The translations under genes and the position numbers were made by a program. The notes under the pieces are model-generated. The model searched no databases. It was not told where the DNA came from and worked only from the letters and a program-made list of their open reading frames with translations. From Globomyces pollinis-pini (lineage: Eukaryota; Chytridiomycota; Chytridiomycetes; Rhizophydiales; Globomycetaceae): DNA of 64,000 bases. This document shows, in pieces, positions 1-64,000 of the stretch. The DNA lies in the NCBI GenBank assembly GCA_025399215.1, contig MU621120.1, positions 1 to 64,000 of the forward strand, read 5' to 3'. Within the stretch, counting starts at the first letter, position 1; every line of letters begins with the position of its first letter.

Positions 1-918
1 ATGTTTCTGTATGGGGATAACACTTGGACAACAAACCACGATTTACCCCTACTGCTCATGGACTCGACAATTGCCTTCTTTAATGCAATGTATGGTACAA
101 CAACAACTACTACTAGTACTACTTTGGCTGCAAGGTCAACTAAATCTACCACTAATTTTTGGACTACCAGGACAATGACCAGCAACACTAATACAAGTAC
201 AGTACGTGCAACCACCACCATAATTCCATCTACCACCACTCCCACCTTAATTAGTTCCTTAATAAGCACCAGATCAGCTCCTACCACCACTATTTCAACT
301 CCAAATAGTACAATTAGATTTAGTTCTACTATCATTCGAACGATAATATCAACTACGAATCAACCAAGAACCGCATCCACAGCAACTCCAATTCGGCAAA
401 ACACTACCACTATATCCTCTACAAGGTTAAGTACTTCCACAGTTACTTTCAGAACAACAAACATGCTTTCTACTACAACGTCAAGAATTAACACTTCAGG
501 TACATCTACCAGTTCTCTTTCAACATGGCCAAGAACTACCACTACCGCTGCAATTGTACCAAACCTCACAACATCTTCTTTAAGGACTACATCAAACTTT
601 CCTACGACCATTAAAAGGTAAATTACCTATAGCTTATATTATGTAGTGTACCAACATCAGCCAACAGCCTCAGAGCAACAATGACTACAACAACAAACAA
701 TTTCCTGAGTATGTTTACTATAATAACTAATTTTTTTTCAAGGCCTTCCTACTGATAGTGTATCTGGATCTTGCGGTTCTAAGTTTCGATGTCCATCATC
801 GCAATGCTGTAGTCAGGTATTACTCTTTAATATGTTGACAACTTAGTATGGATATTGTGGAACAACAACGGACTATTGTGGTAATGGTTGTTTACCAAAT
901 TTTGGGATCTGTTGGTAA
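1..918 (+). CDS. Secreted barrel-linker-CBM18 protein, copy A (5' end outside window)
   Basis: The 3' part of the first member of a local family whose full-length copies start at 1580, 5036 and 11530. Exons 1-617, 647-708, 743-816 and 847-918 (introns 29, 34 and 30 nt) read in one frame for 274 residues. The visible protein starts inside the last barrel segment (motif FLYGDNTW). It then runs about 150 residues of Thr/Ser-rich linker, probably O-glycosylated, and ends in a hevein-type CBM18 of about 40 residues. That module has the usual eight cysteines and the aromatic run QYGYCG...DYC that binds chitin oligomers. It is almost identical to copy C over the barrel end, but the linker has diverged. 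CBM18 is recognised confidently; the barrel's activity is not known. Confidence 0.85.
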
Positions 919-1579
919 TATAAATTACAGTATATCCAATGAATATCAGCCTTTATGACAATTTTTGAGAAAGATGGCACCATAATCATTTCCCTGAGGG
1001 ACGCAATGACCAAGTAGACCGATCATAACTACAAAATACGTGAACAAAAACTCTGATGCTGTGCGCAAATAGTTCAACAGATATGAAGATTAACAAAACT
1101 ATCTCCTTTTAAAAACGGTTTTAATTTGTGTCAGGTCTTAGTATTGTACCTATTTTTCTAATCTCAAATTTCTTACTTCAATGAACATCTTATCTGTTTT
1201 AATACTTTCTTCCGATTGATTAATGAAAGTTGTTAATCTAGAATCACCTGACTTTCAAGAAACTGTCAGACTTTTAAGTCTTCCATCCGCCCTGCTAGAA
1301 ATCTGAAAGAAAATATCACTTCTATTTATGTTGAAGTACATGTAAATTATTTTATACATATCTACCGAAAGAATCCTACTATACTAAGTTTTGATGAGTT
1401 TCTATCACTGAAATTGCAGTGGTAGTGACTACTTATTGGATTATAAACCATCTGTTCAATATATTTACATTAATTCGAAAGCTTATTAGTCCATTGCAGA
1501 TTATAGTTGTTTATCTTCGTCGCGTCAATTTTTAAAGAGTTCAAACAAATTTCTATTATAATATTCTGCTTTAATTGCA
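919..1579. other. Intergenic region between copies A and B
   Basis: About 660 bases between the stop of copy A and the start of copy B with no open frame or RNA gene that I can support. The last 60 bases carry the family's CGCGTCA promoter motif, listed separately. Confidence 0.6.
1521..1527 (+). promoter_or_regulatory. CGCGTCA motif upstream of copy B
   Basis: CGCGTCA ends 52 bases before the ATG of copy B. The same 7-mer occurs at nearly the same distance before copies C and D and, reversed, before the compact copy at 14497. Its complement, TGACGCG, contains the ACGCG core bound by fungal MBF-type factors; that link is inference. Confidence 0.4.
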
Positions 1580-3245
1580 ATGAAACCATCCAAACTCATT
1601 CAATTTATGTTAACAATACCAGCGGCGACGGGAAAGTTAATTGGAGTTCAATTTGATATTGAACCACATACACTGCCGAATTGGCCTCAAGATGCAAGTA
1701 AACCAGTCAGTTCTACTACAAATGCAACATTGGACTTATTATGTAAAGCAATCGTGAACTAAATATAGGTAATGAATTGATGGACCTGTACGATATATTT
1801 CGAGATAAAACAACTCAGAATGGTTTACAGTTCCAAGCTGCCATCGCCATTCAATATCAATCAGTCTTCTTCAACAGAAATGGGAGCTTTGTAAGATTCG
1901 CAGAGACCATCCAACAAGTCACAGATAAAGTCGCCTTGATGGCATACCGAAATGTTGCGAAAAGTATATTTGATCTGGCGATTGATGAAGTACTTTATGC
2001 TGCAACAATCAAAAAGAAGGTCGTGATCCCAATTGAAGTCTTGAACGTATTACCACCGTTTATCTCCTTCTATGGTTCAACGAATGACTACCTTCAAACC
2101 CAAGTGTATGCAGAACAAAATCTAACGTTAGTTCGTCTCTTCACCAAATGATGATTGGATATGAAGGATATGATGGGACATCAATGCATCATTATACCCC
2201 CTTTCGCGAGAGAAATGCTAATGGGATGACTATGGCATATGGAAAAGAAAGAGGATTATATGTATGGGACCCACAGCAGTGGTTAAATCAAACTGAATTT
2301 AATCAATTGGTGGAGTTATGCTTCATGGGGGACATAAATACAGTGTACCTTCATGTTGGGCGGTATGTTACTTTTGAGAACGGGCAATGGAATCGACTTA
2401 GAACCGTTATTTCATTGTTTGAACAAATTGGTGTTGACACTATGTTCTTGTATGGAGACAACACTTGGACAACGAACCACGATTTGCCTCTACTGTTAAT
2501 GGATTCGACAATTGCCTTTTTTAAGGCTATGTACGGTACAGCAACAACTACTAGCACTGCCACAAAGCTAACTACAACTACCACTACTTTTATAACAAGC
2601 AGGCCACTGACCAGTACCACTACTACCACTACTGTACGACCAATTACCACTACTGCCACAATACGACCAAGTACCACAGTTACGGTGCCAGTAACTACTG
2701 CTAATAATATGACCCGACTGAGTACTACTGCTAACCCTACGACACGAGCAAGTACCACAACTACTTCTACTATTTTCAGAACGACTACTATATTTTCCAC
2801 TGCAGTTTCAAATACACAGCTGGGTGCTACTTCTATTTCAAACACTACTACCACTTCCGCTACAAGACCAAATACAGTAACTACTACTAGGTTAACAATC
2901 GCCTCTTCGACATTTAGAACCACAACCATCATCCCCAACCCGACCGTTAGGTATATACCTTTGTAATTTATATTATTTAGTGCCACAACATCAATCATCA
3001 GTTCTAGAGTATCAGCAACCACCACCACCAATAGTTTCCTGAGTAATCTACTGGACGTCTAACAAACAGGTCTTCCTACTGATGGCGTATCTGGATCTTG
3101 TGGTTCCAAATTTCGTTGCCCACCATCCCAATGCTGTAGTCAGGTATTATTCTTTGAGATTTTGATAGATTAGTATGGATATTGTGGAACTACAAGTGAC
3201 TATTGTGGAACTGGTTGCTTACCAAATTACGGAATCTGCTTATAA
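1580..3245 (+). CDS. Secreted barrel-linker-CBM18 protein, copy B
   Basis: Six exons: 1580-1742, 1769-2105, 2132-2950, 2981-3042, 3070-3143, 3174-3245 (508 aa). All five introns are 26-30 nt. The first two, 26 nt each, are supported by alignment to the compact paralogue at 13553-14497. A short hydrophobic N-terminus is a weak signal peptide. Residues about 20-165 hold strand-like segments with GVQFDIEP, VALMAYRN and VVIPIEVL. Residues about 165-310 hold YVWDP, INTVYLHVG and FLYGDNTW. A Thr-rich linker follows, then an eight-cysteine CBM18. The protein ends Cys-Leu where copies A, C and D end Cys-Trp. The DIE and MAYR motifs resemble GH18-like or other glycosidase barrels, but the order of halves looks permuted. 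No enzyme class can be assigned. Confidence 0.85.
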
Positions 3246-3508
3246 TTTCAAACCTATTGCTATAATCGTCATATTTTTTTACTTAAAAGATGAGTGTTTT
3301 GTCTGATATTGTACCGAGTTCTTTCGCGCTTTGATAAGATCCAAATAATGGTAGCAGTTTTATAATTATCCTCTTATTTTTCGATGCTACTTTAAGGGAA
3401 ATGGGTAAAGAATTGTTGAGCATCCGAAAATCTCATGCGAGGTACTCGGATAAGGTTTTCAATTTGATTCAAAATGTTGTGGATTTTTCATTAGTTCACA
3501 GGTTTTGA

Positions 3509-4769
3509 ATGAGTATTAATACTATTAATGACCCAATCGTTCTGTCTGAGATTGTGGAAAACGATCCTTCAACTGGAAATATCAAACGGAAATCAGAATT
3601 GTCTTTGTTTGATCGATACCTGACTTTATGGATATTATTAACAATGGTGCTTGGCACTTTGTTGGGAGTCTTCATTCCAGGACTGAGGAATGCCTTGGAT
3701 GTTTCAAAACTTGCCAATGTATCTCTGCCAGTGTTCATCGGTCTACTGTTGATGCTCTATCCAGTGTTTTGTAAAGTTAAATACGAGCATTTGGGCACGA
3801 TGTTGTCTCATAAGACTGCTATCCCGTATCTGTCTTTTTCAGCTCTCATGAATGTTATTGTATGTCCACTGTTTATGGTTGCATTGGCATGGGCAACTCT
3901 TTTTGACCTTCCAAATTTTAGGGAAGGTGTTATTTTGATTGGAATCGCAAGGTATGTAACAAATTAATTTTTTACTGTATAGATGTATTGCAATGGTATT
4001 GATTTGGAATGATTTGGCTGGAGGGGATGCAGAATGGGCAGCGATATTGGTAAGCATAAAAAAGTTTAATGCATAGGTTGCATGTAACAGTATCTTGCAA
4101 TTGATCCTATTTTCTCCAATGATGTACCTTTTTGTGGGGCTACTTGGTGGTGGAACACATTACATTGTAAACATCGGTTTAAGTAAGTAATTTTCGATGA
4201 TTTATTATTAAAGTTGCGAAATCTGTTGTTCTATTTTTGGGAATCCCCTTTTTTGCAGGAATTTTGACTCGCGTTGTTGTAGTGAACGTTATTGGAAAAC
4301 CATTAAGGTGGTATCATGAAAAATTTATTCCCTATATTTCTCCACTAGCACCTATCGGTTTAACATTCACTATTTTAGTTATGTTCGGTTTACAGGTAGA
4401 TCACTATATGTTAACTGATAGGGAAAACTAATTGTTTCACAATTTGGATTCTGTCTACGAGTTACTATTCCACTTCTTATCTATTTTCCAGCTACTTTTT
4501 TATTCACAATGCTTCTGTGTCGTCTCATTGGGATTACCTATGAAGTAGCGTTAGCAATAAGCTTCACCAGTGCATCCAATAACTTTGAATTGGCTATGGC
4601 AGTGTCAATACCCACATTTGGTATCGATTCACAACAATCATTAGCAACCTCTATTGGCCCTTTAATTGAAGTTCCCGTTATGTTGGCTATAGTGAATGTA
4701 TGTCCACTGGTGAAGAAATATTACCTGATTAAAACATCACCAGAAGAAATCCCACTTAGTGAAGCATGA
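3509..4769 (+). CDS. ACR3: ACR3-type arsenite efflux transporter
   Basis: Five exons: 3509-3951, 3983-4049, 4077-4182, 4214-4395, 4422-4769 (381 aa); introns 26-31 nt. It is an integral plasma-membrane (or vacuolar) carrier of the bile acid:Na+ symporter superfamily that exports arsenite/antimonite. Family hallmarks are present: ARCIAMVLIWNDLAGGD, with the essential cysteine, crossing the first splice junction; GIPFFAGILTR; and SASNNFELAMAVS followed by GPLIEVPVM near the C-terminus. About ten hydrophobic segments are visible and the length is typical. It lies between copies B and C of the CBM18 family with no obvious functional link. Confidence 0.93.
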
Positions 4770-4974
4770 TGCCCTTGATATATTTTATTGTTATATAGCT
4801 CTAACGCCTTGTAAATACAACTTTTCTCATAGCAGCCTTATTTCATTTATTATTATAAGTTAATCTTGATGGCACTAATTCAAGATAGTAATATGTTTAT
4901 TTGTTAACATTTAAATTAATTCTTGTTAAATTCATTAATTTACACGCTGATGCATGCATGGTCTGTTTGTTTAG

Positions 4975-4987
4975 ATCGCGTCACGTT
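4975..4987 (+). promoter_or_regulatory. Conserved promoter box upstream of copy C
   Basis: ATCGCGTCACGTT is identical to the box at 11469-11481 upstream of copy D, and both lie about 50 bases before the ATG. The stretch from the box to the ATG is conserved between the two genes, including a pyrimidine-rich segment ending TAACTTAATCCAA just before ATG. Confidence 0.5.
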
Positions 4988-5035
4988 AAACAAGTGTTAA
5001 TGACTTTTCCATTTATATCTTTTAACTTAATCCAA

Positions 5036-7336
5036 ATGCAATTACCCAGATTTGCTATATTAATGCTAGCAATATCAGCGGTATCATGCAAGCTACTAGG
5101 AGTTCAATTTGATATTGAACCACATACACTGCCGAATTGGCCTCAAGATGCAAGTAAACCAGTCAGTTCTACTACAAATGCAACATTGGACTTATTATGT
5201 AAAGCAATCGTGAACTAAATATAGGTAATGAATTAATGGACCTGTACGATATATTTCGAGATAAAACAGCTCAGAATGGTTTACAGTTTCAAGCTGCCAT
5301 CGCCATTCAATATCAATCAGTCTTCTTCAACAGAAATGGAAGCTTTGTAAGATTCGCAGAGACCATCCAACAAGTCACAGATAAAGTCGCATTGATGGCA
5401 TACCGAAATGTTGCGAAAAGTATATTTGATCTGGCGATTGATGAAGTACTCTATGCTGCGACAATCAAAAAGAAGGTCGTGATCCCAATTGAAGTCTTGA
5501 ATGTATTACCTCCGTTCATCTCTTTCTATGGTTCAACCAATGATTATATGCAAAGTCAAGTGTATGCAGAACAAAATCTAATGTTAGTTCGTCTCTTCAC
5601 CAAATGATGATTGGATATGACGGATATGATGGGACATCAATTCATCATTTCACTCCATATCGCGAGAGAAACCCCGAAGGGATGACTATGGCGTTTGGCC
5701 AAGAAAGAGGAATGTACGTATGGGACCCAGAACAATGGCGAAACCAAACGGAATTCAACGAATTGCTAGAGCTATGCTTCATGGGGGACATAAATACAGT
5801 CTACCTTCATGTTGGGCGATATATCACATTTAATAATGGACAATGGAATCGACTTAGAACCGTCATTTCATTACTTGAACAGATTGGTGTTGACACTATG
5901 TTTCTGTATGGGGATAACACTTGGACAACAAACCACGATTTACCCCTACTGCTCATGGACTCGACAATTGCCTTCTATGACGCACTGTATGGTACGACAA
6001 CAACTACTAGCACTACTTCGACTGCAAAATTAACCGTCGTATCTAGCACACTTGCCTCCACGTTGAACAGTATTACCACTACAAAACTTCCTACTACTAT
6101 CACGTCAATCGCCAGCACACCTACAACAATAATCATTTCCACTACGACTGCTAATTTACCAGGTACTGTCATTTCCTCTAGCACGACACGAGCAAGCACC
6201 ACTAGTTTGAACGCTACTACGTCAATAGTTACTTTTGCGTCTCCTAGTACCACACGCGCAAGTACCGCTACTATGAATACTCTTACTTCACTAGCCACAA
6301 GTTTGCTTCCTAAAACCACACTCACAAGTATAATTACCCCTCCACGAAGCACCACTGTGCCTTCTAGTACCACAAGTCGAAGTGTCACTACTGTGAATAC
6401 TACTTCTTCAGTAAGTATCATTGTGACATCTAGTACCACACGCGCAGCCACCACTACTATGAATACTATCACTTCACTGAGAACCAGTTTTCCTTCTAGT
6501 ACCACACTTGCAAGTGCTATTACTACTCCGCCAAACACTACTATGCCTTCTAGTACCACAAGTCGAAGTGTCACTACTGCGAATGCTACTTCATTAAGCG
6601 TCACTGTGGTTTCCAGCACCACACGCGCAGGCACCACTACTTTTAACACTACTATCACCACAGTCAAAGCCGCTACCAGTACTACTGCTTCGAATAACAC
6701 CACCATACGACCAAGCACTACCACAACTATTGCTGCTATATCGCTAAGCACAAAAACAAGTACGACTACTTCAGTAACCATCAATTCTACTACTGTTGCA
6801 ACACCATTAGTTACTACTGTTGCACAACTGAAGACTACCACCTTAATCGCTAGCAGTACCATCACTGTCAGACCCATCCCCACCAGTACACCGATCAGCA
6901 CCACTGCAGTAACGAAAACTTCAACTTCTATTGCTACTTTCAATCCAATTGCAACTACAGCTGTTTCATCTTCCAATTCTTTGAGTACCACTAGTGGCCC
7001 TAACGTCGCAACAACATCAGCATTTAGAACTTCAACCATTATTGTCACCACCAGCGTTAGGTATAAATTTCTTTATAACATGTAGCGTGTCAAGCTCGAA
7101 AGCGTCAACAACAACCACAAATAGTTTCCTGAGTACGTCTAAAACAGAGCTAACAATCAGGTCTTCCTACTGACGGTATATCTGGATCTTGTGGTTCAAA
7201 GTTTCGTTGTTCGTCGACCGAATGTTGTAGTCAGGTATTATTCTTTGGAATTTTGACAGATTAGTATGGTTATTGTGGAACGACCATTGACTATTGTGGC
7301 AAAGGTTGCTTACCAAATTATGGGATCTGTTGGTAA
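5036..7336 (+). CDS. Secreted barrel-linker-CBM18 protein, copy C (longest linker)
   Basis: Six exons: 5036-5198, 5225-5561, 5588-7060, 7086-7132, 7161-7234, 7265-7336 (721 aa); introns 25-30 nt. ATG 5036 is chosen because it gives a clear signal peptide (MQLPRFAILMLAISAVSC). The open frame extends further upstream, but that part would precede the signal. Domain order matches copy B: barrel part with QFDIEP, MAYRN and IPIEVL, second part with YVWDPEQW and FLYGDNTW, a linker of about 360 Thr/Ser-rich residues, and CBM18. The barrel exons are nearly identical to copies A, B and D, and the last two exons plus 3' UTR are nearly identical to copy D. The linker is unique. A secreted chitin-binding, heavily O-glycosylated product is likely; catalysis is unproven. 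Confidence 0.86.
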
Positions 7337-7949
7337 TATCAAATAAAGTGTTTTAGGTTTTATTTAGTAAACAATGGTGTTTTTAATAATTGACAGTTTT
7401 TAATGGTCAGTAGTATAGTTTTTTTTACTCGAACGAACTTCAAACTCGGACTAAGAATTGAGTTCGTTCAAAAAGTTAACTCTATGTCGATTACAGTATT
7501 AGTGGCGATTAGTATGGTATCAAGTTAATATGTGCTGTCAGTTTTGTTTTAATCCGATCTATTTTGGATTCAGTTTAATCTATTCAAGACTTCCTGGTCA
7601 CAAAACCCAACTGACTCGGTATCATCTAAAGTTTACAGACTATAAAAGTTTCTAATTAGACATATCAAGAAAGAGATGCTTTTTATAGCAACAAACTTTC
7701 AATACTTTGACGGCTGAGATTATCGATACACGTTAAAATGATATTATCCAAGTGCTTTTAACTGCTTTATTTTTAGACACGGTGCATCTAGGAAGAAGCA
7801 GTTTAATTAGTCAAATTATTATGCGATTGAACAATCAAATTCATGATCTGGAGTAAATGAAAATATTCGATCCGTTTTGTTATCAAGTCCCATTCATACA
7901 TTTCGCGGTTTCAAAACTTTTCAATTTAAATTTTCAAGATTTTTAAACT
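7337..7949. other. Intergenic region, copy C to ENA-type ATPase
   Basis: The first about 110 bases are the copy C 3' UTR, nearly identical to that after copy D (13393-13455). The remainder is AT-rich with no supported gene; it should hold the ATPase promoter. Confidence 0.6.
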
Positions 7950-10859
7950 ATGGAGATAACAGTAGAGGTTGCACCGTTGAATAACTCATTCGACGATGTA
8001 AAGACCCATTTTTGGACTATTCAAGAAACTTTGGACCATTTTAACGTCAAAGCTAACTCAGGACTTTCCGCTGACCAAGTAACTGCAAACAAACTACGTT
8101 TCGGAGAAAATAAACTAGAAGGTGATAGTGGACCTTCCATCTGGAAAGTCTTATTTGATAACATCTTTAACTATATGAACGCTGTTTTAATTGGAGCTTT
8201 GATTGTTTCTTTGGTTGTTCTAGATTGGATTAAAGTTGGGGTCTTATTATTGGTTATCATAACCAACTCTGGTATTGGATTTATGCAAGAGTATAAGTCT
8301 GAAAAGACTATGGATGCGTTACGTCAAATGTCTTCCCCCACTGCCAAAGTCCTACGAGATGGCATGTTACAAGAAATCCCATCATCCCAAGTAGTACCTG
8401 GTGATATACTAAGTCTTGAAACTGGCGCGATATGTCCTGCTGATTTACGGTTGATTGATGCTGTAAACTTGGAAACTGATGAAGCTTTCTTAACTGGAGA
8501 GTCACTTCCGATTCCCAAAAATACTAGAGCACTTACTCGTGGTGAAGAAGAGCCATCTGTAGGAGACCGTGTGAATTTAGCATACATGAACTCCAAAATT
8601 GTCAAAGGTCGTGGTACCGGAGTGGTCATTAGTATTGCTTTTAAAACAGAGGTTGGAAAAATTGCAACCTTGGTGTCTGAAGGTGAAAAGAAGCAGAAAA
8701 AAACTCCATTGATGATTACACTTGATCGTTTAATGATTTTTTGTGTCTTGGCTGCCGTTGTTTTGGGTATTTTCGTTTTTGCTATCGAAAAGTTTCAATG
8801 GTCGACTGACACTTTCTTGTATGCTATTTCTGTAGGCATCGCTCTTTTGCCCGAAGGACTGCCTGCCGTTATAACTGTTGTCCTCGCTCTTGGATTAAGT
8901 CGTATGAGTAAACAAAAAGCGTTGGTTCGTAAGTTGCCTGCGATGGAAGCTGTTGGTCAAGTTACTAATATTTGCTCTGACAAAACTGGGACACTAACTG
9001 AAGGTAAAATGGTGGCCAAATTTGCTTGTTTCGGGGGTATGATGTACAAAATTTCTGGTGAGCCTATTGCACCTGTAGGCAAAGTGTTTCAACTTAACGG
9101 AGAAGAAGAAATTGAAATCAGTAATGATATGGTGGATTCACGCGATGAATTAAAATCGGGGCTTTTGGTTGCTTCACTATGTACCACATCAAACTTGTTC
9201 ATTGACAAGAAAACGAACGAATGGAAGGCTACTGGGGCTCCAACAGAAATTGCACTCCAAGTGTTGGCTGCGAAAATGAGTTTCTTGAAAGCTGATCTAT
9301 TGGGAAAAGATTACGAATTCATCCATGAGTATCCTTTTGATTCATCCGTGAAACGAATGACCACTGTTTACAAGCATGGGGAGGAGTTTATTTACTTTTC
9401 AAAAGGTGCTTTGGATATGATTATATCTCAATGCCATACTTATTCTGAAAATGGGCAGAATCATCCTATGACTCCAGAAAAAACAAAATCTATCATCGAA
9501 ATTATGGAAGAATTTGCTGGAAAAGGAATGAGAGTATTGGCTATGGCTACAAAACACACAAAAATTCCTCATGTTGAAGATATGGTACGTCAAGATGTTG
9601 AAAAGGATATGAACTTTGTGGGACTCGTTGCTATTTACGATCCACCTCGAGCAGAATCACTTCCTTCTGTTCAAGAATGTCGTACAGCTGGAATTGTTGT
9701 TCACATGGCTACAGGGGATCACCCAAAAACAGCTGAAGCAATTGCACGAGAAGTTGGTATTCTTTTACCTACCGACCCATCAGGATTGGTTATGATCGCA
9801 TCTCATTTTGATCAAATGACTGATAATGAAATTGACCAGTTGGAGAAACTACCACGTGTTCTTGCTCGATGTGCTCCAGAATCTAAGGTCCGTCTTATTG
9901 GAGCTTTACACCGACGGGGAAAGTATGTAGCAATGACTGGTGATGGGGTGAATGACGCGCCTGCAGTCAAACAAGCAGATATTGGTATTGCTATGGGGCT
10001 TACAGGATCTGAAGTAACAAAGCAAGCTTCTGCGATAACTTTAACTGATGATAATTTCCGATCAATTCTTTCCGCTGTTCGTGAAGGTCGGTGTATCTTT
10101 ACAAATATCACTCAAATTGCATTGCATTTACTTTCAGGAAATGTATCTGAAGTTATTGTGCTTATATTTGGTCTTGCTATTCGTGATAGCGAAGGTCATA
10201 CTGTTTTCCCAATGTCGGCTATCCAAATATTATGGTTGAATATGATCACGTCGTCACCTGTTGCCCTTGCACTCGGAGTAGAAGCTCCTGCTTCTGATAT
10301 CATGCAACATCCTCCTCGTAAAGCTGGATCGTCGATTATTAATGCTCAAACATTAACTGATCTGTTCTTTTACGGATTCTGGCTTGGAAGTTTCTCATTG
10401 GGTACATTTATTGCCTCGCTCCATTATGATGTTGGAATACATAATATTCCTCCTCGCTGTGGTAAAGAATTTACTGAAGGTGTATGCGAACCAGTCTATG
10501 CTGCTAGGGCTCTTTCATTCTACTCTCTATCGTTACTGATACTTGTCCATGGATTCAACTGCCGTCATCTACGTCTTTCTTCTTTTCGTAAGGATCAAGT
10601 CCAGAATTACTACTTATGGGGTGCTGTAGCTTTTGGAATTGCAATGACAGTCCCAACTGCATTTATTCCACAAGTGAATGTCTACGTGTTTGAACAATCA
10701 AGCTTTACTCCTGGATGGTGGATTATTCTTTTGGCTCAAGTGGTGGTGTTTTTGATTATATCAGAGATTTATAAATTCTTCAAACGCAAATTTTATGGAA
10801 TTCCTCAAGCTCCTAATCATGAACAAGTACCATTAGTTGTGACTGTTGAAAACCCGTGA
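7950..10859 (+). CDS. ENA1: ENA-type (P-IID) sodium-pumping P-type ATPase
   Basis: A single 969-aa open frame with no introns, exceptional for this window. ENA pumps extrude Na+ (or K+) across the plasma membrane in fungi. Visible in order: the N-terminal cation-ATPase domain; the subfamily signature GFMQEYKSEKTMDALRQMSS; actuator motif TGES; TM4 with LLPEGLPAV; phosphorylation motif CSDKTGTLTEGK; nucleotide-binding region; hinge TGDGVNDAPAVKQADIG; and six C-terminal transmembrane segments. It is somewhat shorter than yeast ENA1 (about 1090 aa). The IID assignment rests on the QEYKSEKTMD signature. The lack of introns could mean recent acquisition or retroposition; codon usage looks like that of its neighbours by eye. 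Confidence 0.92.
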   Translation: MEITVEVAPLNNSFDDVKTHFWTIQETLDHFNVKANSGLSADQVTANKLRFGENKLEGDSGPSIWKVLFDNIFNYMNAVLIGALIVSLVVLDWIKVGVLLLVIITNSGIGFMQEYKSEKTMDALRQMSSPTAKVLRDGMLQEIPSSQVVPGDILSLETGAICPADLRLIDAVNLETDEAFLTGESLPIPKNTRALTRGEEEPSVGDRVNLAYMNSKIVKGRGTGVVISIAFKTEVGKIATLVSEGEKKQKKTPLMITLDRLMIFCVLAAVVLGIFVFAIEKFQWSTDTFLYAISVGIALLPEGLPAVITVVLALGLSRMSKQKALVRKLPAMEAVGQVTNICSDKTGTLTEGKMVAKFACFGGMMYKISGEPIAPVGKVFQLNGEEEIEISNDMVDSRDELKSGLLVASLCTTSNLFIDKKTNEWKATGAPTEIALQVLAAKMSFLKADLLGKDYEFIHEYPFDSSVKRMTTVYKHGEEFIYFSKGALDMIISQCHTYSENGQNHPMTPEKTKSIIEIMEEFAGKGMRVLAMATKHTKIPHVEDMVRQDVEKDMNFVGLVAIYDPPRAESLPSVQECRTAGIVVHMATGDHPKTAEAIAREVGILLPTDPSGLVMIASHFDQMTDNEIDQLEKLPRVLARCAPESKVRLIGALHRRGKYVAMTGDGVNDAPAVKQADIGIAMGLTGSEVTKQASAITLTDDNFRSILSAVREGRCIFTNITQIALHLLSGNVSEVIVLIFGLAIRDSEGHTVFPMSAIQILWLNMITSSPVALALGVEAPASDIMQHPPRKAGSSIINAQTLTDLFFYGFWLGSFSLGTFIASLHYDVGIHNIPPRCGKEFTEGVCEPVYAARALSFYSLSLLILVHGFNCRHLRLSSFRKDQVQNYYLWGAVAFGIAMTVPTAFIPQVNVYVFEQSSFTPGWWIILLAQVVVFLIISEIYKFFKRKFYGIPQAPNHEQVPLVVTVENP

Positions 10860-11529
10860 AATAAATTGAAAGTATTGCTTCGATATGATTGTTAGATTGA
10901 TTGAGATTAATGAAGTTTGATGGAATTATCAATCTACTACAACTAAGATGATTCCATGTAGTTGATTCAGTTATACTTATAATAAAAGGATTTGGGGGCA
11001 TTTCGTCGGAAGCTCAAAAGAGATTGACTCAAGATCGAGAGATGCACCATCATTAGTTTTCACAATGACTTCCTTATCGGATTGATCCAGGTCAAAATCT
11101 GGTTCGTAAAGTCTTGAATTTTTCACCGATTTTGGTATTAATTATTAATGATTCAATTGTATAGTTGTTCAACATAAATTTTCGCCTTCACTGGTAAACA
11201 AATGGGCTTTGTAGTAACCTTTTGGATACGTATATTATATTTAAGGGTTTAGCCACAAACTTGCATATGAGCATTGTCGATTTATATTGGAACATTATTG
11301 AACTTCTGGTTCTATACCGTTTATGACCATGGTGGAATTCGCATCAACAAGCTTCACTACGTGACGGATTCAATTGAATACAAGGTGTTAAAAGATAAAT
11401 TTCTGTATATTTGAAATACTATCATTTGATTCATTCATTTACACGTAGATGCATGGTATGTTGTTTGGATCGCGTCACGTTCAACAAAATTTAAAGACTT
11501 TTCCACTTCTATCTTTTAACTTAATCCAA
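10860..11529. other. Intergenic region, ATPase to copy D
   Basis: About 670 bases without a supported gene. The last 80 bases align with the region just upstream of copy C. Confidence 0.6.
11469..11481 (+). promoter_or_regulatory. Conserved promoter box upstream of copy D
   Basis: ATCGCGTCACGTT, identical to the box before copy C and at the same spacing from the ATG. Confidence 0.5.
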
Positions 11530-13392
11530 ATGAGACTTCACAGATTGTCTATGTTGATGTTAGCATCAGTGGTATCCTGTAAGCTAATTGGTGTTCAATT
11601 TGATATTGAACCACATACACTTCCAAATTGGCCTCAAGATGCAAGTAAACCAATCAGTTCTACTACAAATGCAACATTGGACTTATTATGTAAACCAATC
11701 GTGAATTAACTCTAGGTAATGAATTGATGGACTTGTACGATATATTTCGAGATAAAACGGCTCAGAATGGTTTACAGTTTCAAGCTGCCATTGCCATTCA
11801 ATATCAGTCAGTCTTTTTCAACAGAAATGGAAGCTTTGTAAATTTGGCACAGACTATCCAACAAGTCACAGATAAAGTCGCATTGATGGCATACCGAAAT
11901 GTTGCAAAAAGTATATTTGATCTGGCGATTGATGAAGTACTTTATGCTGCAACGATCAAAAAGAAGGTCGTAATCCCAATCGAGGTCTTGAACGTATTAC
12001 CTCCATTCATCTCTTTCTATGGTTCAACCAATGATTATATGCAAAGTCAAGTGTATGCAGAACAAAATCTAACGTTAGTTCATCGCTCCACCAAATGATG
12101 ATTGGATATGACGGATATGATGGGACATCAATTCATCATTTCACTCCATATCGCGAGAGAAACCCCGAAGGGATGACGATGGCGTTTGGCCGAGAAAGAG
12201 GAATGTACGTATGGGACCCAGAACAATGGCGAAACCAAACTGAATTTAACCAATTAGTGGAGCTATGCTTCATGGGGGACATAAATACTGTGTATCTTCA
12301 TGTTGGGCGATATATTACCTTTAACAATGGACAATGGAGTCGGCTTAGAACTGTCATTTCATTACTTGAACAGATTGGCGTCGATACTATGTTCTTGTAC
12401 GGGGATAGCACCTGGACAATAAACCACGATTTACCCCTACTGCTAATGGACTCAACAATTGCTTTTTTAAATGCAATGTATGGTACAACAACAACTACTG
12501 GTACTACTTCGACTGCAAAACCTACCACACTTTCCTCCATGCTGAATAGTATCACTAACAATCCGCTTAGCTTTACAGCTTCTTTTAAAACCCCAATCCC
12601 TTCGACTCAATCAAGCACCACTTTCAGTACTATCAGTTCAACGTCCACTACAATGGCTAAAATTTCTACCACTACAAAGACTGTTATTCCTACCACTAAA
12701 CTAGTTACCACTACAAAGGCGACTCTTCCTACACCTACCAAGACTGCAGTTTCTACCATTAAATTTCTCACAACTACAAAGACTGTTATTCCTACCACTA
12801 AACTTCTTACCAATACAAAGACCGTTATTCCGACCACAAAACTACTTACCACCACAAAGTCGACTCTTCCTACCACTACCAAGGCTGCAGTTTCTACCAC
12901 TAAACTTCTTACCACTTTAAAGATGTCTGTTTCAACCACCAGATTTGCTACCACAGCTACTATCCCAAAGCTAATCAGTACTACAGCAGTAATTAAAGCT
13001 ACACTGGCTATTGCTATTGGAACCACATCTTCCAAGCCTGTTATAAGTACAACACCAGGGTTGAGAACGTCAACCATGATCGCAACTACTCCCGTTAGGT
13101 AAAACGATTCCTGTTTTTATAACCTCTAGTGCACGAACAACAACTATCAGCTCGAAGGTGTCAACAACAACCACAAATAGTTTCCTGAGTATGTCTAAAA
13201 TAGAGATAACAAGCAGGTCTTCCTACTGATGGGGTATCTGGATCTTGTGGTTCAAAGTTTCGTTGTTCGTCGACCGAATGTTGTAGTCAGGTATTATTCT
13301 TTGGAATTTTGACAGATTAGTATGGTTATTGTGGAACGACCATTGACTATTGTGGCAAAGGTTGTTTACCAAATTATGGGATCTGTTGGTAA
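11530..13392 (+). CDS. Secreted barrel-linker-CBM18 protein, copy D
   Basis: Six exons: 11530-11689, 11716-12052, 12079-13098, 13130-13188, 13217-13290, 13321-13392 (573 aa); introns 26-31 nt. ATG 11530 begins a signal peptide (MRLHRLSMLMLASVVSC). It has the same order as copies B and C: barrel, Thr-rich linker, CBM18. The linker contains imperfect repeats of the form TTKxVIPTTKLLTT, unlike those of the other copies, so linkers evolve by their own repeat expansion. One visible substitution, GDSTWTINHD for GDNTWTTNHD, changes the family's most constant motif. Confidence 0.86.
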
Positions 13393-13552
13393 TATCAAAT
13401 AAAGTATTTTAGGTTTTATTTAGTAAACAATGGTGTTTTTAACAATTGACAGTCTGTAAATATCAATAGTATGTTATTTGTGATAAAAACATTTATTAAA
13501 CATCTGTGACGTACAGTTTATAGTATCCAAGCAAATAATAATTGAAACCTTA

Positions 13553-14497
13553 CTACCGATTAAATTTATATCGTTGTACAAATAGTACAGTGTTGGATAC
13601 TTGACGCATCCCTTCAGCAGGTTCTAATGCCCAAGAATGATTCCCATACATTAAATAAACATCAATTTTTCTTGCGTCGCACTCCCAGATTGTTTGATTT
13701 AAAGTAGGCCAAATTCGTTGTGCATTTATCCAATTTCCGACATGTAGATAAAAAGTATTGAATTTCATTTGAACAGCAAAGCTGAGCAATTGTCTTCGTT
13801 CAGTAGTTATCACCCATGCATCTGGGTCCCAAACATATAATGCTCTTGTTTTGCCATATGTCATGTTGAAGTTTTCAGGACCCCGTAACCGGAAACTGCT
13901 GTAGAAATGAATGGCTTGCCCTTGATATCCAGCATTAGTTTTCAATGAATTATCTACTATTGTCTAACATTTTAATTAAATAAGGTTGATTACCAACTGA
14001 GCTTGCATATAACTATTCCATTTTCTATGAAATGTAATGAAAGATGGTAAGACTTGCATAGTTTCTACTGCTAAGACCACCTTTTTGGCAGTTTGCGCAG
14101 CATAATTTACAATAGAGCGCGAAATGGACAAAATATCATTTCCATCTGATCGATAAGCCATTAGCAGCACCGTTTTTGTCATATCCTGTATCCAAGAAGA
14201 GAATAGTTTAATGGTACCACCTCTATTGACATTAATTAATGAATATCCAAATGGAATGGCTGGAATGACTTCCAACTTTGTATCTTTAAGTAAATATATC
14301 ACATTCATATAGAAACTTATAAGAGAGTTTGCAAGGTACTGTACAGTATCTTTAGATCGTTGACTTTGTGGGTTGGTCGCATCTAGTGGCCAATCATTTA
14401 AAGCATGAACTTCAACATCAAAATGTAATCCAAGTAATTTTGCATCCACTACTACTAACCAGCATGTGATTAACGATAAGATAAATTGCAAGTTCAT
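13553..14497 (-). CDS. Compact secreted barrel paralogue without linker or CBM18
   Basis: Two exons on the minus strand, 13994-14497 then 13553-13963 (304 aa), with one 30-nt intron. Clear signal peptide (MNLQFILSLITCWLVVVDA). It aligns end to end with the barrel part of copies B-D: LGLHFDVE for GVQFDIEP, VLLMAYRSDG, VVLAVETM, YVWDPDAW, FNTFYLHVG and LMYGNHSWAL. It stops where the others begin the Thr linker. It lacks their first intron but keeps the second at the same position. This fixes the domain boundary and shows that the order of halves is shared by a divergent member. It is convergent with copy D and divergent from the GH5 gene. Activity unknown. Confidence 0.82.
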
Positions 14498-14998
14498 TTG
14501 AAATACGTTTGTTTTTGGCTAAAATGTTAACTTGGAGCGCGTCAAGTTTCTCAAAATCCTCCTTTCGAAGTTGATTTCAGACCGTGAATTTCTCTTTTAA
14601 TTAATTGAAACTTAATAAAAAGTGCGTTAGAAATGTCCCTCTGTATTTGAGCGACATCTTAACTAATTTTATCAAAACCATAACATTTCTTACTCAACTG
14701 AGATAGGAAAGAATCAATACAAATGTGATAATATAATGAAATTGGATATCAAGGAAATGATTGAATAATGACGTGATCTACGAAACCGAACGTTTCAACC
14801 AATACCACTGTTAGTTACAACAATTACAGTACCAATAATATGATCCGTAAACAAATCCAATGGATAGTGTCTGAACGATCGATTGTCTTTGATACCACCA
14901 ATTGACCATGTCAGTTTTCAACAGACTGTTCACAGATCTTTGAGCCACCATTCAACCTTTTACTATCATATTCAAATCAAACCTCATAAAACAAAAAA
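14498..14998. other. Divergent intergenic region, compact barrel gene and GH5
   Basis: About 500 bases between two diverging secreted-protein genes, so it must hold both promoters. CGCGTCA (14538-14544) lies 41 bases before the compact gene's ATG, in the opposite orientation to the motif in the other family members. Confidence 0.6.
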
Positions 14999-16299
14999 AT
15001 GAGAATCAAGTTAAAGAGTGTATTGATTTTACTACAAGGTTATGAGTGTAGTAAAATCGCATTACCACCATTACATACCAAAGGAAATCAAATACTAGAT
15101 CATCAAAATCAACCAATACACCTACATTGCGTATCATGGAGTGGAGCTCATACTGAAGATTATTTAACATATGGAATCGAATTTCAACCCATACCAAAAA
15201 TTGTTGATTTGATTGATTCGTAAAAACCTTATTTTTAGTACTCATTTTTAGTGGTGGATTCAACTGCGTTCGATTTCAATTTTCGGCGGAATTGGTTCGA
15301 AAGAATCCAAAGGTTTCAATTGATTTCTTGAAGCATAATCGAAAATTATGGGGTATGACAGCATTGGAAATTCATGATCATATCATCAAAGAAATCACAT
15401 CACGTAAGATCATGGTAATTTTAGATTACCATATGTTGGATGCTGGTTGGTGTTGTAGTCAATTAGATGATAATGGTGGTTGGTTTAATTCAAGATGGTC
15501 AGTCTTTAGTGTTGAACAACAATTGATTAAAATGGTAGCAAGACATTTACACGATCCTTATGTGGTAGCAGTGGATGTCCGGAATGAGATACGACCACGA
15601 GTGAAAGCTGTTCAATGGATGGGACGGAAAATTCCGGATTTCGTCAATATCTTTTACCCAAATTGGGGTCAAACCAAAGGCCGTGATGGTAAACTCTTTA
15701 TATACCATTTATCATTTAGATTGGGCTTTAGCAGCCACCAGGTTTGGCAATGCCATTCACAAAGTCAACCCGAACCTACTGATAATTATCCAAGGCATTT
15801 TTGTAGTTCAACCAAAACATGTTTGGGCAGCACTAAAAGGGGATAAAATTAAAGGATTACCACAAAGTTTACGTAGTGTGTCCAAATCCCCCATCAATTT
15901 ACAAATCCCAAATAGACTCGTCTACTCCTCACACGATTATCATTGGCATTATGTAATATATTCGACTAACAATAGCTATTTGATTGGAATTCACCAGTAG
16001 ATTATGAATCATATCGCCAAGTAGCAGAACAGAATTACGGTTACGTTGCTGAAACCTATCCATTTTTATTGGGTGAATTTGGAACACAGCATGACAATGA
16101 TGGGATCCACCATCAACATTGGCAGTTTTTGATTCGATATATTAAAGAGAAACACTTTCACTGGTGTGTTTGGGAATTAGCAGGAGTGGAACGTGAACGT
16201 AGATTAAGGGTGGAAAATACTTATGGGTTGCTAAATGTCAATCATACTGCATATGCCTACAAACCTATGATGGATATACTTTCCGAGATCATGTTTTAA
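14999..16299 (+). CDS. Glycoside hydrolase family 5 (endoglucanase-like)
   Basis: Four exons: 14999-15219, 15252-15688, 15720-15952, 15976-16299 (404 aa); introns 32, 31 and 23 nt. GH5 enzymes hydrolyse beta-1,4-glucans or related glycans in a TIM barrel. Visible: the N-terminal GNQILDHQNQPIHLHCVSWSG segment; GGFNCVRFQFS across the first junction; DYHMLDAGWC; the acid/base motif VDVRNEIRP (Glu of NE); SSHDYHW; and the nucleophile motif LLGEFGT. The C-terminal WCVWELAG carries the usual late aromatic. The N-terminus is hydrophobic but short, so secretion is likely rather than certain. The 23-nt intron is needed to keep HYLFDWNSP in frame. Confidence 0.9.
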
Positions 16300-16434
16300 A
16301 TTCATGATTGTTTTTAACCTGATTATATGCATTTTATAAATAAAAAAACTTTCCTTAGTAAGTGGGGTGTTTGTAAACAAATAGAAATTAAAGAATGAGA
16401 TTGTTTACACATTTATTAATCAAAAAAACTGTAA

Positions 16435-19412
16435 TTATTCATGTTTACCATCACGTTTAGCCCCCAAATCAGTCGACTCAATGCCATCACTTAACTCCGG
16501 AATCTAAACTATAAATAAAGAAAAATATACCTTGAATAATTTACTCTGTAGTTTAAGTATCATCTTGACAATTTCAATGACAGCTCCGGATTGATCGGCA
16601 GTGCTGTTCTTGTTGTATAGGATATTGGGGGCTATGACCGTTGCTAAGTTTTCAAGATGCATTTTGTTGCCGCCAGATGGGTCAGCAGGGTCACCAGAGT
16701 AAGAAGCAACTTCGGCAAAGAAGCGCACCAGGACACAGAGTAGATCGATATTGGGTTTGGGTAGGAGACATAGGATAAGGTGAAGTACTGTTTCGCGATC
16801 CTGCACATCTACTTCTGTGACGGTTAGTGAATATGGTTACTTGGTATACACAGGAATACATCATATAGTTGTGTGGTGAGTAATGGTTCAGGTAAATCAC
16901 GTAAAAACTTTTTCATTAGTGCTGCTATCTGAATTGCATTTTCTTGGCGAAGATCAATATGTAAGGGATCCATATCGATTTGTTCACATAAATCTTTCAA
17001 ACGGCGGATATTCCCGTTTTTTCTAAATATACCCTCGATTGTAAGGTCTATCGGTTAGTTTTGAACGTTACCTTGGCGCTTGAGTTGCGAAATACATTCT
17101 TGCATTAGATATGGAATACGAAGTGTTCCGGGTCCAAACCCGAAAACAGAATCCGTTCCGTATTGTTCCACAAGTATATCCAACGGTGTTCCAAATGTTC
17201 GATCTAGAATAAACGAAGTTGAAATTACGTATTTTCTTCTTTTCACTCTTTTTAAACATTTTACTCCATATACTGGATTTCTTTCCATCAACAATTCGCA
17301 GCAGTTTATCAACCGTGAAATAGGAACCTAGGTACTTTGACAAAGAGGCTGCCGCATTTTGGCGAATGGCAAACAAATTGAGCGCGGTAGCATCACTCAG
17401 GTACATACTTTTACCATCGTGCCCATCCTGCTCCACTTTCCACACCGTTTGCTCATGACGTAGGTTTTTAAGGACAGGTGGAACATGCTCCGTTTCCTCA
17501 TTATCGAAAAACAATTCTTCAGCATCACCCTTCTGGAACGGATCTGGAATGGGCGCGACTGATTCTCGAGGATTGGGGTCCTGAATCGGCGCTAATAACT
17601 GCGATTCATCAATTTGTAGAATCACAAAAAGCCTATTGAGAGCGCTACATAGGAACGTCAGATATCTAGAGTGAATGTCATAAATCATTACTGTTTCAGT
17701 TCCCCTAGTTTCTTAATTCCGGTCACAGATAACGGTGTTCGATGTGAAGGACAATAAAGTGACAAGGTATTGGGATCCACAAAGGTCATGTCCAAATCCA
17801 AGAGTGCGACTTGGCAATTGGAACACTTCAAGCAGGATCGATGCCATTTGTAATCACCGAATTGAAAGCATTCTTCTTCAATTACGGATTTACATAATGT
17901 ACATGAATCATTCCTGGCAGAGAAACTGAGATGGGTTGAGAGTGTTTCGGCACCTTCGCTTCGAATAGATTGGAGTTGTTCCAGGAAATATGTAACGGCA
18001 TTCGCTTGCCCATGTATTTGTTCCTACGGTTAATGAAAGTGTTGTTACAAGGCGCAGTGATGCGGCCAACGCCTTTCGAATAACAATTTTCAAAACGTGT
18101 GCTAAAGAAGTGACGAGCTGAATCATATCCTTAGTTGCTGAAGGTTTCTCGGTTGATTCTTGTTTAGAAGAAAGTAAAGAAAACAAGGATACGATTTTTT
18201 TCACCAATTGTTTAGGTTCTTTAGATGAAGATAGGTGTTGTGGATCAGAAAATGAATTGAGTTTATCGTCAATGTCCTGGAGGGATGAAAAGAGAACGTC
18301 GATGTGTGAAATAAGCCTGTGAGCGTGAATGGCACCGTTCATATATCCATCGTTCGTGAAATGTATCAACATTTCTGAGATAGATTCTGCTGCTGATTCT
18401 TCAAATGTAGATAATATTTGTAGTATCTTTTCTACTTTCTCCACCATCACTCTTTGTTTTTCTACTTCGACTAGATATTAAAACTATTTGTAAACCATCC
18501 GGATCTTTTGGAACGGTGTCTTCTATTTGTCTAAAGTTTTCTGTGGATAATCTTATATTCCATAACTAGGTTTAGTTTACTTGATGTACTTTATAAATCA
18601 TATAACAGCATGGGTGCCACTGAGTAGCTTCACCATTTCCTAATTTTAGGCTGTGAAAGCATTACCTGTGCCAGTGCCTATGTGAATTAATCCATCGGTT
18701 TTTGTACCTGATATTAGTTAGAAGTTGATACCTATATTTGTATTAGTACGTCAATAAAAAGGATGTTAAATTAAGCAACTTGAAGACCAAGTTCTGAGTG
18801 TAATATCGCTAAATTATCCAATATAGAAAAGTCCAAGTAAATGATATAAAGTATAGAAAATAATCAATCAAGTGTGTTGAAGCAATGGAAGAATATACCT
18901 TTCGTAGTTTCGACAAAGTTCTTTAAGACGGCAGTATGACAACCCCCACATTTGGAAGCATATAGAATAGAGTAATGCTGACCACAATAAACTTGACCAT
19001 CCTTTTCGTAATACGAGTCATGTTGTTTAAAGACGACACCGCAAACGGAGCAGCTAAGAGTGAGAGAGGTATTAGATACGAAAAGTGTTCCATATGATAT
19101 TTCTGGGTATTGACACGAATGTAAGGTCCTCTGAGAGCCTGGTTGCATCTAGCGCAAATGAGTTCCAAACGTTTGAAGTAATCAATTTCACAGTATATGG
19201 AAGTGACACCGTCAGTAGTGACGGGGAAGAACTTATCGGCGACAATTTGATTACAATCCTTTTGTTAGTGGGGGAAGAGAGAATACTAGACAACGAAAGC
19301 ATTCCAGGTGATAGTGAGCTTTAACAGCTCTAACGAATTGCCCGTCGATTCTGAGGTTGCATTTAGCGCATAGTTTGAATCTTTTATTCAGATCCTGTGG
19401 GTTGTTTTCCAT
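16435..19412 (-). CDS. LRG1: LIM-domain Rho GTPase-activating protein (LRG1-like)
   Basis: Thirteen exons on the minus strand: 19287-19412, 19080-19258, 18899-19053, 18666-18707, 18590-18639, 18496-18565, 18049-18470, 17692-18023, 17229-17665, 17072-17203, 16841-17047, 16531-16814, 16435-16503 (834 aa), all phases consistent. Lrg1 switches off Rho1 and so tunes wall glucan synthesis and cell fusion. N-terminal LIM zinc fingers start CAKCNLRIDG and CARCNQALRG, then a third (CSVCGVVF...) with WHPCCYMIYKLWN. Another LIM (CTLCKSVIEEECF...) lies mid-protein. The RhoGAP domain shows FGTPLDILV, the arginine finger in GIFRKNGNIRRL, and NLATVIAPNIL. The 42-nt exon at 18666-18707 and the adjacent 191-nt intron are the least certain. 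ATG 19412 is the first downstream of the NUP133 promoter region. Confidence 0.88.
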
Positions 19413-19556
19413 AGAAAAAGAAAGAAAGGCCACGACATTCAAGTCCAGTGGTCCATACGAGCAGTTACTAGTCCTAGTAGCAATAATTAATAGCAAGTAT
19501 TAGTAGTAATAAATAAGTAAGTAGTCAGTAGCAGATAGTCTAGATTTAATTTTTTC
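19413..19556. promoter_or_regulatory. Divergent promoter, LRG1 and NUP133
   Basis: Only 144 bases separate the two diverging ATGs, so both promoters share this AT-rich stretch. It contains repeated TAGTA-type motifs (19480-19520). Confidence 0.6.
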
Positions 19557-22500
19557 ATGTTTACACCAAAGAGCAAGACCAAAGGAAGGAGAGCTGCACC
19601 CACTCCAGCTACTATCACTCCTAATACTGCCATTACTAGTACTAATGCTACTAGTAGTAATAATCCGATATTCTTGCATTCAAAGTCACTGGTAGTTTCG
19701 GTCTTGTCTCCACTGCCATCGCCTCTCTCAAGTATATTCTTGTTCTAATCCTAACTCATTTAGGTATTTATTCTGAATCCTAACTGATCCTAGGTATTTA
19801 TAATCCTAACTCACTCTAGGTATCTATTATTCTAATTATCCAGGTCAAAATCTGGCCCATTCACAGGCAATTCTCAACCAACTCTCTGGATTGATCACTA
19901 TCAACTCATCCAATCATGCTGCCGTTTGGAATTACTCCAAACCCAACTCCCTCCCTCTATCAATCTTTCCGTTGCCTTCTACTGTTCCGATACTCGCCAC
20001 TTTCATTCACCTTAGACTATATACAGCATTCTTGGCTGTTAATTCCATAGGTTCATGTCGATTTTGGCATAATATCCTCGATCCGGACACCTTTGTCGAA
20101 TTAGCCATTCCATTTTCCTCTCCTCCCTCTTTCCTGATACACTGTGAGGTACTTATATTGTTCTACTTCACTCGACATCCTCTATCCATATTTACTACAC
20201 TTAAATTTACAATAGCAATAAGTCCCACAAAACGCTAAACTTATCTCACACTTTACTAAACTATAGAACTATGGAGTTATCATTGGTTTAGTATCTGGTG
20301 AACTAATACGTATCAAATCAGAATCTCTTGTCACAAATTCTACCGAATTGACTTTCAGCTATATCTTAAGACCTAAGAATTGGTTGTCACTCTTATCAAA
20401 TTCAAATTCTGTTTTGAAATCTCAGAATGATTTCTTAATTGCTGCCGTACCTGGTTCAAACGATCAAAGTCGTATTTCAAGGTTTTTTCTCGAATCGTTA
20501 ACTTATTTTGTTAGGTTTCCAACCACTTTACTGCTAACTGTTTTCTTTTAGATATGTCTATATTCTAACCAGCAAAACATTACAAAAATGGTCACTATTT
20601 AACAACCCAGAGACTGTAAAGCTAAGATACATGCTAAACATAGTTGGATTCAGAAATAGATTTGTCAACTTTATTCTACAACCACTTTGGGTTCAATTGC
20701 AAAGTCCTTGATCTCGACTATTCAAAGTATGCTTTGTGCGATTGATTATTAGAGATGATTTCGTGGTTTTATTGGTAAAGAGTGAGCTGAGAAAATCCGA
20801 ATACTTTTTGTTGGTTTGCAAAGAGGTTTCTGATGGGCTTATCATTGATTTTTGCAAACCGATTGTTCATCAGTATAATGATGATTCCAATGTACATTTT
20901 TAGTTTATTGATGTACCTAGGTATGTACTATTGGTTTGATGATATTAGGTACCATGTATTGCATTATGTAACGGTGGACCATTCATCTATATTGCTTTCA
21001 ATGATCTCGTCATGATTACCAGTATATCAAAAGGTAAACATATCATACCAACAATTAGATCGCCAATTCGAAGAACTAATCCCGTTCAAAACTAAAGATG
21101 TGATTGGGTTTGGAGTTGACAAGTACCGATTTGGAGTTCTTCAAGACTCTAAAAGCAAAGCCACTATATGCTGTGCAAGTGTGGGTGTTTTAGAAGTTGA
21201 ATTTGATTCTACCAAATTAAGTGTATCACAATATGCAGATCCAACTCATACGTTCCAAACTGTATCTAATATCCATTAATATGTAGAAACAACAGGAAAC
21301 CTTATCCACAAATCTGGAGCAATATGTTTTCTTTGGTACCGCTCTCAACAATACAGTATTTACATACAAATATTTATTCTAGTTTAACAATCCGATTCAA
21401 TTCAATCTGTCAAATTTCCAAGGCGATTTAAATACACCATGTATACATTTGTCGAAGTCAATTTTGGAAGCTACCAATCCGAACTTACAACATTCGTTGG
21501 ACGGATCTGCATCTTTATCTGAACGCGCATTCCGCTTACGCGAGCTTGTGTATATCTTGAATGACAACAAGCTCATTGATCAGGTAATGAAGTTGATATT
21601 GATGGCAGATTTCTGAATCTACACTTTACCGACTCTTTTTTGATGCAGAAAAGATTGCAGTGATTTCAGCATTGTGGAAACATCATAATACCGTTTTGGG
21701 AATGGATTCTGGGAATGATTTATTGACCACGGTTGCAGCAGAATGCACACGTAATCATGATATCCGTGATTTTGTATATGAATCTGTATTTATGAGTTGG
21801 TTTTGATAATTAGGTGAATGACATCCCGAAATTGTTGATGAAGGTACATGGATATGTGTTGCCTTTAAAGTCGCGTGGAGTGACGTTATCGGATTCCCAG
21901 CTTGTGATTGAAAGTTCTCGGTTATTTACTGTATTTTTATTTCATTTTCATTGTTAGATTGTGTTTGAGGCTGCGATTCAGTTCCGAGTTGTTGAAGGGG
22001 CCAAGTATCATATTGATACACGACACTGGTTAGTTGAGCCATTTACAGCACATACTGATTTGCTTGATATTCTACAAACGCAATTTGAAATTTTGGCCCA
22101 AGTGGTAGGATTAGTGAACGCTAGCGATGATATTGATATGGGTGAGGATAGTGTTGGGTTGTTGATTGATCTTGGTAAACATTTGGTACAGAGCTTCCAC
22201 GACCGAATGGGATACTATCAAAAGTATGATTTTATTGTTAATGTGGTAGGATCAATCAGAATCAGACTGACATTGGGAAATTGAGTGAACGATACAAGGT
22301 GTTGTTGGAAAATCATATTGTCAAAAGTCTAGGTTTGGTTTTTTGTATATATATTAATTGCTTTATAGTTGATAATGGAGTTGTATCAGCCGCATTTGAA
22401 TTAGCCGAGCAATTTCAGGAATTAACAATTTTGGTGAATTTAAGTTTAACATCCAAGAATCCACAAATTTATATTGACCGATATATAAAGAAATTCGGGA

Positions 22501-23660
22501 ATGGATTTGCGACCTTATTGTTCCAGACGTATTTCGACAAACAGCAGTATGGGCATCTAATGGATCAATGTGGGCCAGCATCAGCATATCTTGATGAGTT
22601 TTTGGACCAACCAGAGTTGGCATATTTGATGTGGGTGCAGGATTTGAAGATGAAACGGTATGGGAATGCTTCGAAAGGATTGTGGGAATTGGCGGAAAAG
22701 AATCGCGGGATTGATAACCAACAGGTATTCTTGTTCATTTGTTTTTAATTTTTCCAAGTTGATTGTATCGTTATCAAAGTTAGCCTATATGCAAGCTACA
22801 CCTGATTATGATTCAGAAGCCTATCTGACCACTGGTATATTCTTGTCGTTTTGATTGTGTAGTATCTAGTTTTGATATTGCTCAACGTTTTCTTTTGATC
22901 CAAAAACATCTCAAATCGCTGTTTAATGATTATATGCAAGAAAATCACTTGACCTCTCAATCACTTGATACAACTGTTCGTAAACTCATGACCGCATTTT
23001 ACCCCAATCTTAAGCGAAAGGATGTTATGTATCTATTTATCCAGTATTATGTGAAGGAGTTGGTAAAAGGGGTCAAGATTCCATCAAAAGTGTGCTTGGA
23101 ATTGATTCTGGGAATGGATATGCAAGATAACCCATACTTTGATGCTTGGGAACTATGGATTGAGTTTTCAAAGTATTTGCCTGATGGTGATATGACTGCT
23201 ATTGAAGAAGAGTTTTATTTGAATCGGATTTGGAGAGCTGCTTGGCTGCATGATGAGTATGGTTTTTTCATTTTGATTTTTCTAGTTGGGTATCGTTACA
23301 TGAACAATTAAGTTTGTTGGGTGATGATGAAATTAATACTGTTATCCGTACCACCAATATCTTTCATTTCATCAGTCAAATTCGTAATATCTTGCTTTTT
23401 TAATTGATTTTTCAATAGATGATTTGAACGAGGATCACGTCATTCCTACTCCATCTTCTATTCAACTTTCATTGCCACCTACATTCTCACAATTGTATGA
23501 GCCCTTGACGGAATCGCAGATCAAGGCTTTAGGTACGGTTTTCAAGGGCGAGCAAGATCGCTTGCAAGGGTTGGTGACTGAATCAAAGTTGGATACGTTT
23601 CATAGTCACATTATTGGTTTGTTAAGACAAGACGATGTTGATATGATGGAATTAAGTTAA
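19557..23660 (+). CDS. NUP133: Nucleoporin Nup133
   Basis: Nineteen exons (1102 aa): 19557-19731, 19844-20148, 20267-20481, 20552-20615, 20644-20726, 20753-20891, 20949-21033, 21059-21261, 21287-21355, 21383-21583, 21609-21773, 21814-21903, 21958-22223, 22250-22332, 22369-22724, 22759-22834, 22863-23256, 23286-23383, 23419-23660. Phases close at every junction. Nup133 is a stalk subunit of the nuclear pore Y-complex. A disordered N-terminus is followed by a beta-propeller with LITINSSNHAAVWNY, NYGVIIGLVSGELIRI and VPCIALCNGGPFIYIAF. The alpha-helical domain has KDVIGFGVDKYRFGVL-like and FFGTALNNTFNNPIQFNL segments. The length fits the family. Three introns are arrays of complete intron units. 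The junctions at 20149-20266 and 21904-21957 are the least certain. Confidence 0.85.
19732..19843 (+). repeat. Array of four contiguous intron units in NUP133
   Basis: Four GT...AG units abut with no exon between them: 19732-19763 (32 nt), 19764-19793 (30), 19794-19819 (26), 19820-19843 (24). The first three share a CCTAACT branch-like motif and units 2-4 begin GTATTTAT or GTATCTAT, so they look like tandem duplicates. The frame joins the outer exons exactly (A plus GT). Confidence 0.8.
20482..20551 (+). repeat. Two contiguous intron units in NUP133
   Basis: Units 20482-20514 (33 nt, GTTAAC branch-like) and 20515-20551 (37 nt, GCTAAC) abut exactly. The flanking exons join in frame (SRIS-RYVYILTSK). 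Confidence 0.75.
20892..20948 (+). repeat. Two contiguous intron units in NUP133
   Basis: Units 20892-20920 (29 nt) and 20921-20948 (28 nt) abut exactly between exons that join in phase 0 (DDSN-VPCIAL). Confidence 0.7.
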
Positions 23661-24253
23661 AATATAACCTACGGTTGACATTCTATGTTTTTTTAGCACT
23701 TTTGTTTTGAACACTGATTGAGTTACTCTTTAAAAGTTTGATTATCAGTACCCGTCCCTCTGTTCATTGTTCATCAGTTCCCTAGCAAATTTAAAGTCTA
23801 TCAGGTGATCGCATCAAGGTGAAAAATGGTCGATCGTGTGATAAGAGTGTCATTGTTCAATCAACTTGGCGTCGTACAGCCTCATGTGATTCATCAGGCG
23901 ATTGATCTTAGAGAAGACATTGGCCAATTCGAGTGTAGATGAGCATCACATGGTTTGAATATCAAGCGGTTTTCCAAAAAGCCAACCGAATTGGACATTC
24001 ATTTCATAATGTAGTTGGTATCTTACACATAGATGATTGCCTGGATGGTATTTTTTTACTCTAATGAAGCGTTCGAGATGCATTTAAACTTTAAGATAGC
24101 TCACAGTTATTCAGAGTTGGGTAAGTGAACAAATACCAATACTCTTTGTCTGTCCGTGTGATTTCGTCCCACAGTTCAACGTGGTGATACAGGGCACTCA
24201 GAATGTATAAATAGGAGATAGATTGAACCAGGCGTTAAATTATACTAAAGTAA
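23661..24253. other. Intergenic region upstream of GH7
   Basis: About 590 bases with no supported gene; it ends in the GH7 promoter with a TATA-like element. Confidence 0.6.
24206..24213 (+). promoter_or_regulatory. TATA-like element of the GH7 gene
   Basis: TATAAATA lies 40 bases before the GH7 ATG. Confidence 0.4.
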
Positions 24254-25414
24254 ATGTCAAACTGTATTGCTGCCTGGGGTCAATGTGGTGGAAGTGGATT
24301 TCCAGCTCCACTCTGTTGTGTACCTGATTATGAATGTAAAATCCAAAACCAATGGTACTCTCAATGTCTTCCAGCAGATAAACCTGCTACTACTGTCCCA
24401 GTTATATCTACCGCCAGTCCTGTCGTAGTTGTCACCACAACCACATCCGTTGTTCCTACGTCTGTTTCTGATCCACCTACCAATTATGCAAAGAATGGGT
24501 TAGTGTCTTTGCCTTTGTATGATTGCTCTTCTACTACCCAGCCATGTACTTGGGTCAAAACTGCAGCAGTTTTGGATACCGATTTCGGAAATGATCCTAA
24601 AAATGTTGGTGTGACTGAAACCAAAGGTGGAATACGAATGGTTATGAAGGATCCTCGCACGGAACCAAACGGGGCTAGGTTGTACTTGGTGAGTCCAAAC
24701 CAAAACAAATATGAGCCATTTAATGTGAAGAATCGAAAATTAACATTTGATGTTGATGTTTCGCAAATGCAATGTGGATACAATGCTGCATTATACTTTA
24801 GCGAGATGAATCTGGGTGGACGTATTGGAACTGGCTATTGTGATGCTCAAGGGACTTGTAATGAATATGATGTCTTGGAGGCCAACATTGCGGTAAACCA
24901 AATGACTACCCATTCTTGTCAAGGAGCTGTAGGAAACTGTGATCACTGGGGTATTTTATCTTTGCTAATGAACTAGGGTGTGCGTTGAATACTCGTGCAA
25001 GTGGTTTGTTAGGACCATCAAAGAAGATCAATACATTGAAACCATTCACAGTCGAAACTGCTTTCTACACCAACAGTAAGTATATCTAAGATTTTCTAAT
25101 GTCAAGATAATTCTGATAATGGAGATATCACGAAGATCGTACAAACATTCACCCAAAACGGGAATACCTACTCATTGCCTGATCTTACTGAGGGCTATTG
25201 CGTTGCACAAAACACCCCACAATATGCTACTACTGGCCGTATTGCTGAGATGTCAAAGGCTTTCGAGCGCGGCATGACAATGGTGTTTAGTATTTGGGGA
25301 AAAGGAGACATGGGTTGGTTGGATGGTGGATCAAGTAATCCTGATTGTCGCAGCATACCACAACAACTGTCCAATTCATTGACTTACTCCAATTTGAAAC
25401 TGGGACGAATTTAA
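24254..25414 (+). CDS. CBM1-GH7 cellulase-like protein
   Basis: Three exons: 24254-24950, 24977-25075, 25107-25414 (367 aa); introns 26 and 31 nt. GH7 enzymes cleave crystalline or amorphous cellulose with retention. An N-terminal CBM1 (residues about 4-39) has [13 protein letters not shown] and QWYSQC. A Thr/Val/Pro linker follows. The catalytic region keeps the GH7 signature as NEYDVLEAN, so the Glu-x-Asp-x-x-Glu catalytic triad is intact. It also has TTHSC, CALNT and [22 protein letters not shown]. The catalytic part is about 280 residues against roughly 430 in classical Cel7, so loops must be short. No signal peptide precedes CBM1 from this ATG, and no upstream exon supplying one was found. 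Confidence 0.85.
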
Positions 25415-25632
25415 GATTGCTTTTACATTACTTAAATAAACATGATTTACCACTCAATACGCTGTCCATGATTAACGTAAGCGAATAAACACACGCATAG
25501 TTAATATTCATTTACTATTCTGTTCTGACGTTCTTTTGCTATAGCTGAAGTCAATCACCGTTTCCCAGTCAAATGTCATGCCAACCGAAAAATTTATCAT
25601 GCATTTTCTCGTCCACTTTTCTTCTCTTTAAA

Positions 25633-28600
25633 ATGTCAAAGAATCCAACTTGTTCGTTCTTTCTGTCGGCGAAGGGTTGTAAGATGGGCAATCGGTGCAA
25701 TCGTAGTCATGAATTGTCCAGTGCTTTCTCTTCAAATACAAAAGAATCTAGTTCTTCCGATATTACAAAGAAAAGCGGCGAAAAGAATGCTAAGAAAGCT
25801 GAATTAGAAACGAAAATCTTGAAGGAGTCCAATGTGACTCAGAACTCAAAGCGAGATCACAATAAAAGAGAAGTGATCCGCAAGAGATCTGAAAACTCCA
25901 ATTCCAAAGGCGATCCTAACGTCGCGACCAGGAGTAGTGCTATTTGTAAAACTTTTGCCAAAACGAGTAATTGTGGATATGGTGATTCATGCAAGTATTC
26001 TCATGTAAGATCAATTGCTGAAAAAGCTACTGATGAAACGCGACTACCAACCTTTGAAGACCACAAATCAGAAAACAGCGGGTTATTAGCCAGTAGTGCA
26101 TTCTCAGATCATGGTGGTGATATATTCTTCATCCCAAAAGTGGAATCAAACTATTGGAAAATACTTTTACATTCAAAAAATAATACAATCACGATGGGTG
26201 AAAGTCAAGCAAGTTTATTTTTATCATCTTGTTTGTCTAATTTGGGACAATCAGGAGATGAAATATTGCTTGCATTGGGGAGTACAAATGATGCTCATGC
26301 ATCCCGGGTCATTATTACCCAGTTGGCATCCCAAGGCTATTCTGTGGAAAATAATTCTTCGTGTTTAAATTTTTATACATGTGCACTGCCGTTTTGTGTT
26401 CTGTTGGCAAACAGAAAAATTGGAAATTCCATTTTGTCCGAAAACACATCCATAGTCTATCACTATGTGAAGAACGGATTTTCAAATTTTCTAAGTCAAT
26501 ATATAGAATGCTTGAAGAAAGTATCCTGTTCGAAACATATATGTAAGTGATATCACTCAGTAAATATTCTTAATTTTTTTTTCTTGATGTTTAATCCAAT
26601 TTCTGACCTTAGCTTTAGCACATCTTGATGTTCAATACAAACTAACACATAAGCAAATGTCGCTAGTTCCATTTGCTTTTGCCCAACTACTGATTCCCAT
26701 TATTAGAGTGTTGTTTTTCATGATGACACTTCACAAAACGATCTCATTTGAGATTTATATTTTGGATGCGATCAAAACTTTAAATGAAATCACTGATAAT
26801 TTAATGTCTCAAGCTGACTCCTTATCTACAATGGATACAAAGTTCACGTTTAAAATCGTGAGGAATGAATTGGCTCGAATTACCTCGATTGGAAATGAAA
26901 GTCGAAAGAAGCTTGATTTGGCAGATGTCTTTTCTAAGTATGAACTACAGTTGAAAACTACCAACAAACTATTGAATAGTGTTAAAAATCCTTGGAAACA
27001 CTCCGATGTACTCATTGTACCTGGAAACGAGAACAACCGCTGTCATGATAATGATTTTGAGCATATTGGAGCTATTTCTATTCTTCCAACTATGGGTGAA
27101 CTTCTCTCAGAGCTACAGCCTAATCTACCAGGTAATCATATGGATGTGGAGAAAGCACATTGGCTCCCTGAAGGTAATTATTCAATTTTTAAATCGTGTT
27201 AGGGCCCGAAAGGTTGTTGGACACTCATTTCAGGCTACTTAGAGAGGATTTGGTCGGCCCAATCAGAGACAACATTACCAGCTACTTTAAGTTTTTGGCC
27301 AACCCAAGCCAATTTACTAAAAAGTACTACAATGGAAGACTTCAAGCTACCCCTACTGGAAAATTATCGGCGCAGAAAGTCGGTTCAGTCGATATATGTG
27401 TGCATGAAGGAGTGATATTTGAATCTCTTCAAATTTCAAGACATAATGGTATTTCTATCGTACTGAAATTTGACCATCCACCTAATTTACCAACAAAACC
27501 AAAGATTAAACAATATTGGGAAAGCGGAGGCAATTTAGCAAATGGTGCAATGGTAGGTTTAGTCATCAAACATCCAGATATGGGTAATACTCCTCTGAAA
27601 GTCATTTTTGGATGTGTAACTGACCGGGATGAGAAGAAACTTGTCAGAGATCGCCCTGAAATTTCAGTTGTATTTCCTGTGAAATATTTAGACGGAGAAG
27701 TTTTCAAATGTCTCTTGAATTGTAAAGGCCATGTATTGATTGAAAACAATAACATTATGTTTGAAAGTTACAGACCAATTTTGGCTACTCTACAAAATGT
27801 ACGCCCTCTTGACTAATTCTTAGATGAATCCGGCCACATTGCCATTTGCAAAGTATTTATGTTATCCTTCTAGGCGGCAAAATGAACAGAGTGATAAGGT
27901 TACTGATCCACCTTTGTATGCTATGGTCCCGAATTATATGATTAATCTCAATAACCTCTGGCCAGGCATTCCGAATTATGCTTTTGATCCTAATAATGCG
28001 ACTGAGCGTAAAAGCTGTCTTGAATTTCTTTCGAAACATAACGCTTTCGATAAAAGCCAAGCTGCAGCGTTTATTAATGCTTTAATAAGTGACATATCTT
28101 GTATTCAAGGACCACCTGGTACTGGTAAATCGTTCATCGGGGTTCAGCTTGTTCGCACCATTTTACAGAATCGTTCATTTATCACTCCAAATGCTCCTAT
28201 TTTATTGATTTGTTTTACTAATCATGCACTGGATCAATTCTTACTGCATCTTTTAAAACTGGGAATTGACAGCATCGCTCGCTTAGGTGGAAATAGTAAA
28301 GTAGAAGAGCTCCAAGAATTGTCTGCATTTAATCTGGAAAGGTTCGAAAAAAGTCGTGGACAAAAGAGGTATTTGTTTGCTCATCACTCTAAAGTTAGAG
28401 GAGAATGGGAATGCTTCCGAGAAATGGATGAACTTAGAGATAAACTTCATAAATTAAATAATAATATTTTCAAATGGGAGCCAAATTGGAAGGATATATC
28501 AGAACATCTAACAATTTTTCAACCGGACCAATATATGTCCTTTTTGGTTATGTTAGAATATATTGAAGAGGAACAGAGAACATGGACTAAGAAAGGCAAA

Positions 28601-31600
28601 AAGGACTTTGATATTATTGATTATTGGAAAAATGGCGAAGATCTTGCATTAACTCAGCACGAAGAATTAGAAGATCAGCCGGACAGTGATAAAATCACAA
28701 GAAAGGGAATAAACAGGTTCTCGCTTTTATCAGTTGATGGTAATTTAAGTAAAGGGTCATCTTCTGCTAAACCACCCACCGTGAACAAGCCAAAACCGAA
28801 AAAAATTGTTGTAAAAGATATTGAAGAGCTAATGGAGCTTCCGGATGTTTGGTTAATGATTATTCCAGAACGGCAACGACTTTTAGCATACTGGAAAGAG
28901 ACAATATTCGATTCTCGTCTCCAACAAATCAATTATTTGAGTACGAAAATTGATAAGTGTCAAAAGAAACTTCAAACTCTTCGAGATTCTGGACTGGCAG
29001 ACATATTAAGAAACAAGGAAATTATTGGCGTTACTACTACGGGTGCTGCAAAATGTACGTACAAATGATAAACTAATGGGTAGACAGCAATTTAATTAAA
29101 TCTTTGAATTATCGAATTGTTATATGCGAAGAAGCGGGTGAGGTAAACTGAAAGTTGTTTAAATATTAGGTTTTAGAGAGTCATATTCTTGCTAGTTTAC
29201 AACCAACCGTTCAACAACTTATTATGATTGGTGATCATTTCCAACTTCGACCACATTTGGCACTTCATTCTCTAAGCGCTGAATCTAATACCGGTAAAAA
29301 GTATCAATTGGATCTATCTCTTTTTGAACGGTTGCAAAACCCCAACTATAAGTTCCCACTTCAAACCTTAGAAGTTCAGCGACGAATGAGACCTGAAATA
29401 TCTGAATTAATTAGAAAAACGCTGTATCCGTCCTTATCAGACTCAATAATGGTCGAAGACAGAGAAAATGTTCCAGGTGTAAAGGACAACGTCTTTTTTA
29501 TGGATCATACTGCTCCGGAGGATGATAAAGGTCAAGGAATTCAAGGAAATTCCCACAGTAACGAGTTTGAAGCTGACTATGTGATTGGACTACTGCAATT
29601 TCTGCTGCGAAAGGGTTACAAGCCTGATGATATAGTTATTTTAACTCCGTATGTGGGGCAATTGCTGAAAATTCGGAAGAAACTTCAATCTTTATATACG
29701 GTCTTTATCAGTGATCGAGATACGTCCCAATTGAAAGTGGAATTTCAGGAGGAGGAACTTAATGATGAAGTCAATTATGAAGTTATCGCGGAGAAAAAAA
29801 AGTTGGGGCAGTGTATCAGAGTTTCTACAATTGATAATTACCAAGGTGAAGAATCCAAAATAGTGATCATCTCATTGGTGCGGAACAAAAAGGGAAAGAA
29901 AGGATCAATTGGGTTTTTTTAAAGACATCGAATAGGATAAATGTGTTGTTGTCTCGGGCACAGTTTGGAATGTATATACTCGGTAAATAACTCTTTCCTA
30001 ATATTAGGAAATCGTTCTATACTAGAATCTCAATCTGAAATGTGGACACAAGTTCTAAATATCTTGGACGCAAGAAAACAGATTGGCCCGGGAATCCCTG
30101 CATTTTGTGTGAATCACCCTAATACTGAAAAAATCATTGTCAAATCAGAAGAGTTTGCCATGTATTTTCCTGATGGTGGATGTACTCTACCATGTAAAAC
30201 AAAACTGGCCGACTGCGGCCATGTTTGTCCTTGGAAGTGTCACTCTGATTATCCAGACCACAAAGGCTTGACAAGTTTCTGTCATGAAAAATGCGCACGT
30301 CTACATGAAGAATGCAACCATCCCTGTAAAAAACGGTGTTCTGAAGCTTGTGGTCGATGCGAGACTAATGTTGGGATAGTGACACTGCCTTGTGGTCATG
30401 AGCATCAAGACGCCAAATGCTATATGACGAAGGATCTATCAGCCATCAAATGCAAAGTTAAGGTTACGAAAGTTTTACCAAATTGCAATCATCCTACGGT
30501 ACTTTCGTGTCACCAAAGTGCAGACGATTACAATTGCCCAATACCTTGTGGGGGTATCAACACTAATTGTCATCATAAGTGTCTTCAAAAGTGCAGTAGT
30601 TGCTATGCGCATCAACTCAAGCAGGGAAATAATCAGTTGGAATCGAGCCACCTTCCGTGTATAAAAATATGTGAGAAGATATTACCGTGTGGCCACTATT
30701 GCTCGGAACTTTGTCATGCTGGTGAAGATTGCCCACCCTGCACTAAAATATGCACAGTTTGGAAATGCAGTCATTCCTCTTGTAATCATCGCTGTTCAGA
30801 TCCATGTTATCCTTGTCAAGAGCGCTGTGATTGGAAATGCGAACACGAAGACCAATGCCCACTTATCTGCGGGGCTCCTTGCACTAGATTACCTTGCGAT
30901 AAGAGGTGTTCAAAAGTACTATCATGCGGCCATAAATGCCCATCTGTATGTGGTGAAATTTGTCCTTCTTCCTTCTTTTGTCAGACTTGCGCAAGCGACT
31001 CTATCAAGAGTCAAATTGTAGACAAAATCATGTTTAGCGAGTATCAAGATATTGATTTGGAAGAAGATCCTATTTTTGTACTGCCATGCAATCACATATT
31101 CACTATGTCTACGATGGACGGTTGGCTTGATATTAATCAGGGGTACAGGCAAGATCAAAATGGTAAATGGTCCATCGTATCATTACCAATGCAGTTTTCA
31201 AAACTTCCTGTTTGTCCAGATTGTAGATTCTTGATCCGAGGTTTACGTCGATATGGACGAATTTGCAACCAGGCTTCATTGAATCTCTCTGAGAAATGTT
31301 TTATTACTTCAATCATGAAGGGTATTGAATCTCTAAGAATTCGTAAAACAGAGGAAATGAATTCTTTTACGTCTAGAATTGATTCCTTGGAAGCAAAACT
31401 GCTACAGAAGTCCCAAAAACTCACATTATCAAAACATTTGACAGTATACAAATCTCCATTTGAAAAGTTCATTAAAGAGGTCTTTAAATGCTTCCAAAAG
31501 GCGACAAAATCTCCTCAAAAGAAGGTCTACGAGTCTTGTGTATCACATTTAGACGAAACCGAATCGAATTCATTCTTAGCTGTTCCCAAACCTCATCTTT

Positions 31601-32258
31601 TCCTAGAAAGAAGCTTGTTTTCAATGCTAATTGATTGTAAAGTCTTCATCACCAAATTCAATTTGATTTTATATAACCGCATGAAATCAAACTCCTTGGA
31701 TAATTTTCAAAGATTAAAATCAGATTATGACAAAGATATGGAAAAGATCATGACAGACTTTGATAATTATCTAGGAAAAACTCAAGAAACTGGTGCAATG
31801 TTATCAACATCTGGTGCGGAAATTGAATTCCATCGTCTTGACATTGAAGGAGAATATTTGGAATCTATACAAGAAAATCATTTGAGAATACCTTTAGCGA
31901 AAGATTTGGAAAGTCGATTTGATCACTTTCTTGGTCGATCACCTAGTTCATTTCTAACAAAATGTGTAACTAAACTAGATACATTTAAAACTCAATTGTT
32001 GAAACTAAATGATTCGATAAGAACTCCATTAACATTAGAAGAAAAGCAATCTATCGCGACAGCTATAAACTTTCAAGGTACTTGGTATAACTGTCCAAAT
32101 GGACATCCATATGCTATTGGAGAGTGTGGTAAACTTTTGAATGTTTCTAATAAATAGGTGGTGCTATGGAAGTTGGTACTTGCTACGAATGTGGTGTCCG
32201 AATAGGAGGCAGTCATCATACATCATTACCTGGTAATGTACGAGCTAGCTTTGGTTAA
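25633..32258 (+). CDS. ZNFX1: ZNFX1/Hrr1-type NFX1-zinc-finger RNA helicase
   Basis: Eight exons: 25633-26542, 26613-27173, 27203-27798, 27824-29054, 29084-29142, 29170-29982, 30008-32128, 32158-32258 (about 2130 aa if the break at 29914 is bridged). The family (ZNFX1, fission-yeast Hrr1) acts in small-RNA pathways. Two CCCH fingers are N-terminal (CSFFLSAKGCKMGNRCNRSH; CKTFAKTSNCGYGDSCKYSH). The SF1 helicase follows with IQGPPGTGKS, ICEEAGE as Walker B, GDHFQLRP, QRRMRPEISE, and STIDNYQGEES then SNRINVLLSRAQ. About eight Cys/His-rich NFX1 fingers follow, then a coiled region and a C-terminal RZ-type finger (CPNGHPYAIGEC...CYECG...IGG). An earlier in-frame ATG at 25573 would add 20 residues. 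Confidence 0.87.
29911..29924 (+). other. Homopolymer frame break inside the ZNFX1 helicase domain
   Basis: GGG followed by seven T and AAAG. Read straight it gives Gly-Phe-Phe-stop. With an eighth T, or a one-base backward slip, it gives GFFLKTSNRINVLLSRA, the expected helicase motif VI. The exon phase downstream also needs one more base. Confidence 0.85.
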
Positions 32259-32532
32259 TAAACACAAACTTTATCTTGCACATTTGAAGTTTCATTTAGA
32301 ACATAGTGGTTGGTAAAGGACAATGTAATTTGTACTAAGCCAATTTGCATGTCGCATAATCATACAGACAGTCAAAGGAATGTAATAGCAGACTGATATA
32401 AATGAGTATAACATGCTTAAACAAAATGCAAGAAGCAATTGGTACTTTTTCAATGTAAACAAACACACACAAGACTGTCCTTCATGATAATCAAAAGTTG
32501 TTCCCCAAACGAAGGAGTTTATTGAAAAATTC

Positions 32533-33423
32533 TTATTTTTTAGTGAGAGTGATTTTTTCAATGTCAGTGATTGTTTGAGCCAAAATAGCTTGTTGCTAAA
32601 ATATTGTTAGTGATAATTTCATACAGTTTTTGGATCAGCCAATTTAGCCTTGACATTTTCAATGACTTGAGCAACCAATTTCTTTTGTTGGGATTCACGA
32701 ATAGAAGTTTCTTGACGAATCCAGCTATCCAAAGTAGATTTGACTTCATGTTTGAAATCGACCTTTTGCTTTAATTCAAAAGCTTCTGCCTCAAGTTTAG
32801 CAATATCCTAATGAGATTAATTCATATTTTTGAAATTGGGTACTTTGGAGATATCGTACATAGCTTCAGTTACTTTCACGACATCAGACATTTTAGCAAC
32901 ATGATCAATTCGTTCTTGTACGACAGCTTTATGGTCGGCACGAGCTTGGTTTAACACATTTTTGATAGTCTATAAATGTATCAATCGATAAATTTTGTTA
33001 CAGCTCTCTTTCCATCAAAATAATCGTTTGCAACACCTTTCATGTTGGAGTACCAAACGTAGTATGCACCAAAAATACATAAAGCTTCCAAAAAGTGAGC
33101 ATCAAGAAGATAAATTTCTTTAGAAATAAGGTAACCAGCAACGGAAGAAGCAATTAAAACAGAGCTGGATTTGGAAGCCAAATTCGAACCAGGAAATTTG
33201 TCAATCAAGGAAGCAGCGGTAATTTCTGGAGCAGGACGGTCTAACGGATAAGAATCAAACATTACCAGTTGAAGAAAAACGAGATTGTGATAGGATAGCA
33301 CTAAAAGATGAGCAAGTCATTGACGCACCTCATTGGACGGGAAGAAAAGGATTTGAATCCTAGTATTTAGCATTCAAAAGTGTTACCATTGAAGGTAGAT
33401 TTCGCAAGTAATCGACTGGCCAT
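32533..33423 (-). CDS. ATP4: Mitochondrial ATP synthase subunit b (subunit 4)
   Basis: Seven exons on the minus strand: 33387-33423, 33329-33359, 33266-33300, 33002-33240, 32844-32969, 32625-32807, 32533-32595 (237 aa); introns 25-36 nt. Subunit b is the peripheral-stalk subunit anchoring F1 to Fo. The N-terminus is a Ser/Arg-rich presequence (MASRLLAKS...SFSSRPMS). Next comes DRPAPEITAASLIDKFPGSN and a hairpin of two hydrophobic segments (VLIASSVAGYLISKEIY; FLEALCIFGAYYVWY). The rest is long charged helix ending ITDIEKITLTKK, as in yeast Atp4. Three of the exons are only 31-37 nt. It diverges from PET117 with 61 bases between ATGs. Confidence 0.93.
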
Positions 33424-33484
33424 TGGTGATGAAAGAAAATTTATTGAAAAAATTTGAAAAGGAAGAATTTTACCTTTTTGAAGA
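33424..33484. promoter_or_regulatory. Very short divergent promoter, ATP4 and PET117
   Basis: Only 61 bases lie between the two ATGs of mitochondrial respiratory genes, so one AT-rich element set probably serves both. Confidence 0.6.
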
Positions 33485-33773
33485 ATGTCGACGGGATCAA
33501 AGATAGCATTGGGAAGTTCAATTCTGTTTACAACGGGAACTATTGGATTTGTGGTACTGTTTAAGAAATATGAAGAAGATGTATTTTGATAAATTTATAA
33601 TTTAATCCTAGGCCAGACGAATTGGTATTAATAGAGATGCTCATCTTCGAAGTCAGCAACGTATTGATAATGAAGTCGATCAAATTCAGCAGGATTTAAT
33701 TAGAAAACAAATGGAACAGGAACAGTCTGTCACTCGTCCTTCTCATTTAAATGCAAATAGTAAACATTCTTAA
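33485..33773 (+). CDS. PET117: PET117-like cytochrome c oxidase assembly factor
   Basis: Two exons, 33485-33580 and 33612-33773 (85 aa), intron 31 nt. Pet117 is a small mitochondrial inner-membrane-associated protein that couples heme a synthesis to Cox15 oligomerisation. The protein starts MSTGSKIALGSSILFTTGTI, a single hydrophobic segment. It then has ARRIGINRDAHLRSQQRID and a charged tail with QEQSV. Length and layout match the animal and yeast proteins; sequence identity is modest, so the call rests on pattern plus its position beside ATP4. Confidence 0.72.
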
Positions 33774-33873
33774 CAATATAATACCAATATATGCTTCAGT
33801 CATTTGATTGAGATTCAATGTGTTGTGTCACTCTGTCAAAAACGATATTTTGAGTCTTTCTCTTACTTCAATC

Positions 33874-34849
33874 ATGAGCGTTTGTAAGTCTACATTTTGC
33901 TGAACCTGGTAGTGAATAATCGAATAATTATCGTGGATAATGATGCTAAAGCTCAAGCGTTAGCTACTCTTCTTGACAAAGACACTGTTAGTAAGGGAGT
34001 TACTGATAAAAGCAACTTGTCCTTCATCTCTGGAAAATTCAACAGTGTTCCAGTCTCTCTCATCGCTGTAGGATTAGGTAGTGCTGCTGCAGAAGTTGCC
34101 ATTCATGATATTTGTGCGTTGATTTCTGGAATGAAATTGATCATTCGAATTGGTACTTGCGCAGGTATAGGCAATCAATCTGCTATAGGAAATGTTAATG
34201 TTCCTAAAGATGGATCCATTATGGCCACAAAAAACATTGATTATTGGGCAGAGCGATATGTTCAACATGCAGAAGAGGCTGCGGATTCTTCGATTGGTAA
34301 AATGTTCGATACTGGTTTGGTAAACTAAAGATATCATCTTAATCGTTAAGGATTATGTTAGCAAATGTTCCAATCTACTTTTGTCCCTCCTTATCACGTC
34401 TCAAATCCAACAACGCCAGATGCAATCCTTTCCAATAATGTAACAGCATCAATTTTTTAATTCTTTAGTTGTTTTATTACCTACAAGAAGAAGTTGGAAT
34501 CGATTATACTTTCTCTGGTTTAAATTGCACTACTGACAGTTTTTACTCAGTCCATGACTCACCAGATCATTTATTTGGTGAGGACAATCAAGTACTCATC
34601 AAATATGTACTTGAAAAGTACCCACAAATGGAAACTGTTGACCTTGATGCTGCAATGCTCTTTCATTGTGCTCAAATGTATACTTTTCAATCAAAGTTAA
34701 AGAAATCAGACAACTTGATTCGTGTTGCTGCATGTGAAATCGTGGTCGAATCAAATGAAAAGGTTGTTATTGATGCCAAAGCATTAAGTGAATTGGAACT
34801 TAAAACTGGACGTGGTGCATTTATTGCAATTACCAAAGCAACATTTTAA
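33874..34849 (+). CDS. Uridine/purine nucleoside phosphorylase family protein
   Basis: Four exons: 33874-33883, 33913-34319, 34362-34439, 34469-34849 (291 aa); introns 29, 42 and 29 nt. The first exon is only 10 nt (ATG plus seven bases). The family performs phosphorolysis of nucleosides to base and ribose-1-phosphate in pyrimidine or purine salvage. Visible: VGLGSAAAEVAIHDICALI, LIIRIGTCAGIG (phosphate/ribose site region), YTFSGLNCTTDSFYS and the late METVDLDAAMLFHCAQM. DSFYSVHDSPD favours the eukaryotic uridine phosphorylase branch over purine-specific enzymes. Confidence 0.85.
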
Positions 34850-35274
34850 TTGTCCAATAAACAGTCGCATCAATCATTTTGAATATCACAAAATCTATTA
34901 TTGTGAATGACACAAATGTGGTAATATTGATACGATGTCCAGTGAATATAAAACCCTTGTTGGTTACAACTCACTTGACTTGAGCCTTTATGAACAGCCA
35001 ATGTTAAAATTGGAATTAAAATCCTTCAGAATTCGACGGTCTTGTGTCTGATTTTGAAAATGTTTACATACCGAACAAATGATTACAGGTACCACACATC
35101 GTGTCCATTCAACCCGTCAGATTTGAGAATTGTTTATTATGCTTTCGTAGGTAGCGGGAGAATGTGCAGTGAAGCCCATTGCTTTTGAATTCTAAAACAA
35201 GGCAAACTGAAACTTGAGGAAGCCAACGTTGATTTAAAAGCGCGAATTCTTCTGGTTGTAAATCATTAAACCCA
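34850..35274. other. Intergenic region
   Basis: About 425 bases with no supported gene between the phosphorylase and the Cys-rich repeat protein. Confidence 0.55.
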
Positions 35275-36348
35275 ATGAACTTTAAATATTTAACTGCTTT
35301 TGTATTATCTCAACTATGTGTACATGCTGCTGTAACTATCACAAAGACTGTTACTCAAGATTGCAGTGCTACTCCTTTATCAAACTTGGCTAATGGTGGT
35401 GCAACCAGCGGTGCAACTGGTGGAGCAGTTGATACATCTAAATGTGCCAAGGATCGTAAGGACAGCAAGACTGCTGGTCCAGCTTTTGCCATTTTTGATA
35501 ACCAACCGTGTGGACCAATCAACATTACCGGTCCATGTACTAGAGATGATGAATGTGGATCCTCATGTTGCGATGGAAAGAAATGCCGTGCTCCAGATGC
35601 ATTGAAGGGAGCTGAAACTTGTCGAAGTGGTTTAGCTCCAGATTTCACCAATGGATTGAAATTTGTAAACAAAGGAGCGAATGGTGGAGCTGGAAATAAT
35701 GCAGGTGCCAATGCTGGTAATGGAAATGTTGGAGCAGCTGCCCCTGCAACTGGTGGAGCAGTTGATACATCTAAATGTGCCAAGGATCGTAAGGATAGCA
35801 AGACTGCTGGTCCTGCTTTTGCCATCTTTGATAACCAACCGTGTGGACCAATCAATATTACCGGTCCATGTACTAGAGATGATGAATGTGGATCCTCATG
35901 TTGTGACGGTAAGAAATGTCGTGCTCCAGACGCATTGAAGGGAGCTGAAACTTGTCGAAGTGGTTTGGCTCCAGATTTCACCAATGGATTGAAATTTGTA
36001 AACAAAGGAGGTAATGGTGGAGCTGGAAATGGTGCCGGTGCCAATGCTGGTAATGGAAACGTTGGAGCAGCTGCCCCTGCAACTGGTGGAGCAGTTGATA
36101 CATCTAAATGTGCCAAAGATCGTAAGGATAGCAAGACTGCTGGTCCAGCTTTCGCCATCTTTGATAACCAACCGTGTGGACCAATCAATATTACCGGTCC
36201 ATGTACTAGAGACGATGAATGTGGATCCTCATGTTGTGATGGAAAGAAATGCCGTGCTCCAGATGCATTGAAGGGAGCTGAAACTTGTCGAAGTGGTTTA
36301 GCTCCAGATTTCACCAATGGATTGAAATTTGTAAAGAAAGGTCAATAA
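35275..36348 (+). CDS. Secreted Cys-rich protein with three 111-aa repeats
   Basis: A single exon of 357 aa. A signal peptide (MNFKYLTAFVLSQLCVHA) is followed by a short unique stretch and three almost identical repeats. Each repeat has eight cysteines in the pattern SKC, QPC, GPC, DEC, SSCC, KKC, ETC, including CTRDDECGSSCCDGKKC, which looks knottin-like. Gly/Ala/Asn-rich spacers separate them, and each repeat has a potential N-glycosylation site (NIT). Function unknown; a wall-associated or effector-like protein is a guess. The third repeat ends the protein right after FVKKGQ. Confidence 0.85.
   Translation: MNFKYLTAFVLSQLCVHAAVTITKTVTQDCSATPLSNLANGGATSGATGGAVDTSKCAKDRKDSKTAGPAFAIFDNQPCGPINITGPCTRDDECGSSCCDGKKCRAPDALKGAETCRSGLAPDFTNGLKFVNKGANGGAGNNAGANAGNGNVGAAAPATGGAVDTSKCAKDRKDSKTAGPAFAIFDNQPCGPINITGPCTRDDECGSSCCDGKKCRAPDALKGAETCRSGLAPDFTNGLKFVNKGGNGGAGNGAGANAGNGNVGAAAPATGGAVDTSKCAKDRKDSKTAGPAFAIFDNQPCGPINITGPCTRDDECGSSCCDGKKCRAPDALKGAETCRSGLAPDFTNGLKFVKKGQ
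35416..36345 (+). repeat. 333-bp in-frame tandem repeat, three units
   Basis: Units begin at about 35416, 35749 and 36082, exactly 333 bp apart (the last is incomplete at its 3' spacer). Differences are mostly third-position changes, pointing to recent amplification or homogenisation. Confidence 0.9.
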
Positions 36349-36552
36349 ATGAACAATAAATATTTTTATCACAAAGTTATCTTTTTTTCTTTATATGCAT
36401 TCAGTGATACGTGTCCTTTGCTGAATTGCCACGACAGAGTACAATCGCGTGCATATCAGGTGAAACGACAGTTACCTTAAGTGGTTGGAACACAACAAAT
36501 TAATAAAACAGTTTTGAAACAGTTATTTTGTATTTACTATTTTTATTTCTGA

Positions 36553-38130
36553 ATGGAAGCGTCAGATGATGTCAAGGTAGAAAAAGAGCTGGATGCCTCA
36601 CCAGAAAATCCAGTTAAATTGACTTTGACAAAGTTCCAATTCGTTACTCTAATGATATCCTTGATGATGTCTTGCTTCCTGTTAGCTTTGGACATCACAG
36701 TTGTATCTACTGCCTTAAAGGAAATTGCGGTTGAATTTGATGCTATCAGCTATGTCTCCTGGGTTGGAACTAGTTACATGTTAACTGGAAGTGCCATTGC
36801 TCCTTCCTATGGATCTTTTTCAAACATTTTTGGTAACAAAAACACATTCATCGCTGCTATTTTACTCTTCGAATTGGGATCTTTGGTCTCTGCGATCGCA
36901 CCTTCATTCATTTGGTTAATTGTTGGACGTGTGATATCTGGATTTGGTGCTGGTGGGATATTGAACGTGGCATTCATTATAATAGCAGATGTGGTGCCTT
37001 TTGTTGAATTAAGCAAATATCAAAGTTATATCTTGTCAGTAGTTGGGATTGCCTCAGTCATAGGTCCGTTGTTTGGAGGGTTCTTTGTCGATTATTTAAG
37101 CTGGAGGTGGTGTTTTTGGATTAATATCCCTTTTGGTGCTTTTACCATTATCCAGGCTCTCTTCGTGTTGAAATATTCACCCGATGAAGAAAGTCTTCAA
37201 AGCAAGATGAATCGGATTGATTATGTTGGCGTATTGTTGATTATTGCAGCATCTGTTTGCTTTTTAATTCCTGTTCAGCTTGGTGGTTCTGATTGGCCTT
37301 GGGATTCTATACAAACCATTGGAACCTTTATCGCATCTGTGGTGTTCACTCTCATATTCGTGTTTTACGAACGAAATATTGCGAAACATCCTGTGATCCC
37401 ATCTAAAATGTTTGAAAATACGACTGTTTACATTGTCTTGGTTATTGGATTTTTGATTGGTCTTACTTATCAACACATTTCTTTCTATGTGCCAAGTTTT
37501 TTTCAATTGGTGAATGGGAAATCCGCTACAGAGGCTGGTTTACTTACCATCCCATTAGTTATTGGATTTCTCGTATTTTCTATAGGGTCTGGCAACTTAA
37601 TAGCACGTTATGGAAGTTACAAGTACCTGTTTTTCGTGGGACCATCAATAGTAATTATTGGTGATTATTTACTGTCAACAATGAATGCATCATCGTCAAG
37701 TTTATTACAGAGTCTTTTTTTATTGATCACTGGTATTGGATTTGGTTGTTACGTTCCACTTCGAACATTTGCCATACAATCTGCAGTTTCCAAAGAGAAC
37801 TTGGCAGTTGCAACATCTATAGTAAATTTCACTTACTTTCTTGGAGGTACTGTTGGGGTGGCAATATCTGGTGCGATTTTTACCAATTCATTGAAACGCA
37901 AACTAGGAGAAGAATTGGCTGGAATAGTAGCAAATGATCTGGAATCAGTTGACAAGTTACCTGACGCATCATTTGTCATTTCCAAAATTGCAGAATCTTT
38001 AGGTGCAACCTATTATCTTGCTATAATTGCTTCCATTCTTATCATAGTTTTTGCAACATTCATGAAAGAGTACAAGAAAAATCAAATAGATGATAAAAAG
38101 GTGGATACCAATTCTGAAAATGAAGTCTAG
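36553..38130 (+). CDS. DHA2-type MFS transporter (14 TM), first of a tandem pair
   Basis: Intronless, 525 aa. The DHA2 drug:H+ antiporter family exports drugs, amino acids or metabolites across the plasma or vacuolar membrane. Motifs seen: LDITVVSTALKEIA in TM1, SYMLTGSAIAPSYGSF, GRVISGFGAGGI, and the antiporter motif region SVVGIASVIGPLFGGFFVDY followed by LSWRWCFWINIPFG. Fourteen hydrophobic segments are apparent, with a cytosolic charged tail. It is about 70% identical by eye to the next gene, so the pair arose by tandem duplication. The substrate cannot be told. Confidence 0.88.
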   Translation: MEASDDVKVEKELDASPENPVKLTLTKFQFVTLMISLMMSCFLLALDITVVSTALKEIAVEFDAISYVSWVGTSYMLTGSAIAPSYGSFSNIFGNKNTFIAAILLFELGSLVSAIAPSFIWLIVGRVISGFGAGGILNVAFIIIADVVPFVELSKYQSYILSVVGIASVIGPLFGGFFVDYLSWRWCFWINIPFGAFTIIQALFVLKYSPDEESLQSKMNRIDYVGVLLIIAASVCFLIPVQLGGSDWPWDSIQTIGTFIASVVFTLIFVFYERNIAKHPVIPSKMFENTTVYIVLVIGFLIGLTYQHISFYVPSFFQLVNGKSATEAGLLTIPLVIGFLVFSIGSGNLIARYGSYKYLFFVGPSIVIIGDYLLSTMNASSSSLLQSLFLLITGIGFGCYVPLRTFAIQSAVSKENLAVATSIVNFTYFLGGTVGVAISGAIFTNSLKRKLGEELAGIVANDLESVDKLPDASFVISKIAESLGATYYLAIIASILIIVFATFMKEYKKNQIDDKKVDTNSENEV

Positions 38131-38366
38131 GATACTGGTATAAAATAACGATTAGAGAAATTTATAATAAAGACATAATTGACATTGGTAATTAATTAAA
38201 TAAAAGCTTTCTTATTTCATGTAAAACGATGGAATACATGTTAATGTGGTTTATTGTGTTGTTGCTTTCATACAAACCGTGACGGTCATTGAAGGAGATG
38301 TCCATCCAAGGCAATGCTAACAGTATTACAAAAAGGATAAATCAATGAAATTTCTATCATAATATC

Positions 38367-39950
38367 ATGGGTGATATCACTAAAGAATACAAAGATGAGA
38401 CTACTGACGAGAAACAATTTACCACATCAACAAATGAAGTTAATGTTCAACTAAACAGATTAGAATTCGTCTCTTTGATTATTAGCTTAATGATGGCTGC
38501 TTTCCTTATAGCGCTAGATATTACGATAGTCTCAACTGCACTACCAGACATCGCTGATGAATTTGATGCGATTAAATACATCTCTTGGGTTGGAACGAGT
38601 TACATGTTGACTGTGACTGCTATAGCTCCTTCTTATGGATCCTTTTGCAACATTTTTGGACGCAAACAGACTTATTTGGCGGCAGTCTTCCTATTTGAAT
38701 TTGGATCTTTGATCTGTGCTTTATCTCCCTCGCTCATCTGGTTAATTGTTGGACGGGTGATATCTGGATTTGGTGGAGGAGGGGTGTTGACAGTGATATT
38801 GATCATAGTGTCAGATATTGTTCCATTTAGGTCTATCAGTAAATATCAAGGATTCATCGTCTCAATTGTGGCTTTGGCGTCTATTGTCGGTCCATTGTTT
38901 GGAGGATTTTTTGTTGACTATTTAAGTTGGAGGTGGTGTTTTTGGATTAATGTTCCTTTTGGTGTATTTACCTTTGTACTATCATTACACGTGCTAAAGT
39001 ATTCACCCGATGAAGAAAGTTTACAAAGTAAGATGAATCGGATTGACTACATTGGTATATTGTTGATTATTGCAGCATCTATCTGCTTTTTAATTCCTGT
39101 TCAGTTTGGTGGGTCTGATTGGGCTTGGGATTCCGTACAAACCATTGGAACTTTGATCGGATCTGTGGTATTGACTCTCATATTGGTGTTTTATGAACGA
39201 AATATTGCGAAACATCCTGTGATCCCATCTAAAATGTTTGAAAATACGACCGTCTACATTGTCTTGGTTATCGGATTTTTAAGTGGTGTGACTTACATTA
39301 CACCTACATTCTACATTCCAACATTCTTCCAGATTGTGAATGGTAAATCGGCTACACAGAGTGGACTACTAAGTATTCCTTTGGTAGTAGGTTTGCTAAC
39401 TTTTAACGTTGGATCTGGTCATTTGATTGCACGGTATGGAAATTACAAGTATTTGTTCTTTATTGGCCCTGTCATTGTGATCTGTGGGGAATATTTACTA
39501 TCAACTATGGACGTGTCTTCTTCAAGTTTAATACAGAGTGTCTATCTTTTGATCACTGGGATCGGGTTTGGCTGTTACATATCACAAAGAACATTTGCTA
39601 TACAATCATCAGTTTCTAAAGAAAATTTGGCTGTTGCTACTTCAATGGTGAATTTTGTTCATTTCTTGGGTGGTACAATAGGAATTGCAATAGGAGGGGC
39701 AGTCTTTAATAATTCTCTAAAGATTAAACTTGGGGACGAGCTAGCCCAGACAGTATTTAAGGATCTTGAATCGGTTGATACTTTACCAAACTCTCAATTT
39801 GTTCTCACCAAGATTGCAGAATCCCTTGGTTCAACGTACTTTGCACCAATTTTTGCTGCATTTCTCTCTCTGATATGTGCTACCTTTATGAAAGAATACA
39901 AGAAGCCTCTAGTTAAGGAAACAAAAACAACTCCTACAGGTGAGGTTTAA
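38367..39950 (+). CDS. DHA2-type MFS transporter (14 TM), second of a tandem pair
   Basis: Intronless, 527 aa, same orientation as its paralogue 236 bases upstream. It shares LDITIVSTALPDIADEFDA, GRKQTYLAA (the canonical G-R-K loop motif, where the first copy has GNKNTF), GRVISGFGGGG, GPLFGGFFVDYLSWRWCFW and a long identical central loop (SPDEESLQSKMNRIDY). The more canonical loop-2 motif suggests this copy keeps the ancestral form. Neither gene has introns, although most genes here do. Confidence 0.88.
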   Translation: MGDITKEYKDETTDEKQFTTSTNEVNVQLNRLEFVSLIISLMMAAFLIALDITIVSTALPDIADEFDAIKYISWVGTSYMLTVTAIAPSYGSFCNIFGRKQTYLAAVFLFEFGSLICALSPSLIWLIVGRVISGFGGGGVLTVILIIVSDIVPFRSISKYQGFIVSIVALASIVGPLFGGFFVDYLSWRWCFWINVPFGVFTFVLSLHVLKYSPDEESLQSKMNRIDYIGILLIIAASICFLIPVQFGGSDWAWDSVQTIGTLIGSVVLTLILVFYERNIAKHPVIPSKMFENTTVYIVLVIGFLSGVTYITPTFYIPTFFQIVNGKSATQSGLLSIPLVVGLLTFNVGSGHLIARYGNYKYLFFIGPVIVICGEYLLSTMDVSSSSLIQSVYLLITGIGFGCYISQRTFAIQSSVSKENLAVATSMVNFVHFLGGTIGIAIGGAVFNNSLKIKLGDELAQTVFKDLESVDTLPNSQFVLTKIAESLGSTYFAPIFAAFLSLICATFMKEYKKPLVKETKTTPTGEV

Positions 39951-40137
39951 TAATAAAAATCTTAAAAAATAAACTAATTTTAAAAGTGCTTCATACACTG
40001 TTATTTAAGGAAAGCCCTATTTAGAGGACTTAAGAATACTGGCCCTTTTTCCTCAACTAGCATTGAATTAAATGCAGAAAGTATAATTCCAATAATGAAG
40101 TTTATTACAGACCTATTGCAATAATGAATCCACTTGA

Positions 40138-40728
40138 TTATTCATCGTCTTCTTCAGCATCACCTCCGGCAGCGGCAGCTCTCTTACGCTTAACACGTCC
40201 AGCACGACCACCACCGTATGGGGAGGTAAGAGCGAAATCAATGTGCTTTTGAGAATCGAGACGAACAATGAAACTTGGGATATCTACGATTTGCTTTCCA
40301 ACACTATATAATTAAACAAATAAGACATACCGAATGTGACGTTGACGGATCAAGACACGAGCATGATGAATAGATTTAGCTAATCCCAACTTGAAAACTT
40401 GAGTTTGAAGTCTACGTTCTAATAAATCTTCAATTTTGAGACCAAGGACATAATCCAATTTAGCCTTATCTTCGTCCAAGATTCCAGTTCTAATCAAACG
40501 ACGGAGAAGGGCATTTCCTTCGAAAAGACGACGAGGGTCTTTGGAGTCAAGAGTCAACAATTGACGAGCAGCACGACGAAGGTTGGAAAGGGTGAAAGCG
40601 ACTCTCCAAATTTCATGTTTGTTCTTAAGACCGTATTCACCGGCCAATTTCAATTCAGCATCAAGACGTTCGGCACCGAAAGCACGACGTGGAACTTTGT
40701 AAGTTTTACTGCAGTTGACTTTAGGCAT
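40138..40728 (-). CDS. RPS9: 40S ribosomal protein S9 (uS4)
   Basis: Two exons on the minus strand, 40331-40728 and 40138-40303 (187 aa), intron 27 nt. uS4 is an early-assembling small-subunit protein at the mRNA entry site. It has the typical start [26 protein letters not shown], the S4 domain ([32 protein letters not shown]) split by the intron, and an acidic tail (GGDAEEDDE). It diverges from RPL21. Confidence 0.97.
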
Positions 40729-40838
40729 AATGTAAAGAAAATAATTTCTTTTTTTTTTCGATAACTGGGACTTGAAATCCTCCGAGGTGGCTTGAGCTTT
40801 TTTTCTTTTTTTTCTGGGAAACCCTCTTTACTTTTCAA
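40729..40838. promoter_or_regulatory. Divergent promoter, RPS9 and RPL21
   Basis: 110 bases between the diverging ATGs of two ribosomal protein genes, with T-tracts (ten T at 40748-40757; T-rich run near 40800) typical of ribosomal protein promoters. A shared promoter is likely. Confidence 0.65.
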
Positions 40839-41422
40839 ATGCCAAACTCCTTCGGTAAGTTCATAAAACTGTTACTATGAATTCTATTATTAATACCATC
40901 TTCAAAGCTGTAATCTCATTCTATAGGTCTTCGCGCTCGTACCCGTCATTTGTTCTCTAGAGACTTCCGTCAAAAGGGTCCTATTAAGTTGTCTACTTAT
41001 ATGAAGACCTACAAGGTCGGTGATATCGTAGACATCAAGGCCAACGGTGCTATCCACAAGGGTATGCCACACAAATATTACCATGGGTATCATTCAACTT
41101 TGTTCTAACTAGTAGTAAAACTGGAATCATTTACAACGTCACCAAATCCTCCGTTGGTATCATTGTTCACAAAATCGTTGGATCCCGTTATATGGAAAAG
41201 CGTGTTAACATCCGTGTTGAACACATCAAACACTCCAACTGTCGTCTTGAATTCTTAGAACGTGTTAAAACTAACAGAGCCAAGAAGGAAGAAGCCAAGA
41301 AGAACGGAGAACCTTTCAACTTGAAACGTATCCCAGTTGGTCCTCGTCCAGCTCACACTGTTGCTGTTGGTGACAACACTCCAATCACTATCAGCCCTGT
41401 TCCTTACGAAGCCTTGATTTAA
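40839..41422 (+). CDS. RPL21: 60S ribosomal protein L21 (eL21)
   Basis: Three exons: 40839-40854, 40927-41086, 41116-41422 (160 aa). The first exon codes only MPNSFG, as is common in ribosomal protein genes. The first intron (72 nt) is long for this genome, which often marks regulated splicing of ribosomal protein genes. Family features: [48 protein letters not shown] and the late [12 protein letters not shown]. Confidence 0.96.
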
Positions 41423-41688
41423 GTTGATTTTGGTTATATAAAATGTGTGGCATAATCATTCTATAATCTATTTTATGATCCTTTTAGACTTGTTTTATCC
41501 AAGTGCTTTTACTTTTGAGAATGTTGAACCAAGCGTTATAACAAACGCTTCAGTGGTCGTCTCTTTTTAAAGCTTAATCTCTTAAATACAATTGTTTCTT
41601 TTTGGAACATTGTATGTGTCCTAATGTACAAAGGCAATGATATATCAATTATACTTGTAGATGCAAAATTAAGTAGAGAAAATGTACT

Positions 41689-43249
41689 TTATTCTTCTTT
41701 TACTTCCGATTTCAAACCTGACTTGAAATTCCTTTGACTATTATTTCCATACAAACTTATATCAAACCATTGGTTTGGATGGCCAATTGGCTCCATCAAC
41801 ATGAACGACCCATCACTATTCTTCACCAAAGCATCAGTGGATTGTTCTTTTTGAACTAAATTAGGATCTAACGCTTTTGCGCGTGTCAATTCAAACAAAC
41901 GAGTGCAAGCCAATTGGTAATGACCATCTTTCGCTTTCTGAGAAACTTCTTGAACAGCTTGAGGTTCAAGATTCAAGTTCTGAAGCATATCTGATAAATT
42001 TTCTTGAGAGAATTGACGGAATGGACATCCGTGAGTCTCACCCGGACCTGGAATCGATTGTATCACTTTTAAGCAAGAGTAAGGAGTATAATTTGTTCGT
42101 TTTCCTTCCATACCTAACAAAATAAACTCTAGTTTATAAATTACCATAATTATATCTGATATTATATCCGTAACCTTTCTTGTTAAATTCATCATCATTC
42201 ATTTTATTGAACGATCTTCTCCAAAAGATTAAGGCTTCATCTAAAGACAATCCAATGCCTTTCAAAAACAACCCAAAATGAATTCTTCCGGTATGTTTTA
42301 AATGAGAATCCGTCAACAATTTTGAGTACAGATTATTCATACAAGGAGGGAAATGAGCAGACAATGCCTTGATATCTTCTGCTTTAATATCTTGACTTTG
42401 ATTATCAAAAGCATGATATTCTTTTGATAAAGATTGTTTAGCTAATGATTCGACAATAGGTAAAATTCGATCTTCTTCATCCAATCTTGGTAATACTTTT
42501 AAAGTATCATTCAAAGCAATCTGTAATTGATCTTTAAACTGTTGTAATAATAAAACCAATCGATCAGTTGTAGATAAGATTCCGAATCCATTGATCAGTA
42601 AGATATTACGTTTTGATACTAAATCAATAACTTTTTCGAATTCCACTTTAATGAATGATTTTTGATCTCCATAGATTGAACGAATATCTTGTAAACATTT
42701 TTGTTTTGTAACAGTACTTTTATCATTTAATGATTGACAATAGAAATCAATTAATTGATCGAGAGATAATTCATTGAAAGTCAATTTTTTCAATTCAAAG
42801 AATTGATCTTTTTCAGGTTTAGTTAATTTTTGATAACGTAATTTGAATAGTAAAGTTTCATGTTTGATGAACCATTGTTGAAGTTCTGGAGTTTTACAAT
42901 AAGCTAAACGTAAGATGAAATGAGATAAATGATCCTTGTATCTTTGTTGAAATATTTGATTTGCACCTATTAAATTAATGGAATCATTTCGTTTTAGATC
43001 CAAATATTTGATCATGATTGGTTCAATTAAATTTCCCATATCTACATCATTTTTTGTTCTTAATTTTGAAGAATCAATAGCAAGTAATACTTTTAATCTA
43101 TCCAAAGCAAAAGTTTCAAATTCTTGTAATGTTACTTGTTGAATTGGTGGAATTGTATAAAAGTTTAATGGTAAAGGATATTGTTCTAATCGGGAATCGA
43201 ACTTGGTCAGATTGATTGATTGTGATTTTGGATTGGATTGTTTCTGCAT
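41689..43249 (-). CDS. PRI2: DNA primase large subunit
   Basis: Two exons on the minus strand, 42145-43249 and 41689-42113 (509 aa), intron 31 nt. PRI2 works with the catalytic primase subunit in the Pol alpha-primase complex to initiate RNA primers. The C-terminal [4Fe-4S] domain is visible: cysteines in FPPCMNNLY, YTPYSCLKVI, GETHGCPFRQF and YQLACTRLF, the usual set of four. The N-terminal YPLPLNFYTIPP and LDRLKVLLAID segments match the family. The length is typical. Confidence 0.94.
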
Positions 43250-43396
43250 TTTATTTTAAAGAATTTTTTGAATTGCTGGATTCCTATACAATGTTTTGTC
43301 CGAATGAAAATGAATTTGGATTCTAATGAACCTTAACAAAGGAGGGATAGACAAATGAATGATGATTGAATTACTTTTATTTACTTTGAATCTATT

Positions 43397-44544
43397 TCAT
43401 ACATTTCGTGATAAAGACAATCGAGGTTCTTCAAACGGGATAAACACGGGTCTATGATTAGATCTTTCCAAGCTAAATGACCGACTTTGCATACTAATGC
43501 TAGTGGTCGGTTCTATATTAAATGAAAAATCCCAGTTAAGATTTGGTACACTATAATTGTCTCCTGTTGTTATTATCTTCTCTTTTGGTTGTGTAGGTAA
43601 AAGTAGTAACATTGAAAGACAAAACCTTTTCATCCTACTCTCTCCTATTTCCATTGGTTGTGAAAGTGCATTTTGAAAAACTAAAGCATGAAAATATCCT
43701 CTTGAATAGATAGCATAGTTGAAATATCGGTACGCGTAATCCCAATGTCCTGGTAATCGAGCACCTAAATGATACACTATTGGAGGTGTCCAAGTCAAAA
43801 ATGAAACCAGCACAAAACCAAGTAATAGTTTTAACAAGAAGGAGTCTATTTGAAATGGTAGAATAGAATCTTTATCCTTTCTAACAGATGGCCATAATAT
43901 TGAGATCACTGCATAGTAACAAGCGAAACTACCAGCCATCAAAACCAAAATAACTATACTTCTTGCTTTCGTACATCTATCGATATATCCATCTATAAAT
44001 TCACAGCTAACGATTAGTCAATCAGGCAACTTACGTAAGTGGATCTTCCTCGATTTTAAACGCAGCTAAGGGCAGATAAAAGAAGAAAAATGGTGTTATA
44101 TAGCTTATATAAGACAAATAGCGATATCTAGCAACTTTTGAAACCAGTCCCTAATATTTAATCGTTGAATGTAAATACATGCAATACAAAAATGAAAAAG
44201 ACATGAAATGCTAATGCAAAGTCCCAAGATATAGAACTAATAGATAGCCAAGTATCTGCCAAAAACGTTGTTTTATCAAAGGGAATGGTGGGGTCGAATG
44301 GTCTATAAATTGGAGGACTTGGTTTAAATTGAAAATTATCAGCGTATTTCAATTGTAATATTGATTGTAAGATAGCAACAAAGGCAGTATTGAATAAAAT
44401 AACTCCTAATGCATTTGCTAGAATTCGTTCAACAAAGCATCTCTAAGGTATTAAATGGCAAGAACCAATTACCTGAAAAAGCCAAAAAGCACCATAGAGA
44501 GACAAAACGGGAAATATTAACAGAGTGATATTGTCTAATGCCAT
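43397..44544 (-). CDS. Seven-TM receptor-like protein, minus-strand member
   Basis: Four exons on the minus strand: 44473-44544, 44179-44442, 44035-44150, 43397-44006 (353 aa); introns 28-30 nt. Seven hydrophobic segments are apparent. TM7 has SRGYFHALVFQNAL, equivalent to the SRGYIHALGVVCANRAL motif of the three plus-strand genes at 45009-48426. The C-terminal tail is hydrophilic, Ser-rich and presumably cytosolic. It resembles the fungal Git3/cAMP-receptor-like GPCR class by layout; ligand and G-protein coupling cannot be read. It diverges from the receptor gene at 45009. Confidence 0.7.
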
Positions 44545-45008
44545 GGGTATCTAAATATTGTTTAAATTTTAATTCGTAAAGGGCAATGCTTCAAGTCTTG
44601 TGTTGTGTTCAACACTTCTATCGGGGTCCAGTTGAGAAGGATAATATTCCTACAAACTGATGTCAAACTAGTGAATTGAACTATCCAATAAGAAGAGAAT
44701 GAGTACATTTAAAGCTCTGTAATGCCTATCGATTTCCTGTAGTTTAATTCATTCTTTTGTTGTTTTTGGGTGTTCTTTGGTTTCATTTACAGTACGACAG
44801 ATTCCGAATTGGGAGTGACAACCACCTGAAGTCCATAAGGATATAGTATGTCTATCAATTAGGAAGGCATGACCTTCATACTTTACAATCTAGTTGGTAT
44901 GAAAAAGATCTTGTTTGGAAAGTCCCTTGATTGTCCCTGAAGTACCCATGATTTAGTCAGGGAACTACTATAAATCATCTTCTCTTCATTTGTACTTGTT
45001 ATTTATCA
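44545..45008. other. Divergent intergenic region of two receptor-like genes
   Basis: About 460 bases containing both promoters. TATAAAT at 44969-44975 lies 34 bases before ATG 45009. Confidence 0.55.
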
Positions 45009-46004
45009 ATGTCTGGGTTGACGATGGTTATGTTGGATATTACCTTTGCTACTCTTGGGAGTGTAGGTGCCATTTGGGTTATTAGACAATTCGTAACTGG
45101 AAAGCAAATGCTGCAGAATTTACCTGGACTATTGATTACCACCATTGCTTGTACAGACTTGGTCAATTGTCTTCCTTACTATATCGATTTTCTATCCAGA
45201 ACAGGTTGGATACGTCAAGTGTTTACTTACCTCAATACTGACTTTTGGTTCCTCTTCTCTTGGGCTACCTTAACTTGCTGTTTATTGGGTATTGCACTAG
45301 CTTTCAACACACTATTGATTCTAAAGTACCATGCAACTATACAAGGATTAGAAAAATGGAAATGGGTAGTCGTGCTCTCAATGGTACTCTTACCAATTCT
45401 AATTTACTTTTTACCCCTCAGAATGGCCTTTATGACCCCAATATTCAACGATTCACAGCTTATTAGGACGTGTCATGCTTCCGCATTTATATGCACAGTC
45501 GCGGATCATCTTCTCTTTATATTTATATGTTTTACTATGCTGACATGTATTGGAGCGTACCTCACAATCTATTATACATTACAGAAATCACATCAAGATA
45601 TTCGAGCAAGGGATCAGAGTATCTATTCGTTACGCAAACTCATCATGATATACTGTATATTTGAAATCATTACTTGGGCACCATGGATTATTCAATATAT
45701 TATCATGTATTGGGGTCCAATTAAATGGGCTATTCCTGCTTTCATATCAGATTATGTCACAACACCATCAAGAGGGTATATTCATGCTTTGGGCGTTGTT
45801 TGTGCTAATCGGGCTTTATCAAGAGCTAAGCGGCCATGGTATACAATCTTTTGGTTTGATGTTGGAAGACCTAAAGACGTTGAAACATTGGATTCTCAAT
45901 CAGACACTCCAACACCCGTTTTTGATTTCACTTTCGATGATAATGATTACTTTGAATCTAAAGGTACTGTGTCTAAATTAGATTCAATGGTGTCTAAAAT
46001 ATAA
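45009..46004 (+). CDS. Seven-TM receptor-like protein 1
   Basis: Intronless, 331 aa. Seven hydrophobic segments: TM1 with ITFATLGSVGAIWVI, a GKQMLQNLPGLL loop, TM2 with CTDLVN, TM3 with LTCCLLGIALAFNTLLIL, EKWKWVVV before TM4, a LRKLIMIYCIFEIITWAPWI TM6, and TM7 ending SRGYIHALGVVCANRALS. The C-terminus is acidic and Ser/Thr-rich. It is paralogous to 46117-47229 and 47443-48426. A class E/Git3-like GPCR is the nearest pattern; chemosensing is inference. Confidence 0.72.
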   Translation: MSGLTMVMLDITFATLGSVGAIWVIRQFVTGKQMLQNLPGLLITTIACTDLVNCLPYYIDFLSRTGWIRQVFTYLNTDFWFLFSWATLTCCLLGIALAFNTLLILKYHATIQGLEKWKWVVVLSMVLLPILIYFLPLRMAFMTPIFNDSQLIRTCHASAFICTVADHLLFIFICFTMLTCIGAYLTIYYTLQKSHQDIRARDQSIYSLRKLIMIYCIFEIITWAPWIIQYIIMYWGPIKWAIPAFISDYVTTPSRGYIHALGVVCANRALSRAKRPWYTIFWFDVGRPKDVETLDSQSDTPTPVFDFTFDDNDYFESKGTVSKLDSMVSKI

Positions 46005-46040
46005 GCTTTTCTTTACAATAAACATACATGGGTTACTAAT

Positions 46041-46092
46041 TATTATATCCTCTTTAAGATGAACGCTTATTATATCCTCTTTGAGATGAACG
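46041..46092. repeat. 27-bp direct repeat upstream of receptor-like gene 2
   Basis: The unit TATTATATCCTCTTTAAGAT plus GAACG occurs at 46041 and again at 46068 with one change (GAGAT for AAGAT). It lies just before the upstream ATG of the second receptor-like gene. Confidence 0.8.
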
Positions 46093-46116
46093 GGACCTCC
46101 AATCCATTATACTGTC

Positions 46117-47229
46117 ATGCTTTGTCTTCATCATTATCATGAGAAGCCAATATTTTTTCCCAACAAGCCCAAAAAAACTGGTAAGTTCAAAGGGACCTTG
46201 AATAGATATTTTTCTAATCAAAAGTTACATCAACAGAAACCAATGATTGTTGTATATGTTCTTAGTATCCTGTCCAGTATATTAGGCATCATGGGAAGTG
46301 TTTGGGTGATGATACAATTTATGACAGGCAAACAAATGCTCAGAAATTTACCTGGACTATTAATTTTTGCAATTTCTTGGACAGATTTGCTCAATTCATT
46401 TTACTACTTTATTTATGGAATTCTGGATCTTACACTTGGAGATTTTCAATTTTGGAGATTCTTGGAACTCCTGTTTCCTTGGGCAACCATCAGTGGTTGT
46501 TTTCTTGGAATGATTTTATCTTTTAATACGCTTCTGGTTATTCATTATCAAGCAACCGTTCACGGTTTGGAAAAGTGGAAATGGGTCGTGATTATCATTG
46601 TTGTTTTGTTACCCAGTGTACTCTATTTCTTACCATTACAATTAACCTATGATACACCTTATTTTTCATTAGATGTGTATCAGAATGATTGTAAATGGAA
46701 TAATGATTACCTTTGTTGGATTATGGATGTTGACAACCTCCTCTTATTGTTAGTATCTTTAGCAATGCTTCTATCTTTGGCTTCATATTTGAAAATTTAT
46801 TCATTACTTGGAAAACAAGATTTACAAACAGATTTATTAAGGAATCCAAAAGAATATGCAATCAAAAGATTAATCATGATCTACTGCCTTTTTCAAATAA
46901 TCATTTGGTTGCCTTTTCTACTGGTAAGAATTGCAAGTAGATTTATGCCCGTTGAAACGTTACCTATATTTTTTACAATTGATCTGATATTGATCCCCGC
47001 AAGAGGTTATTTACATGCATTAGGAGTGGTCTGTGCAAGTAGGGTGGTCGCCAATTGCCAAAAACCTATGATGTATATGTTTTTTCTAGATATGAACCAT
47101 GTAATGGATAAACCAACAAGTAGTTTTTCGATTACAACATTACGTCCTACTTGGAATATCACACTGGATAGGACTGACATTGAAATGCTAAGTTCGGATA
47201 TTAACTCCTCAACATTTACTAAATCCTAA
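46117..47229 (+). CDS. Seven-TM receptor-like protein 2
   Basis: Intronless, 370 aa from ATG 46117, or 328 aa from ATG 46243 (MIVVYVLSILSSILGIMGS). The shorter form matches the starts of both siblings and removes a 42-residue basic leader that lacks a TM segment, so 46243 may be the true start. Family motifs: GKQMLRNLPGLLI, ISWTDLLNS, EKWKWVVII, LIMIYCLFQIIIWLPFL and ARGYLHALGVVCASRV. The tail is hydrophilic. Confidence 0.7.
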   Translation: MLCLHHYHEKPIFFPNKPKKTGKFKGTLNRYFSNQKLHQQKPMIVVYVLSILSSILGIMGSVWVMIQFMTGKQMLRNLPGLLIFAISWTDLLNSFYYFIYGILDLTLGDFQFWRFLELLFPWATISGCFLGMILSFNTLLVIHYQATVHGLEKWKWVVIIIVVLLPSVLYFLPLQLTYDTPYFSLDVYQNDCKWNNDYLCWIMDVDNLLLLLVSLAMLLSLASYLKIYSLLGKQDLQTDLLRNPKEYAIKRLIMIYCLFQIIIWLPFLLVRIASRFMPVETLPIFFTIDLILIPARGYLHALGVVCASRVVANCQKPMMYMFFLDMNHVMDKPTSSFSITTLRPTWNITLDRTDIEMLSSDINSSTFTKS

Positions 47230-47442
47230 TGTATGCACACAAAACTGTACTCTTCTAATATATTTATACTCCATCTATTTGTACCTCCAACTACAGTAAA
47301 TTAAGTTTCAAGTCCAATACATTTCTTATTGAGGATCACTGACATTCTTTGTGATACTTTCGTCAGTTCCCTACCTTGACAGGGACCTTCATATATGAAT
47401 CAAAGCACAACTCCATTTTACTTTCAATAGATTACTTCCACT

Positions 47443-48426
47443 ATGCTTCTGGTCTCCATTACTGAATTTGTTTTTTCCATCATTGGTACAATTGGAAGTG
47501 TTTGGGTACTAGCACAATTTCTCAAAGGAAAACAAATACTACGAAACTTTCCAGGTTTACTTATTTTTGGAATAGCTTGGACAGACTTGTTAACGACGAT
47601 ACCCTACTTTGTTGACTCTTTATGTTATTTTACTGGAACAACAGAACAGTTTTTACAATTCAATTACCGAATTTGGTTTTTATTTCCTTGGTCAACTATT
47701 AGCTGCTGTTGTCTTGGAATTGCTTTAGCTTTTAATACGTTTATGGTTGTTCGATTTTTAGCCACCATTCAAGGTGTTGGAATTGGAAAATGGTTCTTAC
47801 TCGTATTGATATTCTTGTTACCTATACTGATTTATTTCTTACCTCTCAGCTTGATTTATGGTGTACCATTGTTTTCTATTGCAATCGATCCAGAATATTG
47901 TAGAATTCAGAGTACATTCATCTGTGCAATCTCTTCACATTTATTATTCTATTATGTGATTATTGCTTTATGTATCTGTTTAGGGGCTTATTTATCAATC
48001 TACTTTTCATTCAAGATACATAGAAACTATCACGATGCTGCAAGTAAAAGTCAATACGCTCTTCGAAATTTAATCATGATCTATTGTCTTTTTCAAATGA
48101 TCGTTTGGGTACCGTATATTGTATCTCGAATTGGATTTTATTGGGGACCGAAAGATTTATTATCCTTTTTCAGTTTTGTAGATTGTATATTTGTACCAGC
48201 TAGAGGTTATATCCATGCTTTGGGTGTTGTATGTGCGAATAGAGCAATATCAAATCATGATAAACCTTTTAGAACAATCTTTTGTTTAGAACTTTGTGGT
48301 TCTTTCAAAGATAAACAGGACTCGATAAAGTCGGAATCTACGATTAGACCAAGTTGGGACTTTACGTTTGATGGAGTTGATTTTCAAGAACCTTCAACTT
48401 CAATGTTGGTACCAGAAAAAGCTTGA
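47443..48426 (+). CDS. Seven-TM receptor-like protein 3
   Basis: Intronless, 327 aa. It has the same segments as its two upstream siblings: GKQILRNFPGLLIFGIAWTDLL, a CCCLGIALAFNTFMV TM3, LIMIYCLFQMIVWVPYI, ARGYIHALGVVCANRAIS and a Ser-rich tail. The three plus-strand genes are head to tail with spacings of 112 and 213 bases and form a tandem expansion. Confidence 0.72.
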   Translation: MLLVSITEFVFSIIGTIGSVWVLAQFLKGKQILRNFPGLLIFGIAWTDLLTTIPYFVDSLCYFTGTTEQFLQFNYRIWFLFPWSTISCCCLGIALAFNTFMVVRFLATIQGVGIGKWFLLVLIFLLPILIYFLPLSLIYGVPLFSIAIDPEYCRIQSTFICAISSHLLFYYVIIALCICLGAYLSIYFSFKIHRNYHDAASKSQYALRNLIMIYCLFQMIVWVPYIVSRIGFYWGPKDLLSFFSFVDCIFVPARGYIHALGVVCANRAISNHDKPFRTIFCLELCGSFKDKQDSIKSESTIRPSWDFTFDGVDFQEPSTSMLVPEKA

Positions 48427-48497
48427 ATAGAAAGACCTTTGGACTTTAAATCATATCATTGTAATATATATATATTAACCTTCAACACTGTTATTTA

Positions 48498-50077
48498 CTA
48501 AGGTATCTTTAAATTTTCTTCTTTATCATTCTCTAATAATGTTGTAAACGATTTCTGTTGATGGTTCTGAGCAACATCTAGAAACGTGTAATTTAAAACG
48601 AATTGGCAAATCAGATAGCCAAGCAATCCCATCCAACCACGTATACTATTAAAAATAATCCATTCAGATATAGGACCAATAGTATCTGAATGTACCAGAT
48701 TATCCAACACAAACATCCAATTGGGCATACCAAAAGAACCACCATATTCACTTGTTTGTGATAAATTTAGATTGACATCAACTAAAAGAATCAATTATAT
48801 AGTAAATCATTTACTGTAGATCATCACTACTGTTGATAAATAACTACAAAAAGAAACTAAGGTTAAAAATTGTTGATGAATTACATATACAAGACATCCA
48901 ACTCAATAGAAATCGGATAATATTGTCGCGAGTATAGGACACAGAAGGATCACGTCCTTTTTCCAATAAACGTAAACTACCAATCACATTAATTAACGAC
49001 ATGAGTTGGAAAAAATAACTGAAACTACTTGCATAAGTGGAATAATACATGATAAATGAGAATAAATTGAAATGGTCGTATGATTGATTTCCAACTGAAC
49101 TATCTGGTTGAATGAATAGAACGGTTTGATTAATGAATAGTTCATTGATCTCTAATACTGGAACTTGTTGGTTTGACAAGATTGAATATGCATTTGTTGG
49201 TAAGAGAAGTAATGTAAGTAAACACATTCCAGCATATAACGCTTGACAAAATCGATATAACGGTGTGAACTTGTTTGTATATGACTAAGTACCATTAATA
49301 ATTGCTTATTAATTACATGTATAAATTGTGCTACTTTAGTTTCCCAAGTTAAACCTAATGGTTTCTCACCAATGGTTGTATACTTCGTATTCAAGTGATT
49401 GATTTGTTTATAATTCAAACCATCTGTCGAGGATTTTAATTGGAAATGGGTTACCTGGTACAAAAATGACTTCAATATCATTCTCTGGTTTCGGGAGTAT
49501 TTCTTGATAGCTTGGAACTCCAAACAGATTTGGGTTAGATTCTTGTTGTAATATGGGACGTTTAGAATCTTCTAATTCATCATTTTGTATTGATAGATCA
49601 TCAACGTTGTCTATGAAATCCTCTGCAGCTAAAGTGATTTTTTCCCCTTTAAATAAATATTTATTCACTTTTTATAGTACCTGTTGTAGGTGATTTTAGT
49701 TCAATCTTGTTTGATTTTTTCTTGTCAGGTTTGGAACTTGAAGTTCTACTGACACTTCGTTTCGATTTACGTGGACTTTTAGCCTTTTCAATTTGAATTT
49801 CAGTATCAGAATTCTTTTCAGTTCTTCTTTTTGATTGTTGTCGGTGAATCGTCTTTGGGGTTGAACCTTCATTATCTATTTGAATGAGATTTTTTTGTTT
49901 GTTACCACTACTCGTGTTTGAAGTTGTTTCTGCGTTCAATTAAAATAATTTCTTACTGTCAATGTTCTGATCTGTTTCCTTGATAGTGGTTCGCGTTGAT
50001 TTGATTCGGCTGGAACCTCTACTTAGCGATTGAGAGCTACTTCTACTTGGCTTTGGTGGTTTATCAAATTGTGACAT
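48498..50077 (-). CDS. Unrecognised membrane protein with basic Ser/Lys-rich N-terminus
   Basis: Seven exons on the minus strand: 49957-50077, 49681-49929, 49455-49646, 49293-49423, 48885-49269, 48815-48856, 48498-48781 (467 aa); introns 23-34 nt. I do not recognise the family. Residues 1-125 are disordered and basic (RGSSRIKSTRTT; SPRKSKRSVSRTSSSKPDKKK), then an acidic stretch follows. A middle segment (IFVPDGLNYKQINHLNTKYT) leads into five or six hydrophobic segments with possible N-glycosylation sites in a loop (NQTVLF). It converges with receptor-like gene 3 (71 bases between stops). Splice joins were chosen by phase; a 42-nt exon (48815-48856) encodes part of one TM segment. Confidence 0.6.
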
Positions 50078-50426
50078 GAAAGTAAAAAAAACACGTCAAC
50101 ACTTGATGTAAGTATTGATAAGTTTAATGATATTATTGAATATCACATCAATTACATGTAATTAACCCTAATCAAAAGATAATACAGACACATTCTACAT
50201 TGTATAGTATAAAAACGCGTCGTATTCTTACTCAAACTACCTTCCAGTATCACAAACAAGAAAATGGACTCTCTGATTCTTGTGTAAACCTTTCCGCTCG
50301 GGCTATTAGTTTATTTTTTTTTATGATTGGCATGAGACGGAATTCATGTGACTTCAATGTGACATTTTTGCGTGATGAAAATCAAAGAACAGGATCTGAA
50401 TTTTTATTCAAAAAAATAATAAATTG
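50078..50426. other. Divergent intergenic region
   Basis: About 350 bases between the unrecognised membrane protein and the PMP47-type carrier. The open frame at 50200-50427 has no family features and is probably chance. Confidence 0.5.
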
Positions 50427-51575
50427 ATGTCGGATAACGTAGTTCATGCTCTTGCTGGTAATCGGTAGTCTATGTAACTGTTAGGTGTACGATCGGAGTC
50501 TTAATTAAATTGTTTTAGGCTGGAGGTGGGATTTTAAGTATGGCCTTAACGTATCCTTTGATCACTATCTCCACCAGAAGTCAAGTAGATTCAAAAGAAG
50601 TAAAACTCTCTCAAGTATCTTTGATATATTTCAAATTCTGATTCTTAGTTACAAACTGCCAAAAAGATTTTGAAAGATGAAGGAGTTCAAGGTCTTTATG
50701 CGTAATGATAAATTTATTGATTCCATTTTGATTATAGTGGGATGAACTCTGCATTGTTTGGTATTGCTGTTACTCAAGCCGTGTATTATTATTGGTACGA
50801 GATGATTAAAGCTGGTTTTGAAGCAAAACTAGCTGCTGGTCAAGCCATTAGTATTGTAGAAAGTATGATTACTGGAAGTATTGCTGGAACTTTCACTTCT
50901 TTAATCACAAACCCTATTTGGGTTATCAATGTAATTAACTTGATCAATTGTAATGTATCAGACTAGATTACTTGTAAAAGATGATTCCGGAAACAAGAAA
51001 GAAAAGATTGGGTTCAAGCAAGCTGCTCTAAAAATTTATAAAGAAGAGGGTGTTGTAGGATTCTGGCGTGGTATGAAGAAGAATTATTTTAATCCATAGG
51101 AATTGGTAAGAATAGATTTGGGTTTTATATTAGTCCCTGCCCTTATTTTGGTTATTAATCCAGTCATCCAATACACTGTGTTTGAAAGATTGAAAGCATG
51201 GTGGGAGATAAAAAAGAAGGATTTATCAGCATTTGATTTTTTCCTTTTGGGAGCTAGTAATTGATCATTAAATAGCTAACCAATCTAGTTTCCAAGCTCT
51301 GTGCTACATCCTTAACTTATCCATACATTGTTGTGAAATCTCGTATGCATCTCAAGAACAAGGACAGCAATGTCAAATCCGAAGGTAATCTGTTGGATGC
51401 ATTCAAGAGAATCTTCAAAAATGAAGGAATCAAAGGGTTTTATAACGGAATTGAATCAAAGTTAGTACAGTCTGTTTTAACTGCTGCGTTCACTTTTGCG
51501 TTCAAAGAAGAACTCTTTAACAATGCAATTTGGCTTTTAGTTCTATTGAAAGTTCGTAAAGACGTTTCTAAATAA
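50427..51575 (+). CDS. ANT1: Peroxisomal adenine nucleotide carrier (PMP47/ANT1-like)
   Basis: Eight exons: 50427-50457, 50526-50614, 50649-50701, 50738-50930, 50962-51070, 51100-51105, 51134-51256, 51289-51575 (296 aa). The family imports ATP into peroxisomes for fatty-acid activation. Three mitochondrial-carrier repeats are seen: GGGILSMALTYPLITISTR...GVQGLYAGMNSALFG; ESMITGSIAGTFTSLITNPIWVINTR...GVVGFWRGIVPAL; GAISKLCATSLTYPYIVVKSR...GIKGFYNGIESKL. GIAVTQAVYYYWYE and VINPVIQYTVFE are PMP47-specific. Exon 6 is just GAATTG. The first intron's acceptor (50525) is chosen by phase; an acceptor seven bases earlier would break the frame. The 68-nt first intron also contains an internal AG|GT. Confidence 0.88.
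51100..51105 (+). other. 6-nt micro-exon of the PMP47-like gene
   Basis: GAATTG between a 29-nt intron (51071-51099) and a 28-nt intron (51106-51133). It completes WRG-I-VPALILVINP; skipping it removes two conserved residues but keeps frame. Confidence 0.78.
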
Positions 51576-51750
51576 ATTAAACTGAACAATTTTAGTATTC
51601 TATCGGGTGATCTATGTGTTGTAACTGTACGCATTCATTATATTCCCAGCTAATACAAACCTTTAAGTTACGACAGCTTTTGGACATAAAGTTCATTTGA
51701 ACTTCAAATTTTGAAGATTCATGGAAAGGTTTTTCTTTACTCTTTAGAAA

Positions 51751-53672
51751 ATGACAACTATACCAGTTTACGTTTTGGGTATCGATAAGGTGACGCTTAA
51801 CTGTAATTAATAATCAGATGAAAGGAGGTTTAGGATATGGACTTATTTCTGATGTACTCAAACTTCAAGATCAACTCTTGACCGAAAAAAAGACAACAAT
51901 ATCTGTTATAGGTTGTGCAGATACTACCGGTACCTTATCAATAGTTAATTTAAAGGTTCTTTATCTCCCTCTAAAAATGGCGAAAGTTTACCTGTATTTG
52001 ATCAACTTGATTTTAACAATAGAATGAAACTCTTTCGGATATCGTTGCTTATAAAATGGAGGGTAATTATTCAAGAATTTCCTTATGTTGATTAATAGGC
52101 GGAAGTTTAATCAAGGAAATGGGGTTTAAACACGATGCTTTGTACTTGACAAATGTGATTAAATACTGTATTCAACCTGGAACAGTCATTATCGATATGG
52201 TATTCATTTGATGTTGTAATTTAGATAGATGCCTCAAACGTTTGAAAAAGAAATTTTGGTAGCCTTAAAGGGTATATCGCAATTTGGATGTAGTTTAATG
52301 TTAACATTACCAAGATCAGATAACTTCAAGTAATATCAATTCTAGCTGATTGATTAGAGATGCTTGTCGTGAATTATTCAGTTCGGATAGATTGATGATT
52401 TTGGAGAAACCACCATCAGTTAGAAAAGCCATTTATTTGATTTTGGATTCTTTTGAAAGCAATAGTCAAAAAAATGATCCTATACCAGACGATTTAATTG
52501 CTGGAATTAGAGATATGTCAGTATCTGAAAAATCAGGACATGTGCACGGTCCAGGATGCAGTCATGGTCATGGCCATGAACATTCAACAACAAAGCAACA
52601 TAAGCATGTAGAAAACGCCAGCCATGGCCATGTACACGGGCCTAATTGTAATCATGATCATGGATCCAGTGGTGGGCACAATCACAGCCATGGACATTCT
52701 CATGCTACTGAAAGTAGTCATAATCACAGTCATGGACATTCTCATGCTGCTGAAAAAGGCCATGTACATGGACCCAACTGTAATCACGATCACAGTCATG
52801 GAACGGATAGCAGTCACAATCACAGTCATGGAACGGATAGCAGTCACAATCACAGTCATGGTCACTCACATGGCCATGCGAATGAGCATGTTCATGGACC
52901 TAATTGTAATCATGACCATGGTCATGGACACGGCCACAGTCAGCAACAAGGACATGTACATGGTCCCAACTGTAATCACGAACAGGACCAGGAAAGTGAA
53001 CTCTATGAAGCCGAAGTTGAGGTAACGATAGCTATTAATTTTAGCGACATAAAAAATGGTTAATTCAAGATTGTGACGGTGCACTAAAGTCGTTGAAAAA
53101 AGGGAATTTCTATGTTTCATCAGCTATTTCAGACTTATGTCATATGGGTGCCCCACCTGAAGATTTAGTATTACCTCACAACAAATTTGATAAAGGATTT
53201 GCAAATTATTTTTATAAAGAAGGAGTGATTAAAATTCTAGTTGAAAATGTCAAACAGTCCGTTAATCTCACTGCAACTGTGTCTTTCTTTGAATCACTAC
53301 TGGATATTTTATACTTGGTATATCAAGAAGAATCTATCCCGACTTTGGATGAATTTATCAAAGTTGGTGGGATTGAAATGTTACGTGGTTCTACACTTTA
53401 TCCCGGATCCGTTTTTATTCGGTCTCCAAACGAGATTCTTAAAGATATTGCCAATAGCTATGTGATGTTACTCAACGAGTTTAACAAGTATCTTAAACAA
53501 TGTGATTTCTGTGGCAAACGAGAGTCGCAACCAAAGCAATGGAAATCATGTTCTAAATGCAGGTATAAAAATACTATTGATTGTTAGCTTTAATGTGTAT
53601 TGTACTAGAGATTGTCAAGTGAATGGATGGAAGGATCACAAACTAAAATGTAAACTATCTGTTTCAAAATAA
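51751..53672 (+). CDS. His-rich MYND zinc-finger protein
   Basis: Nine exons: 51751-51789, 51818-51929, 51956-51993, 52023-52062, 52099-52199, 52229-52329, 52358-53021, 53045-53562, 53588-53672 (565 aa); introns 23-36 nt. The N-terminal about 190 residues ([45 protein letters not shown]) belong to no family I can name. A His-rich region follows (residues about 205-340) built from [12 protein letters not shown] and HSHGHSHA units. It probably binds Zn, Ni or Cu. A helical domain leads to a C-terminal MYND finger (CDFCGKRE...[15 protein letters not shown]...HKLKC), which usually binds proline-rich partners. The splice at 53022-53044 restores the frame into [11 protein letters not shown]. The acceptor at 52228 is less sure. 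Confidence 0.72.
52535..52990 (+). repeat. His-rich coding minisatellite
   Basis: Irregular repeats of CATGT(A/G)CA(T/C)GG-type and CACAATCACAGTCATGGA-type units encode HVHGPNC and NHSHGHSH motifs. One 30-bp unit, GGAACGGATAGCAGTCACAA plus TCACAGTCAT, is exactly duplicated at 52799-52858. Confidence 0.8.
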
Positions 53673-53767
53673 AAATATTCAAACATTTGAAATGCTTTAT
53701 TATACCAAATTGGAATTTGCTGTTGTGAATTCACACAATAAATTAAAATCGTGCCTCAAGATTTGGG

Positions 53768-54711
53768 TTAACGTCGTTTACGTTTTCTCTTTGACACACA
53801 GTTTCTTGAACCACATCGACATTGAAATCCAAGTGATGCTTTTGATCCTGCCGTTCCTCGATAATCAAAGGTGATCTCCTCCCCAAAGGTTATTGGCTTA
53901 ATAGCGTAGAATCCTAAATTGTGTCGGGTAGGATCAGGTGTATCAATATAGACAGCGTAAACTAACTAGTTAGATTCATATGATTCAAGATACCAGCCAT
54001 ATTTGGATCACAAGAATGGTTGAAAAATCTTGAAATGTTTCCCATCTCAAAACAATCAACCATATATTCACAAGTATTGTTTTCTAGAATACTTCAGTAC
54101 CATTTAGTCATACTTGATACACCAATTTCAAAAATATATTCCATATTTTTACCACTGGTTGATCTGTTTGTAAACTCTGCTAAAGATATTAATTCTCCCA
54201 AGTACTAAATCATTAGCTTAAAGCCGGTCAAAGGTTTTGGTTTAGATTTAAGGAACAAAATATAGGAATGACTTACATTAGTAATAAAACTTCCAACGGG
54301 AATATCAGTCAATGATTTAACTGAAAACCCAGCAGCTTCGGTTTGGAATATTGAGAATTCGATATCGGGTATTAATTGAGATACTCGATTTCCACAGTTT
54401 GGAGGACATGAGCATTTGAAATTACATTCATAAACTGGCGTAGGAATCAATTCTTTAACTTTCCCATTATCATAGTAATTTTCATCTGATGGACATTGAC
54501 AATTAGGTGGAGAACAAGATTCGGTGCAACTACATCCAATGGTGAAATTGGAATCAAAGGCTGGAATATCTGGATGAAGAACCATTTCATTTATCCATTT
54601 CATAGTTGGTGGTGAGTCGGACATATCGGGAGCAATTGACACTTCTGCTAAGGATTCGGATAGTAATAATTTCCATTCTTTACGAATTGTGGTCCTACGA
54701 TTGCTGGCCAT
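53768..54711 (-). CDS. SUV39/Clr4-type histone H3K9 methyltransferase
   Basis: Four exons on the minus strand: 54277-54711, 54123-54204, 53994-54083, 53768-53961 (266 aa); introns 72, 39 and 32 nt. It would methylate H3 Lys9 and so seed heterochromatin. The pre-SET zinc cluster is seen as IGCSCTESCSPPNCQCP...CNFKCSCPPNCGNR. The SET core has AAGFSVKSLTDIPVGSFI, YLGELIS, the catalytic GNISRFFNHSCDPN and GEEITFDYRG. The post-SET is CRCGSRNC, and the C-terminus is basic (KRKRKRR). No chromodomain is present, unlike Clr4. The three later splice sites were set by phase and motif continuity. Confidence 0.86.
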
Positions 54712-55363
54712 TAAAAATTAAAGTGAAGTTTCCTCATAGTTAAAAAAATGTGCTAAACGAACACAATAATTGTATTGGATCTTATCTAGGAGTTTGCTAT
54801 AGTGCAGTATGAGGAGGGAATAGACCTGCATCGATTACAAATTTCATCATTTCATCGTTTAATTGTCATTAGTAATACAACTGGATCGGTCGTTTGCTCC
54901 ACAATTACTATTTTGGTCCCATTCTTGATCACAAGAGTTTTTAATTAACCGAAATCATTGATGTACATTAGAATTACTGAAGGGTTAGAGAACTTATCGG
55001 GTTGTTTAGCAAAACTATTGCTCATGCATCATTTAAATCACGCTTAATCCTATCGCACAAGCTTCATTAAAGAACAATGACAAATAGGAAAAAAGATCCA
55101 CCAGCTTTCAAGCCAATCGGCTAAACAGGAAGATGACATCGGATTCATGTGACGCGATTTCTCAAATAAACCTATCCATAAGGTTCCATTGCTCATAAAA
55201 ACCAATGCTTCATCTCTGTTCAACAATGGATTATGCATATCGCATTGGCACATGCGATGAGATGAACCGAAAGGTTTATCAAAATTCGCCACAGAGTTGA
55301 CACAAGCCAAGGAAGGCTAACGTGGCTTCAGATGTTGGAATTGTGTCCTCTAAAATTTAACGA
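54712..55363. other. Intergenic region
   Basis: About 650 bases with no supported gene. A minus-strand open frame at 55050-55310 has ten or so Cys/Trp but no recognisable motif; I leave it unannotated. Confidence 0.5.
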
Positions 55364-56707
55364 ATGAGATTGATAGATTTACCAGCATTCAAGAGTTGGA
55401 GAAGCTTGAAATCTATTGAAGCAGGAGATCCTAGCCAATTGTTAAATCCTTTATTGGAACGATTCAAACGTGAGGTGATGCAAACTTGCCATCAATGCGT
55501 TGAACTTCGATTGGGTTTAAATGATGGATATTTTACTCTCGATGATGAAAGACTCATCATTGATTGGTTTAAGGGTAGTCCCAATCTGCAACATTTATAT
55601 TTGTTCGGAACTCTCCCGTTTGACAGAATATTTGATATGATGCTAACTTTGCCAAACTTGACAACGTTAATAACGTCGTATAAAATCGTAGATACCCTAA
55701 TTGACACTATTGGGACTCAATATGACAGCAATGTTTTAAATATGTTACCGAAGTTGTTGAACCTAAGTGTCCAAGGTATAGTATCATTGCACATTACCAA
55801 CTTTCCCAACAATCTGATATCATTTTCAACCAATCATACCTTAACGAAACAATATGAAATTCAGCAACTATCAGTTTTTCTACTGAAATCACAGTCAATT
55901 CAAAAATTGGTATTCAAACAAGCTAGTATCACGTCATTTTCAGTATCACCAATCTTGAAATCAATCAAAACATATCAATATTTAATTACCCTAGAAATTG
56001 AAATGAACGGTTTAACACCCATTTGTATGGAAAACTTGGAAGCTATCATCAAACGTAATCAATACTTGGTTCAATTCACAATAATTAACCAAGATCTAAT
56101 TCCTAGTACTAACTTGATCAACATATTGGCAAATCATGCGTATATTGAATCATTAACTTTGATGATCCAGTCAAATACAACACTGATGACACGACTATGT
56201 GAATTGATTGAACAAAATTCAATTCTTAGTAATTTGACAGTATCGTTTGGGAAAATGAATTCTAAACAATTGGATGAATTATTTAATGCTTTGAACCACA
56301 ATTTAACATTGGAACGTATAACAATCAATTATTTTCAATTATCACATCGAATGAGAAGTTTATGTAAAATCAAGTTGGAAGATTTACACCGGTACAATCC
56401 CGCATTTACGATTCTTCCCATACCAGTAAATGATACACAAAATGTTTTGAAAGAACGATTCGATTATGAAGCAAGATACGTGATATTTGGTCGATCATTG
56501 CTACTTTTCGAACAAATACTTTCGTCAGATATCATACATTACATTTTGCAATTGCTTTTGTTTCCATTTCCATCACATCAACCTCTGTTATCATCAGTCA
56601 TTCTAAATCGCGAATCTATTGGGTGGTTAGTTTCAAGCTCATTAAATCCTTTCGGTTATGGTGAACTGATTAGAGTATGTGCCAGATTTATCAATCTAAA
56701 AACTTAA
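55364..56707 (+). CDS. Leucine-rich-repeat-like protein
   Basis: Intronless, 447 aa. Leu/Ile-rich segments recur about every 25-30 residues (NLQHLYLFGTLPF, NLTTLITSYKI, LLNLSVQGIVSLHI, SIQKLVFKQASITSF, YLITLEIEMNGLT). That gives an irregular RNI- or F-box-type LRR solenoid. No F-box is seen at the N-terminus (MRLIDLPAFKSW is only suggestive). No signal peptide or TM segment, so it is probably cytosolic and possibly an SCF adaptor; function unknown. Confidence 0.6.
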   Translation: MRLIDLPAFKSWRSLKSIEAGDPSQLLNPLLERFKREVMQTCHQCVELRLGLNDGYFTLDDERLIIDWFKGSPNLQHLYLFGTLPFDRIFDMMLTLPNLTTLITSYKIVDTLIDTIGTQYDSNVLNMLPKLLNLSVQGIVSLHITNFPNNLISFSTNHTLTKQYEIQQLSVFLLKSQSIQKLVFKQASITSFSVSPILKSIKTYQYLITLEIEMNGLTPICMENLEAIIKRNQYLVQFTIINQDLIPSTNLINILANHAYIESLTLMIQSNTTLMTRLCELIEQNSILSNLTVSFGKMNSKQLDELFNALNHNLTLERITINYFQLSHRMRSLCKIKLEDLHRYNPAFTILPIPVNDTQNVLKERFDYEARYVIFGRSLLLFEQILSSDIIHYILQLLLFPFPSHQPLLSSVILNRESIGWLVSSSLNPFGYGELIRVCARFINLKT

Positions 56708-56749
56708 AACCCGATTTTTTATTTATCATGATGTATTTTATTGCCTGTT

Positions 56750-58414
56750 TCAAATATTTGGATTGAAGATGTGTTGAAATATCGGCCCAAAATAACTGTG
56801 TAAGGCATAAGGATGGTGATGTAGAATCGTCGTCAAAACTCCAAAAGTTGGGATCATCATCAATGTTTCAAACGTCCTACTATTAGTATTCAATGTTGTA
56901 TTTTACTTGTTATAATTCAAGATGTTCTTCTTTTTTAACAGAATAAAGTAACATTCTAAAATCTTTATGCACAAATATGTATTGAATTCGGTTAATCTTC
57001 CAGGTTTATCAAGCACAATACAAGGTGCACAAGTTAATCCAGTTAGCCCTTGTCTAAAAACATTAATTATTTGGGATAAATTACGAAATGACATAATCTC
57101 TTCCAAATATGTAACGAAACGAACAGCATGAAATAGAGAAAAATGATATATAACTCGCCACCATTAAATTGGTTCTACAACCGGCAATGAATGAATTCTT
57201 GATCATATGAAGTAACTTTAGAGGCTTGTGATCTTTCTTTTTTTTAATGTATCTTCTATATCCCCTTTTCAACAGAGAAAATGTCAATGTCGCCTAATTT
57301 CAGCTAATCGAAAGATACCAAATTAACAATGAGATAAGTTTTGAAGTTGTGATTGAATACCGCAAAAAACTGTTTAAAAGCAGCCGAAAAGCAACTTAAA
57401 GATTAGATTATTGTAGTTGATACTTTGATTCTCGAGGATGTTGCATAGAGCATAACAAACTGTAATGTTTCACACCTGGTGTATAGCTTGATTTTACAGT
57501 TGAAACTTGTTGTAATAATGACTTTAATTTATCCCCAACAGGTAATTTATTCTCCCAATGTTGATAGTAATCTAAGCTATTCATATCTGTCTTGTTGAAT
57601 TCCATAGGATGAATAGTTTTACAACTTGCGAAAAATGCAATTGCATCGCTTAACCCTCTGAAGTTATTATATGCATGTCGTCCATGACCTAATGAATTAA
57701 ATGATCAAAAAACAATACGTTTATAACTTGCTGTTAAATCCACAAGAGTTTTGTAGAACGATTTTGTCATGTATCTGGGATATCCAAAAGAGAAATGGCA
57801 AACACTAAATGATACATAACACCATACAATATAGTGACCATATTCTATAACAGATGAATAATCAAAATTCTATTACTATGCGCTAGATGACGAAGAAATT
57901 GTAATTTGGGTGAATTGGAAGAACGTACAATAACATGATTCGAATGTTCTACTTTTTTTGAATCAATTGGCTTTTTGATTCCATCTAGTCTATCTAAATC
58001 CGAAATTTGATGGTGTTCCTTTATATCTTTTTCATATATAAATGCACGAATGGCATAGTAGAGAGTTCGCATAAAGACCATTTGAGAAATAGTAGTTGTT
58101 CGACTACGGACTGGATCTATAGTTAACCATAAAGAAGATATGGCCCCAGCAACACCAGCTTGATACTTTTCATTCAAAGATGTGGTTGATAAAATCCTTA
58201 ACAGTAAAGGGTAAAAGGCTGACATTCCCGAAATTGATAGTGCAAATCTAGCATTTGAAGTATCTAATAAAATCTTCCATAAATCTACTCTCTTCTTCCT
58301 TAATGAACTCAGCAAGGACACCAATGACTTTAGTGAATAGATTGATATGTATTTCTTTATGAAATTGATTGCTATTTTGATTAAAACCTTTCGATTCAAT
58401 TGCTTGTTGGTCAT
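56750..58414 (-). CDS. TMEM135-like membrane protein, paralogue 1
   Basis: Seven exons on the minus strand, approximately 57877-58414, 57720-57844, 57424-57689, 57319-57394, 57085-57293, 56907-57053, 56750-56876 (about 495 aa). The inner edges of exons 2 and 3 may be off by one base. ATG 58414 matches the start of paralogue 2; in-frame ATGs at 58444 and 58465 exist. Features shared with the paralogues: a Tim17-like segment (AGVAGAISSLWLTIDPVRSRT), MRTLYYAIRAFIY, a Cys motif (CSMQHPRESNC, usual C-x3-HP-x3-SC), FGRDYV and APCIVLDKPGRLTEFN. TMEM135 proteins sit in peroxisomal or mitochondrial membranes and affect organelle dynamics; that assignment is from memory of the C-rich domain. Confidence 0.6.
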
Positions 58415-58657
58415 TTTTGAATCCCCTTGATCCTTGGATACCATTGAAAGAAAACAATTTGTCACACAAACACAAACCAGTTTATCCTCCTTTGAAATTA
58501 AATTGATCGTTTGAACATGGTGCTTTTTATCATTTGCATGAACGTGGTACTTGTAGCATTCGAGTCAATTCCAAATTCATCAACTCGCGTTTACAATTTA
58601 GTTTGTTACTCAATATCAAATTATATTAGTCAGATCAAACTAAACAAGTGTCTGAAA

Positions 58658-60181
58658 CTACTTCTTGATGTCATAAAACCATCGGAGTAGAGGCGCAACA
58701 AGACCCACAGGAGCGTAAGAAAAGCCTTCCAATATCACGGTTAAACTCCCAAAAACAGGGGCCATCATCAACGTTTCTAATGATCTGAAGAATGGTTAAA
58801 AAAAATTAAAGAGTACCTTGATTAAGTCAATAGGTTAAAGTCATGCAGTATGAGTTGAAAGGATTCAATACACTTTCCCATGGAATAATTGTTCAACTCT
58901 AATAATCGACCAGGTTTGTCAAAGAGGATGGCTGGAGTGGCAAAGGCTCCAGCTAAACCATATGAAGTAATGGTTTCACGTCCCAATACTCTCCTTAATG
59001 TACATATAGAATACACAATAAATGTGAAATAGAGCGTTATCATTGTAACAGATCTGATTGTATCAATAATCCATTTTACAACCAAACTTTTAACAGACTG
59101 TTTATCTTTAGATCCTTGGTGTTCATCATTTGCTGATACTGGATTGAAACAACGAATACCAAGCTTAATCAGTTTATAGATAAAACCAACCTAATCTTAT
59201 CAGTTATAACTGCCAAACATACACTATTTAGCATGAGATAAGGTTTAAACATTCGTTTGGATACCAAGTATCCTTCTGAAATGGCAGCCAATTCACATGA
59301 AGTTTCGTTTGGATGAAATGCGGCACATAATAAACGATCATGATGTATATTGTCATCTAAAACCTTCAATAAACCTCGGAAGTCTTGAACAATATCTTTA
59401 GATTTAGAATCAACCAATAAATCGGATAAATGACTTTTTGTAGATTTGTTTACAGGAATCCAGTTAAGAGGATGAGAAGCAGGTTGTGATGCAAGATAAA
59501 TGACTATTGAGCTAATCCCTCTCAAAACGGTATTAAAATCTTTTCCGTAACGATGTTGATGATCAGCGACAAAGTTGAGAGAGTTAACATAAGATTTCTA
59601 CAATAATTAGAAAATAAACAAGATACAGCAAGATATTTTGGATAAACAAATATAGTCACATCTACGTGAAAAGAAACATAAATCCAAACCAACCAACTTC
59701 CATATCGATCAATCAATTTCTGTACCATCCTAACCTTCTTATTTTTATATGATCGTAAGGCAAGTTGTTGTTTGTGAGTTTCAGATTTCAAATATGCTTT
59801 TGGTTTATACATTAAACTGCGAATACCAAAATGTAAGGTTCTGACCACAATCATGGTATAAATGGTTTGTATTCGAGATTGATTTGGATCAAAGTAGAAA
59901 CAAAGGGATGATAAAGCTCCAGCTGTAAAGTTCACCAATTTGGATGATTTTCCATTTATTCCTAACAGCTTAGGAAGAGTAAGTTTGAGAATATGGTATA
60001 TGGCAGTGACTCCCGATAATGCCAGTGCTGATCGAAAGCTTTTTAGATTGAGCAATAGATTTGTAATCCGATGTTTCTTGTATTTAGATATTATTGTTAG
60101 AAGAGTATTGATAGAATAAAATGATAGGAATTTCTTTATCCAGTTAATCAACTGTTTGCGATATTTTGTTGATGGTTCCAT
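58658..60181 (-). CDS. TMEM135-like membrane protein, paralogue 2 (truncated by an in-frame TAA)
   Basis: Exons 59627-60181, 59223-59597 and 58822-59190 give 432 aa, stopping at TAA 58822-58824. The ancestral frame runs on: SRS across a 32-nt intron (58785-58816) into exon 58658-58784, LETLMMAPVFGSLTVILEGF...FYDIKK. That last exon is 127 nt, exactly like the last exon of paralogue 1. Motifs: FYFDPNQSRIQTIYTMIVVRTLHF, HPLNWIPVNK, CAAFHPNETSC and FDKPGRLLELNNY. The shared structure shows the stop is a point change in a formerly longer gene. Either the short protein is tolerated or the copy is decaying. Confidence 0.65.
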
Positions 60182-60570
60182 TTCTAGCGTATGAAGTTCG
60201 CGTGTAAAAGAAATTGATCATGAGATTCATACAGACTTACTATTTGAAAAATTACAACTAAACAGGATGTATTTCGTATAAATAGCTGGTTTTGAAATTC
60301 ATGTATACCTTTCGCTGCTATCTCAGGACTTGAAAAGATACGGTTCAACAGACCGCTGCTATCGTTCTTGTCGTGAAACCGTTTTCAAGCATTTCACCCA
60401 TGAATGGCTTCGTGTACTTTGCCTCAAAATACTCGCGATCCGAAGCTGCCCGTCAGTGAAACAATTTCAATGGTCATGAATACAACGCCATCAAAGAGGC
60501 GATTTTGCAGGAATGTATTTAAATGAACCTCAGCAAACCAAAGAAGTTCATTAAATAAACTTAGAATAAT
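60182..60570. other. Divergent intergenic region
   Basis: About 390 bases between TMEM135-like paralogue 2 and the repeat-rich secreted protein; no supported gene. Confidence 0.55.
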
Positions 60571-61421
60571 ATGATTTTCCCGGTATTCCTTTTCGCTATT
60601 TCTGCCGTCCAAGCAGTTCCTTCTTACTATGGTACTGCTAATGCAAACATTGTTGCTCCAACTGCTGTCGTACAAAAATGTGCTTCAGCTTACCAAACTG
60701 CTCCTGCTGCTATTGCTCCAATCGCAGCTCCATATGGTTCTGTCTCACCAGAAACAAACGCGTATCCCACTGGATCAGCCAACCCTGCAAGTGCAGAAAT
60801 CCCAACTACACCAGTTGGATTATATGGTTCAGACGCTGCCCCTATTGTCGCCCCAACCAAGGAATCTTACACTGAATCTCTCCCTCTTCCACATAAGAAA
60901 TGTGCAACTAAATCATATGAACAAAACTTGGCTGCTATTGTCCCTACTCCAGGTTATGGTGACAAAAACTTGGCTGCTGCTGTCCCAACTCCAGCATACG
61001 GTGACAAGAACTTGGCTGCCATTGTCCCAACTCCAGCATACGGTGACAAAAACTTGGCTGCNNNNNNNNNNNNNNNNNNNNNNNNNNNNNNNNNNNNNNN
61101 NNNNNNNNNNNCAAAAACTTGGCTGCTATTGTCCCAACTCCAGCTTATGGTGACAAAAACTTGGCTGCCATTGTCCCAACTCCAGCTTATGGTGAACAAA
61201 AATTACCAGAAGTTTTACCAACATTAGCATATGGGGACAAAAACTTGGCTGTTCAAATCTTGCCTACTCCTCCAGCGAAATGTCCTGTTGGTTATGGTAA
61301 TGCTGCTGCTCAAGCAACGACTACTGCCGCTTCACTTGCATATGGAACTCCAAATCCAATTGCTTATGGTAGCGAATCTGCCCCTACTGGAGTAATATCC
61401 GGTCCTTATGGTTCCTATTAA
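60571..61421 (+). CDS. Secreted Ala/Pro-rich repeat protein (interrupted by an assembly gap)
   Basis: Signal peptide MIFPVFLFAISAVQA is followed by an Ala/Pro/Tyr-rich protein with few cysteines (KKCATK, AKCPVGYG). The centre is tandem 14-residue units KNLAAIVPTPAYGD. Flanks carry PYGS, YGSD and YGSE motifs. The 50-N gap at 61062-61111 falls inside the repeats, and the frame before and after it differs by one base, so the gap size is nominal. Likely a wall or extracellular-matrix structural protein; I know no homologue. Confidence 0.7.
60920..61250 (+). repeat. 42-bp coding tandem repeat with internal gap
   Basis: Units of 42 bp (AAAAACTTGGCTGCTATTGT plus 22 more bases) encode KNLAAIVPTPAYGD. 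Three units before the gap and about three degenerating units after it are visible. The true copy number is unknown. Confidence 0.85.
61062..61111. other. Assembly gap of 50 N
   Basis: Exactly 50 N, a conventional placeholder. Completing a 42-bp repeat would need 27 + 42k bases, which 50 does not satisfy. Confidence 0.95.
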
Positions 61422-61639
61422 TTGTCTGTTTAATAAATTTTAACTGTACACTAAAAAAAGGTTAAGATAAGAGATATCGATTTATTGAATTCATATTGAA
61501 TTGTTGAACTTAAAACAAAGAACACAAGACAATGATTCTGAAGGTTAACCAATATTGAATGTAGTTTCCGCCTTGTATGCCTAAATATGAATTAAATTTT
61601 AAGCTTCACCTCATCCACTTTTAGTTAATATATTTAAAA

Positions 61640-62271
61640 TTATTGCATACCTCGCTTTAAAGTTCCTAATATAACACGCTTACTACTCTCTTGTAATTCA
61701 CCTAATAATTTGATCACGGTAACGATTTACCTGCGATAAGCACTTCGTCAATGATGGCATAAGCTTGTTGGAAGTTGAATATAATCTATTGAGTGTTATT
61801 TCATAAAACATACATCTAATTCACAAACATTCATGAACCATTTATCAAGTACTTCTACATATCGATGAATAATTTCTAACGTCAACAATTCATTCTCATC
61901 CATATCCGTTCCAGCAATAAAAAATAACGAAGCGTATCTTTTGAATTAAAAGCAACTTTCAATACCTTCGATAAACGACTTTAAATTCTTGAAGATCAGT
62001 AATTTCGGTGAATGAATACCTTTGAATTCCAATACATTACACATTTTAGTTTTCCTTTGTAATACTGTAGTTGAAACTTCCTTTACAACCTTTGTTTTTT
62101 CCTTAGTTGACCAATCTGAAGTAAACCATTTTGTTAAACGTATTTTTCCTGTTAATGAATGAATGAAAAGGGAATGCAACCTATCTATTAAATCTCATAG
62201 TCTACCTAATAAAGATTAGACTTGACCAATTTACCTTGTCTTGATACTAGTAGTAAGAATTTTATGGCCAT
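61640..62271 (-). CDS. APS1: AP-1 clathrin adaptor sigma subunit
   Basis: Six exons on the minus strand: 62235-62271, 62020-62148, 61966-61987, 61814-61937, 61731-61785, 61640-61701 (142 aa). The sigma subunit is the small core chain of AP-1, sorting cargo at the trans-Golgi and endosomes. It has [62 protein letters not shown] and [30 protein letters not shown] is the AP-1 rather than AP-2 pattern. The third exon is only 22 nt. It lacks the longer tail of animal AP1S. The first intron (62149-62234) is an array of three intron units. Confidence 0.93.
62149..62234 (-). repeat. Array of three contiguous intron units in the AP-1 sigma gene
   Basis: On the minus strand, three GT...AG units abut: 62206-62234 (29 nt), 62181-62205 (25), 62149-62180 (32). 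SRQG-KIRL is a conserved sequence across the array, so nothing between is coding. Confidence 0.78.
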
Positions 62272-62550
62272 CAAATTAATTGGAGTGAAAATTTTCCCAG
62301 TCAAGTTGTCAATAACTTGTTTTGATTTGGATAAATTTGAACCAGTGAATGAATATTGATGACAGTTAATTGTATAGTGGATGTAATTGAGAAAGGTGCG
62401 CGAAATACTTGGATTGAATATTTGTAAAGGCATTAAAGTGATCAAGTTAAACAATGAATAAGCTTATTACAAGTCTTTAACGTGTTCAAATACATTCCAT
62501 TTATTAATTTATGTTAGTCATGTGTCAATGTTGAAGTTTCCCCTTCTTTG
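62272..62550. promoter_or_regulatory. Divergent promoter, APS1 and TMEM135-like paralogue 3
   Basis: About 280 bases between diverging ATGs. A short upstream open frame (ATG 62528 to TGA 62551) overlaps the paralogue 3 start codon out of frame and could act as a uORF. Confidence 0.45.
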
Positions 62551-64000
62551 ATGAATCTATCAAAGGATTCTAAAAAACATGCTGGGTTCTTTATCAAGCG
62601 ATTTCTATCCTTTTATTCAGTTAATACTCTGTTGACCATCTTATCAAAATACAAAAACTTCAAACTCTCTCAACTTATTTTCAACTTCAAGAACTTAAAG
62701 TCATCTATCGCTCTAGCACTCTTTCCTACTATTTATCAATTGCTAAAACTAATTATTCCCAATCATGTTCCAGTAAAATACAAAAATAATCGACTCGTCA
62801 CTCATTTTGTCGCTGGTGGAATGGCATCCATTTGTCTTTACTTGGATCCAAATCAATCTAGAATTTCCAGCTTGTATACCATGATTATCGTTCGCACTTT
62901 ACATTTCTTTATCCGTGCTTTAGTATTTAAACCAAACACAGTCAAGTCGATCAACCAAAACGACACGGAAAATAAGTTAATTCTTCGACCATTTCAATCA
63001 AACAAGGTTAAATATATTCAAAATGTGGTTAGCAAATGGGGAGATTGGATTGTGTGGTTATATGTAGCTTATCAAATCTGTTATATGGTAGTATTGCAAC
63101 CCAACTATTTGTCTGTAAATCCAACTCAATGAATAACATCTTAGAAATCTTATGTCAAGTCTTTGAATGTTGTTATGAATCAACGATCAAAGTATGGAGA
63201 TGATTTCTTAGATATAATAGATGGGCTACAAGCACTCATCCTTTACCTTGTCAATCAAGAGCCTTCCAATCCATTGAATTGGATCCCAGCGCATAAATCT
63301 TCCAAGCAACATTTAACAGACTTGATGGAAAAGTCAGATGTGACTGACTTGGTGAAAAAGTTGAGAAGCCTTTTAGAAATCTTTCCTGATAACGTCCATC
63401 ATGAGCGCTTAGTGTGTGCATGTAGTCATCCTAAGCATTCATCTTGTGTTTTAGGAGCAGCAGATCAAGGTTTTGACTCGCTAATACTAATAAGTAGGAC
63501 TGATGGTATTTAAACAAATGTTGAAGCCATATCTGTTTCTGAATAGCGTATATTACCAATCTTTAAAAAAGTAGGTTAGTTTAATATTTAAATTGTTGAA
63601 GAAGTTGTACAAGCATCGGATGAACAAAAGTGAGGAAGAGAAAACAACCAATCATACAGAATTGACAAACAAGCAGATGGTTGTAAAATGGTTAACAGAT
63701 TCATTACGTTCTGTAACAATGATATCTTCGTTCTGCGCTGTGGGAGCCTATTCTATCTGTGCATTACGACACACGTTTGGCAGAGAATTGATGGTAACGT
63801 ATGGGTTGTCAGGCTGTTTAGCTACACCGACTATCCTGCTAGACAAACCGGGTCGACTATTGGAATTAAACAATTATGGAATGGGTAAGATTATAGAATC
63901 TTGGTGTTTGATTTTACATGATAAAGTTGGGTTACAATATTCACGGTAATGGTGGAATTTTAGTTAAATATTAGTCCATTGGAAGTTTCTGTTATGATTC
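62551..64000 (+). CDS. TMEM135-like membrane protein, paralogue 3 (3' end outside window)
   Basis: Exons 62551-63114, 63145-63469, 63498-63547, 63575-63945 and 63975 onward; introns 27-30 nt. It starts MNLSKDSKKHAGFFIKRFLSFYSVNTLLTIL, matching paralogue 2. Motifs: AGGMASICLYLDPNQSRISS, IIVRTLHFFIRALVF, PLNWIPAHKSSKQHL, CACSHPKHSSC, FGRELMVTYGLSGCLATPTILLDKPGRLLELNNYGMGK. The last visible exon reads SRPLEVSVMI, equivalent to SRSLETLMMAP of paralogue 2, so the intact gene continues beyond the window. Confidence 0.65.

Follow-up and report, generated by a model that had tools for sequence, protein, structure and literature searches.

The nucleoporin gene NUP133 occupies positions 19557 to 23660 on the forward strand of the 64,000-nucleotide stretch of Globomyces pollinis-pini DNA analyzed here (the window), and at 19732-19843 its reading frame is interrupted by a run of consecutive GT...AG units of 32, 30, 26 and 24 nt. 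A sequence-only reading of the window had described these units as four complete introns placed back to back, without any exon between them, and as recent tandem duplicates of one intron. Are they separate introns or parts of a single one, how did they come to abut, and is the arrangement peculiar to this gene?

Whole-genome pattern searches covered the assembly of 18.55 Mb in 459 contigs, and a sample of 264 kb, which was not random, comprised the window plus 200 kb (the first 40 kb each of contigs C1, C2, C3, C5 and C7). A small self-trained gene model, built from the sequence itself (coding periodicity, donor, branch, acceptor and length), called 98 genes with 652 introns in this sample. 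The introns showed a median length of 29 nt (quartiles 27 to 31, 1st percentile 23, 5th percentile 24), the lengths of the short ones thinned out near 40 nt, and the branch was close to YTAAY and mostly 6 to 12 nt upstream of the intron end. The NUP133 units are, as claimed, normal-sized by this measure, the 24-nt unit being short yet within range. For comparison between strains we used Globomyces sp. JEL0801, whose proteins were 94% identical to the sodium ATPase of the window and 97% identical (predicted protein HDV02_005967) to NUP133. The NUP133 product matched the nucleoporin C-terminal domain of Pfam (PF03177, 44.5 bits, cut-off 25.9); the same Pfam search matched no N-terminal propeller.

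NUP133 carries 23 intron units in the model, and at three of its intron positions the units form abutting arrays. The coordinates and lengths originally given for the first array proved exact. Unit 1 (19732-19763, 32 nt, branch CCTAACT) stands at the 48th percentile of 582 short introns, unit 2 (19764-19793, 30 nt) at the 57th, unit 3 (19794-19819, 26 nt) at the 73rd and unit 4 (19820-19843, 24 nt, branch TCTAATT) at the 57th, all on the forward strand. CCTAACT is indeed present in units 1 to 3; the best branches of the model are ACTGATC in unit 2 and ACTCACT in unit 3, in each case just downstream of that motif. The starts are alike as had been noticed, GTATTTAT in units 2 and 3 and GTATCTAT in unit 4, and both unit 2 and unit 4 resemble unit 3. 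The array spans the break in the frame exactly, for once all 112 nt are removed the NUP133 frame is joined in phase 1. Kept singly, units 1, 2 and 3 each add an in-frame stop (that of unit 3 at its end) while unit 4 stays open, and for this reason its intron status is less certain than that of the other three; it could alternatively be an 8-codon exon.

Further introns of the window show the same arrangement. Two abutting introns of 33 and 37 nt lie at 20482-20551 of NUP133 and two of 29 and 28 nt at 20892-20948 (forward strand), and the predicted JEL0801 protein is identical across both junctions. On the reverse strand, a gene named by eye as LIM/RhoGAP-like has abutting introns of 24 and 30 nt at 18678-18731, which close a 221-nt intervening stretch (18678-18898) on its 3' side; the first 167 nt of this stretch do not tile into units and the whole is perhaps a decayed array. 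NUP133 also contains, at 20149-20266 (forward strand), a 118-nt intron that is far above the genome norm and consistent with the JEL0801 protein, and that could be resolved into short units neither by tiling nor by nesting.

Other features of the window were noted, the protein descriptions being by eye. Positions 1-13300 hold tandem paralogous genes for a protein whose head is conserved and whose long tails are rich in Thr/Ser; some introns are identical between the copies and the tails bear long antisense ORFs. A Cys-rich, secreted-looking protein with three near-identical repeats is encoded at 35275-36348 (forward strand), three adjacent ORFs of similar membrane-protein-like, receptor-like sequence lie at 45009-48426 (forward strand), and a run of 50 N at 61062-61111, either an assembly gap or a masked stretch, falls within a gene for a repeat-rich, secreted-looking protein.

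When the gene model was allowed to place introns side by side, 24 abutting junctions appeared among 676 introns in the 264-kb sample, so that internal exons of zero length (24) stood beside 12 of 1 to 10 nt. These junctions formed 13 arrays. In 11 of them all units were of 40 nt or less (seven arrays of 2 units, two of 4 and two of 5), and these 11, eight of them outside the window, were found among 595 short-intron positions. Array lengths ranged from 53 to 162 nt, and the largest array found consisted of six units of 27 nt in near-perfect repeat (locus L030, contig C68). Extrapolation from the eight arrays in 200 kb of this non-random sample gives roughly 700 in the genome.

The excess was also seen without gene models, by counting distances from the end of one unit to the start of the next with a unit scoring learned from the introns of the model. 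At gap 0 there were 22 cases, and gaps 1 to 39 had 3.4 on average (maximum 8); with the window excluded the figures were 15 and 2.8. In reversed sequence gap 0 gave 8 cases and the other gaps 3 to 15. AGGT as such was not enriched (1577 occurrences, against 1314 to 1665 for AG and GT at gaps 1 to 5). Chains of at least three abutting good units occurred three times in the sample, NUP133 being one of them, and were absent from reversed sequence and from 10 shuffles. Two-unit chains numbered 16 at a strict threshold against 9 in reversed sequence, and 21 against 27 at a looser one, at which single units were more numerous in reversed sequence too; since such chains also occur in the control, some single two-unit arrays may be due to chance.

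In the whole genome, the pattern TAGGTATN{15,28}TAGGTATN{15,28}TAG (TAGGTAT..TAGGTAT..TAG) gave 63 matches at 52 separate places against 7 in the reversed control. A pattern for the junction gave 54 at gap 0 (control 37) and 16 at a 3-nt gap (control 32); CTAATATTAGAATTAGATGGTAAATAG, which surfaced in the gap-control pattern, lies within a dispersed near-identical repeat at C14:120549, C61:13633, C199:31582 and C200:22146. The strictest pattern, CTAAC..AGGTAT..CTAAC, showed no enrichment (6 matches, with 7 in the control), and in our opinion it is under-powered because it requires the same branch form twice. Abutting AG/GT units thus recur above chance both in the sample (22 against 3.4 per gap) and in the genome (63 against 7), and the objection, raised together with the original reading, that AG/GT junctions might be no commoner than chance fails on these counts. 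Six of the 52 places were fetched, five of them picked for near-identical units, and all six showed an array within a gene model, although that of L032 was weak. Four further loci came from the strict pattern: L004 and L007 have the array inside a gene model, while L005 and L006 do not and were rejected as arrays.

Conserved proteins allowed a view of what must leave the mRNA (the slash marks the position of the array). In a Rab8 gene a 5-unit, 160-nt array lies inside RTITT/AYYRGAMG and the joined protein aligns there ungapped with Rab8A (5szi). In a CLK kinase gene a 5-unit, 138-nt array lies inside FLHDL/GLIHTDLKPEN, ungapped there with CLK2 (3nr9), and in a Ran gene a 3-unit, 92-nt array with two identical units lies inside KLVL/VGDGGTGKTT, ungapped with Ran (1wa5). 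Because the three proteins are ungapped at these sites the whole array must be removed in each case, so that at the protein level no nucleotide is kept between the AG and the GT of neighboring introns. For the FabG-like protein of L030 the alignment with carbonyl reductase 4 starts only just after the array, which leaves that junction without a protein test. The L007 locus (contig C319) encodes an RlmN-like radical SAM RNA methyltransferase (314 bits, cut-off 290), a gene that in this fungal genome bears introns including a 3-unit array. The protein of L033 had no match in the PDB at a cut-off of 1e-25 and its name, WD40, was given by eye, as were those of other array genes (Dopey, RBM22, SLC38 and F-box).

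The signals carried by the units bear on how they are spliced. The genome-wide pattern yielded 111 distinct units, selected on their TAG/GTAT borders and spacing regardless of branch sites. A branch score above 0 was found in 82% of them, in 86% of 584 solitary introns and in 30% of shuffled units, and a score above 2 in 19%, 36% and 5%, respectively, by which the array units are somewhat weaker than solitary introns. Judged by their sequence, the units have the features of U2-type introns: a GT donor, a spaced branch, an AG acceptor and a typical length. Among the units of diverged pairs 58 of 74 still scored above 0, and the survival of these signals while the rest of the unit drifted suggests that each unit is recognized on its own. 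Unit-by-unit splicing is thus the most likely mode of removal, and every complete splicing route, in any order, leads to the same mRNA.

Introns called as long ones were examined as well. The model without abutting introns gave 64 calls of at least 46 nt, of which 5 tile into complete units at a strict threshold (100 shuffles gave 0.02 on average) and 59 do not. None of the 59 could be decomposed into nested introns; as the units of the arrays tile end to end, we rejected a reading of them as stwintrons (spliceosomal twin introns). Some of the untiled calls are arrays in which one unit is weak, and many others look like bridging errors of the gene model; because of the latter we dropped the idea that all long calls are decayed arrays. 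Removal of longer stretches in one step is possible, since the 118-nt NUP133 intron, which does not tile, fits the JEL0801 protein.

We then compared units with each other for traces of their origin. Sixty adjacent unit pairs were available, from the 63 genome-wide matches minus three overlapping end variants, pairs of one array not being independent. Nineteen of these, at 16 places, surpassed 99% of between-locus pairs in similarity (expected number 0.6), and the other 41 did not exceed that level; the series runs from identical units (the Ran array, contig C168; 32 nt) to unrecognizable ones. In NUP133, the share of 17,095 random intron pairs that are as alike is 0.28% for units 1 and 2, 0.39% for 1 and 3, 0.02% for 2 and 3, 0.56% for 3 and 4, 4% for 2 and 4 and 18% for 1 and 4, the last two likenesses being unremarkable. 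Tandem duplication is therefore supported by unit similarity for about a third of the tested pairs and for most NUP133 unit pairs. The original claim of recent tandem duplicates holds as far as duplication goes; "recent" fits NUP133 only loosely, because no likeness can be detected between units 1 and 4 and fresher copies exist elsewhere.

The ends of the arrays carry direct repeats, with a mean of 3.1 nt in 21 arrays, 10 of which came from pattern searches, against 1.4 nt in 585 solitary introns (Mann-Whitney p 1.7e-4); the repeat was of at least 4 nt in 8 of the 21 and in 47 of the 585. The 11 sample arrays alone gave a mean of 2.5 nt, with at least 4 nt in 3 of them (p 0.005). The longest repeat was 9 nt (L030), and that of the first NUP133 array is only 2 nt. 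Such repeats suggest in-register duplication through AG/GT, yet the insertion of an intron with duplication of its target site would leave the same trace. In appearance the copied units are introns, although the first one may have derived from exon at loci where the first donor recurs in exon 2, as with the 9 nt of L030.

Among the explanations that compete with tandem copying of separately spliced introns, chance has the least to recommend it. Random GT and AG in A+T-rich introns could make abutting units, and both the failure of the strictest pattern to show enrichment and the two-unit chains in reversed sequence agree with this; however, with the gap-0 excess, the genome counts of 63 and 7, the absence of chains of at least three units from every control and the tiling of 5 of 64 long calls, we regard it as scarcely credible in general and as already refuted for arrays of at least three units. 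A different doubt concerns NUP133 itself, where the stretch might be only partly intron, with unit 4 (or unit 1) a coding exon beside a three-unit array. Besides the open frame of unit 4, a profile of four homologs can be cited for it, as the N-terminal part of NUP133 scored 9.7 bits when the whole array was taken out and 12.3 bits when unit 4 was left in, differences of this order being small. The predicted JEL0801 protein also, by its letters, codes through unit 1 and skips units 2 to 4 together, and because the translation of unit 1 recurs in it this unit seems common to both strains. Yet the JEL0801 reading fits the homologs worst (7.2 bits), and we take unit 4 as an intron because its branch site is strong and correctly spaced, and because it resembles unit 3 and is absent from the JEL0801 protein. 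We therefore think it quite unlikely that the stretch is partly coding; of the four introns originally proposed, units 1 to 3 stand and unit 4 is retained with less certainty.

Each array might also be one long intron containing a tandem repeat, whose first GT pairs with the last AG while the rest is ignored. There is precedent in a fission yeast gene with an intron across four 24-bp AGGT duplicates, as cited in PMC4974935, and the JEL0801 NUP133 protein reads as if units 2 to 4 had left together; near-perfect arrays such as the 6 x 27 nt of L030 and the untiled 118-nt intron are compatible with it as well. A passive repeat, however, would be expected to lose branch sites and unit length, whereas diverged units keep both (58 of 74 branch sites, lengths of 24 to 35 nt), and single introns of intermediate size are scarce: lengths thin out near 40 nt, none of 46 to 56 nt was called in the sample, the long calls begin at 57 nt, twice a unit, and one 54-nt intron was called, in L028. 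On balance this explanation seems unlikely to us, if the most serious of those considered. Somewhat less probable is that new units came from elsewhere, by reverse splicing beside existing introns or through introner-like transposons leaving a target-site repeat. Direct repeats across array ends and the 41 of 60 neighboring pairs without similarity at the 99% level fit this, but the 19 pairs that are local copies do not, and a dispersed intron family was not seen among the 619 sampled introns. In 164,068 between-gene intron pairs, six had a similarity of at least 0.7, all of them in the window paralogs, and four others reached 0.6; above 0.5 the remaining sampled pairs formed no cluster larger than 3. 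As near-identical introns at unrelated loci were not found among the sampled introns, a reading of the units as introners was rejected.

We thus consider it probable, with good though not full confidence, that 19732-19843 consists of complete spliceosomal micro-introns arrayed in tandem, copied in place and spliced unit-wise, and that the genome probably holds several hundred such arrays. The process would start from an ordinary intron of about 29 nt that is copied in place and in register, the AG/GT at both of its ends providing a direct repeat on which slippage during replication or unequal exchange could act, and each added AG/GT junction would ease the next copy. The mRNA would be unchanged by a copy, because a GT...AG unit is just one more intron beside a zero-length exon. 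The spliceosome, used to introns of about 23 to 37 nt, would then remove the units one at a time, and any order and any pairing of the GT of one unit with the AG of the same or a later one would yield the same mRNA. With time the units would drift apart, while selection would hold donor, branch site and acceptor. On a wider view, which we favor by a modest degree, this would be a living, genome-wide multiplication of introns in place: AG/GT-mediated copies, separately spliced and invisible in the mRNA, whose growth and shrinkage would be nearly neutral and whose zero-length exons could later give rise to new exons or splice choices.

Where introns come from and how they multiply has been asked for a long time, with few cases caught, and here multiplication is perhaps seen in progress. 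The arrays form a range with identical copies at one end and unrelated units at the other, which would allow the process to be dated, followed from strain to strain and put to the test in RNA. Whether a spliceosome can handle up to six abutting 27-nt introns without exon between them bears on the minimal flanking sequence needed for splicing. Gene finders may also misread arrays, as appears to be the case at the start of the predicted JEL0801 NUP133 protein, and therefore wrong predictions may exist among the proteins of these fungi.

In the open-access literature, to which our search was largely confined, we found no description of complete spliceosomal introns abutting in arrays. Introners, or introner-like elements, are introns that multiply within a genome and disperse to new sites. 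The arrays share with them the multiplication of introns, but here the copies stay beside their parent and form no dispersed family in the sample. To our knowledge, nested stwintrons are the nearest fungal case. Stwintrons of ascomycete fungi comprise more than one U2 intron at one intron position, removed by consecutive splicing, and some are similar in sequence (PMC7138796, PMC8469720). Several introns at one position is thus a feature common to both systems; in stwintrons, however, the inner intron splits the outer one and the order of splicing is forced, whereas here complete units, up to six, stand side by side and any order would work. Recursive splicing at zero-length exons, reported for Drosophila and rat alpha-tropomyosin, likewise uses an AG/GT junction, which is acceptor and then donor around an exon of zero length (PMC5126111). 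There it subdivides long introns, whereas in the arrays complete introns of about 29 nt follow one another directly, part of them local copies. Introns are also known to be gained when segments bordered by AGGT are duplicated in tandem, with cases from Hellsten et al., from potato RdRp and from fission yeast (Zhu and Niu); one fission yeast intron spans four 24-bp AGGT copies (PMC4974935). Tandem copies, AGGT unit borders and an unchanged mRNA are shared with the arrays. In that model a copied exon gives one new intron (PMC4974935), whereas the arrays appear to be made by copying existing introns, each copy with normal intron signals and length, at many loci. If RNA shows unit-wise splicing, there would be a strong case that they represent more than a variant of known intron duplication.
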